Made by a program: the position numbers and the translations under genes
From: Rugosimonospora africana
Lineage (GTDB): Bacteria; Actinomycetota; Actinomycetes; Mycobacteriales; Micromonosporaceae
NCBI RefSeq assembly: GCF_016862975.1
Contig: NZ_BONZ01000039.1
Location: forward strand, 62,001-126,000
DNA length: 64,000 nt
Direction: 5' to 3'
Part shown: in pieces, positions 1 to 64,000 of the stretch
How the letters are laid out: each line of letters begins with the position of its first letter
How positions within the stretch are numbered: the stretch's first letter is position 1
Notes under the pieces: model-generated
What the model saw: only the letters and a program-made list of their open reading frames with translations
Told to the model about the DNA's origin: nothing
Databases searched by the model: none

Positions 1-759
1 CCGCCCGGCGGGCACCCTGGCCCACTCGACGAGAGCGGCGGCGAGCGGGCCCGCCGCCGTGCCGGTGGCCGGATCCTCGACGATGCCCACGGTCGGGTTG
101 AAGAACCGCGCGTACGCGGCGACATCATCGCCGGTACCCCCGGAGAGGGTGTAGAGGTAGCAGCCCTCCGCCGCCGCCCCGGCCAGGATCGCGGCGAGGG
201 CGCGCGAATCGGGCTCGGCCCGGTCCACCGCCTCCCGGTCGACCAGCGGCACGTGCATGTGCGAGACGCCCGTCGCTATCGCCTGTGCCGGGCCGGCCAG
301 GTCGGCGACGGACAGCCCGAGCGCCGTAGCGAGCGGCGGATCGGCCTCGACGAGTCCACCGAACCGAAGGCCGCCCTGGTCCATGACGACGCGGACCGGC
401 CCACCCGGCGCGCGGACCACCTCGACGGCCAGCAGTTCGCCACCGATCTGTTGGGTCAACCGGCTCGACGGCCCGGTACCGGCGAGCCCCTGCCCGTCGA
501 GCCAGAGCCAGGCACCGAGAGCGTTGTGTCCGGCCCCGCCCACCTCGACGCCGCGAGGCGTGAACGAGCGCAGCCGCCAGGCCGCGGCCGGATCGGACGG
601 TCGGCAGAGGAACGTCGTCTCCGACTGGTTGAACTCCCGGGCGATCGCACGCATCTGCTCTTCGGTGAGCTCGTCGGCGTCGGGTACCACGGTGAGGGGG
701 TTGCCCGTCAGCGGCCGCTCGGCGAACACGTCGACGAAGAAGAACCTGATGCTACTCAC
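1..759 (-). CDS. PhzF-family isomerase/epimerase, partial
   Basis: The minus strand reads as a PhzF-family protein (phenazine-biosynthesis/diaminopimelate-epimerase fold). It opens MSSIRFFFVDVFAERPLTGN, and the E of EFNQSETTF near residue 45 is the conserved acid of the family. Later come a GGAGHNALG-type segment and the signature VEDPATGTAAGP near the window edge. The start is a GTG at 759-757, supported by an AAGGAG ribosome site at 764-769. 253 codons are visible, and the family usually has 260-300 residues, so only a short C-terminus is missing. PhzF-like proteins are often of unknown substrate; the phenazine role cannot be assumed. It lies downstream of the regulator remnant on the same strand. 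Confidence 0.85.
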   Translation of the reverse strand, partial: MSSIRFFFVDVFAERPLTGNPLTVVPDADELTEEQMRAIAREFNQSETTFLCRPSDPAAAWRLRSFTPRGVEVGGAGHNALGAWLWLDGQGLAGTGPSSRLTQQIGGELLAVEVVRAPGGPVRVVMDQGGLRFGGLVEADPPLATALGLSVADLAGPAQAIATGVSHMHVPLVDREAVDRAEPDSRALAAILAGAAAEGCYLYTLSGGTGDDVAAYARFFNPTVGIVEDPATGTAAGPLAAALVEWARVPAGR

Positions 760-837
760 ACTGCTCCTTGAGGCTGGGAGCGGGCACGGCCGGGGTGCCC
801 GCGACGCACGGGTCCGCCGAATGTAACCCAGACGCTG

Positions 838-1270
838 TCAGCTCTGGGCGTTGAGATAGGCCAACACGGTGAGTACCCCGGCGGTGTCCACTGTCGGTGG
901 GGGCGAGGCCGAGCTTGCTGAAGATGTTGCCGATGTGCTTGTGGACGGCGTTGTCGGTGATGACCAGCCGGGAGGCGATGGTGGCGTTGCCGTGCCCCTC
1001 GGCCATGAGCGCGAGGATTTCGCGTTCGCGGCGGGTGAGCGCGGCCAACGGGTCACTGCGGTGAGTCAGCAGCCGCACGACCACCTCCGGATCGAGGGCG
1101 GTACCGCCGGACGCGACGCGATTCAGCGCGTCGACGAACTCGTCCACCCGCCTGACCCGATCCTTCAGCAGGTACCCGATCCCGCTGGGCTTTTCGAGCA
1201 GCGCGGTGGCGTACACCACGTCGACGTACCGGGAAAGCACCAGCACCGGCAGGTCGGGGTGGTCGCGGCG
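838..1270 (-). pseudogene. NarL/LuxR response regulator remnant
   Basis: Only the second half of a NarL-type response regulator remains. It starts inside the receiver domain (DHPDLPVLVLSRYV, then the LLKDRV segment) and carries a full LuxR helix-turn-helix (LTRREREILALMAEGH to HIGNIFSKLGL). No phosphoacceptor half exists upstream. After the residues SGHRRG the frame is lost, and the expected ending VLTVLAYLNAQS lies in another frame and stops at 838. With a missing 5' half and a 3' frameshift, the gene is dead. The homologous intact layout is seen in this window at 14651-15301. Confidence 0.8.
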
Positions 1271-1374
1271 AGATGGTCCACGAGGTCTTCGGCTGGGACG
1301 CGGCACCAGCGCATGAGGTCCCCGATCGGGACGGTGCCGCTCATCAGCGCACGTCCGGCAGCCACTGCAGTGTG

Positions 1375-1800
1375 AGAGCAGTGGTGGCGAAGCGTGTCTG
1401 GACCACCGAACGTTCATCGGCGAAAGGCAGCGCGATGACGCCGTCCGCGGCCGCCGCTACCGGACCATCGGGGACCGCGGTGATCAGGACAGAGCGCGGC
1501 GTGGCCGCGGCTCAAGACGTTCGCGACCTCTGATGTCATGCCTGAGCGGGAGATTGCCACGATGACGTCGTAACGGCGTGCGTGCGGCATCTCGGCCGCC
1601 GCGAACGCGTCGGTCCGGCCGTGCCCGGCAGTCTCCCGCAGACTCGCCGCCGCTTGTGCCATGTACAGCGACGTACCGCAGCCGACGATGAACACGTCCT
1701 GGCCAGGTGCCGGCAGTAGGTCCGCGACCTCCTGCAAGAGCCGCCGGGCGCGGCGCCAGAGTTCGGGCTGGGTTGCGATCTCATCTGCCGTGGTGCTCAT
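1375..1800 (-). pseudogene. SIS-domain sugar isomerase/deaminase remnant (AgaS/GlmS type)
   Basis: The N-terminal half of a SIS-domain phosphosugar protein is readable from ATG 1800-1798. It contains the SIS motif VGCGTSLYMAQAAA, followed by VIVAISRSGMTSEVANVL. Near 1515 the frame is lost. The expected continuation (SVLITAVPDGPVAAAADGV, then ADERSVVQTRFATTALTL) lies one frame over and ends near 1375, where unrelated sequence begins and leads into the regulator remnant at 1270. The second SIS repeat is absent. SIS proteins of this type isomerise or deaminate amino-sugar phosphates. With the kinase and aldolase remnants next door, this points to a lost amino-sugar pathway. Confidence 0.75.
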
Positions 1801-2028
1801 CGCAAGACACTGGGACGGTGCTTCGTGCGCTGTCAAGCGTTTCTTCTAGGCATTCACGCAGATTCGAGCAAACCCGCGCAGTATTTGTGCAACATGAGCG
1901 TGTCGCGATGCTCATGCGGTGGCCGACTTCGCCAGCCCCTGCCCCACGACACCCGACCCGAGACAGTGGACACCTCGCGTACCCCGGCTGGCCGGAGGCG
2001 GGATTGTTCGCGGCCGGTGTCGCCATGA

Positions 2029-2707
2029 CTGAGCCCCCGCGCGGACCTCGCCGTCCTTGAGACGCTGGCCGCCGCCGACGTCGACACCACCGCCGTGCGC
2101 ATCGCCGACGACGTCCCGACCGGCATCAGCGTGGCGCTGGCCCGCCCCGGCAGCCGAGGCTGCGAGAGGGTCTACGACAGCTCGTCGCGCGCCCACGCGG
2201 CCGGCGCGACCGTGTCGCTGGATACCGGATGAGACCCTGAGGAGCAGTGGACTCCCGTCGCCACCGTTGTAGGCATTGTTGACGTGCTGCTGCCGAACAC
2301 GCAGGAGGCAGTTCGGCTGGCCGCCGCAGTGCGGCGGCCGACCGGTTCTCCGGCACCGCGGAGGCGGCCGGTGACGACTGCCGATGAGCAGCCCGTGGCG
2401 GCGGCGAGAATTCTCGCCGATCACGGCCCTTTGGTCGTCGTGAAGAACGGGGCGGACGGCGCCGTCGCGGTGCACGACGGGACGGTGGTCCGGAGCGCCG
2501 CGTACAGCGTTCAAACCGTGGACGCGACAGGCGCCGGTGATTCCTTCGACGGGGGGTTCCTCGCCGGCTGGCTCGGCGGGGCAGATCTTGCATTCTCGCT
2601 CGCGCTCGGATGTGCCTGCGGCGCTCTGTCCACGCGCCGTGCTGGGTGGCACCGCCGCACAGCCGACGCGGGACGAGGCTGAAGCGTTCATGGCGACGAT
2701 GTCATGA
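2029..2707 (+). pseudogene. PfkB-family sugar kinase remnant
   Basis: Two PfkB blocks lie in one frame: LAVLETLAAADVDTTAVRI with PTGISVALARPG from about 2044, and DVLLPNTQEAVRLA onward from 2284. The second block contains the anion-hole and catalytic signature VDATGAGDSFDGGFLAGWL. The blocks are separated by an in-frame TGA at 2230-2232, where relatives would have TGG (context LDTG-stop-DPEEQW). Near 2635 a frameshift moves the C-terminus (GGTAAQPTRDEAEAFM) to another frame ending at 2707. The N-terminal substrate-binding part is missing. The family phosphorylates sugars such as tagatose 6-phosphate; the exact substrate is unknown. Confidence 0.8.
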
Positions 2708-2807
2708 TCCCCAATGTCATCTCTCGCGTCGCTCAGGCGCCACCTCGAGCCGCCGTGCCCGACACTCTTTGGACACCCGAGCGGCGGGTTGATCATAAAG
2801 TTCGTGT

Positions 2808-3599
2808 TCAGCGCGACTCGGAGGTGGCGACCGTGACGGTGACTCCGGCAGCGGAGATGGCGGCCAGCGCGGCCGGGTCGGCGCTGGCGTCGGTGACGAA
2901 CTCATCGATGTCTTGCAGCGCACAGATGCGGGCGAGGTGGACGCGGCCGACCTTGGAGCCGTCTGCGACGACGATGACGCGCTGCGCCTGGCGGATCATC
3001 GTGGCGTTCGTGTTCGCCTCGATGTCGTCGTGCGTCGTCAGGCCGGCACGTGCGGAGATCCCGTCCACCCCCACGATCGCCACCTCGATGTTGAGCCCGC
3101 CGAGGGTGCGGTCGGCGATCGGACCGACCAGTTCGTAGGACTGCGTACGTGAGACGCCACCGGTCATGACGAGCTTCAGCCGAGGACGTAGCGCCAATTC
3201 GGCCGCGATGTTGAGCGCGTTGGTGACGACCGCCAGATCGAAGCGGTCGGCGAGCAGGCGCGCCACCGCGTGGGTGGTGGTGCCGCCGGTCAGTCCCACC
3301 GTGAGCGGCCCGTGCGGCAGTCGGGAGACGGCCGTGGGCGCGATCGCCAGCTTCTCTTCCCGGTGCTGACCGACGCGGTAGCGGACCGGCAGCTCGTAGC
3401 TGACCGCGGCCGCGATGGCACCGCCGTGCGTGCGGTTCAGGAGCTTCTGGTCCTCCAGCGTCTGCAGGTCGCGGCGGATGGTCGCGACCGAGACGGCGAA
3501 CTCCTTCGCCAGCGCCCGAGCATCGACGGAGCCGTCGCTCGAGATGCGGTCCAGGATCGTCGACACCCGGTCGGCGCGACGCAACGTGCTAGGAGCCAT
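2808..3599 (-). CDS. DeoR-family transcriptional regulator
   Basis: A 263-residue DeoR-type repressor. An N-terminal winged helix (RVSTILDRISSDGSVDARAL, then FAVSVATIRRDLQTLEDQ) is followed by the RTHGGA hinge and a C-terminal sugar-phosphate sensor domain (GLTGGTTTHAVARLL, VTNALNIAAEL, VADGSKVGR). I chose the ATG at 3599-3597 with GGGAG just upstream; a longer reading would run into the promoter. DeoR proteins of this group repress sugar-catabolic genes and are released by a phosphorylated sugar. All neighbouring catabolic genes are broken, so the regulator may now control only itself and the secreted enzymes at 4097-8030. An inverted repeat lies just upstream. Confidence 0.93.
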   Translation of the reverse strand: MAPSTLRRADRVSTILDRISSDGSVDARALAKEFAVSVATIRRDLQTLEDQKLLNRTHGGAIAAAVSYELPVRYRVGQHREEKLAIAPTAVSRLPHGPLTVGLTGGTTTHAVARLLADRFDLAVVTNALNIAAELALRPRLKLVMTGGVSRTQSYELVGPIADRTLGGLNIEVAIVGVDGISARAGLTTHDDIEANTNATMIRQAQRVIVVADGSKVGRVHLARICALQDIDEFVTDASADPAALAAISAAGVTVTVATSESR

Positions 3600-3624
3600 G
3601 CGAACTCCCTGCCAGTCATGAACA

Positions 3625-3662
3625 CAAACGCGCAATCAAGATAGTTCATTTACGCGCGTTTG
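3625..3662. promoter_or_regulatory. Inverted repeat, candidate DeoR operator
   Basis: CAAACGCGC at 3625-3633 is repeated as its exact complement GCGCGTTTG at 3654-3662, with a 20-bp spacer rich in A and T. It lies 26 bp upstream of the deoR-like start, where an autoregulatory operator is expected. It also lies between that gene and the plus-strand sugar genes. That the protein binds here is inference from position and symmetry. Confidence 0.5.
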
Positions 3663-3729
3663 AGCAAGAAAGGCTTGCCAGGCCGCTCGTGCAGGCAGAA
3701 AATCCACAGATGGCTATATCACACCTTCC

Positions 3730-3935
3730 TCGGCGCACCCGGCGCCCGCACCGACCCCGATGAGGCGGCCGCCTACGTCGAGGCCACCGGCGTTGACGCC
3801 CTCGCCGTCGCTGTCGGCTCCAGCCATGCCATGACCGACCGCACCGCCATCCTCGACCACCAGCTCATCACCGCACTGCACCACGCCGTCAGCGTGCCGC
3901 TGGTGCTGCCCGGCTCCTCCGGCTGGCATCCAGCC
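3730..3935 (+). pseudogene. Class II (tagatose-type) aldolase fragment
   Basis: An internal piece of a class II ketose-bisphosphate aldolase of the GatY/KbaY type is clear: TDPDEAAAYVEATGVDALAV, then GSSHAM, and VPLVLPGSSG near the end, where relatives have LHGASG/S. No N-terminal substrate or zinc-binding half precedes it, and it stops at 3954 in unrelated residues. The gene is therefore a remnant. Tagatose-bisphosphate aldolases end the galactosamine and galactitol routes, which fits the SIS and PfkB remnants nearby. Confidence 0.75.
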
Positions 3936-3957
3936 CGCGGGGCCTCTGATCGCTGAC

Positions 3958-4062
3958 AACCCTGCTGATGGCCGCGAACGTCGTCGCGACCGCTCCGTTG
4001 ATCGCGTTCTTCCTCGCGGCGCAAGGGCACGACAGACAAGCGGAACCTCAAGGCGTGTGAAT
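3958..4062 (+). pseudogene. Possible sugar ABC permease C-terminal scrap
   Basis: A short frame reads TLLMAANVVATAPLIAFFLA and continues to a stop at 4062. A hydrophobic helix followed by a short polar tail ending GV resembles the last helix and tail of carbohydrate ABC permeases (MalG type). The piece is too short for a firm call. It lies directly between the aldolase scrap and the polygalactosaminidase gene. Confidence 0.3.
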
Positions 4063-4096
4063 GCCCGACCCGGATTAGAGCTAAGAGGAGAACGTC

Positions 4097-5881
4097 ATGA
4101 AAAGACGGATCAGATACCTCCTCCCGTGCGTGGTGGCTACGGCGCTTTTGTTGACCATGAGCGCAGCGCCAACGTCGGCCGCGAAGTCGCACGTGAAGGA
4201 TCCGACAGTCGCCCTGAAGGCGAAGATCAACGAGCTCTATGCGAGTGGACCCGGCTTGGTGGGCCGCACCCATAAGATGCAGGCGTTCATCATGGAGCTC
4301 GCACTGCACGCGAAGACGCGAAACCCCAACTTCAAAATCATTCCCCAGGATGCGGCCGCTCTGGCCTTCGTTGACGGCGACGTGAACAAGGGAGTGCTGC
4401 CGGATCTCATCTCTCTCGTCGATGGCTGGGGAAAGGAGGGGCTGCTCCTCAGCGGGAACGGAGTGACTCCGACCTCGGAGCAGGCGGCATACATCGCGCT
4501 GGCCCAGCAAGGCCTGATGGTCACCGAGACCTCGACCGTCAACTCGGTCGCCCAGCTTCAGGACTACTACCGCCGAGCCGAAAACTGGGGCATCATCCCC
4601 TACCCGCGCATCGGCGGGACACTGGCTCAGCAGCTGTTCCCGGGCAAGCGCTGGGCGCCGAACGGTGACTACTTCTGGGTCGAGGACCCGGCGACGATCG
4701 GTCTCGGCGGCAGGATTGACGGCACCAGGAACGTCCGCAACCTGACCGACGCCCGGAATTATCTGTACAACATCAACGGCCGGCCCTTCGACGCCTGGAG
4801 CACGTGGGACGACGAAGAGGCCGCCGCTCTCGCGGAGGGCGAGCCCGACAGGACGAGGATCACCGACTCCTACGGAAACGGTCTGCTGGTTCCGTCCCCA
4901 GGTGGTCCCTACCGGCCGGCGGGAGACGCCGCCGTTGTGCAGAGCGCGATAGCTCAGTACGGCGACGAGTGGGACTGGTGGTGGCGGGCCGCGGGTCTCG
5001 ACGAGAACGCCGGCCGGGAGACATGGCTCAACGCGCTGCGAAACTCCGACTACGACGTGATCTACATCGACTCCTTCTACAACCACCGGGCGCTGCCCGC
5101 GAACCAGACGCCGCTGACGCGCGCCGAGATCGAAAGCCTCAAGCACAAGCCGGACGGCGGCAGGCGGCAGGTCATCGCGTACCTGAGCGTCGGCTCGGCG
5201 GAGCAGAACCGTTGGTACTGCCAGGACGACTGGGTCTGGATCGACCCCACCAACCCGAACACCGAACGGAGCATGAAGTCCGGCAAGATCGTCAACAGCG
5301 TCTATTCGCCGCCCGAGAACGCCCCGGCGTGGCTGGCCCTGGGCTACGGCGGCAACTACGCCGAAGAGGCCGTGGTGCAGTGGTGGAACCCCGAGTGGCG
5401 CGACATCATCATCAACGGCGGCAGCCCGTACGCGAACATCGCCACCGGTGACAACACGTCCTCCATCGACCGGATCATCAGCCAGGGATTCGACGGCGCG
5501 TACCTGGACAACGTCGGCGTCTACAACCGGACGAGCGGCGGCGGCGGGTGGAACGCGTTCGAGGCGTACTGGCTTGCTCACGGCGGCATTCCTGGTGAGG
5601 ATCACCCGTACATTCCCGTGGGCACGGTCAACCCCGGCAACCGGCAGGCCCACCTCGACTTCGCGATCGTGTCGGCGAACGGGAAGGGGTATTCGGTCTA
5701 CCTCAAGAAGGCCGATGCGCAGGGGCCGTTCACCCCTTACGGCAACGTCAACTACGACGCCAAGGGCGTGCACATCAAGGGCCTGACCAACGGCACGCAG
5801 TACCTCGCCTACGTGCAACGCAACGCCGGCGGAAAGATTTCGAGAACCGAGACCGTGAGCTTCACGGCCGGTTCCCACTGA
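4097..5881 (+). CDS. Secreted GH114-type endo-alpha-1,4-polygalactosaminidase-like protein
   Basis: A 594-residue protein with a clear Sec signal peptide (KRR, a hydrophobic stretch, APTSAAKS). The middle and C-terminal parts match the TM1410/GH114 barrel: DYDVIYIDSFYNHRALP, then QVIAYLSVGSAEQNRWYCQD, and ISQGFDGAYLDNVGVYN with the conserved acid at the strand end. GH114 enzymes cut alpha-1,4-linked galactosamine polymers, and relatives occur in exopolysaccharide loci. The last ~75 residues are a fibronectin-III-like tail nearly identical to that of the next gene. AGAGGAG lies 8 bases before the ATG. The next gene follows after 31 bp, so the two probably form one transcript. The exact substrate is inferred. 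Confidence 0.8.
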   Translation: MKRRIRYLLPCVVATALLLTMSAAPTSAAKSHVKDPTVALKAKINELYASGPGLVGRTHKMQAFIMELALHAKTRNPNFKIIPQDAAALAFVDGDVNKGVLPDLISLVDGWGKEGLLLSGNGVTPTSEQAAYIALAQQGLMVTETSTVNSVAQLQDYYRRAENWGIIPYPRIGGTLAQQLFPGKRWAPNGDYFWVEDPATIGLGGRIDGTRNVRNLTDARNYLYNINGRPFDAWSTWDDEEAAALAEGEPDRTRITDSYGNGLLVPSPGGPYRPAGDAAVVQSAIAQYGDEWDWWWRAAGLDENAGRETWLNALRNSDYDVIYIDSFYNHRALPANQTPLTRAEIESLKHKPDGGRRQVIAYLSVGSAEQNRWYCQDDWVWIDPTNPNTERSMKSGKIVNSVYSPPENAPAWLALGYGGNYAEEAVVQWWNPEWRDIIINGGSPYANIATGDNTSSIDRIISQGFDGAYLDNVGVYNRTSGGGGWNAFEAYWLAHGGIPGEDHPYIPVGTVNPGNRQAHLDFAIVSANGKGYSVYLKKADAQGPFTPYGNVNYDAKGVHIKGLTNGTQYLAYVQRNAGGKISRTETVSFTAGSH

Positions 5882-5892
5882 CGTGAGCGCCG
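5655..5892 (+). repeat. Duplicated segment, copy A (C-terminal tail plus stop region)
   Basis: About 238 bp encoding the fibronectin-III-like tail, the stop codon and the following TGACGTGAGCGCCG. Nearly identical to 7803-8041. The identity runs through the stop codon into non-coding DNA, so it reflects DNA duplication or gene conversion as well as protein constraint. Confidence 0.9.
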
Positions 5893-5912
5893 CGGACTGA
5901 AAGGGATCCACA

Positions 5913-8030
5913 ATGCAAAAGAAAATGACGCGGGCACTCTCTCTCCTGCTGACTCCGGCGCTACTGCTGACCATGACCGCGTTTTCTCATGGGGGAGTCC
6001 CCCGTGAAGGTTCCTCGGCGCCGCTGGTGCCGCAGGGCCTGAACTACACGGAGAACCCGGTCGACGTACCGAACCCGGACAGAGGGTTCTACAGGGCCAA
6101 CGACGGCATGGTGGTGCCGGTCACCGGCCAAGGCTCCGGAACCGTCAATGTCGGGAACAGCCCGGTGACCGTCGGCGGCGCCGTCGTCAACACCCGCATC
6201 AGCCACATCTACTTCGATCTGAGGAACTACTCGAGCAATACCTTCACGTCGCGGGGCACCAGATATACCGCGAGCTATCGTGCGCCTGCGAATGTGTCGA
6301 TCCAATCACGGCCCGGTGACTCGCCGCCGTACGCCTACGCGACTCATTTCGACTACTGGCGGGCAAACGTCTTGCCCACGTGGCCGCGCGGCACGTCCCA
6401 ACCCTTGACAGCGGATGCCCTCGCCTACATCAGGGCCAAGCTTCAGGAAGTCAGGAACGGCAACGGGGTAGCCATGGTCCGCTTCAACTACGACGGCCAG
6501 GGCTACAGCTGGGTCTCCGTTGAGCATCCGCAGGACGGCTACATGGACCGGTCCGTCGCGGACATCGAGCCGGACAAAGCGACCGTGCTCCAGCACATCG
6601 CGCAGCTCAAGCCCATCCTGCACGAGTTCGAAGACGTCATCATGGGTGTGGACGGAGGCTTCTTCGGCCCATGGGGCGAAGAGCACTCGACGACCTTCGG
6701 CACGAGTCCGCAGGCGTACGCCTGGCTCCTGAACGCGTTGCTGGACGCCGTCCCCGACTCGCGCTCGATCACCGTCCAGGGTGGCGCGTTCCTGTCGTGG
6801 TACAACGCGAAATACCACACCCACTACACCTTCGAAAACATCGACAAGATACCGCCGCCGAAGGCGGGTACCCCAGAGGCGCGGTTCGGCTTCTTCAACG
6901 ACAGCTATGCGTATGGCGAGGACGAAGGGGACAACTATCCCGACGATTGGGGTTCGCTGTCCGAAGGGGCCGGATGGCCGGGTAGCCCGCTGGGCGACGC
7001 GGACTCCTATGACCGCGGCCGGCTGATGACCTGGATCAGGAAGCAGAACAACCTCTACGGCGGCGAGGCGCAAGGCGATGCGACCCGTTGGAACACCTAT
7101 CCGTTCGTCGCCTGGGAAGCCGCGTATGCACAGACCGTTTACCTGAACGCGGACTACGAGGACTCCGTTCACGACAGATGGGGAGACTTCACGTACACGA
7201 AAGAGAACGTCATGCAGAAGATGACGAACGCGTACGAGGAGCCGTACCGGACGGAGTACGCGACCTTCGACCCCGTGTACGACGGCAGAACCGGAGCGGA
7301 GTACTGGCGCGACAGACTGGGCTACCGGTTGGTGCTGCGTGACGCGAACGCGAGCGGGTGGGTCAAGCAGAACGGCACCCTCGAGTTCGACGGAAGCATC
7401 CAGAACGTCGGCTTCGGGAACATCGTCAACAAGAAGAACGTGTCGGTCGTCCTGCGGTCCAAGGCGGATGGCAAGTCCTACACGGCGCTGACCAAGCTCG
7501 ACGCGAGAAACTGGCGGCCCGACCTGGACAGCAGGGCGAGCAACACCGCCGCGTACCGCGATCTGAGCTTCGCGATCGACATGCACAAGTTCGGCAAGGT
7601 GCCCGTTGGCGACTACGACATCTACCTGAAGATCAACGATCCCAAAGAGACCACCCCCAACAAGCGCAGCATTCAGTTCGCGAACAACGGCGAGGGCATC
7701 TGGGACGCCGACCTCGGCGCGAACCTGATCGGTTCGACAACGGTCAACGCCGCCAACGACATCCCCATCACGCGCATCAAACCCGGTAACGGCCAGGTGG
7801 GCCTTGACTTCGCGATCGCGTCGGCGAACGGGAAGGGGTATTCGGTCTACCTCAAGAAGGCGGCTGCGCCAGGGCCGTTCACCCTCTATCGCAACGTCAA
7901 CTACAACTCGAAGGGCGTGCACATCAAGGGCCTGACCAACGGCACGCAGTACTTCGCCTATGTGCAACGCAACGCCGGCGGAGAGATTTCGAGAACCGAG
8001 ACCGTGAGCTTCACGCCGGGTCACCGGTGA
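5913..8030 (+). CDS. Secreted DUF4874/DUF4832 protein
   Basis: A 705-residue protein with a signal peptide (KKMTRALSLLLTPALLLTM). It opens with the DUF4874 signature ENPVDVPNPDRGFYR and continues through a barrel-like domain (VMVRFNYDG-type strand, then DVIMGVDGGFFGPWGEEHST). The DUF4832 part follows (RFGFFNDSYAYGEDEGD, WNTYPFVAWEAAY, YWRDRLGYRLVLRDA), then a beta-sandwich (GSIQNVGFGNIVNKKNVSVV). The last ~75 residues repeat the tail of the upstream gene. Function is not established for this family; secretion and pairing with a GH114 enzyme suggest a polysaccharide substrate. AAGGGAT precedes the ATG. Confidence 0.85.
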   Translation: MQKKMTRALSLLLTPALLLTMTAFSHGGVPREGSSAPLVPQGLNYTENPVDVPNPDRGFYRANDGMVVPVTGQGSGTVNVGNSPVTVGGAVVNTRISHIYFDLRNYSSNTFTSRGTRYTASYRAPANVSIQSRPGDSPPYAYATHFDYWRANVLPTWPRGTSQPLTADALAYIRAKLQEVRNGNGVAMVRFNYDGQGYSWVSVEHPQDGYMDRSVADIEPDKATVLQHIAQLKPILHEFEDVIMGVDGGFFGPWGEEHSTTFGTSPQAYAWLLNALLDAVPDSRSITVQGGAFLSWYNAKYHTHYTFENIDKIPPPKAGTPEARFGFFNDSYAYGEDEGDNYPDDWGSLSEGAGWPGSPLGDADSYDRGRLMTWIRKQNNLYGGEAQGDATRWNTYPFVAWEAAYAQTVYLNADYEDSVHDRWGDFTYTKENVMQKMTNAYEEPYRTEYATFDPVYDGRTGAEYWRDRLGYRLVLRDANASGWVKQNGTLEFDGSIQNVGFGNIVNKKNVSVVLRSKADGKSYTALTKLDARNWRPDLDSRASNTAAYRDLSFAIDMHKFGKVPVGDYDIYLKINDPKETTPNKRSIQFANNGEGIWDADLGANLIGSTTVNAANDIPITRIKPGNGQVGLDFAIASANGKGYSVYLKKAAAPGPFTLYRNVNYNSKGVHIKGLTNGTQYFAYVQRNAGGEISRTETVSFTPGHR

Positions 8031-8041
8031 CGTGAGCGCCG
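7803..8041 (+). repeat. Duplicated segment, copy B
   Basis: Second copy of the 238-bp tail module (see 5655-5892). Differences are scattered substitutions in the middle, while the ends, including the bases after the stop codon, are the same. Confidence 0.9.
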
Positions 8042-8089
8042 CCCTGCGAAGGGCGACGAGGTAGTCGAGGTCGGCCGGTCGTTCCGGCC
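8041..8089 (+). terminator. Tandem stem-loops after the secreted-protein pair
   Basis: GCCCT-GCGA-AGGGC (8041-8054) is followed by GGCCGG-TCGTT-CCGGCC (8073-8089), just after the stop at 8030. No T-run follows, as is usual in high-GC actinobacteria. They probably mark the transcript end. Between here and 8279 I see no gene. Confidence 0.45.
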
Positions 8090-8279
8090 GGCCTTGGCCC
8101 TCCCAGGTGACCTCTTGGCCCGTCTCTGTGATCAACAGAGAGGGCGGCGTGGCTTTGGGTAGTGACGTTGTTTTTGCGGCTTTCCGATATGTCTTTCAGG
8201 CAGGCGTGTGCGGCGTCGGCCCGCAGGGTAGCCCCGCAGGGGCTTGGCCTTGACGGCGTCGTCGTGCTCGCCAGCGCGA

Positions 8280-8527
8280 CCGCTGCCGGCGAGCGCCTCG
8301 GCGAACCGCCGGGCGAGCCGGGTGGTCCGCTCGACCAGGTCGGCGACGCCATCGCGCCCGAGCGACCGCAACGTGGCGTAGACCGGCACTCCGCGGGCGC
8401 GCCGGGAGAACTCCGGGCCCCAGTCCAGCGGGTCGCAGGCTCCGGTCCCCTGCTCCAGGTAGGCGGCCTGAACACTCATCGCGGCACGGTGCGCCGCAGC
8501 GTTGCGGCAGATCGCGATGCCGCAGGC
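8280..8527 (-). pseudogene. PLP-dependent decarboxylase fragment
   Basis: The segment GIAICRNAAAHRAAMSVQAA, then DPLDWGPEFSRRARGVPVYA, and LGRDGVADLVERTTRLARRF matches the part of group II pyridoxal-dependent decarboxylases just after the cofactor lysine. The lysine region itself and both ends of the protein are gone. It lies immediately upstream (on the minus strand downstream) of nothing that would restore it. Confidence 0.75.
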
Positions 8528-8630
8528 TTTCCGAGAGCACTGACCGCCTGTCCTATGCGGACTCCCGTAACTGGAGTCACGTGCCATCTCATCGCCGCTT
8601 CCGCACCGGGCGATACAAACGACCGTCGGA

Positions 8631-10778
8631 TCAAGGGTGTCGCAGGTTCGGCGTCTCGGCGGCGGCGGTGGCCGGGGTTTGGTCGACGATGGCCGATAGC
8701 CGTTCGCTGAGCGGTACGTTCTCTGGTGCGCACTCCACAGGGTGGCGGCCGCGCCCGAACGCGTCGATGTGTCCCCACCGTCCTGGGATGTCGAGGAGCT
8801 CGATCTGGCCGATGGTTTCGGGGAGGAACGGGTCGACGACGAGGTGATCGCCCGAGGGTTCGAGGCCGAGCATGGTGCGCATGAATAGCAGCGGTGCCCC
8901 GGCCGACCAGGCTTGGGGGATGCAGGCTGTGGGGTATTCGACGGGGAATTTGGTCAGGTTGCGGTCGTAGCCGGCGAATGCTTCGGGTAACCGGCCGCCG
9001 AAGAAGCTGGCTGCCTCGAACATGCCTTCTGCGAGGACGGCGGCTTCGTGGCGGAAGCCGTAACGGCGCATTCCCCAGGCGATGATGGAGTTGTCGAACG
9101 GCCAGACCGTGCCGACGTGGTAGCCGATGGGGTTGTAGCGCTCGTCGCGCAGGGACAGGGTCCGCACCCCCCAGCCGGAGTAGAGCTGTGGATCCATCAG
9201 ATGGCGCACCACCTCGCCGGCCCGGCAGTCGTCGACGATGCCGCTCCACAGTAGGTGTCCGATGTTGGAGGACAGTGCGTCGACTTTGGTGCCGTCAGCG
9301 TCGAGGGCCAGCGCGTAGTAGCCCTCGCTCTCGATCCAGAAGTCGCGGTTGAACCGCTCCTTCAGCTCGCCGGCTTGCCGCTCCAGCAGGTCAGCGTAGA
9401 GGGCATCGTTCCAGAACAGGCGGGCCAGCCGTGCGCCGCGCATCTTCGCGTCGTAGGCGTAGCCCTGTAGCTCACAGGTGGCCCTGGGGAAGCCGGGCAG
9501 GTGGCCGTCGCGGTAGGAGATGGAGTCCCAGGAGTCTTTCCAGCACTGGTTTTCCAGGCCGCTGCTCTCGTTGCGGCGGCGGTAGGCGAGGTAGCCCAGG
9601 CCCATCAGGTCGGCGTACTGGTCGATCCAGTTCAAGGCGGCACGAGCCTCGAACTCGAAGTCGCGGACGAGCTGGGCGTCGCCGGTCCACCGCTCGTACT
9701 CGTCGAGCAGCACGACGAACAGTGGGGTCGCGTCGGCAGAGCCATAGTATGGCGACTGTGGCCGCTCCTCGAAGGCCGCCATCTCACCCATCCTCAGCTC
9801 GTGGATGATCCGGCCGGGGTCCTCCTCGCGGAAATCGTCGGTCCGGGTGCCCTGGCGCAGGCCCAGCTCGTGCAGGGTCGACACGGCCAGCTGCGGCAGG
9901 AACGGCAGTGCCTGCAGGCTGGTGAATATGCTGTCGCGACCGAAGATGGCCATGAACCAGGGCAGCCCCGCGGCGGGAAGGCTGCCCCCATCCAACGCGG
10001 CCGAGGGGAACCGCAGCGCGGCCAGGTCGATCAGGCTACGGCGGTAGGTCGTGGTCAACGGCGCGTACTCGCACCGCACGTGGGGCGCCTCGTGAAACCA
10101 GCTGTCCAGGCTCTCGTAGGACTCGGGTCCACTGCCACCACCGTAGATGTCGGGCAAGGTGGCCAGCGAGACCTTCCCCTCTGACAGGACCACCAGCGGC
10201 TCCACTCGTAGCTCCGTGGACCAGTCTTGCCGGGGTTCCAGGCGGACGGTGAACGTCAGCCCGTGCTCATCGAGTTCAGCGGGCATGCTCGCGGAGATTG
10301 CCGTCTCCCGACGGAAAGCCTCGCGGCGGTACCCGAACACCAGCGTGTCTTCCGCCACACACTGATAGTGCGAGCCCTTCTTCGGCAAGAGATCCTTGAT
10401 CTCGAACGAGTCGGCGAAGTCTGCCGCGGCGTCCACCCGGATGCTCAGGTCGACGGACCTCGCTCCGTGATTGAAGATAGTGATCTTTTCCCGGAACCCG
10501 TTGGCGACCGCGCGCTGCCTGATCACCGACAGCTTCGCGTCGACGTATACCGTTCCGGTACCCGGAACCAGGAAGAAGCGGGTCTCGAAGTAGCGCAGGT
10601 CGTCGGTGGACAGTGCGGTGAGCCGCTCACCGTTGATGCTCAGAATCCACTTGGACAGAAACCGGGTGTCGATCGCGAAAAGCCCCACCGGATGCGGCCC
10701 GGCCGCGTCGATGTCACCACCGGTGTCACTGACAACGAATGTCGTGCCATTCAACACGTTGACCAGAGGAGGCTTCAT
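8631..10778 (-). CDS. Glycogen-debranching-like protein (amylo-alpha-1,6-glucosidase type)
   Basis: A 715-residue protein. The N-terminal ~230 residues match the debranching-enzyme N-terminal beta domain (FVVSDTGGDI, then HPVGLFAIDTRFLSKW). An alpha/alpha-barrel follows, with LPWFMAIFGRDSIFTSLQAL, LENQCWKDSWDSISY, GYYALALD and IGYHVGTVWPFDNSII. The length and domains fit the cytosolic amylo-alpha-1,6-glucosidase group of actinobacteria. No signal peptide is seen. Its ATG overlaps the stop of the SCP2 gene by 4 bp (ATGA), so the two are translationally coupled. The exact substrate (glycogen, trehalose-derived glucan or other) is not shown. Confidence 0.88.
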   Translation of the reverse strand: MKPPLVNVLNGTTFVVSDTGGDIDAAGPHPVGLFAIDTRFLSKWILSINGERLTALSTDDLRYFETRFFLVPGTGTVYVDAKLSVIRQRAVANGFREKITIFNHGARSVDLSIRVDAAADFADSFEIKDLLPKKGSHYQCVAEDTLVFGYRREAFRRETAISASMPAELDEHGLTFTVRLEPRQDWSTELRVEPLVVLSEGKVSLATLPDIYGGGSGPESYESLDSWFHEAPHVRCEYAPLTTTYRRSLIDLAALRFPSAALDGGSLPAAGLPWFMAIFGRDSIFTSLQALPFLPQLAVSTLHELGLRQGTRTDDFREEDPGRIIHELRMGEMAAFEERPQSPYYGSADATPLFVVLLDEYERWTGDAQLVRDFEFEARAALNWIDQYADLMGLGYLAYRRRNESSGLENQCWKDSWDSISYRDGHLPGFPRATCELQGYAYDAKMRGARLARLFWNDALYADLLERQAGELKERFNRDFWIESEGYYALALDADGTKVDALSSNIGHLLWSGIVDDCRAGEVVRHLMDPQLYSGWGVRTLSLRDERYNPIGYHVGTVWPFDNSIIAWGMRRYGFRHEAAVLAEGMFEAASFFGGRLPEAFAGYDRNLTKFPVEYPTACIPQAWSAGAPLLFMRTMLGLEPSGDHLVVDPFLPETIGQIELLDIPGRWGHIDAFGRGRHPVECAPENVPLSERLSAIVDQTPATAAAETPNLRHP

Positions 10779-11152
10779 GGCTGCCGTCGACCTGCCGCCG
10801 CCACGAGTCTGCGGTGCGCGGTCCCGGGCCGGGCGGGGAACAGCCGCACGAGCTGGATCAGCAGACGGGAGTCGCCGCGCACGGTGACCTGGCCGCGGGC
10901 GATCGCCGCGGTCGCGTTCATCTCACCGCTCGCGATCTGGTCGAAGCTCGCGTGGTCGGCGCGCAGCACCGCGTCCACAGAGGTGTTCTCGCGCGAGGCG
11001 GAGATATCTCCCGCGTTGATCGTGATGAACCAGCTCTCGACGACGGAGTCGCGGGTCAGGTCGATTCGCACGGTACCGGTGGCCTTCTCCAGTAGCCTGT
11101 CGTGACCCAACCGGTTGATCTCGTCGAAGAATTCCCTACCCGGGCTCGTCAT
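10775..11152 (-). CDS. SCP2 sterol-binding-domain protein
   Basis: A 125-residue SCP2 fold: an N-terminal helix (REFFDEINRLGHDRLLEKAT), the strand GTVRIDL, a SWFITINAGDIS strand, a DAVLRADHASFDQIASGEM segment, then ARGQVTVRGD and the helix LLIQLVRLFP. Family members bind lipids in a hydrophobic tunnel. GGAG lies 4 bases before the ATG. It is the first gene of a two-gene unit with the debranching-like protein, coupled by an ATGA overlap. Confidence 0.85.
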   Translation of the reverse strand: MTSPGREFFDEINRLGHDRLLEKATGTVRIDLTRDSVVESWFITINAGDISASRENTSVDAVLRADHASFDQIASGEMNATAAIARGQVTVRGDSRLLIQLVRLFPARPGTAHRRLVAAAGRRQP

Positions 11153-11246
11153 GATGCTCCATCGTCACGTGCGGTACGGTCAGCCGAGACCGGCGACGGC
11201 GTGCTCATGTCAGCTGTCCCTTCTCCTGCGATCGCCGGGCCGCCGA

Positions 11247-11726
11247 TCACGACACGGCCGGATGCCGCTTGCTTTCGAGCTGCTCCAGGGCGGTCAGGAT
11301 GCCGTCCGCCCCGGGGTTGACGTCGCCGGCGGACAGGTAGTTCCAGGCCACCACACTCTCGTGGTCGAGCACGAACAGCGCCCGCATAGCGGTACCCGCG
11401 TCCACGTCGTAGACCCCGTACTCGCGGCAGACCTGCCCCTTCGGCTCGAAATCGGACAGCAACGGGTAGCGGATGCCCCGACTGTCGGCGAACGCCCGGT
11501 GGCACCACACGCCATCGACCGATATCCCCAGCACGGTCGCTCCGAACCGGGAAAATTCCGGCTCGACCGCCTGGTACAGCGCCATCTGCTCCGAGCAGGT
11601 CGGGCTGAAGTCGGCCGGATAGAAGGCCAGCACCACCGGGGCGCCCCGCAACGCGGTCAGGTCCACGGACCCGTCCGGGCCGCACGGCAGACGGAATGCG
11701 GGCGGGGCCTGGCCCGGCGCTGGCAT
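11247..11726 (-). CDS. Peroxiredoxin (AhpC/TSA type)
   Basis: From the ATG at 11726-11724 it reads MPAPGQAPPAFRLP, then VVLAFYPADFSPTCSEQMAL with the peroxidatic cysteine, VLGISVDGVWCHRAFAD, and GVYDVDAGTAMRALFVLD. The 159 residues fit a stand-alone peroxiredoxin that reduces hydrogen or organic peroxides. A longer reading to 12065 is open but has no family match and no ribosome site, so I use the shorter start. The frame ends at 11247, 95 bp before the SCP2 gene. Confidence 0.88.
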   Translation of the reverse strand: MPAPGQAPPAFRLPCGPDGSVDLTALRGAPVVLAFYPADFSPTCSEQMALYQAVEPEFSRFGATVLGISVDGVWCHRAFADSRGIRYPLLSDFEPKGQVCREYGVYDVDAGTAMRALFVLDHESVVAWNYLSAGDVNPGADGILTALEQLESKRHPAVS

Positions 11727-12131
11727 CTCCGCCTGCTCCGACGTGCCGATCCCGGTCACGGTGCGGTCCGGCACCTTGACCGGCACCGGCATGCTGGTAC
11801 GGGCGCGCTGCTCGGCCTCAGGCCGGTCCGGGCGTTCGATCACCCCCGCATCGTCCCGTCGGCCAGGATGAGGGGTCATCACCCCGCCGGAATGACATCC
11901 CGCCCGGGCAGCACCGCCATCGTCCACGACACCTGTGCGGCACCAAGGGACCACAACCGACGATCTCAACCGTCGGCAGCACCGTTTGACAGCGCCCGGC
12001 GTCGAGATTGTCGGGGAGCCATGGACGATCACCCCGTAGGAGACACTCGGCCCGTTCACCTGCATGATCGGGTTAAGGGCTTCGTCCTTACCGGCCTACC
12101 CCACTCGCGAGCCTGCCCGTAGCGTTTCAGC
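11727..12131. other. Intergenic stretch, no gene seen
   Basis: About 400 bp between the divergent peroxiredoxin and DUF2510 genes. The peroxiredoxin frame stays open to 12065 on the minus strand, but the residues are low in information. No RNA gene or clear repeat was seen. Confidence 0.4.
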
Positions 12132-13286
12132 GTGGCAGCCGAGACGCCCAAGATGCCGGGACCGCAATGGTTCGCCGATCCCCAGAATCCCGCGCAATGG
12201 CGCTGGTGGGACGGCACACAATGGACCGACCACTACGCGCCCCGCGAGACCCCGCCCGGCACCCAAGCCCGCGCACACGTGCCCCGCATCCACGAGACGC
12301 CGACGCCGACCGTGGTCCTCGTCGTGTTTCGCCAGCTCGGCCAGAGCGACGCCCTCGCCCGCTTCAGCCGTGAACATGCCTACGCCTACACCTGGAGCCT
12401 CAATGATCCGCCTCAGATCGGCCAATGGATCATCGTGCCGACCTACGACGGCCACAAGCACGCGATCATCGGCGCGATAGGCGCTCCTGCCGACGCCCAG
12501 GGTCACACGCTGAAAGCCGTGGCGTCGCTGGTGTCGCAAGCCGAACTAGACAAGGTGGCCGCTGAGAAGGGAGAGCCACTGGATGCCTATGAATGGGTCA
12601 ACGTCACAAGCGTAGGTGACTGCCAAGAGGTGCTAGACAGAAAACTGCCCTACGCCGTACAGGTCGAGCTCTTCCCGTGGGAGCGTGGCAACTCCGTCAC
12701 GGCACGAGTGGACGGGCAGCGCGTAGGCGAGCTACCTGCCAGCGTGGCCACTCGGCTTCATCCGGTCCTACACGCGCGACGCAAGGCAGGGATGCCGCCC
12801 GTCATGGTGCGGGGCGAAGCGCGGCGGGGCGATTACGTCCCCGTCTACCTGGCTGTGAACATCCCGCACCGCGACAAGTTCGCGGGTTGGATCGCTTCCG
12901 TCACACCGGAAGGGTTCACGCGTCCGAGACCGAAAGAGGAAGACGTCAACCTTCACGCTCTCAACAAGTACGACGAAGAATTAGCGGCACTGTTCGAGAA
13001 GTACGGCGCGAGGACCCGCGGCATCGAGGCTCGGATCGAGTGGACGACCACCCCGAGCGGGAAGTACGCCGGGCAACCAATGGGCATCGTCTCTCTCGAC
13101 GGAATTACATTCGCAGAGCTGCACGCGTCACACCCCGACAAGTGGCAGGCGATCTACGACGACCACCAGACGGAAACGCCGGGCCGGTTGCTGGTGAAGT
13201 TCTGGGAGCACGAAGGCAGACACGGTGCGTTCGCCGTTTACAAGCCGCCCCAACCATCGGAGAACCAACGATCAGCCGCGGGCTAA
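12132..13286 (+). CDS. DUF2510-domain protein of unknown function
   Basis: A 384-residue protein. Residues 10-35 are a DUF2510 motif (PQWFADPQNPAQWRWWDGTQ), a short domain common at the N-termini of actinobacterial proteins. The rest has no family I recognise. It contains GQWIIVPTYDGHKHAIIG and a stretch with YAVQVELFPWERGNSVTARV followed by GQRVGELPASVATRL, which could be a small beta-fold of the HIRAN kind. That is a guess. A GTG at 12132 fits the frame; no good ribosome site precedes it. It ends 95 bp before the broken integrase. Confidence 0.7.
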   Translation: MAAETPKMPGPQWFADPQNPAQWRWWDGTQWTDHYAPRETPPGTQARAHVPRIHETPTPTVVLVVFRQLGQSDALARFSREHAYAYTWSLNDPPQIGQWIIVPTYDGHKHAIIGAIGAPADAQGHTLKAVASLVSQAELDKVAAEKGEPLDAYEWVNVTSVGDCQEVLDRKLPYAVQVELFPWERGNSVTARVDGQRVGELPASVATRLHPVLHARRKAGMPPVMVRGEARRGDYVPVYLAVNIPHRDKFAGWIASVTPEGFTRPRPKEEDVNLHALNKYDEELAALFEKYGARTRGIEARIEWTTTPSGKYAGQPMGIVSLDGITFAELHASHPDKWQAIYDDHQTETPGRLLVKFWEHEGRHGAFAVYKPPQPSENQRSAAG

Positions 13287-13347
13287 CTCACCTCCGTACT
13301 GTTGCAACGCAGGCTGCGGCGCAAACAGCTACTCACCTGGTACTGAC

Positions 13348-13374
13348 GGGGTCACACGCGCCGACAGTTTTCGG
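13348..13374. repeat. Module end motif, copy 1
   Basis: The bases GGGGTCACACGCGCCGACAG, then TTTTCGG, lie 7 bp beyond the integrase stop. Copy 3 has almost the same sequence at 34586-34611 (GGGGTCTCACAGCCGACAG, then TTTTCGG). Weaker versions follow copies 2 and 4. This is a candidate terminal sequence of the module. Confidence 0.55.
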
Positions 13375-13380
13375 TCGCCG

Positions 13381-14405
13381 TCACGACCCGCTGAAGCGGT
13401 CTGCGGCGGCGAGCGGGTGTGGTTGGCCGGTCATCGCGGCAAGCGCTGCCACGACGGCGTGCAGGTCGGCCTTGATGTACGTGGTGGTGGCTGGGCCGGT
13501 GGAGTCGGTGTGGCCGGCGTAGGCGCGGGCAATGCCGTAGCCGAAATGCCGCTCAACCCACGTCAGCGTCGTATGACGCAGCCAATGGGTGGAGACGCCC
13601 TGGGCGGCCACCCACGGCACCTGCCCACCGACGCGTTTCCAGAGATGGTCGTAGCGGCGACTCGTGATCGGCTGCCCGTTGCGGTAGCGCAGCAGCCGAT
13701 CGGTGGGCAAGACCGCGCCTCGGGTGCGGGCGTGTTCGTCGAGGTGGGCGGCGAGGTCGAGGGTGATCGGCTGCCAGCGCAGCGTGGCCCCTTTTCCGTC
13801 AGCCGCACGAGTCCGCGGGTGGGGTCGAGATCGGCCAGCCTCAGCCCGAGTGCGCCGCCGCGCCGGCACGCGGTCTCGGTGTGCAGGCGCAGCAGGAGCG
13901 CGTCGAGGACCACATCATTGCCGCTGGTTCGGGCGGCCAGGTTGATCTCGGCAAGCTCGTCCGGAGCCAGAGCACGGCGGGTGCTCGGAAGTCGGCGGGG
14001 CTTGACGACCCGGTTGGCGGGGCTGGCGGCGGCATCAATGAGCCCATCGGCGATCGCCCGGTTGTAGCGGGCGCGCGCGGCGGCGACGACATGCTCGCCG
14101 GCGTGACGGCCGCTACGGCTGTTGCTGCGCGACCGGGTAGTCGCGGCGATCTGCCGCTGCATGGCCTCGATGTCGCTGGCCGCGATGGCGTCCAAAGTCC
14201 GCTCGCCCCATGCCGCGGCCATCCGGTTCCAGTAGGTGCCATACGTCCGGCGAGCACCGGACCCCGCCGCCGCAATAACGCGAGGTAGATACTCAGCCAG
14301 CGTCGGCGGTCATGAACCCGGTCCGGCCTGCAGATCAGCGAGACTGACACCGAGGTGCGCCAGCAGCTGCCGGGCCGTGGCGACCCGATCGGGATCAGCC
14401 GGCAT
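13381..14405 (-). pseudogene. Tyrosine recombinase, module copy 1, broken
   Basis: Homologous over its full length to the intact copy at 55615-56640. The start MPADPDRVATARQLLAHLGV is at 14405. An in-frame TGA follows the residues AGPGS where other copies read PTL. A frameshift near 13790 (LTEKG) shifts the catalytic half to another frame. That half keeps the R, HxxR (HWLRH), H (GHTD) and Y (TTTYIKAD) residues and ends at 13381. With one nonsense codon and one frameshift, it is not functional. It overlaps the AbrB-like fragment by 11 bp, as in the other copies. Confidence 0.85.
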
Positions 14406-14640
14406 GACGGCTTCCGACGATCTCAGCGTGTAGGTCTGCCAGCAGCCGTGTGACGGTACTGGCCAGGTGGATCACCAGCAGGTCGTGGGCGACCAGGGCG
14501 ACCAGCAGCAGCGGCCGACCGGTGGCTATGGCGCACATCTGCCGCGCGTAGTCCCGGCTCTCACTCCACACCTCGCCGAAGGCGTTGACCCGCCCGGCCA
14601 GCACATGCACGTGCTGGGCCGCCGTGGCGCACCGCCACCC
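14395..14640 (-). pseudogene. AbrB-like protein, module copy 1, 5' truncated
   Basis: The C-terminal half of the AbrB-like partner protein remains (DYARQMCAIATGRPLLLVAL, then VAHDLLVIHLASTVTRLLAD). The N-terminal half present in copies 2 and 4 (RPDxSGRVxERGLLRALGWS) is missing and replaced by unrelated residues. The response regulator gene ends immediately beyond it at 14651. The stop at 14395 overlaps the integrase start by 11 bp. Confidence 0.7.
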
Positions 14641-14650
14641 ACGGGTGCGG

Positions 14651-15301
14651 TCAGCTTCGCAGGTAGGTCAGGACGGCGAGTACCCGGCGGTGGCCGTCGG
14701 CCTCGGGGAGGTCGAGTTTGGTGAAGATGTTGCCGATGTGTTTGGCTACTGCGGCGTCGCTGATTCCGAGCGTTCGGGCGATGGACGGGTTGTTGTGGCC
14801 TTCGGCCATCTGCCCGAGCACCTGCCGTTCCCGTGTGGTCAACCGGTCGAGTGGGTTGGTCGTGCGTCGGCGGTTTAGCAACTGCCGTACCACGTCGGGG
14901 TCGATGACGGTCTCGCCAGCCGCGACCCGCGACACCGCGTCGGAGAAGTCGGCGATCTCGCCGATGCGGTCCTTGAGTAAGTAGCCAACTCCGGCCCGAC
15001 CGGACGGGCCGAGCAGTTCAGCGGCGTACGCGGTGGCCGCGTACTGCGACAGCACGAGGACCGCCGCGCTCGGGTCGCTGGCGCGGAGTGTCACCGCCGC
15101 GCGCAGCCCTTCGTCGCTGAAACTGGGCGGCATGCGGACATCGGTGATGACCAGGTCGGGTCGGTGCTCCCGGGCGGCCGCCATCATCGAGTCACCGTCG
15201 CCGACCGCCGCCACCACGGTGTGGCCCAGTCCTTCGAGCAGGCTGACGAGGCCGGCCCGCATGAGCGTGGCGTCTTCGGCAAGCACTATTCGTAGCGACA
15301 C
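14651..15301 (-). CDS. NarL/FixJ-type response regulator
   Basis: A 216-residue response regulator. The receiver domain has the acidic pair (LAEDATLMRAGL), the phosphoacceptor D in DLVITDVRMPP near residue 54, and the K in GYLLKDRIGEI. The C-terminal LuxR helix-turn-helix runs from LTTRERQVLGQMAEGHNN to HIGNIFTKLDLPE. The start is GTG at 15301, inside the last codons of the sensor kinase gene (16-bp overlap), so the two are coupled. Its targets are unknown; the neighbouring membrane protein is on the same strand upstream. Confidence 0.95.
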   Translation of the reverse strand: MSLRIVLAEDATLMRAGLVSLLEGLGHTVVAAVGDGDSMMAAAREHRPDLVITDVRMPPSFSDEGLRAAVTLRASDPSAAVLVLSQYAATAYAAELLGPSGRAGVGYLLKDRIGEIADFSDAVSRVAAGETVIDPDVVRQLLNRRRTTNPLDRLTTRERQVLGQMAEGHNNPSIARTLGISDAAVAKHIGNIFTKLDLPEADGHRRVLAVLTYLRS

Positions 15302-16530
15302 GGCAGGTCGATCCGCACTGTGGTGGGTCCTCCTTGTGGGCTGCTGATCTCCAGGGTGCCAGCCACGACAGCCACTCGGTCGGCCAGCCCCCGCATGCCC
15401 GTGCCCAGTGACGGTTCGGCGCCGCCCCTACCGTCATCGACGATTGTCAGCGCCAGCCGGTGCTCAGCGAGTCTGCCACTGATCTGGATGCGAGTGGCTG
15501 CAGCGTGTCGTACCGCGTTGGTCAGGGCCTCCGAGACCACGAAGTAGGCGGTGGACTCGATCTCGGGCGGCAGCCGGCCGGGCAAGACGAGGTCGACCTC
15601 GACCGGAATCGGACACCGTTCGGCGAGTTCGCGTACCGCCTCGGTCAGCCCGAGATCGGTGAGGATCTGAGGATGTATGCCGCGGATCTGGTCCCGGAGG
15701 GTCGTCAGTGCCAGCCGGGCCTGCTCGTGGGCCTCGCCGACGAGTTCACCGGCGCGTCCGCCTGCGTCGGCCATATACCGCTCGGCCAGGCCCAACTTCA
15801 TCGTCAGGAGTACCAGGTGTTGCTGCGCGCCATCGTGCAGGTCTCGCTCGATCCGACGGCGTTCGGCCTCGAACGCGTTGACCAACCGGCTGCGCGACCC
15901 GGCCAGCTCCTCGACCTGACGGTTTACCTCGGTGCCGGTGGGCGCGAGCAGCCACTTGGCGAAGGCTGCCTGGGCACCGCCGAGCACGCTGATTCCGTAC
16001 AGGGTGACGACCGTCGCGGGCACCCCGACCAGACCGGCGACGGCACACGCCCGCCCGACGGTCTCGACCGTCCAGGTGCCCACCGAGAAGTGGACGTCCG
16101 CGCCCAACCCAACCAACAGCGGCAGCGCCACCAGGAGGAGGCAGATGAACAGGACGAACACCGCGGCGAGGTCGAGGAGCGCAAGCACCGACAGCAGGCA
16201 CGCGCAATAGCCGAGTTCGCGCCAGGTGGCAGCCTCGGTCACCCGCCGCCGCACCCACGCCCAGCCGCTCGGGGGCGCGGGTGCGTGCGGGTCGCGGACC
16301 GCCAGCGGCTCCATGAAGCCGAGCCGGTGGCGCTCCAGCGCCCCGATCGGTATGCCGACGAGCAGCAGCAGCGGCGGAAACAGCAGCAGCGGCAAAACGG
16401 CCAGCCAGGCGATCGAGGCGACCGCCACGCTACTGACCACATAGGCCAGGCTGCGCCACGGCCATCGCGACAGGACGAATCGGACGGGGTTGCCCGCCAT
16501 CGCCTGCCACACGCTCGTCGCCACAGTCAC
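15286..16530 (-). CDS. NarL-type sensor histidine kinase
   Basis: A 414-residue membrane kinase. The N-terminal ~200 residues hold a sensor domain with several membrane segments (WLAVLPLLLFPPLLLLVGIP, and LLDLAAVFVLFICLLLVALP). The HisKA_3 box AFEAERRRIERDLHDGAQQH carries the phosphorylated His, and the ATPase domain contains ALTNAVRHA, VDDGRGG and GTGMRGLADR. It phosphorylates the regulator at 14651, with which it overlaps by 16 bp. The signal is unknown. The start is a GTG at 16530; an internal GTG two codons on is equally possible. Confidence 0.95.
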   Translation of the reverse strand: MTVATSVWQAMAGNPVRFVLSRWPWRSLAYVVSSVAVASIAWLAVLPLLLFPPLLLLVGIPIGALERHRLGFMEPLAVRDPHAPAPPSGWAWVRRRVTEAATWRELGYCACLLSVLALLDLAAVFVLFICLLLVALPLLVGLGADVHFSVGTWTVETVGRACAVAGLVGVPATVVTLYGISVLGGAQAAFAKWLLAPTGTEVNRQVEELAGSRSRLVNAFEAERRRIERDLHDGAQQHLVLLTMKLGLAERYMADAGGRAGELVGEAHEQARLALTTLRDQIRGIHPQILTDLGLTEAVRELAERCPIPVEVDLVLPGRLPPEIESTAYFVVSEALTNAVRHAAATRIQISGRLAEHRLALTIVDDGRGGAEPSLGTGMRGLADRVAVVAGTLEISSPQGGPTTVRIDLPCRYE

Positions 16531-16551
16531 GACCCTACGACGCGAGCGGTG

Positions 16552-17421
16552 TCAGCCCGCACCGATGATGCCGAGCAGCGAGGTGGCGGGTTCCAGCGCC
16601 GAGAGTGCACTGCCCGCTGTCTCGAGTAGCAGCAGACATGCGGTCAGGGCCGTGATGACACCGAGTGTGCTGTGCATGAATCTGACGCGGGTGGCGCTCG
16701 GGTCGCCGGTGATACGCCGCTTCCAGAAATGGGCGCTCGCCAGGCCGGTTGCCACCATCAGCGTGGCGGAAATCGCCGCCGTGACCCAGTAATATCGCTC
16801 GACCTCGCCGAGCAGCACCGTCAGCGCAGGGGATCCGGCGTGCGGGCTGGCCGATTTCGTCAGCCCTTCGCGCATCTCACTCAAAACCTGTGCGAGTTTT
16901 CCCTCGGCGGCTCTACCGGGTAGCACCCCCAGCAACGGGATCAGAGGTAGGGCCGCCACCTGGATGTTCACCGATAGCACCCAGATGACGAAAACCGTCG
17001 ACACCGTTGCGGCCGTGGCGACCGCCGCGTACCAGCGCCGGCCACGCAAATATTTCTGCCACAGCCCGGTGGTGAGCAGGGCCAAGACAATCGCCAACAA
17101 CGCGCTGTTTACCACCTTGATCGCATGCCATTGGAACCAGTAGTCGACCAGCGACGTCAGGTGGGCGGGGAGCGCCCGGGATTCGCTTCGCCAATACTCG
17201 ACGAAAGCACGCCCGAGGGCGTCGTGCAGTTTCGCGTCACTGTAAGCCCCGAAGCTTGGCCTCAGGAGGACCCTGGGGGCGAGCTCGAATGCTGCCCCCA
17301 ACGCTGCGCCGGCCACCAGCAGCAACCCGATCACGGACTTCGAATGCAGTCGAACAGTTTTGCGGTCGGAATCTGGTGTTGGTTCGGCGGTACCAGTTGT
17401 CGTGATCGATCGAAATCGCAT
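16552..17421 (-). CDS. Integral membrane protein of unknown function
   Basis: From ATG 17421 this is a 289-residue protein with about five or six hydrophobic helices. Examples are VIGLLLVAGAALGAAFELAP, VVNSALLAIVLALLTTGLW, and AATVSTVFVIWVLSVNIQVA. A soluble stretch (LSEMREGLTKSASPHAG) lies between helices. I do not recognise a family. It ends 21 bp before the sensor kinase start on the same strand, so it probably heads that operon and may take part in sensing. Confidence 0.7.
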   Translation of the reverse strand: MRFRSITTTGTAEPTPDSDRKTVRLHSKSVIGLLLVAGAALGAAFELAPRVLLRPSFGAYSDAKLHDALGRAFVEYWRSESRALPAHLTSLVDYWFQWHAIKVVNSALLAIVLALLTTGLWQKYLRGRRWYAAVATAATVSTVFVIWVLSVNIQVAALPLIPLLGVLPGRAAEGKLAQVLSEMREGLTKSASPHAGSPALTVLLGEVERYYWVTAAISATLMVATGLASAHFWKRRITGDPSATRVRFMHSTLGVITALTACLLLLETAGSALSALEPATSLLGIIGAG

Positions 17422-17530
17422 GGGAAGACAGTAGAGAAGGGCCGCTCGGAGCACGATGGCACGTGAGCTACCACAACCGGGTGAGGCTGCACTACCCGTG
17501 CGGTATAGCTGGCTCTACCTCAGAGCGATC

Positions 17531-17557
17531 AGCCGGGAGCTGTCTCACCTCCCGGCT
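17531..17557. other. Perfect inverted repeat
   Basis: AGCCGGGAG (17531-17539) and its complement CTCCCGGCT (17549-17557) form a 9-bp stem with a 9-base loop. It lies between the membrane-protein start and the IS6 transposase. It may be a terminator-like stem or a regulatory site; no T-run follows. Confidence 0.4.
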
Positions 17558-17708
17558 ACCCCAGATCTGGGCGTAACAGTCTCCCGTTGCCTAGCTCCTG
17601 TCACCACCACACACGCACACCCTGCCTGCCGGGCGAGGCGGACCCACACCCCCGTGGTGCTCGGCGCCGTTGGATTGAGCGTTAGCAGGATCGAGGCAGA
17701 CTTGAGCA

Positions 17709-18428
17709 GTGAAGTCATCGACGCGTTCTGGTCCGTGGCTGCCTCCGAAGTCGGCGTTCGCCGGGTTCCGGTTCCAGCCCGAGGTGATCGTCGTCGCGGT
17801 GCGCTGGTATCTGCGCTTCACCCTCTCGTACCGCGACGTTGAGGAGTTGCTGGTCGAGCGCGGCGTGGAGGTCGACCATGTCACCGTCTATCGCTGGGTG
17901 CAGCGGTTCACGCCGTTGCTGGCCGATGCCGCCCGATTCTGCCGCCACGCACCAAGCGAAAGGTGGCACGTCGACGAGACGTGCATCAAGGTCAACGGAG
18001 TCTGGCGGTACGTGTACCGGGCGGTCGACCAGCACGGCCAGGTCATTGACGTGCTCGTCTCGGCGCGCCGTGATGGCGACGCTGCCCGGCGGTTCTTCCG
18101 CCGGGCGTTATCGACGTCGAAGGTGACACCCAGCGAGATCGTCACCGACGCCGCCGCGGTCTACCCCGGCGTCCTCGACGAGCTGATTCCGCAGGCGTGG
18201 CACCACCTCGAGCGATACGCCAACAATCCGATCGAGGCTGATCACAGCCGGCTGAAGCACCGGTTGAGACCGATGCACGGGCTACGAACGGACACGACAG
18301 CACAGGTCATCATCGCCGGACACGCCTTCATGCAGAATCTGCGCCGCGGACACTACGAACTCGCCGTCGACGTCCGGCCGGCTACGCAGGTCGCCGCTGC
18401 GTTCGCCGAACTCGCCCGGGCGATCTGA
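17709..18428 (+). CDS. IS6-family transposase
   Basis: A 239-residue IS6/IS26-type DDE transposase: [20 protein letters not shown], then [13 protein letters not shown]. The catalytic D is in [13 protein letters not shown], the second D in [11 protein letters not shown], and the E in [20 protein letters not shown]. The domain order and length match a complete protein. The element ends are not clear to me: no pair of matching terminal repeats could be set with confidence. The start GTG at 17709 is the earliest in frame. Confidence 0.88.
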
Positions 18429-18601
18429 CCGCAGACCCAACAGGGTTCAACACGTCCGCCGATCTCACAACGCAACAGCGCCCTCGCACCACCAACATGC
18501 CATCGATCACTTACCCGGTTCCACCGCTGACCGTCGTCGTTCGACAGAATGGAACGCCTTGTCGAAGCGTCGACCAGTACGGTTGTTCAGTGGAGGTGGC
18601 T

Positions 18602-19393
18602 ATGCCGATCGGACCGTTCGTCGGGATCGACGTTGGAGGCACCGGCATCAAAGGAGCTCCGACCAACCTTGACACCGGCGGTCTGCTCCGGGAGCGGATT
18701 CGGGTTCCCACCCCGCAGCCGTCGACCCCTGCGGCTGTGGCCGACGTGGTCGCATCAGTACTGGAAAAGATCCAGGGTGACGGTCCGGTCGGCGTGACCT
18801 TGCCCGGCGTGGTGACCGGCGGTGTGGTGCGCACGGCCGCCAACATCAACAAGGAGTGGATCGGTGTGAACGCGATCGACCTGTTCACCGAGGCCACCGG
18901 TCGGCCGGTGACGGTGGTCAACGACGCGGATGCCGCGGGCCTGGCCGAGGTGCGTTTCGGAGCGGGCACTGGTCGGCGAGGCACGGTCATCGTAGTCACA
19001 CTGGGCACCGGTATCGGCAGCGCACTGTTCGTCGATGGGGCACTGGTACCCAACACCGAATTCGGGCATCTGCACCTGCATCACGGCGACGCCGAGGACT
19101 GGGCCGCCGAGTTGGTGCGCGAACGCGAAGGTCTGTCCTGGGAGCAATACGCCCACCGGATCGAGCAGTACTTTCGGCTTGTCCAGCGGTTGTTCTGGCC
19201 CGACTTGATCATCGTCGGCGGCGGAGCGAGCCGGAAGGCGGAAAAGTTCCTCCCGCTCGTGAACGTGGACACCGAGGTGGTGGCCGCCGCCCTGCAGAAT
19301 GATGCCGGCATCGTCGGCGCGGCCCTGCTTGCCGCCAGCCACCTGCGGGCCGGCTCAGCGTCGAGCGCTGGTCCGGGCTTCGGCACGGGATGA
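18602..19393 (+). CDS. ppgK: Polyphosphate glucokinase
   Basis: A 263-residue ROK-family kinase that phosphorylates glucose with polyphosphate or ATP, typical of actinobacteria. The phosphate-binding motif [14 protein letters not shown]-type lies at the N-terminus ([14 protein letters not shown]). [18 protein letters not shown] and the catalytic-acid region [16 protein letters not shown] follow, then [29 protein letters not shown] and [10 protein letters not shown]. The ATG at 18602 follows GGAGG by 6 bases. A longer frame exists upstream but lacks support. It provides glucose 6-phosphate and works in the cytosol. Confidence 0.93.
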
Positions 19394-19461
19394 GGTCACG
19401 ATGCGGCGGTACCTCGGGAAAGCGTCGGTAAGAAAGGGAATGCCTCCGACGCCAACGAGAC

Positions 19462-19935
19462 ATGGCCCTTCTGCACCCCGGGGATGAGTTCCCTACCCTG
19501 ACCCTGACCCTCGTCGGCGGCAGCACCCTTGACGTGCCGGCGGCTCTCGCTGGCGGTTATGCCGTTGTTCTTTTCAACCGCGGCTCGTGGTGTCCCTACT
19601 GCGTGGCTCAGCTGCGTGCTTTCCAACGGGCACTGCCGCAGTTCGAGGAGGCCGGCATCAAGGTCGTTTCGCTTTCCGTCGACGACGAGCCGGCCGCCAA
19701 AGGGATGATCGACAAGTACCAGCTCACTTTCCCGATCGGCTATGGCGCGGACGCCGACGCGATCGCCGCGGCCACCGGCGCGTTCGTCAACCCGAAACCG
19801 CACCACCTGCAGTCGACCGGCTTCCTCCTGGACCCAGACGGCCGGATAGCGCTGAGCGTCTACTCGAGCGGAGCGATCGGCCGCCTGGTCCCCGAGGACG
19901 TTCTCGGCTTGGTCCGCTACCTGCGCCAACACTGA
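19462..19935 (+). CDS. Peroxiredoxin-like thioredoxin-fold protein
   Basis: A 157-residue AhpC/TSA-type protein: LHPGDEFPTLTLTLVGG, then AVVLFNRGSWCPYCVAQLRA with a CPYC motif, VVSLSVDDEPAAKGMIDKY, and STGFLLDPDGRIALSVYSSG. The CxxC active site suggests a peroxiredoxin-like protein acting on peroxides or disulphides in the cytosol. The ATG lies 68 bp after the glucokinase stop, so a shared transcript is possible. Confidence 0.88.
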   Translation: MALLHPGDEFPTLTLTLVGGSTLDVPAALAGGYAVVLFNRGSWCPYCVAQLRAFQRALPQFEEAGIKVVSLSVDDEPAAKGMIDKYQLTFPIGYGADADAIAAATGAFVNPKPHHLQSTGFLLDPDGRIALSVYSSGAIGRLVPEDVLGLVRYLRQH

Positions 19936-20359
19936 CCAGTGACGTGCGGCGGCGGGCCACCGTTCGTCTCGCCGCCGCAAGGTCCGGCGAGGACCGACCG
20001 GCTCCGCCCGATCTTTGATCGTCGGACCCGACACGGACCGCCCTCGACCGACGTGAGCCTCCTCCTCTGACCATCGAACCGTCGATCCAACAGGTACGGG
20101 CGCACCTACGGTGCGGTCCGTTCGCTGACCATGGCTTGTGCTGTATAAGGCTCCGTCGAATGCCCACGGAACCGGCCGGGCTGCGAGGTGATCGATATGA
20201 CGACCGTGCTGGACTCGGCATATCGATGCCCAGCGTCTCCACGGCGCCCCCTCCACGCCCGGCCGGGCAACGGGCCACAGGCCCAGCCGTGCACCACCCG
20301 ACAGCCGCCACCGCAAGCGGGAACCCGCCCATTTGTTCGAGCCTTACCTGGAGGTGCTG
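19936..20359. other. Intergenic stretch, no gene seen
   Basis: About 420 bp between the peroxiredoxin-like gene and the next membrane protein. No open frame here has a family match. A TATAAGG-like string near 20143 could belong to a promoter for the downstream gene, but this is weak. Confidence 0.35.
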
Positions 20360-21133
20360 GTGGCTCCGCAGCCCCCGAACATCCTGAACGCCGGTCACAC
20401 GCCGCCCGCCCAGAGCCAGCCGGTCCGACCCGCCCAGCGGTCCCGCCTGTCCTGGCTCCGCGTCCTGCCCCTGCTCGCCCGGCCCCTCACCCAGACAATG
20501 CCCTGGGCAACGCTGCTCGCCGGCTGCCTAGCCGGCACCGTCTACCTCGCCATCCTGGCCAGCCTCACCAGCAACTCCCAGCCGCTGGACCAAGGCAACG
20601 TCCGCCTCGCCTTCCTTCCCGCCGTCGCGGCGCTGGCATTCGTCCCCCACGCTCCGTTCCGGCCACTGACCCAGACCACCCCTGTCCCCGCCTGGCTGTC
20701 CCCGGTCGGCCATCTACTGCTGGCCGCCCCCATCGTGGCGGTGGCCTGCTGGGTGCAACTGCGCATCATCGCCCACACCATCCCCCCGCACACCATCGGC
20801 CATCCGCCCGCCATTTACCCGGTGATAGCCCAGCTCACCGGATGGTGCGCAGTCGCCGTGGCCGCCGCGGGCTGCGTCGACCGGTCCCGTTACGCCGACC
20901 TCGGCGGGGCCGTCGCCGCACCCGTCAGCTTCGCAGCCATCGCACTCGCCTGGTACGCACCCATCATCAACGGATTCTTCGCCGAACCGCCCGGCACTCC
21001 GCACGGCGTCACCATCGCCTGGTACGCCGTCGCCACGGCCGCATCAGCTCTCACCTGTGTGGCGATGCGGGACCAATGGCACCGCTACTCACGCCGCCTT
21101 CATCGACCGCCCGCTGAGCACAGCCCTTCGTAG
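20360..21133 (+). CDS. Membrane protein of unknown function
   Basis: I choose the GTG at 20360, preceded by GGAGG at 20350-20354, giving 257 residues. A proline-rich cytosolic N-terminus is followed by about six hydrophobic helices (MPWATLLAGCLAGTVYLAIL, VGHLLLAAPIVAVACWVQL, ITGWCAVAVAAAG-type). The layout resembles ABC-2-type permease subunits or a lantibiotic-resistance membrane protein, but no signature is present. The frame would also allow a TTG at 20333. It lies tail-to-tail with the ABC permease at 21532. Confidence 0.65.
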   Translation: MAPQPPNILNAGHTPPAQSQPVRPAQRSRLSWLRVLPLLARPLTQTMPWATLLAGCLAGTVYLAILASLTSNSQPLDQGNVRLAFLPAVAALAFVPHAPFRPLTQTTPVPAWLSPVGHLLLAAPIVAVACWVQLRIIAHTIPPHTIGHPPAIYPVIAQLTGWCAVAVAAAGCVDRSRYADLGGAVAAPVSFAAIALAWYAPIINGFFAEPPGTPHGVTIAWYAVATAASALTCVAMRDQWHRYSRRLHRPPAEHSPS

Positions 21134-21531
21134 GCGGCCACATTCCGCGTAGCCGGTCGGCGACCAGGCCGCGGACAAACCGGCAATGCGGTGGGCAGAG
21201 CCACCGAACCGGGCTCGCCTCGGACCAACCGACGGTCGTGGACGCAGGTGCATCTCTGCCGCGGCTTCCTGTTCCGCAGCGCGCCGTCTCTGTTCGGCGG
21301 TCCAGTGATCACCAGGTCAAGATGTTCGATGGCCCGTGCCTTCATCGGGGCGAGGCGCCTGCCTTCGTCGCCTTCAGCGATGTGGCCACAGATGACCTTC
21401 GTGGGCTTCGGGACGGTCGGAAGGCTGCCATCTGCCGGTCTGAGGTGGCGAGCGCTCGATCGGTGGACGCGTCTTGCCTGCGGGTCGACTGGATTTCAAG
21501 CCGGCCGACGAGGTTGCGGACGCACAGTTGC
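21134..21531. other. Convergent intergenic stretch, no gene seen
   Basis: About 400 bp between the ends of two convergent genes. No domain, RNA gene or strong terminator stem was recognised. Confidence 0.35.
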
Positions 21532-22308
21532 TCATGCGTCGCGCTGGCGAAGCAGTAGTCCGCCGGTCAGTAGGGCGCCCGCGGCCCACGCGGCGAGTAC
21601 GCCAAGGCCCGCCCACGGGCCGATGGGCAGGCTGCGCAGCCCGGTTGTCGCCTGGATGGCAAGGCCGGCGGTCATCGGCCCGATCTGCTGGACATGCCGC
21701 GCCGCGCCCTGGCTGCCGGCGACGGTGGCGATGATCGGGAACAGAAAGAGCAGCCCGAGTACGACCCCGATGGCCGCGGCGGCGTCCCGCACGGCCGCGG
21801 CGGTGCCGAGACTGAACAGGCCGATCAGGGTGAGGTAGAGGACCGACCCGACGGCGGCGCGCAGCACCGGCCCGTCGCCGAGGGACAGCGCGGGGTAGCC
21901 GTGCGCCGGGTCGATGCCGTGGCCAGGGAGGATGAGCCGGCCGGCCAGCAGTGAAACGAACACCGCGACAGTGCCGGTGGCCAGGATCAGTCCGGTGAGG
22001 ATGACCGCCTTGGTGGCCAGGACGGTGATCCGGCGCGGGCATGCGGTGAGGGTGAGGCGGATCATCCCGGTGCCGTACTCGCCGCTGACGGTCATCACCG
22101 CGAGGACCGCGACGACGACCTGGCCGAGGTAGATCCCGGTAAGGCTGATCTTGGTCGGGTCGTCGGGGCAGCCCCCGGAGGGGCACCGGGTGGCCGTGGC
22201 CGCCGCGGCGCTGACGGTTGCGGTCAGCGCCGCGGCGGCCAGCAGTAGCCAGAAGGTGCTGGCGAGGGTACGCAGTTTCGTCCACTCCGCGTGCAGTGCG
22301 GACCTCAC
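21532..22308 (-). CDS. ABC-2-type permease subunit
   Basis: A 258-residue permease opening VRSALHAEWTKLRTLAST, the sequence style of actinobacterial ABC-2 permeases. The hydrophobic helices include LLAAAALTATVSAAAATAT, GIYLGQVVVAVLAVMTVSGE, LATKAVILTGLILATGTVAV and LIGLFSLGTAAAVRDAAAA. VSGEYGTGMIRLTLTACPRR is the cytosolic loop typical of this family. The GTG at 22308 overlaps the previous stop by 4 bp (GTGA), and AGGAGG precedes it. It is the third gene of the exporter operon. Confidence 0.9.
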   Translation of the reverse strand: MRSALHAEWTKLRTLASTFWLLLAAAALTATVSAAAATATRCPSGGCPDDPTKISLTGIYLGQVVVAVLAVMTVSGEYGTGMIRLTLTACPRRITVLATKAVILTGLILATGTVAVFVSLLAGRLILPGHGIDPAHGYPALSLGDGPVLRAAVGSVLYLTLIGLFSLGTAAAVRDAAAAIGVVLGLLFLFPIIATVAGSQGAARHVQQIGPMTAGLAIQATTGLRSLPIGPWAGLGVLAAWAAGALLTGGLLLRQRDA

Positions 22309-23882
22309 GCGTCCCTCCTGCGCAGCAGGACGGCGGCCAGGGTCAGGGCGAGTGCCGCGTACCCACAGGTGACGGCGAAGCCCGCCCAGGGTGCCAGCGG
22401 GAAGTAGCCCTGGAATGGTGCGTAGCCGCCGTCGACCTGGGGGTACTGCGGGATGACCTGTTTGATGGCGAAGCCGGCGGCGGGGGCGACCCGCAGCAGC
22501 CAGTTCGCGGCGGCGGTGGGCAGCACGGGGAACGCGGCGGTCAGCAGGTAGGGCAGGATGACCGCGGTGAGGACGGCGGCGACCGTCCCGGCGCCGCGCC
22601 GCAGTATGGTGCCCACGCCGAGGGCGAAGACGGCGAAGACGGCGACCAGCGCGGCGGTCCCGGCGATGACGCGGACCTCGGTGAGCGTCGTCATCGGGTA
22701 AATGGGGCTGCCGTTGGCGCGCAGCAGCGGGGTACCGATCAGGATCGCGCCCCCCGCCCCGATCAACCCGGCGGCGAAGGTGACGGCGCCGAGGACGATG
22801 GCCTTGGCGGCCAGTACCCGGCCGGGCCGTGGGCTGGCGGCGAGCGTGACGCGGATCAGTCCGCGCCGGTACTCGGCGGTGATGAACAGCGCGCCGACCA
22901 CGATCACCGCGATCAGCCCGATGAACATGCCCGCGAGCGTCTGGTCGATGGACGAGGCGCCGTTCACGCCCGGTGCGATGTCTCCGGAGCCGGTGACGGT
23001 GAAGGTGCCGCCGGCCTGGTGGTATCCGCCCGCGACCGCGGCCGGGTATGAGATGGAACTGCGGCCGCCGTTGACGGGCGTACCGGTCCAGGAGTTGCCG
23101 GGCCAGCCGCCTTCCAGGTTGACGCGATCGAAGGTGGCGGTCGCGTCGGTGGGGGCACCGCCGCTGGATCCACCGGTGATCTGCTGGCTCGTCTGCTGCG
23201 TGTATCCCGGGGACGTGGCGAACAGCCCGGCCTGGACGGTCAGCGGCAGCCCGGGCAGGGTGACGGTGTCGATCATGCTCCAGGTGGTGCCGTCGGCGGA
23301 GTCGTAGCCGGTGATGACATCCCCGCTGCGGGTCAGGCGCAGCCAGCGCGGCGACGTCGCGGACGCGCCGCCGGCCAACCCCGGGCTGTCGCCGGTGTAG
23401 TTCCACTGCATCCGGCTGCCGTGGCTGCCGGTGACCACGACCGCCGCGTACGACGATCCCTGGGCGGCGCCCGCGCTGATGATCAGCCCGGCCTTCGACC
23501 ACGGCACCAGGGCGGGCTGGGTCTGTGCCGTGCCCTGCGGGGTCATGGCCGTGTCCATCACCTCGGTCAGCGAGGTCACCCGCACGGTGATGCTGCCGTC
23601 CGCGGCCAGCGGCCGGTGCACGAAATAGTAGGTGTCGGTCACCGCCTCCCCGCCCGGCCCGGTCGGAATCGTGAAATGGCACGGGCCACCGGGGCACCCT
23701 TCCTGGCTACGGGCCCCGGTGTACACACCGAGCAGCAGGGTCACCAGCCCCGCGACGGCGATGGCGACGACCCAACCGCGGACCGTGCGGAACTTCGTCC
23801 ACTCCGCGTGCAGTAGGTGCATGAAGCCGTCGCGCCCGGCCGCCGCGCCTTGCCGGGGCGGCGTCAGCGTGGCGGCGGTCAT
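22305..23882 (-). CDS. ABC-2-type permease with large extracytoplasmic domain
   Basis: A 525-residue permease. The N-terminal HAEWTKFRTVRGWVVAIAVA helix is followed by about 240 residues of extracytoplasmic beta-rich sequence (SPRWLRLTRSGDVITGYDSA, then GTTWSMIDTVTLPG) resembling a concanavalin-like or DUF1349-like sandwich. The remaining five or six helices have the same order as the partner permease, including TAEYRRGLIRVTLAASPRPG and a closing LTLAAVLLRRRDA. It starts at ATG 23882, overlapping the ATPase stop (ATGA). The extracellular domain may bind sugar or peptide, which suggests export or sensing of a surface-acting compound. Confidence 0.88.
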   Translation of the reverse strand: MTAATLTPPRQGAAAGRDGFMHLLHAEWTKFRTVRGWVVAIAVAGLVTLLLGVYTGARSQEGCPGGPCHFTIPTGPGGEAVTDTYYFVHRPLAADGSITVRVTSLTEVMDTAMTPQGTAQTQPALVPWSKAGLIISAGAAQGSSYAAVVVTGSHGSRMQWNYTGDSPGLAGGASATSPRWLRLTRSGDVITGYDSADGTTWSMIDTVTLPGLPLTVQAGLFATSPGYTQQTSQQITGGSSGGAPTDATATFDRVNLEGGWPGNSWTGTPVNGGRSSISYPAAVAGGYHQAGGTFTVTGSGDIAPGVNGASSIDQTLAGMFIGLIAVIVVGALFITAEYRRGLIRVTLAASPRPGRVLAAKAIVLGAVTFAAGLIGAGGAILIGTPLLRANGSPIYPMTTLTEVRVIAGTAALVAVFAVFALGVGTILRRGAGTVAAVLTAVILPYLLTAAFPVLPTAAANWLLRVAPAAGFAIKQVIPQYPQVDGGYAPFQGYFPLAPWAGFAVTCGYAALALTLAAVLLRRRDA

Positions 23883-24814
23883 CGTACGATCTCCGTTGCG
23901 GGCTCGGCGCGGTACTCGACCGCGTCCCGGGTCAGGTTCATGTACGCCTCCTCGAGGGTCGCTTGGTGTGCCGATACCTCGGAGAACGGCACGTTGCCCT
24001 GGCCGAGAACGGCCACGATCCGCTCCGCCGGCAGCCCGGAGACGGTGACGGTGTCGTCGCCGGTGGCGGACGCCGTGGCTCCCGCGTTCGTGAGCGTGGT
24101 CATCGCGTCCCACCGGGCGCTGGTACGCACCGTGACCCGATCCCCGGAGGCGGATGCGATCAGGTCCGCCACACTGGTATCGGCGATCACCTTGCCGCGA
24201 CCCACGACCACCAGATGGCCGGCGGATTCCTGGAGCTCACTCATCAGGTGGCTGGACACCAGCACCGCCCGGCCCTGCGCGGCCAGTGCCCGCAGAAACC
24301 CACGCATCCACACAATGCCTTCCGGGTCCATACCGTTGAACGGCTCGTCCAGCATCAGTACCGGGGGGTCGCCCAGCAGCGCCGCGGCGATGCCGAGCCG
24401 CTGCCGCATGCCCAGGGAGTAACCGCCCGCCTTACGCCGGGATGCCTTTGCCAGCCCCACCTCCGCGATGACCTCATCGACCCGGCCGGCACCCAGGCCG
24501 TGGGAGTGCGCCAGCCACAGCAGGTGGTTGCGGGCGGTCCGGCTGGGCTGCAGCGCCCCGGCGTCCAGCAGCGCCCCCACCCGGGTCAGCGGGTGCCGCA
24601 GGCTGCGGTACGGCCGGCCGCCGATCAACGCGTGCCCCGCTTCCGCCGCGTCCAGGCCCAGGATCACCCGCATCGTGGTGGATTTCCCGGCCCCGTTGGG
24701 GCCGACGAACGCGGTGACCTTCCCCGGGTTGACGGTGAACGTCATCCCGTCCAGTGCCACCGTCTGACCGAACCGCTTGCGCAGCCCGGCGACCTCAATG
24801 GTCGTGTTACTCAT
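23879..24814 (-). CDS. ABC transporter ATP-binding protein
   Basis: A 311-residue ATPase of the ABC-2 exporter type. Walker A is GPNGAGKSTTMRVILGL near residue 39, the signature GGYSLGMRQRLGIAAALLG, Walker B LMLDEPFNGMDPEGI and the switch His in SSHLMSE. The C-terminal ~90 residues (VTVRTSARWDAMTTLTNAGA) match the accessory domain seen with antibiotic or peptide exporters. AAGGAC precedes the ATG at 24814. It heads the operon with both permeases, each joined by a 4-bp overlap. The operon is divergent from the two-component pair at 24970. Confidence 0.95.
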   Translation of the reverse strand: MSNTTIEVAGLRKRFGQTVALDGMTFTVNPGKVTAFVGPNGAGKSTTMRVILGLDAAEAGHALIGGRPYRSLRHPLTRVGALLDAGALQPSRTARNHLLWLAHSHGLGAGRVDEVIAEVGLAKASRRKAGGYSLGMRQRLGIAAALLGDPPVLMLDEPFNGMDPEGIVWMRGFLRALAAQGRAVLVSSHLMSELQESAGHLVVVGRGKVIADTSVADLIASASGDRVTVRTSARWDAMTTLTNAGATASATGDDTVTVSGLPAERIVAVLGQGNVPFSEVSAHQATLEEAYMNLTRDAVEYRAEPATEIVR

Positions 24815-24969
24815 CCGATTGTCCTTCTCCGTCGGCGAATTTCCGCTTCGACGCTCGTTGTACGCCGGTGCCGGTATCGGCACGGTGCGCGCGGCTGATA
24901 CCTGCCTGAGACCGCCGGCCTGGCATGCTCAAAACAGATCAGTCGCCTGGTGAAGGAACGTGCCCGGTC

Positions 24970-25647
24970 ATGAGAGTGCTGGTGGTTGAGGACTTCGAGC
25001 CCATGGCTCGGGCGATCGTGACCGGGCTGCGGCGCGAAGGCATGGCGGTCGACGTCGTGTACGACGGCGTCGCCGCGCTGGGCCACCTGGCACTGACCCG
25101 ATACGACGTGATCGTGCTGGACCGGGACCTGCCCGGCGTGCACGGAGACGAGATCTGCCGCCGGCTGGCCGCCGAGCGCGCACCGGGCCGGATCCTCATG
25201 CTCACCGCGGCGGGTGGCCTGCGCGACCGGGTGGAGGGTCTCGGCATGGGCGCCGACGACTACCTCGCCAAGCCCTTCGACTTCCCCGAACTGATCGCCC
25301 GGGTGCGTGCCCTCGGCCGCCGCGCCGCGCCGCCCGTACCACCGGTGCTATGCCACGGCGACATCAGACTCGACCCCAGCAGCCGCGCCGCGTTCCGGGC
25401 CGGGCAACGCATGACGCTGTCCGCCAAGGAGTTCGCCGTCCTGGAACACCTGCTTGCCCACGCGGGCCGGGTCGTCTCCGCCGAGGAGCTACTGGAGCGG
25501 GTCTGGGACGAAGCCGCCGACCCATTCACCACCGCCGTCAAACAGACCATGTACCGGCTGCGCACCAAGCTCGGCGAACCACCCGTCATCCATACCATCC
25601 GCGACGGCGGATACCGGATCGGAGACCCACATGCCAGCGCTGCCTGA
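24970..25647 (+). CDS. OmpR/PhoB-type response regulator
   Basis: A 225-residue regulator. The receiver has VVEDFEPMARAIVTGL, the phosphoacceptor in DVIVLDRDLPGVHG near residue 51 and the K in DDYLAKPFDFPELIARV. The C-terminal winged helix runs MTLSAKEFAVLEHLLAHAGR through TVKQTMYRLRTKLGEP-type residues to IRDGGYRIG. The ATG at 24970 follows GAAGGAA at a rather long 11-base spacing. The sensor kinase starts inside its last codons. The 155-bp divergent gap to the exporter operon is the natural site for its binding. Confidence 0.95.
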   Translation: MRVLVVEDFEPMARAIVTGLRREGMAVDVVYDGVAALGHLALTRYDVIVLDRDLPGVHGDEICRRLAAERAPGRILMLTAAGGLRDRVEGLGMGADDYLAKPFDFPELIARVRALGRRAAPPVPPVLCHGDIRLDPSSRAAFRAGQRMTLSAKEFAVLEHLLAHAGRVVSAEELLERVWDEAADPFTTAVKQTMYRLRTKLGEPPVIHTIRDGGYRIGDPHASAA

Positions 25648-26818
25648 ACCGGTGTCCGTGCCAGATTTCCATCGCCCCACCCTGCGGGTACGAATGGCTC
25701 TGCTGTACGCCGCCCTGTTTTGCACCTCAGGCATAGCGGCCCTGGGCGTCACGTACCTCCTCGCACCGGGCCTGCTTATCCGGCGGGCATGGCGAGCGGC
25801 ACCGGACCAGGTGCCGCACGGCACCGGCCCGGTCACCACGGCGCATTCGTCCGGCATCCTCGCCGGATTCATCGGCTGGGAAAAGATTGCCAGCGGCACG
25901 CTCGTTATCGCCATCATGGCGGTGGTCTCGCTCGCAATCGGCTGGCTGATCGCCGGCCGATTCGTCCGGCCGCTGCGCACCATCATCACCACCGCCCGGG
26001 ACATCTCAGCCAGCAACCTGCACCGGCGCCTGGGGCTGGCCGGCCACCAGGACGAGTTCACCCAACTCGGAGAGACCCTCGACGACCTGTTCGCCCGCCT
26101 CGAAGCATCCTTCGAATCCCAGCGCCACTTCATCGCCAACGCCTCACACGAACTCCGCACCCCCCTGTCCGCGGGGCGAGCCCTGCTGCAAGTCGCCATC
26201 ACCGACCCCGCACCCACCGTGGAAACGCTCCGGGCAACCTGCGAAGAACTGGTCCAGCTCGGCGATCAACAGGAACGCCTCATCGCCGCACTGCTCACCC
26301 TCGCCGACAGCCAACGCGGGCCCCAACGCCCACAACCGCTGGACCTCGCCGACATCACGCGGACCGTACTCCTGACCCGGCAGCATGAAGCCAAACGCCG
26401 CGGCATCCGGCTTGACGCCGCGCTCGACCCGGCCCCGACCACGGGCGACCCGAGCCTGGTACAGAGCCTGGTGACGAACCTGGTCGACAACGCCATCCGG
26501 CACAACGTGCCCGGCGGCCACGCCGACATCACCACAGCGTCGGCTACCACCGGGGCGATCCTGTCGGTCGACAACACCGGGACGATTGTTCCCGCGGGCG
26601 AGGTGGAACACCTCTTCCAACCGTTCCGGCAACTCGGCGCCGAACGGATCCGCCACAGCGAAGGATACGGACTCGGCCTGGCCATCGTCCGCGCTATCAG
26701 CGACGCCCACAGCGCCACCCTCACCGCCCACGCCCAGCCGGAAGGCGGCCTCCACATCGAAGTCACCTTCCCGCCCACCGCGCAACTGATCCCTCCGGGA
26801 GATGGCGGGAAGCACTGA
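25631..26818 (+). CDS. Sensor histidine kinase
   Basis: A 395-residue two-helix kinase. Helix 1 is ALLYAALFCTSGIAALGVTYL, then a short ~55-residue extracytoplasmic loop, helix 2 TLVIAIMAVVSLAIGWLIAG, and a HAMP domain (RPLRTIITTARDISASNL). The H-box is FIANASHELRTPLSAGRALL, the N-box LVDNAIRHN, and the G-box EGYGLGLAIVRAI. It starts at ATG 25631 with GGAG at 25621 and overlaps the regulator gene by 17 bp. The small sensor loop and the divergent exporter fit a cell-envelope or antimicrobial-compound response pair. Confidence 0.95.
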   Translation: MPALPEPVSVPDFHRPTLRVRMALLYAALFCTSGIAALGVTYLLAPGLLIRRAWRAAPDQVPHGTGPVTTAHSSGILAGFIGWEKIASGTLVIAIMAVVSLAIGWLIAGRFVRPLRTIITTARDISASNLHRRLGLAGHQDEFTQLGETLDDLFARLEASFESQRHFIANASHELRTPLSAGRALLQVAITDPAPTVETLRATCEELVQLGDQQERLIAALLTLADSQRGPQRPQPLDLADITRTVLLTRQHEAKRRGIRLDAALDPAPTTGDPSLVQSLVTNLVDNAIRHNVPGGHADITTASATTGAILSVDNTGTIVPAGEVEHLFQPFRQLGAERIRHSEGYGLGLAIVRAISDAHSATLTAHAQPEGGLHIEVTFPPTAQLIPPGDGGKH

Positions 26819-26857
26819 GGTGCGGCGGGCGAACGGGACGACGGTTCTCAGCTGGTA

Positions 26858-26873
26858 AGTCTGGCGGACAGTG
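26858..26873. repeat. Module end motif, copy 2 (weak)
   Basis: TCTGGCGGACAGTGTTACGG-like bases sit next to the integrase stop, comparable to the better-kept motif of copies 1 and 3 (GCCGACAGTTTTCGG). The match is partial. Confidence 0.3.
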
Positions 26874-27900
26874 TTACGGCCCGCTGCCACGGTCTGCCAC
26901 AGCGAGCGGATGCGATTGGCCAGTCATCGCGGACAGTGCCGCCGCGACGGCGTGCAGGTCGGCCTTGATGTACGTGGTGGTGGCCGGCCCGGTGGAGTCG
27001 GTGTGGCCGGCGAAGGCGCGGGCAATACCGTAGCCGAAATGCCGCTCAACCCAGGTCAGCGTGGTGTGCCGCAGCCAGTGAGTGGAGACGCCCTGAGCGG
27101 CTACCCACGGCACCTGCTCACCGATGCGTTTCCAGAGATGGTCGTAGCGGCGACTGGTGATCGCCTGCCCATTGCGGTATGGCAGCAGCTGGTCGGTGGG
27201 CAGGACCGCGCCCCGGTCGCGGGAGTGTTCGTCGAGATGGGCGGCGAGGTCGAGGGTGATCGGCTGCCAGCGCAGCATGGCCCCTTTCTCGGTGAGCCGC
27301 ACAAGGCCGCGGGTGGTATCGAGATCGGCCAGCCTCAGCCCGAGCGCGCCACCGCGCCGGCACGCGGTCTCGGTATGCAGGCGCAACAGGAGCGCGTCGA
27401 GGACCACATCGTTACCGCTGGTTCGGGCGGCCAGGTTGATCTCGGCCAACTCGTCCGGGGCCAGGGCACGGCGAGTGCTCGGTAATCGGCGGGGTTTGAC
27501 CACTCGGTGGGCTGGGCTGGCTGCGGCGTCGATAAAGCCCGTCGGCGATGGCCCGGTTGTAGATCGCGCGGGCGGCGGCGATAACGTGCTCGCCGGCATG
27601 GCGGCCGCTGCGGCTGTTGCGCCGCGACCGGGCGGACGCGGCCGTCTGTCGCTGCATGGCCTCGATGTCGCTGGCCGCGATAGCGTCCAACGTCCACGCG
27701 CCCCAGGCCCCGGCCATGCGGTTCCAGTAGGTGCCATACGTTCGGCGGCTACCGATCCCTGCCGCAGCGACAACGCGAGGCAGGTACTCGCCCAGCGTCG
27801 GCAGGGCCGGACCCGGCTCGGCCTGCAGATCCGCAAGGGTGACGCCGAGGTGGGACAGCAGTTGCCGGGCCGCGGCGACGCGATCGGGATCAGCCGGCAT
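26874..27900 (-). pseudogene. Tyrosine recombinase, module copy 2, one frameshift
   Basis: Same family as the intact copy at 55615-56640 and nearly full length. The start MPADPDRVAAARQLLSHLGV is at 27900. The frame breaks once near 27538: the copy has GGGCTTTATCGACG where relatives have GGGCTCATCGACG, one base extra. The catalytic half continues in the second frame with ACRRGGALGLRL, HWLRH, GHTD and TTTYIKADLH, ending at 26874. A sequencing error cannot be ruled out, but as read the protein is broken. Confidence 0.85.
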
Positions 27901-28372
27901 GACGGCCTCCGATGATCTCGGCGTGCAGGTCGGCCAGCAGCCGAGTGACAGTACTGGCCGGGTGGATCACCAGCAGGTCGTGGGCGACCAGGGCGGCCAG
28001 CAGCAGTCGTTGTCCGGGGGTGATCGCGCACATCTGCCGCGCGCTGGCCGGTAGCGGCAGCTCCCCTCGGCTGCCCACGACGTCCCGCCCCGCCGTCGCC
28101 GACGCAATCACCAGCATCTCGCCCTGCGACCGGATGTCGATGCGGTGGCCCGGCGACCAGCGGAGTGCGCGCAGCAGGCCCCGTTCAGTGACCCGGCCGG
28201 AATGGTCCGGACGAGCCAGACCGATCAGGACCCCGTCCCTGGACATTCTGGTTGGCGGACGAGGTACGGGCAGTGCCGGCATCGGCGCTGGAGGCGGTAG
28301 CGGTCGGCCGGGAAGCGGGACCGGGACGAGCACGCCGATGAGCTGCTCACGCTGGAGGTGAAGTGAGGTCAT
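27890..28372 (-). CDS. AbrB/SpoVT-like protein, module copy 2
   Basis: About 160 residues from ATG 28372. A proline-rich N-terminal region (REQLIGVLVPVPLPGRPLPP) precedes two AbrB-like swapped-hairpin units: LIGLARPDHSGRVTERGLLR with PGHRIDIRSQGEMLVI, and GSRGELPLPASARQMCAI with PGQRLLLAALVAHDLLVIHP. A final helix TVTRLLADLHAEIIGG follows. AbrB/MazE folds bind DNA as dimers. It overlaps the integrase gene by 11 bp, which is the arrangement in all copies, so the two proteins probably act together. Of the AbrB-like copies this is the best preserved at its N-terminus. Confidence 0.7.
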   Translation of the reverse strand: MTSLHLQREQLIGVLVPVPLPGRPLPPPAPMPALPVPRPPTRMSRDGVLIGLARPDHSGRVTERGLLRALRWSPGHRIDIRSQGEMLVIASATAGRDVVGSRGELPLPASARQMCAITPGQRLLLAALVAHDLLVIHPASTVTRLLADLHAEIIGGRHAG

Positions 28373-28521
28373 GTCCAGTCCAACCGTGGACACGCCACCA
28401 CCCGCCGGGCACCAGGTCCAGTTCCCTGGCGCCGACGATCATCAACTACAGCAGATGCATTTCGGGCGCACCCATGCGGGACCGATCCATGATCGGTGAA
28501 ACTTCACCCATACTGGTGTCC

Positions 28522-28640
28522 GAGGCCGGATCGATACCGGAACCCCACCCGCGCCGGTGCACGACAGCGAGATCGTGTTTGGCACCTGACGCCATGGGGT
28601 TCGTGTCGGAAGGGCAAACAAACCAGTGCCCAACGGCCGG
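28522..28640. repeat. Direct repeat, left copy
   Basis: About 118 bp starting GAGGCCGGATCGATACCGGA, nearly identical to 30962-31080. It includes ACGACAGCGAGATCGTGTTT and CCAGTGCCCAACGGC-type bases. The two copies bracket the 28871-30937 gene. The left copy directly abuts the upstream region of module copy 2. The rest of 28373-28870 shows no gene. Confidence 0.85.
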
Positions 28641-28870
28641 CTGCCCTGCCGGCGGCACGGCCATCCATCGAGACGGCCGTACACGCTGCGGGTCGGGCCG
28701 AATCTCTCCAGACGTGTGTTGGCATCGCCTGGATGAACCACCACCGACGGTCGACCGTCGAAGACGGCTGAAGCGCGGGGGCCGTGTACCTGGACTTCCT
28801 CCTCCGTCTGGCTAGTTCCGGACAGCGTATGGGACCGTGACCAGCCGTCAGTTCTGGTATCCGTGATGGC

Positions 28871-30937
28871 ATGCCGATCGGGTCATTGTTGAAGGGGCTG
28901 TCGGCCGGCGTCCGGGCGGTTTTCGCCGGTATCGATGCCTCGGGCGACCGGGTGCAGCAATGGCTGGACCGGACTGCCGAGGGGCCGTGGCGGGTGTGGC
29001 TGCGTCCGGTGCTGGTGTCGCTCGCCGCGACCGTGGCGACCGTACTGCTACTGCGGCTGCTGCTCACCGGGCTTGGGCACGTTGGCGGTACTGGGCGGTG
29101 GGCTGGGGCGGCGCTCGCTATGGTACTGGCAGCGGTACTGCTCATTGCGGTGCTGCGGAACGTGATGGTCGCGGTGGTCCAGCCGGACCAGCGTCGGTAC
29201 TTCCTGATCGCCGTGCTGACCTCGGGTGGGGCGCTGCTGCTCGGTGTGGAGGCGTTCGCCTCGCTGAGCATCGCGCTCGCCGGTCACGCTGGTCAGCTAT
29301 GGACCGCTGAGCGGTACTACCTGCGTCAGCTGGTACAGGCGGTGCCGCTGCTGCACATCGCCGACCGTCTGGAGTGGACGGAGCGGCCGGTGCTGCCGGG
29401 CCTGGGCGGCCGGGTGCTGACACTCGCCTTCACGCTGCTGGTCATCCCGCCGTTGCTGCGGGTCGGACTGGCGCTCTACGAGTACGTGGAGAAGCACACG
29501 CAGGACCGGCGCGATGCGAGCGCGATCGCCGACCGGGTACGCGGCGTCGGCACCGGCCTCGGAGACGAGGGCGTGCCTGTGGTGATGATCTTCGCGGCCG
29601 GCGCCGGCGCGCTATGGGGCGTGCTGCACCTGGGCGCCCAGCGGCCGACGCTGTGGTCGCTGGGCGGCCTGGCCGCCGCGCTCACCGTGCTAGCGGCACT
29701 GGTGGCCGGCGTCCTGGCCACCCCGCTGCTGCTGACTCTGCACGACAAGCGGCACCTGGTAGCGGTGCTGCCAGCGGTCGGTCTGGTCTGGTTCGACAGC
29801 CCGTACCGTCGGATGTTGTTGCCGGCCGCGGCCCACTGGGGTGCCTGGGCCCGGCTGCTGGCCACCGTGGTCGCCTTTCTCGTGCTGCTCGTGGTACTGA
29901 ACCTGTTGTGGGCCGACCCGGAGTTGCCGGACGCGGTGGTCGGGCTGGCCCTGGTGCTGGGGTTTCTCGGCGCGGATGCGCCGGTTACCGGCTGGCTGCA
30001 TACCCATTTCACCTGGCAACCCTGGGGCTTCCCGATCGACCGCCCACTGGGGACGGCGGCGCAGTGGTTCACGGTCGCGTACCTCCACCGGGCGGTGGCG
30101 CGGTCGATGACGCGGGTACCCGCACTCGGCCGGTACGACGTGCCGGACAACGGCGACGGGCTGCGCCAGGATCTGCGCGGCTACGCGATGGTCGCGGTGC
30201 AGCTGGTGGTCGCCGCGAGCGCCGTGCTGACCCTGCTAGGGGACGCTGGGCTGGCCACCGCCCGTGGCGGTGGTAGTTGGTCGCAGGCGACCCAGGCACT
30301 GGACGCGGCGGCCTGGCAGATCGTCAGCTCGCTACCCGGCCCGGACGTGTCCGGCATCCTCGGCTGGCGGCCGGTGACCGACTTCAGCGGCCGGTGGGTA
30401 GGGCTCGTGCTCATCATGGCGATCGTCGCCACCATGGTCTTCGCCGGCCTGCCGCTGATCCGTACGGTCCTGGTCTGGGCCCGGCTGTCTGGTCAGCGAG
30501 GGCCAGGCGGCCGGCTGGCTGCGCTGCCGGCGATGGTAGAAAAGGATCTGCGGGCGGTCGTCGCGTTCCTCGCGACCGAGCCGCAGAACGTAGGCCAGCA
30601 CCAGGTGTTCTGGCGACAGACCTGGGCCGGGAACTTCCGGGTTACCCTCGGCCGCTCCGTACTGGCCGCCGAGCGCCGGCTGGTGCGGGCCGTTGCCGAC
30701 CTGTCCAGGATGGCCGACCTGTTCGGTACCGGCTCACCGTGGTATCAGGCCGCGGAGCTGGCCGTCGCGCGTACCACCGACGCCTATCGCGCCTTCCTCG
30801 AAGCGAGGGGACCATCGCGTGGCGAGGCCAATCCGGAGGCGATGGCGGCAGCCCGTGCAGCACTCGACACATACGCGCGTGTCGTCGAGGGCTGGCAGGC
30901 GCTGCTCGACGCCGACCCGGTGTCCACAATGGAGTGA
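28871..30937 (+). CDS. Large integral membrane protein of unknown function
   Basis: A 688-residue protein with roughly ten to twelve hydrophobic helices. Examples are LRPVLVSLAATVATVLLLRL, AGAALAMVLAAVLLIAVLRN, FAAGAGALWGVLHLG and LVLIMAIVATMVFAGLPLIR. A paired hydrophobic unit occurs near residues 290-400 (LLATVVAFLVLLVVLNLLWA). The C-terminal ~170 residues are soluble and helical (LGRSVLAAERRLVRAVADLS). I know no family. Its codon use is like its neighbours. It is an island gene: module copy 2 lies upstream, an IS701 remnant downstream, and a 118-bp direct repeat lies on both sides. Confidence 0.75.
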   Translation: MPIGSLLKGLSAGVRAVFAGIDASGDRVQQWLDRTAEGPWRVWLRPVLVSLAATVATVLLLRLLLTGLGHVGGTGRWAGAALAMVLAAVLLIAVLRNVMVAVVQPDQRRYFLIAVLTSGGALLLGVEAFASLSIALAGHAGQLWTAERYYLRQLVQAVPLLHIADRLEWTERPVLPGLGGRVLTLAFTLLVIPPLLRVGLALYEYVEKHTQDRRDASAIADRVRGVGTGLGDEGVPVVMIFAAGAGALWGVLHLGAQRPTLWSLGGLAAALTVLAALVAGVLATPLLLTLHDKRHLVAVLPAVGLVWFDSPYRRMLLPAAAHWGAWARLLATVVAFLVLLVVLNLLWADPELPDAVVGLALVLGFLGADAPVTGWLHTHFTWQPWGFPIDRPLGTAAQWFTVAYLHRAVARSMTRVPALGRYDVPDNGDGLRQDLRGYAMVAVQLVVAASAVLTLLGDAGLATARGGGSWSQATQALDAAAWQIVSSLPGPDVSGILGWRPVTDFSGRWVGLVLIMAIVATMVFAGLPLIRTVLVWARLSGQRGPGGRLAALPAMVEKDLRAVVAFLATEPQNVGQHQVFWRQTWAGNFRVTLGRSVLAAERRLVRAVADLSRMADLFGTGSPWYQAAELAVARTTDAYRAFLEARGPSRGEANPEAMAAARAALDTYARVVEGWQALLDADPVSTME

Positions 30938-30961
30938 TGAATCCCCGGCCAGCTGCGGGTA

Positions 30962-31080
30962 GAGGCCGGATCGATACCGGAACCCCACCCACGCCTGTGC
31001 ACGACAGCGAGATCGTGTTTGGCGCCTGACCGGCGATGGGGTTCGTGTCTGAGGGGTAATACGAACCAATGCCCAACGGC
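30962..31080. repeat. Direct repeat, right copy
   Basis: Right copy of the repeat at 28522-28640; it starts 25 bp after the stop of the membrane protein gene. A few bases differ, and the copies drift apart beyond 31080 although short shared words (ATCGAGA, GGCTG) continue. Confidence 0.85.
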
Positions 31081-31285
31081 TGACCGTTCTATCGAGATGG
31101 CTGCCTGCGGGGCCGTCGCCGTTGCATGCTCGCCTGGTTCCGAGGCCGACCGCAGCACCGCCAGCAACGGCGACGGCCGCACTCAATGCTCCCGAGCACG
31201 CGGCGGCCGTCAGCTATCGGACATCCTTCTGGTCCCACGCTCGTGATCTTGAGCTTACCGCTGCTGGACTCCCACCCCGGTCAGC

Positions 31286-31560
31286 ATGCCCACCCTGGTG
31301 CAGGTGGCGGGCATTCGGTGGTGCGTGGAGGAGTCCATCCAAGCAGTCAAAGGGCACGTCGGGCTCGACCACTACCAGGTACGCGGGTCGACGCCCTGGC
31401 ACCACTTCATCACCCTGGCCATGCTCGCCTTGGCCTTCCTGACCATGCTGGCCACGACCGCAGCCCCACCGGCTGATCCCGACCCGCACCATCCCGCCCG
31501 AGGCCGCGATCCGATCCCACGAAGCGTTGTGCAGCAACATCACCACCGCCTGCCCGGATC
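31286..31560 (+). pseudogene. IS701-family transposase C-terminal fragment
   Basis: AGIRWCVEESIQAVKGHVGL, then DHYQVRGSTPWHHFITLAML and ALAFLTMLATTA, matches the end of IS701-type transposases including the catalytic E. The preceding ~300 residues are missing, and after about 31480 the frame is corrupt. The rest of 31081-32124 has no gene that I can support. Confidence 0.75.
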
Positions 31561-32124
31561 GACCTCGCCCAGCCCACCGTGGCCTGGTACGTGGTCGCTT
31601 CGGATGGCGGCGAACACGTACCGCTGCAGTAGCAGTCGTGTTCCAGCGGACCATACCTGCGGGCTGCACGCGGTGGTGTAGCCGGTGGGGGCGCCGACGC
31701 GGTCCGCTGGCCTGACACAGCGCCACGCCCGGCTGGACGGCCGTGGCCCGCATTCTGCCGGCCCTCGTCCGCCCGCTCGTGCTGGCCGGTCCCCTGGGAC
31801 CAGGTCGACCGCGTTCTTCCAGCATGTGGTGCTCGCCTGCGAGGAACCGCTGGTACAGCTCGCAAGTCCCGCCGAGACACGACACCGTCCAGCATTTCGT
31901 CCATGGTGGGCCGCGGGCCGCGTGGCCGGAAGCTGCCACTGGCTGGTTCGCTCCTTGTGTCGCCGTCCGGCGGTGATCATGCTGGTGGCAACGCGCCCAG
32001 CGTCCGATGCGGGGGTAGGCGTTCGGTCCTGAGAAGACGGCCGGACACCCAGTCACCCAGGTCGGTTCAGGGATATACCTGCATAAGAATCGTCGCCCCG
32101 AACTCTTCGTTGGTGGAGGAAGCC

Positions 32125-32643
32125 GTGCATATCCGTCGAGCACTCGCCGCCTGCCTGCTGGCCCTGGGGGCGGTGGTCGCCGTCAGTCTCAACGCAACCA
32201 GCGCGAGCGCCGCCGTCCCGTGCCCGAGCGGCACCTCCGGTCCATACGGCGGCGGCCTCCAGCTTGGTACAGTCACGTATTGGTGCGACAAGGAAATTGA
32301 CGGGCCGGGCAGCGCCGGGATCAGCGTCAAGTGGGGCTTTGACTACAACCCGACCACCAACCACCTGCGCGCTTTCGCGGACGTCCTCCCCTTCCAAACG
32401 TATTTTACGATCAGTGACACCCCGTTGAACCTCGGTGACCGCAACGGTGTCCTGAAGTCCCTCACCCTCCCGCACGCGGACGACGCCGGGTTCGTCGAGA
32501 CCGACCCGATAGCCTGTCACAAGACTGCGAGCGCGTTCTACCTCGCCAACCTGCACCTCACAGTGATATGGCCGAACGGTCAACACGGGTTTCCCCAGAC
32601 GGGCGAGATCGGTCAGAGCAGCTCGGTGCTCTGCCGAGGTTAG
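32125..32643 (+). CDS. Small secreted protein of unknown function
   Basis: A 172-residue protein from GTG 32125, with GGAGGA nine bases upstream. A signal peptide (HIRRALAACLLALGAVVAVS, then ATSASAAV) is followed by a compact domain with four cysteines (CPSGTSG, YWCDKE, DPIACHK and the terminal VLCRG). That fits a disulphide-stabilised secreted domain. No family was recognised. Its 3' end lies 89 bp before the tRNA-like array. Confidence 0.75.
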   Translation: MHIRRALAACLLALGAVVAVSLNATSASAAVPCPSGTSGPYGGGLQLGTVTYWCDKEIDGPGSAGISVKWGFDYNPTTNHLRAFADVLPFQTYFTISDTPLNLGDRNGVLKSLTLPHADDAGFVETDPIACHKTASAFYLANLHLTVIWPNGQHGFPQTGEIGQSSSVLCRG

Positions 32644-32731
32644 CGACAGACGGTCGAGCGATCCAGGCCGTAAGGGCTCGCGAACTTTACAGACAGGCCG
32701 ACTCTCCAACGTCGGGCGCTCCGAAGGAGGG

Positions 32732-32804
32732 TGACTGCCCCGGGGTCGAACCGGGACGACCTCCAGGGTCACAGACTGGCGTGCGTTACCGGTACACGAC
32801 AGCC
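32732..32804 (-). tRNA. tRNA-like sequence, anticodon GTG (His-like), degenerate
   Basis: On the minus strand a 73-base tRNA shape can be drawn. GGCTGTC and GGCAGTC pair over 7 bp with two G-U pairs, the anticodon loop is CTGTGAC and the T-loop TTCGACC is intact. The anticodon stem has one mismatch and the D-arm is poor. Only 4 bp of T-stem fit with this acceptor. It may be a decayed or unusual tRNA. Confidence 0.4.
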
Positions 32805-32808
32805 GCCG

Positions 32809-32881
32809 TGGCCGCACCAGGGATCGAATCTGGGACCTCCGCCTTGTGAGGGCGGCGCTCATCCCGCTGAGCTATACGGCC
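32809..32881 (-). tRNA. tRNA-Val(CAC)
   Basis: A standard 73-base cloverleaf on the minus strand. The acceptor GGCCGTA pairs with TGCGGCC (one G-U), D-stem GCTC/GAGC, and anticodon stem CCGCC/GGCGG around CTCACAA (anticodon CAC). The T-arm is CCAGA-TTCGATC-CCTGG with one A-C mismatch. No CCA is encoded. It stands 4 bp from the His-like sequence and 6 bp from the Ser-like sequence. Confidence 0.75.
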
Positions 32882-32887
32882 ACAGCG

Positions 32888-32970
32888 CGGAGGGAGAGGG
32901 ATTCGAACCCTCGGGGCACCTGTCGGGCCCGCGCTGTTTTCAGTGGCGCTTCCGCAACCACCGGCCCTCC
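32888..32970 (-). tRNA. Class II tRNA-like sequence (Ser-like), degenerate
   Basis: 83 bases on the minus strand. The acceptor GGAGGG pairs with CCCTCC, the T-arm GAGGG-TTCGAAT-CCCTC is perfect and a variable arm GGGC/GCCC is present, as in serine or leucine tRNAs. The anticodon stem is only GCGC/GCGC with an oversized loop around CTGAAAA, so the anticodon cannot be set (GAA or TGA). A further T-arm-like piece (GGAGG, loop, CTTCC) lies at 32982-33000. Confidence 0.4.
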
Positions 32971-33035
32971 ATCGCTCCGCTGGGAAGAATCGAACCCTCC
33001 ATCGGTGACTACCCGCCTACACCAAGGACTGGACA

Positions 33036-34379
33036 ATGGGGATGAATCTCCAGGCCGTGATGGAGCCGCTACTGACGAAGCTCTGGCAGGCGGCCGACGA
33101 CATGTACGTGGGTCAGGCGATCTACGATCCGACCAACCCCGGCGAGGTCGCGAAGGTCGAAGAAGGGCGGAAGTATCTCCACAGCGATCTGTCGAGCCTC
33201 ATCGCCAGATTCCGCGGCTACTACTCGTTGGACGGCCATGATCTGGATCCCGTCGCGGATCAGTTCGCGGGTCAGTCGGATCGGTGGGAAGCGCCGACGG
33301 GTAGCTCGGTGTACAGCTCGGTCGCCCGGGCCGCCGGCGATGTCGACGATGTCGCGAAGTTGATCCACACCGAGCAGTGGCAGGGCAAGGCAGCGATGGC
33401 GTTCCACGACAGGTTCCTGGTGCCGTTCAAGACCACCGCGGTGACCCACTGTGAATGCGCGCGTGAGATGGCGATCGGCGCAAAGGCTCTCGCCGGAGGG
33501 GTTGAGCGGGCCAAGGAATGCGTCGTATGGGTGTGCAAGGACGCGATCAGCCGCCTGGGTGGGGGCGGCGATCCCGGATCGCTTCCCGGCGAGGAGGGGG
33601 AAGGCGGCACGAAGCATGCCGCCGGGTTCGCCGCGATCCTGGCCGACGCGGTCGCGTTGTTTCTCGCGCTGACCGGTCCCGAGGGTGACCTGCTCGATGC
33701 GGCTCTGGCGGCGACCGGGGTAGGTGGCGGTCTGATCGCCGAATCGAACACGCCATCGCATGAGCGGCCGATAAGCGTGAACTCCTCCCTGTCAGCCATG
33801 TCACTCGTTCACAACACGTGGACGGCGTTGACCAACCTCGACGCGAACATCTTCGAGTTCGACGAAAAGATCGGCAAGGGACTCGACACGGACTTCGACG
33901 ACTCCGGTCCGTTCGGCAGCCCGTTCGCCCGGATCGACAACCCGGACCTGAAATCGTCGGCGTACCATAGATTGACATTCCGGGGCCCGGCGCATGCCGC
34001 CACGGACGCCGATGACGGGGTCATCACCAGCATCGTTCGGCTGTACTACGCCGGCTACCGGACCCTGCCGGCCGCCGCTGAGCAGTATGAGGACGGCGCG
34101 AAAATCTGTGCCGGGGCGTACATCGACGGCGTGCAGGCCCAGTTCCCGCAGGCGGTTCGGAAGTTCAACGAGGGCGCGCAGACGTTCGGGAGACTGCTGG
34201 GAGCGGTGGGCGACGACCTGACCAGGTCCGGAAAGTCGATCGTGTCGGCGGCGACGGACTACGAGTCGACCGACGAGTACGAGGCCAGTGAGATCCGGAA
34301 GCTGGAGAATCAGATCCCGCCGCCGGGCGACTCCGCCGGCGCTCAGCACTACGATCCGCCGCCGTGGCTGAGCCCGTAA
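33036..34379 (+). CDS. WXG100-like/ESX-type secretion-associated protein
   Basis: A 447-residue protein. Residues ~95-150 have the helical hairpin style of the WXG100/LXG group with a W-x-G turn (HTEQWQGKAAMAFHDRFLVP). Two helical pairs flank a hydrophobic stretch (FAAILADAVALFLALTGP, then LLDAALAATGVGGGLIAE). A second hairpin follows (NEGAQTFGRLLGAVGDDLTR). Such proteins leave through ESX/type VII systems and often carry C-terminal toxins, but here the C-terminus is short and acidic with no known toxin domain. The ATG at 33036 follows AAGGAC. No ESX component lies in the window. Confidence 0.6.
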   Translation: MGMNLQAVMEPLLTKLWQAADDMYVGQAIYDPTNPGEVAKVEEGRKYLHSDLSSLIARFRGYYSLDGHDLDPVADQFAGQSDRWEAPTGSSVYSSVARAAGDVDDVAKLIHTEQWQGKAAMAFHDRFLVPFKTTAVTHCECAREMAIGAKALAGGVERAKECVVWVCKDAISRLGGGGDPGSLPGEEGEGGTKHAAGFAAILADAVALFLALTGPEGDLLDAALAATGVGGGLIAESNTPSHERPISVNSSLSAMSLVHNTWTALTNLDANIFEFDEKIGKGLDTDFDDSGPFGSPFARIDNPDLKSSAYHRLTFRGPAHAATDADDGVITSIVRLYYAGYRTLPAAAEQYEDGAKICAGAYIDGVQAQFPQAVRKFNEGAQTFGRLLGAVGDDLTRSGKSIVSAATDYESTDEYEASEIRKLENQIPPPGDSAGAQHYDPPPWLSP

Positions 34380-34585
34380 GCCTTACAGCGCGTTAATACT
34401 CCATCGCCGCCATCCTGGCGCTGATCCGCGCAACCGCTGAAGCGGTGGACAGCCCCTCACGATCCTGACGAAGGACGCCTCACGCCTACGACGGCACCTC
34501 GACTCTCCTGTACCCATTCAACGGGAGCAGACTCCGCTACCTGGAGGCCGACCTCTGGTCCACCGTGACCGCGTCCCAGTTGAAC

Positions 34586-34611
34586 GGGGTCTCACAGCCG
34601 ACAGTTTTCGG
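34586..34611. repeat. Module end motif, copy 3
   Basis: GGGGTCTCACAGCCGACAG followed by TTTTCGG. Nearly the same bases end copy 1 (13348-13374). In copy 3 they sit directly against the truncated integrase, which shows that the outer end survived the internal deletion. Confidence 0.55.
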
Positions 34612-34832
34612 CGAGGACGCAAGTGACCGGCTGCCGCCACCGCGTGGCATCTTTCTCTGTGAGCCGAACGAGCCCACGGGCGGTATCACGGTCGACCAGC
34701 CGTAACCCGAGCGCATCGCCACGCCGGCACGCGGTCTCGGTGTGCAGGCGCAGCAGCGGCGCGTCGAGGACGATGTCATTGCCACTCGTTCGGGCAGCCA
34801 GGTTGATCTCGGCCAACTCGTCAGGCGCCAGG
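34612..34832 (-). pseudogene. Tyrosine recombinase, module copy 3, internal fragment
   Basis: Only the middle of the integrase remains (LAEINLAARTSGNDIVLDAP, then HTETACRRGDALGLRLVDRD and LVRLTEKDA). The N-terminal third and the whole HxxR-Y half are deleted. At its 5' side it is joined straight to the AbrB-like fragment, at its 3' side to the module end motif. Confidence 0.8.
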
Positions 34833-35132
34833 CCGCCGCATGCTCCCCGCCACCGCTGACCCGATCACCAGCATCTCGCCGTGCGCGTGGATGCCGATGC
34901 GGTGGCCCAGCGACCACCCCAGCGCGCGCAGCAGGGCCCGTTCGGTCACTCGACCGGAACGGTCCGGACCTGCCACACCGATCAGGACCTCGTCCTCCGA
35001 CAGATCACTGGGAGGCCGGGGTACGGGCAGTGCCGGCATCGGCGCCGGACAGGGTCCCGGTCGATCGGACAGCGAGGCCGGGACGAGCACGCCGATGAGC
35101 TGTTCACGGTCGCGGCGGTGAGGTGATGTCAT
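34833..35132 (-). pseudogene. AbrB-like protein, module copy 3, 3' truncated
   Basis: From ATG 35132 it keeps the proline-rich N-terminus (REQLIGVLVPASLSDRPGPC) and the first hairpin unit (VLIGVAGPDRSGRVTERALL, then GHRIGIHAHGEMLVIGSAVA). It is then cut and joined to the integrase fragment. The second hairpin unit is absent. The ~150 bp upstream, to about 35288, resemble the region upstream of copy 2 (28373-28525). Confidence 0.7.
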
Positions 35133-35389
35133 GGCCGGTCCAACCGCCCACGCACCACCGCGCACCGGGCACCAGGTACGGCTCCCCGACGCTTATGATC
35201 ATCGATTACGGCAGATATGTCAGGTGCGCGCGAAACCGCGACAGGTCCACCATCGGTGAACTTCTACCAGAACCGGTGTCCGAGGCGCGAGTTGACCTCG
35301 AACTACATGGTCGTCCTGCGCGAAGAACTACTGCTGCGCTAGCCCCTTTGCAAGGGATCCCACGGTCATTGCGCGTTCGGTTGGTGGGT

Positions 35390-35620
35390 GCTTGAGCTGA
35401 GACTTGCGGGGTGAATGGCCTTCGGTGGAGGCGAGCGGGACGGGCGGGCCTGTTGAACACCGCGAGGACCGGGAGCAACAGGACCGCTCCTGTCAACGAA
35501 ACGGCCCACGCCGGCCGGGCCCGCACAACGCGCAGCAAGGCCCAGCCCACCAGCGGCAGGGCACATACCCAGATGAGTACCAGGTCGATCGCCGGGCCGA
35601 GCCCGTCCAGTCCGGGATTT
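35390..35620 (-). pseudogene. Possible membrane-protein remnant
   Basis: A minus-strand frame reads WALLRVVRARPAWAVSLTGA, then VLLLPVLAVFNRPARPARL, with more hydrophobic residues upstream (IDLVLIWVCALPLVG). Two membrane helices and an arginine-rich tail are visible without a proper start. The rest of 35289-35812 shows nothing. Confidence 0.3.
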
Positions 35621-35812
35621 GGACTTGTGATCCCCTCCGGCCCTTCGTCCGGTTCAGGTGTCCGTTCCAGCAGGTCCTACGACAGGATCCCGTCATCCGC
35701 CCATGCAATCAGACAAGACTGTGGCATCGCCGCGATCCAATGTGGACTGGATGAGGTGATTGACCTCGCCTAACCGGCGCTCGTCGGTATCTTCTCTGAG
35801 CGTGAGGTGCAG

Positions 35813-36046
35813 GATCTTGGGCGAGTTCCGCGCCGGGCGACCGGTTGGCCCAGCCACACGCGATGCTGCTGTCGGTGACGACTGGCAGCTTCGGGTGGAC
35901 TGGAGCGGGAATCCCGAGCGCCACGGTGCGGATCGTTTCCGGTGCGATGGCCAGCCGGTCGAGGAGGGCGCGGACGAGCTTGGCGGTGTCGTCGAGGCGG
36001 GCGTCCACACGGTTGACTTGCCCGACGCGGACCGCCCGCTGTGCAC
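35813..36046 (-). pseudogene. ROK-family regulator/kinase fragment
   Basis: The frame DDTAKLVRALLDRLAIAPET, then VALGIPAPV, and TDSSIACGWANRSPGAELA matches the middle of ROK transcriptional regulators (the GIPAP and SSILPGW-type blocks). Helix-turn-helix and C-terminal parts are missing. It begins right where the LuxR-family gene ends. Confidence 0.6.
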
Positions 36047-36048
36047 GC

Positions 36049-38838
36049 TCAGCGAATGCTGGGGCCGGGCGCGCCGTCCTGGTCGCGGAGCACCTGGGTC
36101 AGCTGCCGCCGCGAGGTGATGCCGAGCTTCCGGAAGACCTTGTTCATGTGGTACTCGACAGTGGAGTTGGTGATGAACAGCCTGGTGGCGATCTCGGCAT
36201 TGGTGGCGCCGGTCGAGGCGAGGCTGGCCACCTGGGTCTCCTGCGGGGTCAGTCGGTGGCTGTCCGACACCGTGCGCTTGCGGGCTCGCTCGCCGGTGGC
36301 GAGCAATTCCCGGCGGGCCCGCGCGGCGAACAGGCCGGCGCCCATGTCGGTGAACATGTCGTGGGCGATCCTGAGCTGGGAACGCGCGTCCGTGCGCCGC
36401 TTCTGGCGGCGCAACCATTCGCCGTACAGCAGATGGGTCCTGGCCAGCTCGGTGACGATCTCGGTACGGCCGAACTCCTCGACCGCGGTGACGAAGAGCG
36501 CCTCGGCGGACTCGCCGGCCAGTAGTGCCTCGCAGCGGGCGAGCAGGCCCGCCGCCCAGGGCGTGGCGGCCACCTCCGCCCGTTCGCGTAGTCGGGCCAG
36601 GGCGCGCTCGGTGAGGTCGAGGTCTTCGGTTCGGGCGGCCGCTTCAATCAGCTCCGGCAGGATGTGGTTGCCCGAGCCGAGCGGGTCCGTGTCGAAGACC
36701 CGCACCGCCCAGCCGACCGCCTCCGGATAGCGGCCGAGGCTGTTCTCCAGCAGGGCGAGGTGCAGGTATGCCTGGGTGGACAGCGAGCCGATGCCGAGCT
36801 GGCCGACCCACAGCGTCAGGATGTCCTCGGCGCTCGCGCGGGCCAGCTGCTCGTGGCCCTGCCAGACGACAAGACCGATGCGGTGGGAGGTGTCGTCGGG
36901 CAGGCCGATCGCCCGGGTGATCTCGCTCGACTCGATGTATAGGGCCTCCGCCTCGCTGAACCGGCCGGCCCACACCTCCCTGCCGGCCAGGGTCTGCAGC
37001 GTGACCCGCAGCGCCTGGCTGGCGCCGTGCTGGCGGTCGAAGGTGATCAGGCGCTCGAGAGCGGCGCGGCCGCCGCGCTCCTCCCACAGGTCGTCGCTGG
37101 CGAACGCGGCGTAGACGGCCAGCGGCATGCCGAACTCGGCCAGATCCTGATCGTGCAGCAGCGCGGGCAGGGTCGCACGCATCAGCGGCTCGGCCGCGGC
37201 GTGCCCGGATACGATCCGGGTCGCGAAGGCGTCCAGCAGCAGGTCGGTCAGGGTCGGGGACCCGCCGGGTACGGCCGGGGTGCGCAGCACGGCCCGGGCC
37301 ACGTCGGCGGGTCCGGCGTCCGAGGCGGCGTCGGGGTAGGCGAGGACGGCCGCCTGCAGGCCCTCGAACAGCATGCGGCGGACCATCGGCCGCTCGAGTC
37401 CGTCGATCGTCGCGATCGCGTTGAGCATGATCGGCGCGACGGCGACCAGCCGGGCGAAGAAGATCTCGATCGTGCCGCGCAGCAGCTGCGCCTGGGCTCG
37501 CAGGGTGGGCGTGGCCAGGCCGGCCGCGGCCTGTTCGAGCAGCGTCTGTGCGGCCACCGGGTCGCCGGACGCCAGCCGCGCCTGGGCCGAGGCGAACAGG
37601 CGGCGGGAGCGCTCGTGCGGGTCCGGGGTGAGCCCCGCCGCCCGGGACAGGAAGAGGGCCTGGGCTGTGTAGCCGCCCCGGCCGCGGGCGCGCTCGGATG
37701 CCTGCTCCAGTTCCTGCGCCACGCCCTCGTCCAGGCCCGTGGCGGCCTCGGCGAGGTGCCAGGCCCGGCGGTCCGGGTCCACGTCGCGGTCGATCACGGC
37801 GGCCAGCGCGTCGTGGGCGGCCCGCCGCTGGGCGGGCGGCGCGCTGGCGTACACGGCCGAGCGGATGAGCGGGTGGCGGAAGGCCAGGTCGCCCTGGGCG
37901 GACAGGACCCCCTCGGCCAACGCGGGATCGGCCGCGGTGGCCGGCAGCCCGAGCCGGTCGGCGGCCCGCCACAGCACGACCGAATCGTCGGCCGGCGCCA
38001 CCGAGGCGATCAGCAGAAACGATTGGGTCGGCGCCGGCAGGGTGCGGATCTGGCGCAGGAAGTGGGCCTCCATGCGTGGCCCCATGGGCAGCGGTTCGGG
38101 CAGTACCCGGCCGCCGGCCAGGTGCTCGCTGGACAGCTCGCGGGACAGCTCGACCAGGGCCAGAGGGTTGCCACGGGTCTCGGCGACCAGCCGCGTCGCG
38201 ACACGCCCGTCGAGCCGGCCCGCGCTTGCCACGGCGAGCAACTGGCGGGCCTCGTCCTCGGGCAGCCCGTCGAGTTGCAGCGCCCGCAACCCCTGCAGCG
38301 GCGGCAGGTCACCCGGGCCGCCCCGCACGGCGAGCACCAGTCCGATGCCGTCGGCGTGCAGGCGGTGACCCACGAAGGCCAGTACCTCCAGCGACTCCCG
38401 GTCGAGCCAGTGCGCGTCGTCGACCAGGCACAAGAGCGGCTGCTGGCCAGCTACGTCGGCCAGCAGCGTGAGTACGGCCAAGCCGATCAGGAAGCGGTCG
38501 GGCGGCGGGCCGGCGACGAGACCGAACGCCGCGCCGAGCGCGTCGCGCTGCGGTCCGGGCAGCCGCGGCAGCCCGTCGAGGAACGGCAGCAGCAGGCGGT
38601 GCAGCGCGGCGAATCCGAGCTGGGTCTCGACCTCCAGGCCCACGACCGTGGCGGTCTGCAGGTCGGGCGTGGCTGCGGCGAGGTAGTCCAGGAGCCGGGT
38701 CTTGCCGATGCCGGCCTCGCCGGTCAGCACCAGGCATCCACTCAGGCCCTCACGGAGGGTTCCGGCGAGTTCGTCCAGGGCCTGGCGTTCCGGTTCGCGG
38801 CCGAGCAGCGGCGGTGACCAACTCGTTGCGTCGGCCAT
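36049..38838 (-). CDS. LuxR-family ATPase regulator (LAL/MalT-like)
   Basis: A 929-residue regulator. The N-terminal AAA-type ATPase has Walker A GEAGIGKTRLL near residue 40 and Walker B LLCLVDDAHWLD. A long helical TPR-like middle follows, then a C-terminal LuxR helix-turn-helix (LTPQETQVASLASTGATNAE, then FRKLGITSRRQLTQVL). Size and layout fit the large ATP-binding LuxR regulators common in actinobacteria. GAGGATAGAG precedes the ATG at 38838. It follows the SDR gene by 74 bp on the same strand, so it probably ends the operon and may regulate it. The inducer is unknown. Confidence 0.93.
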   Translation of the reverse strand: MADATSWSPPLLGREPERQALDELAGTLREGLSGCLVLTGEAGIGKTRLLDYLAAATPDLQTATVVGLEVETQLGFAALHRLLLPFLDGLPRLPGPQRDALGAAFGLVAGPPPDRFLIGLAVLTLLADVAGQQPLLCLVDDAHWLDRESLEVLAFVGHRLHADGIGLVLAVRGGPGDLPPLQGLRALQLDGLPEDEARQLLAVASAGRLDGRVATRLVAETRGNPLALVELSRELSSEHLAGGRVLPEPLPMGPRMEAHFLRQIRTLPAPTQSFLLIASVAPADDSVVLWRAADRLGLPATAADPALAEGVLSAQGDLAFRHPLIRSAVYASAPPAQRRAAHDALAAVIDRDVDPDRRAWHLAEAATGLDEGVAQELEQASERARGRGGYTAQALFLSRAAGLTPDPHERSRRLFASAQARLASGDPVAAQTLLEQAAAGLATPTLRAQAQLLRGTIEIFFARLVAVAPIMLNAIATIDGLERPMVRRMLFEGLQAAVLAYPDAASDAGPADVARAVLRTPAVPGGSPTLTDLLLDAFATRIVSGHAAAEPLMRATLPALLHDQDLAEFGMPLAVYAAFASDDLWEERGGRAALERLITFDRQHGASQALRVTLQTLAGREVWAGRFSEAEALYIESSEITRAIGLPDDTSHRIGLVVWQGHEQLARASAEDILTLWVGQLGIGSLSTQAYLHLALLENSLGRYPEAVGWAVRVFDTDPLGSGNHILPELIEAAARTEDLDLTERALARLRERAEVAATPWAAGLLARCEALLAGESAEALFVTAVEEFGRTEIVTELARTHLLYGEWLRRQKRRTDARSQLRIAHDMFTDMGAGLFAARARRELLATGERARKRTVSDSHRLTPQETQVASLASTGATNAEIATRLFITNSTVEYHMNKVFRKLGITSRRQLTQVLRDQDGAPGPSIR

Positions 38839-38912
38839 TCTCTATCCTCGGTTCGTCGGACGGCTCCCTGGCCGCCACAAACCGTAATGATGACCCGGTG
38901 TCGGGGCAATGG

Positions 38913-39701
38913 TCAAAGAGTTGTGATGAGGCCCCCGTCAACGGTGTAGTCGGCGCCGGTCACGTTGGCGGCGCGGTCGCCCGCGAGATATACCACCAAA
39001 TCGGCGACCTCGTCCGGTCTGGTGAAGCGGCCGGTCACCGAGCCGCCAGCGGCCTGCCGAGCGACGTCGTCGGCCGCGCCGCCGCCGTTGCGGGCGATCG
39101 TCGCGGCAACCCCGTCAGGGCCGAGCCACAGGTCCGTGCTGACCGGGCCGGGGCTGACCGTGTTGACCCGCACGCCCTGTGGCCCGACCTCCTTGGACAG
39201 CGACTTGCAGAAGTTGGCCAGGGCTGCCTTGGCCGCGCTGTAGTCGATCACCAGCGGGTCGGGCAACGCGGCGTTGACCGAGGCGATCGTGACGATCGAG
39301 CCCGCGGCGGAGCGCAGCAGGTGGGGCAGCGCGGCACGGGTCGAGCGCACGGCGGCGAGGAAGTTGATGTTCAGGGCGGTCAGCCACTCGTCGTCGCCGA
39401 CCGACAGGAAGCCGCCGGTGCGCGGCCTGACGCCGCCGACGTTGTTGACGAGGATGTCCAGGCCGCCGTAAGCGGCGACCGCGGCGTCCACCGCCGCGGC
39501 CGGGCCGTCGGGGGTCGACAGGTCGACGGTGACGGGCCGTACGTCGGCCTGTTCGGCGAGCTTGGCCAGCTCGACGGTGACGCTGCGGGCGGCGGCAGCC
39601 ACCCGGACGCCCTCGTCGGCCAGGGCCTGCGTCACGGCCAGGCCGATACCCTTGCTGGCGCCGGTGACCAGGGCCACCCGGCCGGACAGATGCATCTCCA
39701 C
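38913..39701 (-). CDS. SDR-family oxidoreductase
   Basis: A 262-residue short-chain dehydrogenase. The cofactor loop VTGASKGIGLAV is at residues 12-23, NNVGGVRPRTGG follows, and the catalytic triad consists of the S of TIASVNAA and Y and K of IDYSAAKAALANFC. The closing residues VTGADYTVDGGL are typical. It uses NAD(P)H or NAD(P)+; the substrate is unknown. The start is a GTG at 39701 with GGAAAGGAA upstream, with ATG two codons later as alternative. It lies 65 bp after the secreted hydrolase in the same operon. Confidence 0.93.
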   Translation of the reverse strand: MEMHLSGRVALVTGASKGIGLAVTQALADEGVRVAAAARSVTVELAKLAEQADVRPVTVDLSTPDGPAAAVDAAVAAYGGLDILVNNVGGVRPRTGGFLSVGDDEWLTALNINFLAAVRSTRAALPHLLRSAAGSIVTIASVNAALPDPLVIDYSAAKAALANFCKSLSKEVGPQGVRVNTVSPGPVSTDLWLGPDGVAATIARNGGGAADDVARQAAGGSVTGRFTRPDEVADLVVYLAGDRAANVTGADYTVDGGLITTL

Positions 39702-39766
39702 AGTGGTTCCTTTCCTGGATCACGCCCGGCGTGGTGGTCGGGCCGCCACGCCGGGCGCACCCTGAA

Positions 39767-40588
39767 TTAGTCGGTGGCGCGGGCCGCGGTGAGGATCAGG
39801 TCGGTGACGGCGTCGGGCTTGGAGAGCATCGCCAGGTGCGAGGCCGGCACCTTGGTGATGTGGCTGTGCGCCCGCTCGGCCATGCTCAGCTGCAGCGCCG
39901 GCGGCAGGATCGCGTCCTTGGTGCCGACCAGGTACCAGCTCGGCAGGGTCTTCCAGGCCGCGCCGGCCGACGGCTGCGACAGGGCGCTCAGCGTGACGGG
40001 GCGCTGCGAGGCGGCCAGTTGCGCCGCGGTGCCGGCCGGCAGGTCGCCGGCGAACAGCTGCGGGAACAGTGCGGTCTTGATGTACAGGTCGGCGTCGCCG
40101 GCCGGGGCGCCGGGGTAGGCGACGAAATCGAACAGCGCCGTCGGGTCGCCGCCGCCGCCCTGCAGGCTGAGCACGGAGTCGCCGACGTCGGGCACGAACG
40201 CGTCGACGTACACCAGCGCCTTCACGTCCGCATCCGCGGTCGCGGCGTTGGTGACGACGGCTCCGCCGTAGGAGTGCCCGACCAGGACGACCGGGCCGCT
40301 GGTGTGCTGCTGCAGGAACGCCGCCAGATAGGCGGAGTCGCTACTGAGGCCGCGCAGCGGGTTCGGGGCGGCCAGCACGGTGTACCCCTTGCGCTGCAAC
40401 CGGGCCGTCACCGGTGCCCAGCTTGATGCGTCGGCCCAGGCGCCGTGCACGAGCACGATGGTGGGCTTGGGTTTGCCGTGGCCGGTCCCCGTGCTGCCCG
40501 ACGCGGTATTGGCCGGCAGCGCGATGGCAAGGGCGCCCAGGACCGCTACCACCAGCATGGCGTGGACCCGCCGGCCGACGCCGCTCAC
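39767..40588 (-). CDS. Secreted alpha/beta-fold hydrolase
   Basis: A 273-residue hydrolase with a signal peptide (VHAMLVVAVLGALAIALPAN). Family marks are PTIVLVHGAWADASSWAPV (oxyanion region), the nucleophile elbow VVLVGHSYGGAVVTNAA, VYVDAFVPD, the acid in YLVGTKDAILPP and the C-terminal His in ASHLAMLSKPDA. Relatives include salicylate esterase-like and dehalogenase-like enzymes of actinobacteria. The start GTG overlaps the stop of the upstream hydrolase by 4 bp (GTGA). The substrate is unknown. Confidence 0.9.
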   Translation of the reverse strand: MSGVGRRVHAMLVVAVLGALAIALPANTASGSTGTGHGKPKPTIVLVHGAWADASSWAPVTARLQRKGYTVLAAPNPLRGLSSDSAYLAAFLQQHTSGPVVLVGHSYGGAVVTNAATADADVKALVYVDAFVPDVGDSVLSLQGGGGDPTALFDFVAYPGAPAGDADLYIKTALFPQLFAGDLPAGTAAQLAASQRPVTLSALSQPSAGAAWKTLPSWYLVGTKDAILPPALQLSMAERAHSHITKVPASHLAMLSKPDAVTDLILTAARATD

Positions 40589-41391
40589 GCCGATACCGCC
40601 AGATTGCGGTCCAGCCAGCTCAGCGTGGCCTCGGCCACCTCACGCCAGCCGTGGTCGATCGTCAGCGAGTGCGCCCGGTCGGCGAACTCCATGATCTCCG
40701 TGACCGCGTCCGAGTGGCGGTACTGCTTCAGCGTGGCCTTGGTGACCGCCTCCGGGACCGTGTGGTCCTTACCGCCCATGATCAGCAGCAGGGGGCCGCG
40801 CATCTCGTTGGCCGTGTCGACCTTCGCCGGTGAGTGCGGGTCGAAGTTCGCCGCGGCCGCCTCGAACAGCGGCCGGCCCGGTGCGGGGATCGCCCACTGC
40901 TCGAACAGGTCGTTGGACTCCTGCTCGTCGATGGCGTTGCCGAACGCGAACCGGAACTGCTCGGCCGTCAGCGATACCGCCCGGTGCTTGTTACCCGGGT
41001 TCTTGAACACGGGCAGGGTGGCCCGCAGCGCGGACAGCGGCAGCGGCAGCACGCCCTTGATCTGCGCGGCGTCGATGGCGACGGCCGCCGCGGCGAGGTC
41101 CAGGCCCAGCAGCTTCTGCGCGATCATGCCGCCGAAGGAGTGCCCGACCAGGACCGGCTTGACCGGCAGCCCTTGGATGATCTTTGCGAAGTGCTCGACG
41201 ACGTCGTCGATGCCGTGGTCGGCGATGCTCTCCGGGTTGGCGCGTGCCTCGGCCACGGTGTCCGGGTCACCCGGCCAACCCGGGGCAGACGGCTCGTAGC
41301 CTGCCTCCCGGAACAGCTCCACCCAGGGACCCCACGACGTGGCGTGCAGCCACAACCCGTGGATGAAGATGACTGGATTCGGTGGTGTCAT
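40585..41391 (-). CDS. Alpha/beta-fold hydrolase
   Basis: A 268-residue cytosolic hydrolase: NPVIFIHGLWLHATSWGPWV, then PVLVGHSFGGMIAQKLLGL with the nucleophile Ser, PLLLIMGGKDHTVPE with the acid, and AHSLTIDHGWREVAE with the His. GGAGGAA lies before the ATG at 41391. It heads an operon of two hydrolases, an SDR enzyme and a LuxR-family regulator. No signal peptide is present, unlike the next gene. Esterase, lactonase or dehalogenase activity is possible; the sequence does not decide. Confidence 0.92.
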   Translation of the reverse strand: MTPPNPVIFIHGLWLHATSWGPWVELFREAGYEPSAPGWPGDPDTVAEARANPESIADHGIDDVVEHFAKIIQGLPVKPVLVGHSFGGMIAQKLLGLDLAAAAVAIDAAQIKGVLPLPLSALRATLPVFKNPGNKHRAVSLTAEQFRFAFGNAIDEQESNDLFEQWAIPAPGRPLFEAAAANFDPHSPAKVDTANEMRGPLLLIMGGKDHTVPEAVTKATLKQYRHSDAVTEIMEFADRAHSLTIDHGWREVAEATLSWLDRNLAVSA

Positions 41392-41814
41392 GACGGTTCC
41401 TCCGCTCAGCGCGTTCGGTCAGTCACAGACCACCATGGCCAGGGTCGCGTTCGAACCGGGGAAACACCCCAGTCCCCAGCGCCACCCCGAGGATCCGCAC
41501 ACCGGCTGGGTGGGTGCCGCTACGCGGCGAGGTGCGCGACCGGGCACCGTCGGGGGCTCCGGGAACCGACCGATCAGGCGGAGGTGAGGCAGGTGACCAT
41601 CAGACCCATTCCTGCCGGTTGCGCACTGAATACTCATCCCCATCTATAGTTCACGGTGAGTGTGCAATTGACAACTCCTTGTGCCCATGTGAAGACATGC
41701 CGAAGGGCTCAGGCCGCAAGAGATCGCGGTCGACCGACGGAGTTCGACCAGCTCGTCACACGGTGAAGCGCACGGTCGTTGGACCGGGTGAGCTACTGCG
41801 GCGAGGTGGTCAGC
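41392..41814. other. Intergenic stretch, no gene seen
   Basis: About 420 bp between the divergent hydrolase operon and the serine recombinase. Open frames here lack family matches. The stretch should hold both promoters, and perhaps an attachment site for the recombinase, but I see no clear one. Confidence 0.35.
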
Positions 41815-43220
41815 ATGAGCAACACCACGAGCATCGACGACGCCGGTTCGTTTTCCGGGTGGCTGCGCGTCACGTCGGCTCGCCAGAAGGGCCCCCGGCA
41901 TAGTGTGTCAGCCACTGTTGGCGAGCTGCGGTTTGCGTTTTACGGTCGGATATCCACCGGCGAGTATCAGGACGCGCGTCATCGCGGGCCTGGCAGCTCG
42001 ACTCCGCGAGACAGGCGATCGCCGGCCGCGGCCGCATCGTCGTGGAGTACTTCGACGTCGGCTGCTCCCGCCGCATACCTTGGCCGGAGCGACCGGAGGC
42101 GGCCGCGCTGCTGGCCGCCGCGAGGAATCCGTGCCGACCGTTCGACGCGGTGGTGCTCGGTGAGTACGAGCGCGGTTTCCACGGCGACCAACTCACCCAC
42201 ATCGCTGCCATGCTGACCTCATACGGCGTGCAGTTATGGTTGCCGGAAACGAACGGCCCCGTCGACCTCGATAGTCCCGCCCACCAAGCGCTGATGATGC
42301 TGCTGGGTCACCAGTCCAACCGGGAGATCCTGCGAGCCCGGTTCCGCACCACCATGGCCATGACCGCCCAGGCCCGAGACCAGAGCCGGCACCTGGGCGG
42401 CCGACCACCCTACGGGTACCGACTGGTCGACGCCGGTCCACACCCCAACGCGGTACACGCCCGGTGGGGCCGACGGCTGCACCGGCTCGATCCCGATCCG
42501 GTCACCGCGCCGCATGTCCGGTGGATCTTCGCGCAGCGCCTGACCGGGTACAGCACGGCAGCGATCGCCCGTGCGCTCAACGAGCGTGGCGTTCCCTGCC
42601 CGTCCAGCCACGACCCGGCCCGCAACAAGCACCGTCACGGCGACGGCTGGACGCTGCGGACCGTCGCGGAGATCCTGGCCAACCCGCGCTACACCGGCCG
42701 GCAGGTATGGAACCGACACCGCACCGACCACCACGAGACCATCCCCGGCGACACGCGAACCGGCCGCCCGCAGCGCCACCTTCCCAATCCCAAAGACCAG
42801 TGGGTGATCTCCAACCGGCCCGCGCATCCCGCGCTGGTCAGCGAGCAGGACTTCGTCGCCGTGCAAGCCATCAGCGCCACACCGCGGCCGGACACCGACG
42901 AGACTCACGTCTACTTGCTCGTGGGGCTATTGCGCTGCGGACTTTGCGGTCGCCTGCTCGAGTCGCATTGGGTGTACCGCAGCCCTGGCTACCGCTGCCG
43001 CCACGGCCACACCAGCGCCCGTGGCCCCAGCCCGGACCGGCCAAAGAACATCTACGTCCGGCAAGACACCGCGATCACCTACGCCGCCACCCAACTCGGC
43101 ATCCCCGTCAACAACCCCGAACAGGTCGCTCACCAGATCCGCACCACCCACTGGACGATCATCTGCACACCAACCGGAATGGTCATGAGGCAGGAAGGTG
43201 AACGCCTGACCAAAACGTGA
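41815..43220 (+). pseudogene. Large serine recombinase with one frameshift
   Basis: The N-terminal resolvase domain starts at ATG 41815 (GAGGTGG upstream) and holds the catalytic Ser in LRFAFYGRISTGEYQD. One base is then missing near 41975, and the protein continues in another frame (SSRAWQLDSARQAIAGRGRI, then VEYFDVGCSRRIPWPERP). The rest is complete: DQSRHLGGRPPYGYRL, a recombinase domain (YSTAAIARALNERGV, then VAEILANPRYTGRQVWN) and a zinc ribbon (LRCGLCGRLLES with CRHGH). Such enzymes integrate phages or islands. As read it is split; a sequencing error or programmed shift is possible. Confidence 0.8.
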
Positions 43221-43238
43221 AACCCCTTGATGGGGGTT
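43221..43238 (+). terminator. Short stem-loop after the serine recombinase
   Basis: AACCCC-TTGATG-GGGGTT starts on the base after the recombinase stop. It is a 6-bp stem, likely a terminator or processing stem. Confidence 0.4.
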
Positions 43239-43242
43239 AACG

Positions 43243-43330
43243 TGTCCGAGGGGGGAGTTGCACCCCCACAGTCGGTTCCTATGCGCACTATGAGTGCGCA
43301 TACCCAGATACTAGCGCATCTACTGACCGC
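43243..43330 (-). tRNA. tRNA-like relic (class II, CAT anticodon arm)
   Basis: On the minus strand CTCGGAC resembles a tRNA-Leu acceptor end. It is preceded by a T-arm GGGGG-TGCAACT-CCCCC and a perfect 10-bp hairpin (43280-43302) whose inner loop CTCATAG would give anticodon CAT. D-arm-like bases (CTAGCGCATCT on the plus strand) follow. No matching 5' acceptor is found. It looks like a decayed tRNA or an attachment-site copy of a tRNA 3' end. The remainder of 43331-43522 shows no gene. Confidence 0.35.
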
Positions 43331-43522
43331 GATGCTGGAAGCTGTTGAGCCAGTCGGCTCTTTGGGCCGCGGCCCCTCACAACGCCGATCGCCCTTAGCG
43401 GCTGGTCTCCTCGGTTACGGGGGCAGTTTGGACCACGGGCAGCGCGGCCGCCGCCCTTTCGCCTGCACTTCGGCGGAGTGGCAAAGACTCCCGTCACCTA
43501 CACATCTGCCACCCGCGGATCC

Positions 43523-45460
43523 TCAGCTGTAGTCAAGCTCGGCGACGCCTGCCTCATCCAGCATGGAGAAGAACGTAGCGATTCGACCGGTGCGAGCGAA
43601 CGGGCTGGTAGTCGTGAAGATGATCCGCTGGGCGGCCCGGGATAGCCCTACAAAGAAAGTTGAGGTCGACTCGATGGGGTCTCTGTTGTGGGCCCACCAT
43701 TGGTCGTCGTCGAGGCCAAGGAAGATCACTGTGTGGTATTCCAGGCCCTTGCTGCGGTGCGCGGTCAGTAGCACGACTGCGTCTACGCACTCAAACCGCT
43801 CCAACGTATCGGTCCAACTGGTACTTGCCGTCGCGACAGCGGCAAGCCGCGCCTCGAACGCGCCCGTGACGATCTCAAGCTGCTCGTCTGGCGCTGCCGA
43901 CCTGACGTACCGGCGGACCGCGGCGGTATCAAGCAGACTGAGCACGTAGTTGACGGCGTCCCGGGCTGGTGTGGAGTTTGGCGCATTCGCCCTGAGCCAC
44001 GAGCGCAGCTCGACGGTCAGCTTCGACAGATCGTCGCCAACCCGCCGCTGCGCCACCTCGTCGCCCATAGCACCGTGCACCCGGGTGAGCGTCGCCAGCA
44101 CTTCGCGCCACTCCTTGGGTAGGCCGCGTGGTTTGTCGGCGAGCCGCAACAGGCCCAGCAGCAGTTGAGCGATCTCGTGTTTCAGCAGGTCCTGTAGGCG
44201 CATCTTGCCGACGACGGCGTCGTCGTTGCGCACCTTGATGTCGTGGCGAGCCAGCTCGTCGCGGAAACGTGTCTCGAAGTCTGCAATCCGCTGCCTGGCG
44301 AGTAAGGCGAAGTCGGCTGGCACACGTCCGAACGTGGCAATGTCGGCTGCGATCCAATCGGCGATGACGGTGGCCTCCTGGTCGAGGCTGGAGAACATCC
44401 ACACCTCGGCGGGGTTACCGTCGATGTCGGAATCCGCCTTGGAGATCGCTGGCGCGGCGCCGGGGTCGAGGTTGGTTGCGATTACGTGCTGGATCTGTAC
44501 CAGGGTGCTGCTGGAGCGGAAGTTCCATGTCAGGGAGTAGGTGGTCGCGCCGAAGGCGTCGGCGAATCGTTCGAGCGCTTTGGGTAGAGCACCGGCCCAG
44601 CCCATGATCCGTTGTTTGCCGTCTCCGACGGCGGTGGCCGTCGGTCCGCCGCCGAACACGGAAGCGAGAAACGAGAACTGGGCGCTCGTGGTGTCCTGGA
44701 ACTCGTCGACGAACACGAACGGGTACGTCATACGTAGGGCACGGCGCAGCTTCGGCACGGAACGCACCAGCAGTTCAGCCAGCCGGTTGAGCATGACGAA
44801 GTCCACTCTCGCCTTGCCATGCCCGAGATAGCGATCGCGCCACCACTGCAGCGCGGCGTAGCCGCTGACGTCATCCGGATCGCCGACCGGCACCGTGATT
44901 GGCAGGTCCCAGCCTCCGACGGTGTCGGCGACGAAGCGGCCTGGTCGCAAAGTCAAGACGTGGGAACGAATCAGCGCAGGGGCGGCAGGGCTAATGTCGC
45001 CGAGGAAATCTTGGACGTACCTCTCGGAGGGGAAGTCGATCTCGTAGCCGTTCGTTCTCCGCCAGCCTTGGGGCAGGGCGGAGGCGAACCGGTCGACTAG
45101 CCCCTTGGTGAACGCGTCGAATGTCATAGAGACGAAGCGGTCGCTGTGCTCGGGGATGCGGGCTGCGACCCGCCGCCCGAGGTTCGCGGCGGCGTCGCGC
45201 TTGAACGAGATCGCTAGGATGCGTTGCGGCCAAGGGCAGATGCCGGTCTGTAGCAGGTAGGCGGCCCGCTGCGCGAGGAACTCGGTCTTGCCGGCGCCAG
45301 GGCCAGCCACGACCGCCGTGTTTCCGACGTGCCGCAGCGCGTGCCAGGCGGATGGTTCGAGATCGTCGATATCGATTGGTCGCCAGTCTGCGGGCGGAAT
45401 CATCGCGACAGGGCGCATCGGAGATGCACCCAACTCGTCGAAGTCGTCGAATCGGCTCAC
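43523..45460 (-). CDS. UvrD/Rep-like helicase (GajB-like, Gabija-type)
   Basis: A 645-residue superfamily 1 helicase. Walker A is VVAGPGAGKTEFLAQRAAYL at residues 51-60 and motif II FVDEFQDTTSAQF lies near residue 252. Motif III GDGKQRIMGWAGA, motif IV SLTWNFRSS, motif V LTAHRSKGLEYHTVIFLGLD, and motif VI FVGLSRAAQRIIFTTTS follow. The GTG start at 45460 overlaps the stop of the OLD nuclease gene by 4 bp. An OLD-family nuclease followed by a UvrD-like helicase is the Gabija layout (GajA/GajB), so the pair probably defends against phages. The match to the named system is by order and family, not by close identity. Confidence 0.8.
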   Translation of the reverse strand: MSRFDDFDELGASPMRPVAMIPPADWRPIDIDDLEPSAWHALRHVGNTAVVAGPGAGKTEFLAQRAAYLLQTGICPWPQRILAISFKRDAAANLGRRVAARIPEHSDRFVSMTFDAFTKGLVDRFASALPQGWRRTNGYEIDFPSERYVQDFLGDISPAAPALIRSHVLTLRPGRFVADTVGGWDLPITVPVGDPDDVSGYAALQWWRDRYLGHGKARVDFVMLNRLAELLVRSVPKLRRALRMTYPFVFVDEFQDTTSAQFSFLASVFGGGPTATAVGDGKQRIMGWAGALPKALERFADAFGATTYSLTWNFRSSSTLVQIQHVIATNLDPGAAPAISKADSDIDGNPAEVWMFSSLDQEATVIADWIAADIATFGRVPADFALLARQRIADFETRFRDELARHDIKVRNDDAVVGKMRLQDLLKHEIAQLLLGLLRLADKPRGLPKEWREVLATLTRVHGAMGDEVAQRRVGDDLSKLTVELRSWLRANAPNSTPARDAVNYVLSLLDTAAVRRYVRSAAPDEQLEIVTGAFEARLAAVATASTSWTDTLERFECVDAVVLLTAHRSKGLEYHTVIFLGLDDDQWWAHNRDPIESTSTFFVGLSRAAQRIIFTTTSPFARTGRIATFFSMLDEAGVAELDYS

Positions 45461-47526
45461 AATCCCACCTGTTTGCGGATGTGACGGTTGAGAGCGGTGA
45501 TCACCTTCGGCGCGCGCGCCCGCAGATCGTCGTCGGTGAGGCGGCTCAGCGCCCGCAGATGGCTGCTCGGCTTCGAACGGCTCAGGAACAGGTAGCGATA
45601 CCAACGTAGGCGGTGGGCACGATGTGGCGCCTTCCAGAACTCCTCATCGCTACTTTCTTCACCGATAACGGCGCCCAAGGCATCCGTCTGGCGTGGCCCG
45701 GCCTCGCCCCTCTCGCGCTTCGTGTACGCCGTGTGAAAGCGTTGGAGCATGATGTAGTCGAGGTCGAGCGGCTTGGCAAAGAAGATCCCGAACCTGCGCA
45801 GATGCTTGATGATCGGCCAGAGGTCGGAATACTTCAGGCCATCATGGATGTCGTCGACGTTGTTGTAGTTGGCCAAGCCCTCCAGCGGACTGATGCCGTT
45901 GTCGACGAGCCGCTTGCACGCGTCGCGCAGCCTGGCGGGACCTGCGCCGGCGCGGCCGTAGTCGAGGTCTAGTAGCGTCGCGTGCGGGATACTCAGGTCA
46001 TTGAGCAGCTTCCACATGTGGTTCGTGTGCCGGCCGCCGAGCGGGACCACCGCGACGAACGACGGGTCGAGGTCGACGCCCTGAGCCTGCGCGATCCGCG
46101 GGATGACGAGCTGTTCGGTGTCGCCTTCGCCGAGCACGACGAATTTCGCGAAGTACAGCTCGGGGTGCGCGCGCACGGCCTCACGGACATACTTGCCCGC
46201 GGAAGTCGCGTCCGCGGGCAGCGTGATTGAGCGCACCGAAGCTGTCGCCGTCATCGGATCGCTGCGGAAGTAACGCAGGTCGTCAGGCTCGATACGCGTC
46301 AACACGCTGGCGGAGTGGCTGGACAAGACGGCCTGCGTCGCGTCGCCGGCGGCGAGCTGCCGCAGCTGGCTGACGATCCGGGAGAGGAAGAACGGCGACA
46401 AGTTGTTCTCGGGTTCCTCGACCGCGATCAGGGTCAGGTTCGGCAGCTGAGCGGCGTCCAACGTGAAGTCCGTCGGGTGCAGCCGATCATAAACGGCGGC
46501 CTCAACGTCCAGGGCCGCGGCAGTTAGTGCGAGGTGCAACAGCGACCGTTGTCCGTCGCTGAGCAGGCGAGCTGGACGCGCCCGTCCGGCGTGGTCCGGC
46601 TCGAAGACCAACTCGGTATTGCGCACCAGCTGGTCGAAATCGCCGTCGAGCAGCCGCAGCCTCGGCGACGCGTGTGTGCCAGCGTCGTGCAGTTCCTGCC
46701 ACCGCGCGCTCAAGGCGCCCTCGACAGCCTTGACGACCGGCTCATCGTCGAATTGGTCTGCCACCTGGTCGGCGTGCTCGTTAACCATTACGCGCAGCTC
46801 ATCCGACCACTGCGCGGCCCGCCATAGCCGGCCCCGCAGGAACGCGGTCACCTGACGTGCACCGTCCCGCGACGCCGGAATATAGATCATCTGAATGCGG
46901 CTGCGCTCGGCTGCTGGCAGCGGTGCGTAGTCCTCGTCGCCGTACTCTTCGGCCATGGTGCTGACCACGATGCGGGTCTCCGTGATTGTGCCGTCCACGG
47001 TGCCGTCGTCTTCCCACGTCGCTTTCAACACGATCCGGACCTTGAGTTCGCCATCGCCGTCGGCGGCCATGCGTGAGAAGAACTCCGGCACCGCCCGAGG
47101 GCTGACTGCCAATGGCTCCGGAATTTGATCGTCTTGGTCTTCGTCGAGATCGTCGTCGCCGATTTCCTCGTCGTCGCCGAGGTCGTCGTCTTCTTCGTCT
47201 TCTCCGCCGCTCTCGTCCGGCTCGTCGGCGTCTTCACCGCCGGCGTCCTGGGTGTCGTCGAGTTCAGAGAAGGCGAGCAACGCCTCGATCGTCAACTCAC
47301 GGGTGGCCGGAACATGGACTTCATCGACCGGGATATGGAAGTCTTCCGCGCGTACTGCGCGGTCCTGCCCGGTAATCCCGAAGAGTCGCAGCAGCGCCTC
47401 GCAGGCGGCGGTCTTGCCTGTGCCGTTGGTACCGATGAAGGCTGTCAGTTCCGAGCCGAGGTCGATCCTGGTGCGTCCCGACCCGAAGCACTTGAAGTTT
47501 TCCAGCACGAGCGTCTCGATGAACAT
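45457..47526 (-). CDS. OLD-family ATP-dependent endonuclease (GajA-like)
   Basis: A 689-residue protein: an N-terminal ABC-type ATPase (FIETLVLENFKCFGSGRT, Walker A GTNGTGKTA at 32-40, signature LLSDGQRSLLHLALTAA, Walker B LTLIAVEEPENNLSP, then SSHSASVLTRI). A TOPRIM nuclease domain follows (VVLGEGDTEQLVIPRIAQ near residue 464, then HATLLDLDYGRAG). Residues ~89-137 form a strongly acidic insertion (runs such as GGEDEEDDDLGDDEE) inside the ATPase domain, which is unusual. Class 2 OLD nucleases are coupled to a UvrD-like helicase, as here through a 4-bp overlap. In Gabija the nuclease senses nucleotide depletion and nicks DNA. Confidence 0.85.
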   Translation of the reverse strand: MFIETLVLENFKCFGSGRTRIDLGSELTAFIGTNGTGKTAACEALLRLFGITGQDRAVRAEDFHIPVDEVHVPATRELTIEALLAFSELDDTQDAGGEDADEPDESGGEDEEDDDLGDDEEIGDDDLDEDQDDQIPEPLAVSPRAVPEFFSRMAADGDGELKVRIVLKATWEDDGTVDGTITETRIVVSTMAEEYGDEDYAPLPAAERSRIQMIYIPASRDGARQVTAFLRGRLWRAAQWSDELRVMVNEHADQVADQFDDEPVVKAVEGALSARWQELHDAGTHASPRLRLLDGDFDQLVRNTELVFEPDHAGRARPARLLSDGQRSLLHLALTAAALDVEAAVYDRLHPTDFTLDAAQLPNLTLIAVEEPENNLSPFFLSRIVSQLRQLAAGDATQAVLSSHSASVLTRIEPDDLRYFRSDPMTATASVRSITLPADATSAGKYVREAVRAHPELYFAKFVVLGEGDTEQLVIPRIAQAQGVDLDPSFVAVVPLGGRHTNHMWKLLNDLSIPHATLLDLDYGRAGAGPARLRDACKRLVDNGISPLEGLANYNNVDDIHDGLKYSDLWPIIKHLRRFGIFFAKPLDLDYIMLQRFHTAYTKRERGEAGPRQTDALGAVIGEESSDEEFWKAPHRAHRLRWYRYLFLSRSKPSSHLRALSRLTDDDLRARAPKVITALNRHIRKQVGL

Positions 47527-47662
47527 TCCCTACTTCCCCGTACATGCGCATGGGCGGGCTTCCGCGTCGAGTGCGGTATCGGACCTACGAGGTCGCGATC
47601 ATCCTGCCATCCACTGGACCAACCGCCCATCACCCAGTCATCCATCCCGCACCGGATCTGGG

Positions 47663-47917
47663 TTAGCGCGATTCGAACCAAGGCGACACGTCGTCCGCCT
47701 CTTCCCGCCACGCAGGCGCGACCGGACTTTCGACGGAGCCGTTTAGGTGGAACGCGGGCTGCATTTGGCGCTCACCAATGGCACGACTAGCCAGACTCTG
47801 GACAGCCTCGAACCGTCCGCCGGCGGACGAAGTCGGCCGCGTCAAGCCGATGTTCACATCTTGCGCGCGATGGCCGGTAGAACCTTTCGCTGATTCAGGC
47901 ATCTGATCGTCTTCCAC
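47663..47917 (-). CDS. Small hypothetical protein
   Basis: An 84-residue frame (EDDQMPESAKGSTGHRAQDV, then ESPVAPAWREEADDVSPWFE) starts at GTG 47917 with GCGGAAAG upstream. It ends 137 bp before the OLD nuclease start on the same strand. No family is recognised. It would fill most of the divergent gap, so it must share DNA with the promoter of the GNAT-PIN gene. It may be spurious. Confidence 0.35.
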   Translation of the reverse strand: MEDDQMPESAKGSTGHRAQDVNIGLTRPTSSAGGRFEAVQSLASRAIGERQMQPAFHLNGSVESPVAPAWREEADDVSPWFESR

Positions 47918-47947
47918 TTTCCGCGTTCAATCGGGCACACTGCGTCT

Positions 47948-50020
47948 ATGTCGTTGGATCATGTCGCGTCCAAACCAGCACAGGTGCGGCTCGCAGTGGC
48001 AGGCCCGGACGATAGCTCTGCCATCGAGGAGGCCATCCAGCTCGGCAACTCCGCCCGCGCATCGTTGGGGCTTATGCGCGTCGCCGTCTATCACGAGGCC
48101 GCGATCAACGGCACCCTTCTACTCGCCTACTCGGCTGACCGGGTCGTAGGGTACGCGCTGTACGCGCTGGCGCGCCGCCGAGTCCGACTGAACCATCTGT
48201 GCGTGGACAAGGCGTTCCAGAAGGAAGGGATCGCTCGCCTCCTTGTCGATCATCTGAGTGAGCGTCACGCCGACCATCTGGGAATTTCGGCGCGGTGCCG
48301 CCATGACTACAACCTCGGCGCGTTCTGGATCAAGCTGGGCTTCACTCAGATCGGTGAACGCCGAGGACGCAGCAGGGACGGCCACATCCTCATCGACTGG
48401 TGGCGAGACCATCACCATCCCCACCTATTCACCGCCGACGCCGAGACCGTACTTGTACGTGCCGCCGTGGACACCATGGTGCTCCGAGATCTGGCGGAGC
48501 GCGGACGGACGGACGGCGAGGAATCACGGGCGCTCTTGGAGGACCACCTGGTCGGTCTTCTCGAACTGGTCCGAACTGCGGCGCTCGATGCCGAGATCGA
48601 CCGCATGCAGGGAGCGCTCCGTGCCCAGTGCACGCGACGGGCCCAGCCTTTCACTCCAGCGCGCGGTGAAGCCGCCCACGTCGCTGCCGCGACGAGCGAA
48701 CTGCTCACCATCGCGCGCAAGAGGTACCCGGCGTATCCTGCCGACGATCAGGATGTACTTGACCTTCAGCACGTGGCAGAGGCCATTGCCGCCAAGCTCA
48801 ACGTGTTCATCACCCGCGATCGCCGCCTCACCGAGGCCCTCAGCTCAGGCGCCGAATCGCACGGGTTGAGAATCATGCGTCCCGCCGATGTCATCGTCTA
48901 CATCGATGAACTTGTCGATGCCGAGTCCTACCGACCGGCCGAGTTACTCAACACCGCGTACGAGCTGCGCCAGGTGGGAAGCGGGCAGGACGGTCAGCTA
49001 CTCACGTTGACGAGCCGAGCAGCAGATGAGAAACCTCGACACCTTGCCGAAGCCCTGAGACAGCTAGCACTTGCGGGCCATGCCCGGATCGCCCTATACG
49101 GGCCGTCCGGCGAGGTCGTCGCGGCCTACTGCGCGGTTCCGTCGGACGGCGTCCTTTGGGTGCCGCTGCTCCGCGTCGCCAACGCTCCGGTCGCCGACAC
49201 GATGGCACGACAGCTACTGTTCCATCTACGCAGGTTGGCACGCGACAGCGCAGCCTCCATCATCCGCATCGACGACTCCTACAGATCACCGCAGGTGCGG
49301 CTCGCCGCACTCAACGACGGCTTCCAGGAAACCGAGACCGAGCTGTACGGATATGCCGTCCCCGCCATCGGCTCAGCTGCAGAAATTGAACACCACGTAG
49401 TGCGCGTCGCGCGCCAGGCGAAGGTACCCGAACCGCCAGCGCTAAGATCAGGTATGCCCGCTGTCGTCGCTGCTGAGCTGGAACGAATCTGGTGGCCTGC
49501 GAGGATCACGGACAGCCAACTACCCACCTATCTCATACCGATACAGCAGGCATTCTCAGCCGATCTACTCGGCGTCCCGACCGGACTCCTGCCACGAAGC
49601 GACGCGCTTGGCCTCACCCGCGAGCATGTCTACTACAAGCGTCCAGGCGGCAATCAGGTCACGGCACCCGCACGCCTACTCTGGTACATGAGTCAGGGAG
49701 GCACGACCGTCCCGGGCCCCGCCGCGGTCATCGCATGCTCCCAGCTTGACGCCGTGGTCACCGCGACTCCCGACGAACTCCACAGCCGATTCCAACACCT
49801 CGGCGTGTGGGATAAAAACACCATCCGTAAGGCCGCCCGCGGCGATCGCGTCCAAGCACTGCGCTTCAGCAACACGGAAGTCTTCCCGACCTCAGTTCCT
49901 CGCCACCGCATGCGTGCATTGGCGCAACGCTACGGCTTGCCTGGCCATGCTCCCCAAGGCCCCCTCCGGATCCCTACGGAGCTGTTCACCGCCATCTACG
50001 AGGAAGGCCGCGTCAAGTGA
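47948..50020 (+). CDS. GNAT acetyltransferase-PIN fusion protein
   Basis: A 690-residue multidomain protein. Residues ~12-150 form a GNAT domain (RVAVYHEAAINGTLLLAYSA, RLNHLCVDKAFQKEGIARLL, LGISARCRHDYNLGAFWIKL). Residues ~160-310 are PIN-like: AVDTMVLRDL, a mid-domain acidic helix, DLQHVAEAIAAKLNVFITRD with the typical final acid. The next part (LAEALRQLALAGHARIALYG, then VVAAYCAVPSDGVLWVPLLR) resembles a second, degenerate GNAT-like fold. The C-terminus (ARLLWYMSQGGTTVPGPAAV, RFSNTEVFPTSVPRHRMR) looks PUA/EVE-like. A toxin acting on RNA or acetylating tRNA would fit. Stop and next start overlap by 4 bp. Confidence 0.75.
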   Translation: MSLDHVASKPAQVRLAVAGPDDSSAIEEAIQLGNSARASLGLMRVAVYHEAAINGTLLLAYSADRVVGYALYALARRRVRLNHLCVDKAFQKEGIARLLVDHLSERHADHLGISARCRHDYNLGAFWIKLGFTQIGERRGRSRDGHILIDWWRDHHHPHLFTADAETVLVRAAVDTMVLRDLAERGRTDGEESRALLEDHLVGLLELVRTAALDAEIDRMQGALRAQCTRRAQPFTPARGEAAHVAAATSELLTIARKRYPAYPADDQDVLDLQHVAEAIAAKLNVFITRDRRLTEALSSGAESHGLRIMRPADVIVYIDELVDAESYRPAELLNTAYELRQVGSGQDGQLLTLTSRAADEKPRHLAEALRQLALAGHARIALYGPSGEVVAAYCAVPSDGVLWVPLLRVANAPVADTMARQLLFHLRRLARDSAASIIRIDDSYRSPQVRLAALNDGFQETETELYGYAVPAIGSAAEIEHHVVRVARQAKVPEPPALRSGMPAVVAAELERIWWPARITDSQLPTYLIPIQQAFSADLLGVPTGLLPRSDALGLTREHVYYKRPGGNQVTAPARLLWYMSQGGTTVPGPAAVIACSQLDAVVTATPDELHSRFQHLGVWDKNTIRKAARGDRVQALRFSNTEVFPTSVPRHRMRALAQRYGLPGHAPQGPLRIPTELFTAIYEEGRVK

Positions 50021-50448
50021 CAGTCCAACGGACGCTCTTGCTCTCACTTCGGCCTCGGTTCGCCGACGCCATCCTCAATGGCACCAAGACAATCGAGATC
50101 CGCCGCCGTCCCGTGAACACCGCCTCGGGAACACCCATCATCTTGTACGCCAGCTCTCCGATGATGGCCGTCGTCGGGACCGCGCAGCTCGCCGGCGTCG
50201 ACGTTTACACGCCCGAGACCGCGTGGCGAAAATATCGCCGGACGTTCGGACTCACCCGAGCAGAGTATGACGCATACCTCGACGGCAGCGACGTCGCTTA
50301 CCTGCTAGGTCTCCACCGCGTGAACTCGCTCAACGAGCCACTGCCTCTACGACACCTGCGCGAGGAAGGTCCATTCAGACCACCGCAGAGTTTCCGCTAC
50401 ATCGCGGCATCCGACCCGTCCCGCCTCAAAAACCTTGTGCCTGCCTGA
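50017..50448 (+). CDS. ASCH/PUA-like domain protein
   Basis: A 143-residue protein: TLLLSLRPRFADAILNGTKT, then IEIRRRPVNTASGTPIILYA, and MAVVGTAQLAGVDVYTPETA. This is the ASCH signature (LxLxPxxxxxILxGxKxxExR). The fold binds RNA or modified nucleotides. It starts at GTG 50017 in the stop of the GNAT-PIN gene and lies 17 bp before the PIN gene, so all three are one unit. In such a unit it may bind the nucleic acid target or neutralise the PIN nucleases. Confidence 0.85.
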   Translation: MTVQRTLLLSLRPRFADAILNGTKTIEIRRRPVNTASGTPIILYASSPMMAVVGTAQLAGVDVYTPETAWRKYRRTFGLTRAEYDAYLDGSDVAYLLGLHRVNSLNEPLPLRHLREEGPFRPPQSFRYIAASDPSRLKNLVPA

Positions 50449-50465
50449 AACGAGAGTCCGCAGCC

Positions 50466-51581
50466 GTGATCCTGGTTTACCCCGACGCGAATGCCCTTCA
50501 CGGGGACCCCCTGCTACTCAAACCGCTCGGTCAACAGTTGGTTGACCTCGTTGAAGCCGGTGCCTGCGCGCTCCACTTCTCCCCGGTTGTAGTGGCTGAA
50601 CTTGACCGCACTACGGGCGATGACCTCGCTGGCGAGCACGCCGCTCTCGTAACGCGTATCAGGAACATGGGTCAGCGCTACCACGGATCTGTGGAAGACC
50701 TCCTGACCAACTTAGAGTCGATGAAGTCGGATGCGCGGGATCGAATCGTCGCACGTCGTCAGCAACTCGCCGGCACGCGCGGCGTTCTCGTCGAAGAGTG
50801 GCCGACCAACTCAGTGCAGGAGATCGTTGAGCGAGAACTGGCACGCCGACGGCCGTTCATCGACAAGGAGAACGTCGGCACGATCGGCCACCGAGATACC
50901 GTCATCTGGCTTGGTTTGCTGGCGTTGGCCGTCACTCGCCCCGATGACACCGTCGTATTCGTCACCAAAGACAAGGGATTCCTCGGTAGTAAGGGTGACC
51001 TGCATTCCGATCTTGAAGCAGATCTGGCTCAGCACGGCGTCCAAGCTTCCCGCGTCAAGGCGATGCCCGATCTCTTCTCGGTCATCAACGTACTGCGTAC
51101 CCAGGTCGAGGCCGACCAGCGGCGAGCTACTGCACATGCGGCGATTCGACAGGCGTTGCATGAGTACAACAAGGAGCTGATGGCGCTGCAGTGGGGTTGG
51201 GAGTTCGATCTCCGCGACGGCGGGCTAGCCAGGCCCGACATCGACGCGGATCTGCCGCCCGAGATGGAGACGGTCACCGTCAGCTTCATTGAAAGCGAAT
51301 TCGACGTCGCCGTTGAGCCAAGCGTTGCAGAGAACGACAAGCCGCTCCGCTGCACGTACAAAGTGGACATCAGCTTCGACGGTGTCATGACCAAGAGCGA
51401 ATGGTATGGCAACGACTACTCGCGCCTGGAGCTGTGGGACTCAGACCTCAACGATCAATACGTAAGCGTGGAGGCATACAGGGTCCTGGAACTGATCGCC
51501 GAGGTGACCTACGACCCAGCGGTCGAGGAGGCGCACGTCGATCACATCGTTGGCAGTCATGTCGTCAGCGACTCATACTAG
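50466..51581 (+). CDS. PIN-domain (DUF4935-type) protein
   Basis: A 371-residue protein. The N-terminal PIN domain has the first acid in LVYPDANALHGDPL, VVVAELDRTTGD, the conserved D in GHRDTVIWLGLLALAVTRPD, and VFVTKDKGFLGSKGDL. The C-terminal ~130 residues are a beta-rich region (METVTVSFIESEFDVAV, then YKVDISFDGVMTKSEWYG), as in DUF4935 relatives. PIN domains are usually RNases of toxin systems. No small antitoxin is beside it; its partners are the ASCH and GNAT-PIN proteins upstream. A GTG start at 50466 follows GAGAGTCCGCAGCC. Confidence 0.85.
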   Translation: MILVYPDANALHGDPLLLKPLGQQLVDLVEAGACALHFSPVVVAELDRTTGDDLAGEHAALVTRIRNMGQRYHGSVEDLLTNLESMKSDARDRIVARRQQLAGTRGVLVEEWPTNSVQEIVERELARRRPFIDKENVGTIGHRDTVIWLGLLALAVTRPDDTVVFVTKDKGFLGSKGDLHSDLEADLAQHGVQASRVKAMPDLFSVINVLRTQVEADQRRATAHAAIRQALHEYNKELMALQWGWEFDLRDGGLARPDIDADLPPEMETVTVSFIESEFDVAVEPSVAENDKPLRCTYKVDISFDGVMTKSEWYGNDYSRLELWDSDLNDQYVSVEAYRVLELIAEVTYDPAVEEAHVDHIVGSHVVSDSY

Positions 51582-51755
51582 GACGATCATTTTGAAATCC
51601 GCACGCCGTGGCTGAGTGCGTAACCACTCTGGTGTGACCCCGCTTGACAGGACCAGAGACCCTCCAGCCGAGCCGACCAGATCGCTGTCAACGCCGGCCG
51701 AACCTTGACCACCTAGTGCCGGTTGAATTCTGACCCCCTGCATGTTGGTTGATCT

Positions 51756-52553
51756 TTATTCGTCGGTTGTGGTTGCGGCTGGCACGCGACCGAGGTCGCG
51801 GTCCTTGAGCCGGTAGCTGTCGCCTTTGAGGGCGATGACCTCGGCGTGGTGGACGAGACGGTCGATCATGGCGGCTGCGACGACGTCGTCGCCGAAGACC
51901 TCGCCCCAGCGGCCGAAGACCTTGTTGCTCGTCACGATCAGGCTGGCTCGTTCGTAGCGGCTGGAGACCAGTTGGAAGAACAGGTTCGCCGCCTCGGGCT
52001 CGAACGGGATGTAGCCCACCTCGTCGACGACCAGCAGCGGATAGCGGCCCAGTCGGGCGAGTTCGGCTTGTAGCCGGCCGGCGTGGTGAGCCTCGGCGAG
52101 GCGGGCCACCCACTCGGCCGCAGTCGCGAACAAGACCCGGTGGGCGGCCTGACAGGCCCGCATCGCCAACCCGATGGCCAGGTGAGTCTTGCCAGTGCCG
52201 GGTGGGCCGAGGAACACGACATTCTGTTTCTCAGCAACAAAATCGAGGGTGCCCAGGTGAGCAATGACATCACGTTTGAGTCCGCGGGCGTGCTCGAAGT
52301 CGAACTCCTCCAACGACTTCCGTGCCGGGAACCGGGCCGCGCGGATCCGCCCCTCGCCGCCGTGCGATTCCCGGGCCGAGACCTCCCGTTGCAGACAGGC
52401 AACCAGGAACTCCTCGTGCGACCATGACTCGGCCCGAGCCCGCTCCGCGAGCCGCGACACCGACTCACGCAGCGTCGGCGCCTTCAACGCCCGGGTCAGA
52501 AATACGATCTCAGCGTTCAGGTCGCGATGAGTGGCCTTGGCGGTGACCATCAC
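51756..52553 (-). CDS. istB: IstB-like ATPase of the IS21 element
   Basis: A 265-residue AAA+ helper: RDLNAEIVFLTRALKAPTLR, LQREVSARESHGGEGRIRAA, Walker A NVVFLGPPGTGKTHLAIGLA, Walker B YPLLVVDEVGYIPFEPEAAN, sensor region SLIVTSNKVFGRW and the closing MIDRLVHHAEVIALKGDSYR. It selects target DNA for the IstA transposase. The GTG at 52553 overlaps the istA stop by 4 bp (GTGA); an ATG at 52550 is the alternative. Confidence 0.93.
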   Translation of the reverse strand: MMVTAKATHRDLNAEIVFLTRALKAPTLRESVSRLAERARAESWSHEEFLVACLQREVSARESHGGEGRIRAARFPARKSLEEFDFEHARGLKRDVIAHLGTLDFVAEKQNVVFLGPPGTGKTHLAIGLAMRACQAAHRVLFATAAEWVARLAEAHHAGRLQAELARLGRYPLLVVDEVGYIPFEPEAANLFFQLVSSRYERASLIVTSNKVFGRWGEVFGDDVVAAAMIDRLVHHAEVIALKGDSYRLKDRDLGRVPAATTTDE

Positions 52554-53788
52554 GCCACCCCCTGCTCGTCCAGGCCCAGCGCGGTGTCGTAGTCGGCCAG
52601 GCACCGGGTCTCGACCTCATGCTGCGTCGTGGGTCGTGCAATGCCCAGCCGTTCGCGACGCAACGCCTTCGCCGCGGCGACGTGCTGCGGATCGGACACG
52701 CTCTGGTGCCTGGCCCATAGACGGGCATGGTCGGCGACCTGCCGCCCGTCGCAGAAGACCCGCACCTGGACCAGGTCCGCGATGACCTCGACCCGGCGGC
52801 CGATGACCGACGGGTGCACCGAGTAGTCGTTGCTGTCCAACCGGATGTAATGATCGCGGGCCAGCCTCGTGCTGGTTCGCCATCCCGTTACCGGCGGCAC
52901 TGGCGGTAGCGCCAGCATCGCGGCCCGGTCCGCGGCGATCCGGTCGCTGGGCGCGCATCCCAACGCCCGACGGACCCGCCGATTGGTCAGGTCCAGCCAT
53001 GACTGGACCTGCGCATTGAAGTCCGCCGGCGAGGCGAACATGCGGCCGGGCAGGAAGGACCGTTCCAGGTAGTCGTGGGCCCGCTCGATCAGGCCCTTCG
53101 CTTCCGGATCGCCGGGGCGACAGACCAGCACCTTGACGCCCAGCGTTCCCCGGAACGCCTGGCAGTCTCGGGTCAGCTCACTGCGGCCTGCACGCCACCG
53201 TCCGATTGCGCCCTCACCGTCCCAGACCAGGACCCGGGGCACCGCCTGCAACCCGGCCAGATGCTGCCACCAGCCGGCGAACAGGTCCTCCGCGCTACGG
53301 GTAGGGATCAGCAGCGCCGACAGCCAGCGGGAGTACCCCGTCACCATCGTCAGCACCGGCAGCTGCGTCGCGGTCCGCGTCTGCCCGCACCCGACCGGCA
53401 CCGCGATGTCCGGAAACCAGAAGTCGCACTGCGCGATCTCACCGGCCGCATAGCTCGTGCGGCTGGCCGGATCCGGCGGCAGATACACCGTCCGCAACTC
53501 CCGCACCCGATCGGCGAATACCGTCCGCCCACGAGTCCAGCCCACCCGCTCAGCGATCACCGTCGCCGGCATCGTCGGGTACGCCTTGAGTAGCTCTCGG
53601 ATCTGCGACTCAAAGGCGTCAACGATCGATCCAGCCGGCTTCCGTTGGTACTTCGGTGGCCTATCCGCCGCCAGCGCGGCACGCACCGTGTTCCTCGAAA
53701 TCTTCAACACCCGCGCGATCATCTTGATCGGCAAGCCCTCTGCCCGATGCAACCTGCGGATCTCAGCCCAGTCCTCCACGGACAACAC
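52550..53788 (-). CDS. istA: IstA-like transposase of the IS21 element
   Basis: A 412-residue DDE transposase from GTG 53788, preceded by GGAGGTGAAGG. An N-terminal helix-turn-helix (EIRRLHRAEGLPIKMIARVL, then ISRNTVRAAL) leads to the catalytic core: AQCDFWFPDIAVPVG (first D), VLVWDGEGAIGRW (second D), and EAKGLIERAHDYLERSFLPG (E). The C-terminus (YSVHPSVIGRRVEVIADLVQ) matches the family. An ATG upstream at 53863 lies inside the terminal repeats and is unlikely. Confidence 0.93.
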   Translation of the reverse strand: MLSVEDWAEIRRLHRAEGLPIKMIARVLKISRNTVRAALAADRPPKYQRKPAGSIVDAFESQIRELLKAYPTMPATVIAERVGWTRGRTVFADRVRELRTVYLPPDPASRTSYAAGEIAQCDFWFPDIAVPVGCGQTRTATQLPVLTMVTGYSRWLSALLIPTRSAEDLFAGWWQHLAGLQAVPRVLVWDGEGAIGRWRAGRSELTRDCQAFRGTLGVKVLVCRPGDPEAKGLIERAHDYLERSFLPGRMFASPADFNAQVQSWLDLTNRRVRRALGCAPSDRIAADRAAMLALPPVPPVTGWRTSTRLARDHYIRLDSNDYSVHPSVIGRRVEVIADLVQVRVFCDGRQVADHARLWARHQSVSDPQHVAAAKALRRERLGIARPTTQHEVETRCLADYDTALGLDEQGVA

Positions 53789-53887
53789 CCCTTCACCTCC
53801 CGGCTCGGCACGAGCCAGGAGAACTGGCAGGGGGTCAAAATTCCGCCGGTGGCAAGGGGTCATTTTTCACGCGACGCCGACAATCGC

Positions 53888-54382
53888 TCGGCTCGGGTTC
53901 CGCGCTTGGGCGTCTTCTACGCGTCGAGACGGTACCCGTTGAGCTCGCGTCCGCTGGTACCACCACCCGAACCGGGCTCACATGACCAGGTCTCGAACTA
54001 CGCCTGCCCTAGCAGGTACCGGGCCTACGACGCGTCAGCGGCCGGGGCCGCCAACATGCTCGTCGTGCCTGGTCTGGGCCAGGAACCCTCCTGTCACTGC
54101 GATGCCAATGGTGTTCGCGGTTTCCGCAAGGCCCCGAAGGACCCGCTTAAGACGAACCATGCGTCCCCGCCTCCTTCCGATGCTCTTCCCCGGCGTATGA
54201 GGTCCTGTCTCATTCGATTCGTCCAGGAACGACTTCAGGAGAGTTCCACACACAGTCACACACATCACAGTCAAGCCGACTCGAACGGACACGCCCGACC
54301 CAGGCCACGCACGACGTACCCGGCCATAATAGCCGAGCCATCAGCCGGTTTCGCCAAGGCAAAACGCTGTACCGTCCCCTGG
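53888..54382. other. Intergenic stretch, no firm gene
   Basis: About 490 bp right of the IS21 insertion. A minus-strand frame around 54035-54160 reads VRLKRVLRGLAETANTIGIA but has no family match or good start. The IS21 element split whatever stood here. Confidence 0.3.
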
Positions 54383-54682
54383 TCACCGCTGCGCCAGCAG
54401 CCCGTTGGTGTGTCTGGGTAGTACCTGTTGCCACGTTTCTTGATCGACTTTCATCTCTGGAAGCATGGCAGATACCGCAGCGTCTGGGTTGTCGATGCCG
54501 CGCTGGCGCAGCGCTCCGACCAGGGCGTGGAAAACGAAGGGTGGCGACGATGCGAGGCCGGTGGCGGTCGCCTCAGCGAGTTGGCCAAGGTAGTTGTCGG
54601 GAACAGGTGTACCACCCTCGTGAGTGGCGCTGCGTGCTGACGAGTAAAGACAACGGCCGCCCCTGGCCAGGTCCGAGATCAA
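54383..54682 (-). CDS. Small hypothetical protein coupled to the HNH gene
   Basis: A 99-residue frame starting TTG at 54682 inside the stop of the HNH gene (TTGA overlap). The residues DNYLGQLAEATATGLASSPP, then FVFHALVGALRQRGIDNPDA, and SAMLPEMKVDQETWQQVLP form a plausible small helical protein. No family is known to me. The 4-bp overlap favours a real coupled gene, but the N-terminal 20 residues look non-native, so it could also be a remnant. Confidence 0.45.
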   Translation of the reverse strand: MISDLARGGRCLYSSARSATHEGGTPVPDNYLGQLAEATATGLASSPPFVFHALVGALRQRGIDNPDAAVSAMLPEMKVDQETWQQVLPRHTNGLLAQR

Positions 54683-55509
54683 GCGTGACCGGCAGCTCGC
54701 CGTGCGGACTCCTCTGCCAATTGCTTGTTCAGCTGCTCAACGTCCTCGGCTGCCGGTTGCCACGGGTTTCCGTCCCTGTCCACAACACTGGCGACGCTGC
54801 TCGGCTGCACTTCGATGGTCAAAATCGGCCAGGGCGTTGCCTCTTTGCTGATCCCGCCCGCGAGCAGCATGTGACGGATGCTCGTGCCGACAAAAAAGCC
54901 TCGCTCGGCCAGCCGGCTAACGTAGCGGCCCAGGGTCTTCTCGGCGTCACGCTGCTCCCGGACGCTGTCGAGGTCCTCAGCGATATCCAGATAGTCCTTA
55001 ACCAAGTCGAGGAACTCGACGATTAGGTCCTCGTCTTCGTCGCCTAGATGATCAGGAAGTGCATATTCGAACGCCACGACTTCCTTGATCATGGCCCACA
55101 GGACGTGACCCCTGAAGACGATCTTCAGGTGCTTCGATTGCGGATAATTTGGGTCGGGGACGAGCCGCGTCGGGCCGGGTTCTTCGGTCCCGAGAGAGTT
55201 GATCCACTCTCTGTGGGTCTGCTTGAGGACACGCAGTCGTTCAATCGTGTAGTGATTGGGCTGGTCATCAACCCGCTTGTGGTGCTCACTGCACAGCAGG
55301 ATCAGGTTCTCGTGGCTGTCAAGTTTGTCCGCAGCGAGCGCTCCAGCTCGCGGGCCGCCGCTGGAGCGCGCAACAATATGCGCCTCCTCGCCGAAGATCG
55401 ACGGGTCGTCGGTTTCGGTACCCTCGGTAAGTACCTGCCGCCGACAGATCGCGCAGCGCCCGCCAGCCTCAACCCAGATGATCTTGCGGGTTTTCTCTGA
55501 CACAGCCAT
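54679..55509 (-). CDS. HNH-endonuclease-domain protein
   Basis: A 276-residue protein. The HNH motif opens the chain: GGRCAICRRQVL (zinc cysteines), EEAHIVARSSGGPRAG, then DSHENLILLCSEHHKRVDDQ (N, C and HH). A helical, acidic C-terminal domain follows (EDEDLIVEFLDLVKDYLDIA), then a small beta domain (WPILTIEVQPSSVASVV). A stand-alone HNH protein with an accessory domain in this setting may be a defence nuclease; the second domain has no family I know. ATG at 55509. Confidence 0.85.
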   Translation of the reverse strand: MAVSEKTRKIIWVEAGGRCAICRRQVLTEGTETDDPSIFGEEAHIVARSSGGPRAGALAADKLDSHENLILLCSEHHKRVDDQPNHYTIERLRVLKQTHREWINSLGTEEPGPTRLVPDPNYPQSKHLKIVFRGHVLWAMIKEVVAFEYALPDHLGDEDEDLIVEFLDLVKDYLDIAEDLDSVREQRDAEKTLGRYVSRLAERGFFVGTSIRHMLLAGGISKEATPWPILTIEVQPSSVASVVDRDGNPWQPAAEDVEQLNKQLAEESARRAAGHA

Positions 55510-55579
55510 GACTGAGACTCTAGAACCAAGAGATTAGCCCGAGCGACGGCCGCGCGGGGTGCCGTGGGCCGCCGAACGG

Positions 55580-55614
55580 ACCCGATGGTCCTACAGCCGG
55601 CAGTCCGGTCGCTG
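55580..55614. repeat. Module end motif, copy 4 (partial)
   Basis: GATGGTCCTACAGCCGGCAG, then TCCGGTCGCTG, lies just beyond the integrase stop. The GGTCxxACAGCCGxCAG core matches copies 1 and 3; the TTTTCGG part is replaced by TCCGG. Confidence 0.45.
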
Positions 55615-56640
55615 TCATGGCCCGGTGACGCGGTCGGCAGCGGCGAGCGGGTGTGGTTGGCCGGTCATCGCGGCCAGTGCCGCAGCGACGGCCTGCAGGT
55701 CGGCCTTGATGTACGTGGTGGTGGCCGGGCCGGTGGAGTCGGTGTGGCCGGCGTAGGCGCGGGCGATGCCGTAGCCGAAATGCCGCTCGACCCAGGTCAG
55801 CGTGGTGTGACGCAGCCAGTGGGTCGAGACGCCTTGCGCGGCCACCCACGGCACCTGCTCACCGATGCGTTTCCAGAGGTGGTCGTAGCGGCGGCTCGTG
55901 ATCGCCTGCCCGGTGCGGTACCGCAACAGCCCGTCGCTGGGCACGATCGCGCCTCGGGTACGGGCGTGTTCGTCAAGGTGGGCGGCGAGGTCGAGGGTGA
56001 TCGGCTGCCACCGCAGCGTGGCACCTTTCTCCGTGAGCCGCAGGAGTCCGCGGATGGTGTCCAGGTCGGCCAGCCTCAGCCCGAGCGCCCCGCCGCGTCG
56101 GCAGGCGGTCTCGGTATGCAGGCGCAGCAGGAGCGCGTCGAGGACGACGTCGTTGCCGCTGGTGCGGGCGGCGAGGTTGATCTCGGCCAGCTCGTCCGAG
56201 GCCAGGGCACGGCGAGTGGTCGGTAGTCGGCGGGGCTTGACCACTCGGTGGGCGGGGCTGCCGGTGGCGTCGATGAGCCCGTCGGCGACGGCCCGGTTGT
56301 AGAGGGCGCGGGCGGCGGCGATGACGTGCTCGCCAGCGTGGCGCCCGCTACGGCTGTTACGCCGCGACCGGGCGGTCGCGGCGACCTGCCGCTGCATCGC
56401 CTCGATGTCGCTGGCCGCGATAGCGTCCAAGGCCCGCTCCCCCCAGGCCGCGGCCATGCGGTTCCAGTAGGTGCCATACGTCCGGCGCGCACCGGCCCCG
56501 GCCGCCGCGATCACCTGCGGCAAGTACTCGGCCAGCGTCGGCAAGCGCAGGCCCGGCTCGGCCTGCAGATCAGCGAGGGTTACGCCGAGGTGGGCCAGCA
56601 GTTGCCGCGCCGTGGCCACGCGAGCGGGATCAGCCGACAT
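55615..56640 (-). CDS. Tyrosine recombinase/integrase, module copy 4 (intact)
   Basis: A 341-residue phage-integrase-type recombinase, the only intact copy of four in the window. The N-terminal SAM-like domain (TLAEYLPQVIAAAGAGARRT, AIAASDIEAMQRQVAATARS) is followed by the catalytic domain with R in HTETACRRGGALGLRLADLD, K in LRLTEKGATLRW, HxxR in STHWLRHTTLTW, H in AYAGHTDSTGP and the nucleophile in TTTYIKADLQAVAAAL. Its ATG overlaps the AbrB-like stop by 11 bp. Copies 1, 2 and 3 are broken in different ways, so this one is probably the source of any activity in trans. Confidence 0.92.
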   Translation of the reverse strand: MSADPARVATARQLLAHLGVTLADLQAEPGLRLPTLAEYLPQVIAAAGAGARRTYGTYWNRMAAAWGERALDAIAASDIEAMQRQVAATARSRRNSRSGRHAGEHVIAAARALYNRAVADGLIDATGSPAHRVVKPRRLPTTRRALASDELAEINLAARTSGNDVVLDALLLRLHTETACRRGGALGLRLADLDTIRGLLRLTEKGATLRWQPITLDLAAHLDEHARTRGAIVPSDGLLRYRTGQAITSRRYDHLWKRIGEQVPWVAAQGVSTHWLRHTTLTWVERHFGYGIARAYAGHTDSTGPATTTYIKADLQAVAAALAAMTGQPHPLAAADRVTGP

Positions 56641-57061
56641 AACCGCTCCCGATGACCTCGACGTGCAGATTAGCCAGCAGCCGCGCGACGGTACTGACCG
56701 GGTGGATCACCAGCAGATCGTGGGAGACCAGAGCAGCCAGCAGCAGCGGCTGACCGGGGGCGATGGCACACATGTGGCGCGCGCTGGCCGGTAGCGGCAA
56801 CTCGCCCCGACTGCCCACCACATGCCGCCCCGCCACCGCAGACGCGATCACTAGCATCTCGCCGTGCGGGTAGATGTCGACGCGATGACCCGGCGACCAT
56901 CCCAGCGCGCGCAGCAGGCCCCGTTCGATTACCCGACCGGAAAGATCCGGGCGAGCCACTCCGATCCGGACCTCGTCCACCGACAGGTAGCGGCAGAACT
57001 CTAGGAACTTCGACCGGTTCCTGGTCTCTTTGACGTGGCCGTAGAGCTTGTCTTTGCCCAA
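56630..57061 (-). CDS. AbrB-like protein, module copy 4, with IS630-derived N-terminus
   Basis: A 143-residue frame. From about residue 26 it carries both AbrB-like hairpin units (VRIGVARPDLSGRVIERGLL, PGHRVDIYPHGEMLVIASAV, then GSRGELPLPASARHMCAIAP and LLLAALVSHDLLVIHP). The first ~25 residues (GKDKLYGHVKETRNRSKFLE, then FCRY) are instead IS630 transposase sequence, in frame with the AbrB part; copies 2 and 3 have a proline-rich start here. The start ATG at 57061 is therefore the start as read, not an ancestral one; translation might begin further in. It overlaps the integrase gene by 11 bp. Confidence 0.6.
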   Translation of the reverse strand: MGKDKLYGHVKETRNRSKFLEFCRYLSVDEVRIGVARPDLSGRVIERGLLRALGWSPGHRVDIYPHGEMLVIASAVAGRHVVGSRGELPLPASARHMCAIAPGQPLLLAALVSHDLLVIHPVSTVARLLANLHVEVIGSGYVG

Positions 57062-57420
57062 GTCGTAGACGGCGGACAGGTGACGAGCCCGTGCGGGCGG
57101 GTGTACATCGCCCGCCGTCGAGGCCGTGGCTCGCGATCAGAGTCCTTGCCTTTGCCGCCGCGTTCGGCCCACTGCCGGCCGGGTGCGGCTAGAGGTTCGG
57201 CGGCCCGAACTCGTCCAGGCAGAACACTGCCTCCGGCTCGCCGTCCTCAGGTATGACCTCGCCTTCGGCGATCGCGTATAGCTGCTCCACTCGCGCCTTC
57301 TTGGCCGCGTAATCCCGATCGCGAGAGGTCTTCCACGTCTTCATGCGTTGAAAGGAGACGCCTTCCTCGCGGAGCAGGATGCGCAGGCCCTCGTGGATGA
57401 TGTCGTCGACCACCCTCTCG
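56991..57420 (-). pseudogene. IS630-family transposase remnant
   Basis: On the minus strand the frame LRILLREEGVSFQRMKTWKT, then EAVFCLDEFGPPNL, matches the middle of IS630-type transposases with the first catalytic D. A TAG stop follows, where relatives read LQPHPG. Shifted frames then give RQWAERGGKGKDSDREPRPR, and finally GKDKLYGHVK next to the junction with module copy 4. The N-terminal helix-turn-helix and the last third with the remaining catalytic residues are gone. Confidence 0.75.
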
Positions 57421-57665
57421 GGGACCAGGAAAGCAACGTATCGGTCACGCGCCAGAGGGTAGACCACATGGTCCAATACGAAAGGCCTTCCTTTTGTCCA
57501 AGGGATTGGCCGCTTCAGGCAAGGTGGTGACGAACCTGAGCGAGCGGCGAGAATTCCGAAGCGGCAGGTTGATACAGCCGCTCCCGGCGCAGCAACACAC
57601 CCCACGCTCCGGCCTCGGTCAACCGGTGGTGTAAGGAAGCCACCGCGCGCTGGTGGTCTTCAAGG

Positions 57666-58631
57666 CTAGAAGCATCGGCAACGTCCGCACGCACGGCATG
57701 GTCCGACGCCGCACTCGTCACACTCGTAGCTGCCGGAAGCGGCGTTATTGCCGCATTTCGAGCACGTGTACCCAGGTTGGGTCGGCCACAGCTTCGGATC
57801 GAGGGCGTATGTCTCGTCGGGGTCGCCCTTGATGTCGCTGCCTGCGCCTGAGGTATCTAGCAGGATGGCCGTCGTGCGGCGAGGGCCGGCGACAGCATCG
57901 ACCTGTAGGAGATTTTCTGCGTGATAGGACGGCGGACTCGCCGCGGGGTGTCCCGTGAAGGCAAGACGGAGGTCCGGTGTTACCCAGCCGATCCATCTCT
58001 GTCGCGTTCCGAGGTCTCGGAGTGGGTGTCGGGCGGGGACGGCGAGGCCGCGGGGAATCCGTAGTGGTGGCCAACCGCTGCTGGCCGCGAAGGCGACGGT
58101 TGCGGTCCGGCGTCGGATGAGCACGAAAGCGCCGCGTACGGGCAGGCGAGCCGCGAGCGCGATTGCGCATACCTCCTCGCTGGCTTGGCTGGAGGCGTGG
58201 AGCTGGCGAAGGTGGTCCACGGTCGGGGCGGCTCCGGCCAAGACCTGGTTAATGGTTGGTTCGGGTAACAGAATCTCGGCTGCGATGGCATCGCAAAGCC
58301 GTTCCTGATCGCGGTCTGGATCGGGTCGGTCTGACAGCCAGTCGAGCGCGGCGTCGTCCTCGTTCACAAGGATGTGGCCGAGTTCGTGCAGGAGCGTGAA
58401 GTTCTGCCGTCGTGAGCCTCGTGACGGCGCGTAGCAGACGATCTGATCCGTCGTGAAGGAGAGTCCGTCACACCAGCCTCCGGCGCCCCGGCTTTCGCGT
58501 AGCTCCTCGACGGGCACAACCCGGACGTCGAACTGCTGAGCGAGTGCTGCGGCGGGGTCAAGCGCCAGCGCCTGCCGGGAACTGTGGGGTATCGCCGCAA
58601 CCAGCCGGCGCGCGTGGAGCTTGAGGGTCAT
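57666..58631 (-). CDS. ImmA/IrrE-type metallopeptidase with C-terminal zinc ribbon
   Basis: A 321-residue protein. Residues 79-90 hold the zinc-peptidase motif LLHELGHILVNE (HELGH 82-86), with the third ligand in LCDAIAAEILLPEP. The C-terminus is a double zinc ribbon (YTCSKCGNNAASGSYECDE, then CGVGPCRACGRCRCF). ImmA-type proteases cleave XRE repressors to switch on phage-like or stress genes. Its partner XRE gene lies 7 bp upstream on the same strand. Together they may control the defence genes at 60356-64000. Confidence 0.88.
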   Translation of the reverse strand: MTLKLHARRLVAAIPHSSRQALALDPAAALAQQFDVRVVPVEELRESRGAGGWCDGLSFTTDQIVCYAPSRGSRRQNFTLLHELGHILVNEDDAALDWLSDRPDPDRDQERLCDAIAAEILLPEPTINQVLAGAAPTVDHLRQLHASSQASEEVCAIALAARLPVRGAFVLIRRRTATVAFAASSGWPPLRIPRGLAVPARHPLRDLGTRQRWIGWVTPDLRLAFTGHPAASPPSYHAENLLQVDAVAGPRRTTAILLDTSGAGSDIKGDPDETYALDPKLWPTQPGYTCSKCGNNAASGSYECDECGVGPCRACGRCRCF

Positions 58632-58638
58632 TCTTGGC

Positions 58639-59436
58639 TTATGCGCTCGTGACTGGATTCTCAGGTAGCCCGCGACGGGCGCGTTCGCTTACGAGCATCA
58701 CCCGCACGACGGCTTTCCATTGACGCGGAGTGAGGGTGCGCTGCCCGCGGTAGGCGACATTGCTGAGCCTGCGCTGCAGGTCCTGGCGAGCTGCGCTAGG
58801 GCCGAGTTCGAAAGCCTGCGCCCACTGCTGGACGACCTCGTCTAGTTCATCGCTGTAAAGCGCCTGGAGCAACGTCTGTGCGGCGTGATCTGTTTCGTCA
58901 ACCCCGACCACGGTTGCGTCCCGCGCACGCACGATCAGCGAGTCGGTCGAGACGTCGAGAGCTGACGCAAGGTCAGCCAACAATGCGGGCGGGACGTCCT
59001 GCGTGCCGCGTTCCCATGTGAATACCTCGCCGGTGCTCGTCGACCAGCCTCTTGCTCGTAGCGCTGCAGCTACGTCCGACGGGCGCAGCTTCTGGCGTTG
59101 GCGCGCTTGACGCAGGGCTGCCGGGTCGAGTGGCGCGACTGGTACTGCGCCGAGCGCGATGGCCGTGGGATCCGAGTCCAGCTCGGGCAGCGGCGCGCCT
59201 GCAAGGAGCCGATCGACGGTACCCCACGCAGCCATGACCTGCGCCCGTTGGTCGTTGGTGAGGTCGTCGAGCTGCGGTAGGTCGTCCTTGCTCCCGCTCA
59301 GTACGTCGAGGTAGTCGAGCGTAAGTTGCGCTAGTTGATCGCCTTCTTGTGGGTTGCGCTCCTGCGACTGGACGGAGCTGGGTTCATCGGACACGTCCAA
59401 GCTCCTTTCATGCGGTGAGCGATGATCATTACTCAT
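58639..59436 (-). CDS. XRE-family transcriptional regulator
   Basis: A 265-residue regulator. The central helix-turn-helix runs LRQARQRQKLRPSDVAAALR to GEVFTWERGTQDVPPALLAD and LASALDVSTDSL. The acidic N-terminus (NPQEGDQLAQLTLDYLDVLS) and the helical C-terminus are family-specific and unknown to me. The ATG at 59436 is used; the 7-bp spacing to the ImmA-type gene shows one operon. It would repress its own promoter and be removed by the protease, by analogy with ImmR/ImmA. Confidence 0.85.
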   Translation of the reverse strand: MSNDHRSPHERSLDVSDEPSSVQSQERNPQEGDQLAQLTLDYLDVLSGSKDDLPQLDDLTNDQRAQVMAAWGTVDRLLAGAPLPELDSDPTAIALGAVPVAPLDPAALRQARQRQKLRPSDVAAALRARGWSTSTGEVFTWERGTQDVPPALLADLASALDVSTDSLIVRARDATVVGVDETDHAAQTLLQALYSDELDEVVQQWAQAFELGPSAARQDLQRRLSNVAYRGQRTLTPRQWKAVVRVMLVSERARRGLPENPVTSA

Positions 59437-59511
59437 GATGCTCGGTGGCCTCGAACTGTATTCGGTGGTGCTGTTCCCTGCCGGCAGACCCGGTTTGCTG
59501 ACACTCAGTTT

Positions 59512-60246
59512 TCATCGTCGTTGTCCTGTAGCCGATTGGGGGTATCGACCGGCAGGGGCGATGCCGAGTTCGGCGAGCAGGTCGGCGACGGGGTTCTTCA
59601 GTAGCTGGCCAACGCGTTGCCCGCTGAGATTGAATACAGCCCCGATGTCGGCGCGAGTATGGCCGTCGAGCAGCAGCGCGAGCATTTTCCGCTCGCGGTT
59701 CATTAACCGGTCCATGGCGCGTTGGACGGCTTCTCGCACCTCCATACTCCGCTGTCGCTCTATGATCACGTCGACGATGTCCGGACCGGTGTCGACGATG
59801 TCGGCCAGTGCAGGGAGAGGCCCAGCGAGCGCAGGTTGGACGCTGCCCTCCTCGGCCTGTCGATGGCTTCGCCGACGCGCAGAGGCCCTTACGTGGTCAA
59901 GGGCCGCGTTTCGAACGGACTGAATGAGGTAGGCATCCGGTTCGTCGGGGACGTAACCGGCGGCGAAACGTGCGGCGACCTTGACCACGGCCGTCGACAC
60001 GGCATCTTCCGCGTCGTGCTGGTTGCGAAGGATGGCCCACGCAGCCCGCAGCATCGCCTCCCGGTTCCGCACGTATAGTGCCGCGAGGGTTGGTCGCTCG
60101 TCGTCCCTGGACAAGTAATGGCCTCCCGCCGGCTGCCGCCCGACTGGTGCAGAGTCGCTCCGAAGGGAGACGTTAGCGGAGCCCCTTGCGAAAGCCGGCC
60201 CGATCAGCGCGCCCGTTCGTTCAGAAGCCCCAGTACTATTGGCCAT
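59512..60246 (-). CDS. Sigma-70-type (ECF-like) RNA polymerase sigma factor
   Basis: From ATG 60246 a 244-residue sigma factor: region 2 (YVRNREAMLRAAWAILRNQH, DAEDAVSTAVVKVAARFAAG, AYLIQSVRNAALDHVRASAR) and region 4 (REAVQRAMDRLMNRERKMLA, LLLDGHTRADIGAVFNLSGQ, RVGQLLKNPVADLL). The N-terminal ~50 residues before region 2 are unusually long. An alternative start at 60384 overlaps the methyltransferase gene. A 16-bp palindrome lies across the chosen start. It is divergent from the methyltransferase gene, so it may direct transcription of this locus. Confidence 0.85.
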   Translation of the reverse strand: MANSTGASERTGALIGPAFARGSANVSLRSDSAPVGRQPAGGHYLSRDDERPTLAALYVRNREAMLRAAWAILRNQHDAEDAVSTAVVKVAARFAAGYVPDEPDAYLIQSVRNAALDHVRASARRRSHRQAEEGSVQPALAGPLPALADIVDTGPDIVDVIIERQRSMEVREAVQRAMDRLMNRERKMLALLLDGHTRADIGAVFNLSGQRVGQLLKNPVADLLAELGIAPAGRYPQSATGQRR

Positions 60247-60255
60247 CGATGGCCA
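60240..60255. promoter_or_regulatory. Perfect 16-bp palindrome at the sigma factor start
   Basis: TGGCCATCGATGGCCA is its own complement and contains the proposed ATG of the sigma factor. Its position in the ~110-bp divergent region fits an operator, for instance of the XRE protein. It could also be a modification site of the nearby methyltransferase. Confidence 0.4.
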
Positions 60256-60355
60256 GGAGGCGTGTTTCCGCTGGTTGGAGGTCTGCTTTGATAACCTCCG
60301 GGCGGGTGGCGGGTCGGCCACGGGTTGATCTTCGCCATAGGGCAGGATCTTCTCG

Positions 60356-61903
60356 ATGAGTGACGAGGCGTGGCAGAGGTACAAGCAGGCGTTACCGGCG
60401 ACGGTCTGCGATGTCGCCCGGGCAAGCCTGCTGCAGGAATACGCCTCGGTGATGAAGGATCGCCTTGATCTTGGCCGTCACGCAGGCGTCCTGCCCCGCG
60501 CGAAAGAGCCCGTGTATCGGTGGGCTCGCTACAAGGAGGCGTACGCGCCTCTCCTGGTTCGAGAGGTACTCGATCAGCTTCTCCCGAACCAGTCCCGCGT
60601 CCGGGCCGAGACCCCGCCACTTGTATACGACCCCATGGTGGGCTCGGGCACATCGTTGTTGGTAGCGGCGGAACGGGGCCTTTCCGCGCTAGGCGCCGAT
60701 CTCCTGCCATACGCCACCTTTCTCGCGTCAACACTCACCCGGTGGCGGCACGCCGATCCGGACGGGATCAGACAGGTCGCCAACGACGCGCTCTCCGGGT
60801 ACGCATCGCTGCCCGGAGAGAGCCAGCTGGACGTGCCCGCAGCTGATTGGGCATTCGCGCCCGCGGTAGCAACGACGCTGACGCAGTTGATCAACGCGGT
60901 CGATCGCGCTCCGGCGGGAGTAAACCGAGACCTGGTTCGACTGGCTGTCCTCTCGGCCGTCGAGCAGGTCAGCTACGCCGTCAAGGACGGGACGTCTCTT
61001 CGGCGACGGTTGCCCGACGGCCCGGCACGACCGGGCCGGCCAGGTCAACAGCGCGAGGCGATGGACGTCGCCGACGTGATCGCAGGCGTCCAAGCAAGGG
61101 TCGATGCGATCATCACGGACCTTGAGCGGACCGTCTCAGCCACTGACGCAGCGTCGGTTGATCGCGAAAGCGTCGCTGACACAGGTTTCGTCCCTCGGCT
61201 GTCGCCCTCAACGTGCGCGGCCAAGCCAGCCTCCAGAAGCGTCACCGTAGTGCGGGCGGATACCCGCCAGTGGCGACCCGCAGCTGAGTCGTGCGCAGCG
61301 GTGGTCTTCAGCCCGCCGTACCCGAACCGCTATGACTACTCGGCCGTGTACCAGCTGGAGCTGGCGTTGGGCGCGTTCGTCTCTGATGCTGCCGGTCTAC
61401 GTCGCGTGCGGAAGCAGTTGCTGCGCTCACACCTTGAGGCGCCGCCACGAGACGAGTACCGCGTCGAGCATCCGGCATTGCGGGAGTTCTTGGCGGCTGT
61501 CAATGGCAGCCGCACCACGGGTGACCAGGCAGGCCGCGTCCTGCGGATGGTGGCAGGATTCTTCGAGGACATGGCTGATGTGCTCGCGCGGGTGGCAGAA
61601 GCGTTGCAGGCGGGCGGTTCTGTCGGCCTCGTCGTCGGCACCCAGACGTACTATGGTCAACATCTGCCGACCGACCTGTTGTTGGCCGAGCTAGCCACGA
61701 CAGTTGGCCTTGAGGTCCGCGAACTATGGATCGCGCGGGCCAAGGGCGTCGCCTCGCAGCAGCGCGGTATGACCGGTCTGACCAGTCTGCCAAGCCGCGA
61801 GACCGTACTGATCTTGCAAAAGCCGCCGTCAGCGCCTCGACGCGGCCGACGATCGGCGGCTGCTGGAGCCTCACCCTCCCGCACGCCGCGCCGCCGTGTG
61901 TAA
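60356..61903 (+). CDS. DNA methyltransferase (N4-cytosine/N6-adenine type)
   Basis: A 515-residue enzyme. The AdoMet motif I is YDPMVGSGTSLLVAAERGLS at 91-110 and the catalytic motif IV is VVFSPPYPNRYDYSAVYQLE near 317-336 (SPPY). A ~200-residue middle region lies between, as in alpha-type order with a target-recognition part. A closing GQTYYG-like block (VGTQTYYGQHLPTDLLLAEL) supports the class. It methylates DNA. Tail-to-tail it overlaps the DUF1998 protein by 33 bp. In a defence locus it would protect host DNA. The ATG at 60356 is used. Confidence 0.85.
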   Translation: MSDEAWQRYKQALPATVCDVARASLLQEYASVMKDRLDLGRHAGVLPRAKEPVYRWARYKEAYAPLLVREVLDQLLPNQSRVRAETPPLVYDPMVGSGTSLLVAAERGLSALGADLLPYATFLASTLTRWRHADPDGIRQVANDALSGYASLPGESQLDVPAADWAFAPAVATTLTQLINAVDRAPAGVNRDLVRLAVLSAVEQVSYAVKDGTSLRRRLPDGPARPGRPGQQREAMDVADVIAGVQARVDAIITDLERTVSATDAASVDRESVADTGFVPRLSPSTCAAKPASRSVTVVRADTRQWRPAAESCAAVVFSPPYPNRYDYSAVYQLELALGAFVSDAAGLRRVRKQLLRSHLEAPPRDEYRVEHPALREFLAAVNGSRTTGDQAGRVLRMVAGFFEDMADVLARVAEALQAGGSVGLVVGTQTYYGQHLPTDLLLAELATTVGLEVRELWIARAKGVASQQRGMTGLTSLPSRETVLILQKPPSAPRRGRRSAAAGASPSRTPRRRV

Positions 61904-63715
61904 GAAGCCCTCCTGAATGGCGAGGCGTCCCCCACCCACCAAGTAGGCCCGGTCCAGGCCGCGATTGAACCGCTCGCAACCGAATGCCACCGCCAGGCAT
62001 TTGTGGCAACCGCCGCGTTCTGCCAGGCAAACCGGGTCATGTACGCAGCTGGCCGCCGCCTCCGCGGCGTCGCTCAGCCACAGACGCAGATGTTGTTCGG
62101 CGAGGGCGCCGAGCGCCCCGAGGTTGAAGGCGTTGAACTTCGCGACGAAGATCAGGGTGCTTGCGGTTCGTTCGAGCAGGTACTCACCGACGGAATTGGC
62201 GGAGAAGCTGGAGTGGTAGGCCAACGCGTGCATCAGCAGGTGCGACCACACGTGTGTGACGCGCCGAATCGCGTCGGCGGCCTCGGTCGGCACTGCCGCG
62301 TAGGTCATGTCAAGCACCCAGGCTCGGGCCTGCTCGGTGGTGGGCCCGTCGGCTGTCGGCCAGGCTTGGGTCCAGCCGTTGGAACGGCAGAAATGCCATA
62401 GGACGACGGGATCGCATTCGACCAGCAATCCCTCGGTGTTGGCGTCGACGGCCACGAGCGGCAGCTGTTGCGTGTCGCGGGTCGGGTCGAGGGGCGACAG
62501 CCGGGCACGCTCGTCGGAGTGCACACGGCTGTAGCCGTAACCCACCAAGGCGATTGGGAAGTCCCGGACAAGGGCGACGCGACTCAGGCCCAGCTGGCGC
62601 GCCGCCGCAAGGCCGGTGTGAATTCTGTCCGCCAGCTCGGTGCTCCCAGCTGTTGTGAGCGTAGCTGCGATGTCGGTGAGGTTGTCGACGGAGTGCCGTG
62701 CGTGAAGAAACGCTCGTTCGAAGATCCGCCGGTCTGAGGTGGCGGCGCCGACCGTGTGCGGTTGTAGTGCGGCTCGTGTTCGTTCGAGGGCTGGTTCGTC
62801 GCCGCGTGTCGCATCGACCATGGCCTGTGCCTGCTGGACTGCCTCGGTGTCATGTCCATAGCGCTCCCGGATCATTTCCAGCAGACGCGCCGCCTCAGCG
62901 TTGGGGCTAGCGGGCCCGGCACCGCGGCCTGCCGCGAGCATGCCGGACAGGTCGCCGACGGTGTCCATGTAGTGCCCGAGGGCGTACACAGCGGCGCGGT
63001 CACTGTTCCGGACGTCACGCAGCTGTGCATCAATGTTGACCAGCGTGAGGCGGTGCCCGTAGTAAGCCTTTGCGTCGCGGGCGGTGACCAGCGTGAGGGT
63101 TCGTGCCCGGCTGGGGTCGCTCTTTGCCCAGGCGCAGTCGACGCAGGTCGCGAACCGCATAGGTAGCCAGCGTCGACAGGTGGGACGACTGCACCGGAAG
63201 CCGGCGGTGACGAACGAACCGGTGTCCTCGAACGTGCGGTCGTCGGTGAGATGATCAGGGCACTGTGGCACCTGCAGTTGCCGCCGCTTACCACAACCGT
63301 GTACCTGGTAGTACGGTAGCTGACGGTAGGCACCGGTGCGGCATCGCCGACAGCGGCGAGACTCGGGGATTCCGGTATCTGCCTGTCGGCCGGTGCGCAG
63401 GACGAGAACGTGTCCGCACTCTCGGTTGCCGCAGAACAGGAGAACCGGCCACACGTCCCACCTGACCCACTCCGGCCGCACCAGGCGGAACGTGTCGGCG
63501 TGTTCCAGGAGGTTGTTGGGAAAGCTGGGTGCGTCGCCGCCGTTGGCGCGCCACTGCGCCAGCCTATGGTCGAGCGCTTCGAGTACCTGTTCAATGGGGA
63601 TATCGGGACGACCGCCGCTGATGTCGCGAACGACGCAATAGATGCCGTCGACCTCGTGCTCGAAGACCTGACCGGGTAGATGTCCGTACTGGACGGTGAC
63701 GCGGCTGCGCTGCAC
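61871..63715 (-). CDS. DUF1998/DrmB-like protein
   Basis: A 614-residue protein. Cysteine clusters (LLFCGNRECGHVLVLRTG with CRRCRTGAYRQLPYYQVHGC, then FRCSRPTCRRWLPMRFATC and VDCAW) fit zinc-binding modules. The C-terminus AASCVHDPVCLAERGGCHKC, then GCERFNRGLDRAYLVGG, is the DUF1998 signature seen in DrmB of DISARM and in related helicase partners. GTG 63715 follows GGAGGAAT. It stands 55 bp after the end of the gene at 63771 on the same strand, as DrmB follows DrmA. The assignment to DISARM is inference. Confidence 0.75.
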   Translation of the reverse strand: MQRSRVTVQYGHLPGQVFEHEVDGIYCVVRDISGGRPDIPIEQVLEALDHRLAQWRANGGDAPSFPNNLLEHADTFRLVRPEWVRWDVWPVLLFCGNRECGHVLVLRTGRQADTGIPESRRCRRCRTGAYRQLPYYQVHGCGKRRQLQVPQCPDHLTDDRTFEDTGSFVTAGFRCSRPTCRRWLPMRFATCVDCAWAKSDPSRARTLTLVTARDAKAYYGHRLTLVNIDAQLRDVRNSDRAAVYALGHYMDTVGDLSGMLAAGRGAGPASPNAEAARLLEMIRERYGHDTEAVQQAQAMVDATRGDEPALERTRAALQPHTVGAATSDRRIFERAFLHARHSVDNLTDIAATLTTAGSTELADRIHTGLAAARQLGLSRVALVRDFPIALVGYGYSRVHSDERARLSPLDPTRDTQQLPLVAVDANTEGLLVECDPVVLWHFCRSNGWTQAWPTADGPTTEQARAWVLDMTYAAVPTEAADAIRRVTHVWSHLLMHALAYHSSFSANSVGEYLLERTASTLIFVAKFNAFNLGALGALAEQHLRLWLSDAAEAAASCVHDPVCLAERGGCHKCLAVAFGCERFNRGLDRAYLVGGGRLAIQEGFLHTAARRAGG

Positions 63716-63770
63716 CGGATTCCTCCAGGAGGCGTGGTAATAGGGCGGGTCGGACGTGCGGTGTTGCTGG

Positions 63771-64000
63771 TCAGGTGTTGCCGGCTTCGTCAGCCATCTC
63801 GGGTAGGTCGTCGTTGCCGTCGTCGACGCCGCCGAGCATCGCGAACATCCGCGCCGCGATGGCTCCGTTGGCGCTGAAGTCGGCCGGGGCGTCGATGTCC
63901 CTGAAGCTCGTGGGTGGACGGGGTCGTAGCCGCCTGGTCAGTTGCGGCTCCGTGCCCGACAGCGAGGGCAGTAACGCGTCCAGTTCGTGATCGACCCTAT
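63771..64000 (-). CDS. C-terminal end of a large protein (DrmA-helicase-like position), partial
   Basis: The last ~76 codons of a minus-strand gene whose 5' part is outside the window: VDHELDALLPSLSGTEPQLT, then LRPRPPTSFRDIDAPADFS, and DDLPEMADEAGNT before the stop at 63771. The PTSFRDID block resembles the tail of the long helicases that precede DrmB in DISARM loci, but this piece alone cannot prove it. Confidence 0.5.
   Translation of the reverse strand, partial: RVDHELDALLPSLSGTEPQLTRRLRPRPPTSFRDIDAPADFSANGAIAARMFAMLGGVDDGNDDLPEMADEAGNT

Follow-up and report, generated by a model that had tools for sequence, protein, structure and literature searches.

We describe in Rugosimonospora africana an eight-gene cassette that is probably an anti-phage system of the DISARM kind, belonging to the DrmE branch, which lacks DrmC and whose operon opens instead with the gene for a coiled-coil MBL/beta-CASP nuclease. 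The cassette comprises beta-CASP, drmE, drmA, drmB, a convergent methyltransferase, a sigma factor, an XRE regulator and a CapP-like protease (Table 1). Its first four genes are transcribed on the minus strand in the order beta-CASP nuclease, DrmE-like protein, DrmA, DrmB. The window, that is, the whole stretch of 64,000 nucleotides that was analysed, ends within drmA, and the contig of this 11.1 Mb genome is readable beyond that point. All eight genes are found again, in identical order and orientation, in Actinoplanes philippinensis DSM 43019. The proposal draws on gene content, catalytic motifs, the shared order in two genera, purifying selection, the lack of a nearby PLD gene and the nested position of DrmA. 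An initial annotation of the window had suggested a DISARM-like locus with its own regulators; the genes that it named are present where it placed them, and the locus is genuine, is related to DISARM and proves more unusual than that annotation could see. The features to which it drew attention, namely a methyltransferase lying tail to tail with drmB, the unusual N4/N6 type of this enzyme, and a sigma factor, an XRE regulator and an ImmA-type protease as control genes, all recur in A. philippinensis.

Table 1. Features of the cassette and of the adjoining region of R. africana, in window coordinates; each ORF is taken from its first mechanical start, which leaves the N-termini provisional, and positions beyond 64000 are extrapolations along the contig.
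Feature	Position	Strand	Basis and remarks
Partial copy (26/30 nt) of tRNA-Leu(GAG) 3' end; probable old att site	43242..43271	-	
Tyrosine integrase of island family	55615..56640	-	Pfam Phage_integrase 2.1e-10; relative beside tRNA-Leu in A. philippinensis
ImmA/IrrE (M78) metalloprotease, CapP-like	57666..58631	-	HELGH motif, Cys-rich C-terminus; Pfam, PADLOC, A. philippinensis orthologue
XRE/HTH regulator, in CapH's place	58639..59436	-	Pfam HTH_31/HTH_3, sub-cut-off; orthologue
ECF-type sigma-70 factor	59512..60384	-	NCBIfam TIGR02937
DNA methyltransferase, convergent with drmB	60356..61903	+	PADLOC MTase_II, PHROG 18146, motifs
DrmB-like protein (MZB/DUF1998 region), 614 aa	61871..63715	-	PADLOC DrmB; NCBIfam DrmB_fam below cut-off
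DrmA helicase, 1319 aa	63771 to about 67730 (window holds 3' end, 63771..64000)	-	PADLOC, NCBIfam
DrmE-like gene, 916 aa, outside window	67857-70607 (extrapolated)	-	Pfam DrmE_C
Coiled-coil MBL/beta-CASP nuclease, 895 aa, outside window	70589-73276 (extrapolated)	-	Pfam domains, catalytic motifs

The DISARM reading had been made to depend on a helicase beyond 64000, and the gene crossing that position, seen before only as one in the position of DrmA next to a DrmB-like gene, is by its matches a DrmA helicase (PADLOC DrmA, E = 4.8e-103; NCBIfam DISARM_DrmAS, 7.5e-94, with 315.6 bits, far under the model cut-off of 950), in which the motifs PTGGGKS, QDELHL and ATSRAGR were all found. The view that the locus is not DISARM for want of a helicase can thus be discarded. 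The operon has neither a PLD gene (DrmC), which the initial annotation had proposed to look for, nor an SNF2-type helicase (DrmD), which it had named as an alternative to DrmA; the DrmE-like and beta-CASP genes are found instead. DrmB is encoded by a separate gene after drmA (PADLOC DrmB, 1.2e-23; NCBIfam DrmB_fam, 1.2e-13, below cut-off; Pfam MZB, 20.7 bits against a cut-off of 24.2). As reference we used 22 comparison loci, a non-random set made up of four genome loci and 18 plasmid loci hand-picked among 40 listed of the 85 plasmid records that DrmA matches, all at less than 60% identity. A profile built from the two DrmB copies matches all 17 of the 17 comparison DrmBs.

The DrmE-like protein reaches 24.0 bits with Pfam DrmE_C in R. 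africana and 28.8 in the A. philippinensis orthologue (cut-off 27), and the PADLOC DrmE model is unmatched. An hhalign comparison of the two copies with the DrmE of S. cellulosae gave 97.7% over 337 columns, in the N-terminal half. Six comparison proteins in the DrmE position were scanned with DrmE_C; five gave a match at E<=0.01, and the cut-off was exceeded by three. On the adverse side, a profile of the two DrmE copies finds a match at E<1e-4 in 3 of 13 genes in that position. The AlphaFold model of the protein is poor (mean pLDDT 30). Since DrmA, DrmB and the DrmE of R. africana lie below NCBIfam or Pfam cut-offs, we regard them as divergent; the DrmE component of DISARM class 2 is represented here by the DrmE-like gene.

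The methyltransferase matches PADLOC MTase_II (1.4e-45) and PHROG 18146 (4.6e-27), with no Pfam match at E<=1. Its motifs come in the order DPMVGSGT and then SPPYPNRYDY, and we take the SPPY motif to point to N4-cytosine or N6-adenine as the target. By the matches seen, the enzyme appears to be neither of the PglX type nor a C5 enzyme; with DPMVGSGT, SPPY and an MTase_II match, it differs from DrmMII, the C5-cytosine methyltransferase of DISARM class 2. Similarity to the methyltransferase of S. cellulosae, whose DISARM locus likewise has a divergent methyltransferase (Pfam N6_N4_Mtase), is faint (E 3.7e-4 over 34 aa). In R. africana the 3' ends of the methyltransferase gene and drmB overlap tail to tail by 33 nt, and the sigma factor, XRE and ImmA-type protease genes (57666-60384, minus strand) are divergent from the methyltransferase. 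With DrmA, DrmB, DrmE and a methyltransferase present, and DrmC, DrmD and the two described types of methyltransferase absent, the cassette is therefore a variant of DISARM.

Comparison of the two copies reveals the constraint under which they have evolved. Aligned identities are 65% for the beta-CASP protein, 58% for DrmE, 73% for DrmA, 78% for DrmB, 70% for the methyltransferase, 60% for the sigma factor, 54% for the XRE regulator and 57% for the ImmA-type protease. The dN/dS ratio (NG86) lies between 0.09 and 0.22 in all eight genes (0.16 for the beta-CASP gene), values that are rough because dS, at 1.5-2.0, is near saturation, and identity is 0.39-0.48 at third codon positions against 0.69-0.89 at the other two. 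The cassette genes are thus under purifying selection, and this constraint, together with the same arrangement in another genus, excludes a chance assembly. The variant is rare and known from two genomes. A search with DrmE found it in 2 of 300 genomes of the family (R. africana, included in the sample, and A. philippinensis), in the same two of an overlapping sample of 200, among 67 genomes of the A. philippinensis genus group in that of A. philippinensis alone, and in 1 of 396 across the phylum (R. africana's own). Scanning genome contigs with two short peptide patterns of DrmA, which does not amount to a census, retrieved one locus, that of A. philippinensis. DrmE had no match among plasmids and DrmA none among phage records, and scans of viral contigs with DrmE, beta-CASP and DrmA, again by two short peptide patterns each and no census, returned no relative.

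The beta-CASP protein matches Pfam Lactamase_B, Beta-Casp and RMMBL, each above cut-off, and its catalytic motifs (HGHNDH, GH, D, E, H, H) are intact in both copies. The best curated models are aCPSF1 (4.6e-57) and Cas14 (7.2e-52); because the scores are well below the cut-offs of these models (for Cas14, 176.6 bits against 800), the protein is a relative of these families and not a member. The solved structures nearest to the beta-CASP domain are PH1404, FttA, Cas14, TTHA0252 and CPSF73, and the domain is closest to FttA/aCPSF1, Cas14, TTHA0252 and CPSF73, which are mainly RNases. The residue of motif C is a histidine (H863), the RNA-type residue of beta-CASP nucleases. Because of this kinship and of the histidine, we lean slightly towards RNA, for instance transcripts of the DNA being unwound, as the substrate rather than DNA. 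The strongest competing explanation, to which we would give a real though less than even chance, is that the protein substitutes directly for DrmC and degrades the strands of phage DNA that DrmAB lays bare, RNA playing no part. This would be the simplest swap, one DNA nuclease for another, and a weaker match to the model of the ligase-associated DNA exonuclease (5e-19) points in the same direction, against the better scores with aCPSF1 and Cas14, the structural neighbours FttA, TTHA0252 and CPSF73, and H863. The beta-CASP fold does include DNA nucleases, as noted in sections of PMC10910872.

The AlphaFold model of the beta-CASP protein is poor (mean pLDDT 46), with moderate confidence only for the coiled-coil helices and for parts of the MBL core; at that level, residues from about 206 to 390 are predicted to form long helices. 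Relatives of the protein occur in nine phage records (21.5-35.1% identity) and matches in 265 plasmid records, none of which covers 80% of the protein, and its N-terminal 440 residues have no match among plasmids. An alignment of the regions 5' of the gene in the two copies did not reveal a clear common promoter.

At the other end of the cassette, the M78 protease exceeds the Pfam Peptidase_M78 cut-off (39.7 bits against 22) and matches PADLOC capP (7.4e-17). The XRE regulator matches HTH_31 (1.3e-4) and HTH_3 (8.7e-4), both under the Pfam cut-offs, and no PADLOC CapH model at E<=1, and the sigma factor is above the cut-off of NCBIfam sigma70-ECF (TIGR02937, 6e-17), its true start probably lying downstream of the listed TTG. 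CapP-type proteases are described, in parts of PMC10904395 and PMC13373217, as activated by single-stranded DNA and as cleaving CapH. As in CapH + CapP, an HTH gene is followed here by an M78 protease similar to CapP; the cassette differs in its extra sigma factor and in an XRE protein that matches no CapH model. By analogy, the XRE/ImmA pair would fit a CapH/CapP-type control of an immune operon, though the XRE protein lacks a CapH match. The sigma-XRE-ImmA genes might instead belong to the mobile island, as an excision switch of the ImmR/ImmA type, and not to the defence operon, a reading for which an integrase adjoins these genes in the window and an ImmR-like module is reported to control an integrative element (PMC10233336). 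We regard it as unlikely: in A. philippinensis the integrase lies at the other end, by the tRNA-Leu, yet the three genes still adjoin the methyltransferase, and CapW/BrxR and CapH + CapP have been reported beside neighbouring immune operons, DISARM included, and in control of them (PMC13373217).

The setting of both copies is that of mobile islands. The A. philippinensis cassette shares its island with a HamB-like helicase: the two are flanked on one side by tRNA-Leu(GAG), next to which lies an integrase, and on the other, at a distance of about 22.5 kb from the tRNA, by a near copy of the tRNA's 3' end, and G+C drops from about 0.72 to 0.63. This helicase matches HamB at 1.9e-39, the candidate family PDC-M23B scores better, and its partner gene is unmatched. 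In R. africana, tRNA-Leu(GAG) is located at C39:231190-231276 of the contig and, together with the 26/30 copy in the window, places the cassette within a region of about 126 kb with ends of the same kind. Integrases of a single family recur at several points in this region, which is therefore probably an accretion of islands; to the eye, the two genomes have similar genes past the tRNA. Given Gabija (GajA, GajB) at 43523-47526 of the window and the HamB-like helicase beside the other copy, both copies reside in defence islands.

The DISARM loci of the DrmE branch (S. cellulosae CP109198.1, Rubrobacter tropicus NZ_CP045120.1 and haloarchaeal plasmids) share with the cassette the order drmE-drmA-drmB and homologous DrmA and DrmB, but the known loci end in a PLD gene, and a beta-CASP homologue was detected in none of the 22 comparison loci (E<=1e-3). 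At the edge of two comparison stretches, an MBL-fold gene (L054, about 10 kb from drmA) and a ribonuclease Z (L048) are annotated; neither matches the beta-CASP protein at E<=1e-3. A search with 14 PLD queries, over 174,852 bases in R. africana and 40,000 bases in A. philippinensis, found no PLD nuclease near either copy (best E 0.046). When the PLDs of other loci were used as queries, 15 of the 22 comparison loci proved to have a PLD gene (E<=1e-5), and such a gene directly follows drmB in 10 of the 13 with a gene in the drmE position. In a DrmA tree of 33 rows, the nearest neighbour of the two copies is S. cellulosae (99/95), followed by Rubrobacter tropicus (100/98); the loci of these two relatives have the form drmE-drmA-drmB-PLD. 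The placing is not firm in its exact position, because S. cellulosae and three other rows form long branches and a composition test flags 18 rows as unusual. The tree includes 13 of the 24 genome DrmA sequences; the other 11 were excluded because the stretch truncated the gene or because its longest frame was uncertain or of insufficient length. Loci in which a PLD immediately follows drmB fall into more than one clade. Class 1 DISARM (drmD, PglX-type methyltransferase) also has homologues of DrmA and DrmB, but it can be set aside: neither a DrmD nor a PglX-type match was found among the cassette proteins scanned, and the DrmA of the cassette groups on the other side of the tree.

The absence of DrmC, the kinship of DrmA with that of PLD-bearing loci and the absence of beta-CASP homologues from the 22 comparison loci lead us to see in the cassette a DISARM variant of the DrmE lineage that has a beta-CASP nuclease in the place of DrmC; its simplest history is that the common ancestor of both copies lost drmC and acquired the beta-CASP gene. 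That it is an ordinary DISARM without DrmC, the beta-CASP protein being an accessory RNA-processing or DNA-repair enzyme that adds little to defence, seems improbable to us: DrmC is dispensable and often missing (PMC9142583), the 7 comparison loci of 22 without a detected PLD make its absence alone not unusual, and a host PLD might act in trans, as PLDc_2 genes lie on other contigs in both genomes, but the operon begins with the beta-CASP gene, whose frame shares 19 nt with that of drmE in both genera, and which has conserved active-site motifs and a dN/dS of 0.16.

Other known systems share single traits with the cassette. ARMADA, BRIGADE, TALON, Druantia and Dpd have a YprA/DrmA-type helicase and, in some cases, a methyltransferase (PMC12458937). 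The nucleases given for YprA systems in section 8 of that survey are PLD, PD-(D/E)xK, Vsr, EEP, RNase H and an exonuclease; the beta-CASP nuclease of the cassette is not among them, and a word search of the main text found neither 'casp' nor 'lactamase'. ARMADA and Druantia are ruled out, as the helicase and the DUF1998 part are separate genes here, matching the DrmA and DrmB models. In type VII CRISPR, a beta-CASP nuclease has been recruited as a defence effector, replacing another nuclease (passages of PMC10910872). Cas14 resembles the cassette protein in being a beta-CASP defence nuclease and in sequence, but carries an adaptor domain at the C-terminus, while the cassette protein has a coiled coil at the N-terminus; type VII CRISPR itself is ruled out by the absence of Cas5 and Cas7 among the ten proteins scanned and by a score under the Cas14 cut-off. 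Searches of open-access full text brought up no beta-CASP or metallo-beta-lactamase partner for DISARM, and passages of PMC11090510, a paper that mentions both DISARM and metallo-beta-lactamase, do not connect them.

As to function, DrmAB is reported to bind DNA without sequence preference, to be activated by unmodified 5'-overhang DNA and possibly to recruit a nuclease (parts of PMC9142583). DrmA and DrmB, with DrmE, may likewise load onto phage DNA that lacks modification, as they do in DISARM, while the methyltransferase would mark host DNA. The cutting effector would be the beta-CASP protein, which its coiled coil may hold, and the pair of XRE regulator and CapP-like protease, with the sigma factor, would probably switch the cassette on upon single-stranded DNA or DNA damage. 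The full model that we tentatively put forward, as a possibility rather than as an expectation, is a DISARM relative in which DrmAB(E) senses phage DNA and the attack is carried out via RNA by a CPSF73/Cas14-type beta-CASP ribonuclease in DrmC's place, in which a CapH/CapP-like pair and a dedicated sigma factor unlock expression, and whose eight genes travel as one cassette in tRNA-Leu(GAG) islands. Such a swap of DrmC for a beta-CASP enzyme may be likened to type VII CRISPR, where a beta-CASP enzyme replaced the enzymatic domains of Cas10.

The cassette offers a natural version of DISARM whose operon includes a different, metal-dependent nuclease; the active site of this nuclease can readily be mutated and is thus open to a direct test. 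If our reading is true, it would be a further case, after the type VII CRISPR described in sections of PMC10910872, in which a beta-CASP enzyme has been taken into service as the effector of a defence system, and it would add a nuclease fold to those that the main text of PMC12458937 lists for YprA-type systems.

The region around the DISARM-like cassette is probably an accretion of islands, because one integrase family is present in it in multiple copies, whole or broken. The copies in the window are 79-91% identical to the integrase at 55615-56640, and two more integrases of the same family, found outside the window, are 53-55% identical to it. A partial copy of the tRNA-Leu(GAG) 3' end, matching it at 26 of 30 positions and forming a probable att site, lies about 126 kb from the tRNA-Leu(GAG) gene on the same contig, and the Actinoplanes philippinensis island is also bounded by a tRNA-Leu(GAG) gene. 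The Gabija pair is placed just on the inner side of this probable att site.

Several other genes accompany the cassette. The contiguous GNAT, ASCH and PIN trio is possibly a toxin-antitoxin-like or defence unit. A small HNH protein is encoded upstream of the beta-CASP gene in the window's genome, and no HNH gene was seen in the interval from the integrase to the beta-CASP gene in A. philippinensis. The A. philippinensis cassette is adjoined by a helicase gene and, upstream of that, a gene that matched nothing, which may be related to Hachiman. As a separate observation, the C-terminal tail of the ImmA-type protease is Cys-rich and resembles a zinc ribbon, and its A. philippinensis orthologue has such a tail as well.

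Features in and around the cassettes (window, L003 and L004, stretches reaching past window position 64000, and G000:C39, the whole contig, from R. africana; L008, A. philippinensis; L029, L031 and L046, comparison DrmA loci)
Feature	Location	Strand	Basis
tRNA-Leu(GAG) gene	G000:C39:231190-231276		
Partial tRNA 3'-end copy	window 43242-43271		
Integrase-family copies	window 13387-14405, 26877-27900, 34604-34831, 55615-56640		
Gabija pair	window 43523-47526	(-)	
GajA	window 45457-47526	(-)	PADLOC 3e-219
GajB	window 43523-45604	(-)	PADLOC 5.1e-191
GNAT, ASCH, PIN genes	window 47948-51581	(+)	
Overlapping IstA/IstB-like pair (IS21-type)	window 51756-53863	(-)	by eye
ImmA-type protease	window 57666-58631		tail by eye
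Small HNH protein	L003:18224-18535 (about window 74223-74534)		Pfam 1.5e-6
Lanthipeptide dehydratase- and cyclase-like pair	about window 76346-80199 (L003-L004)		by eye
Gene without match	L008:7717-8595		
HamB/PDC-M23B-like helicase	L008:8595-11915		
Sigma-factor-like gene next to drmA	L029:6302-8119		by eye
Sigma-factor-like gene next to drmA	L031:6692-8233		by eye
Sigma-factor-like gene next to drmA	L046:10284-11405		annotation

Relatives of the beta-CASP domain, with 21.5-35.1% identity, are encoded in nine gut phage records that lack annotation (MT836048.1, MT835561.1 and seven others). Loci of another DrmA lineage carry a sigma-factor-like gene immediately 5' of drmA, and therefore sigma-like genes may recur with DISARM.
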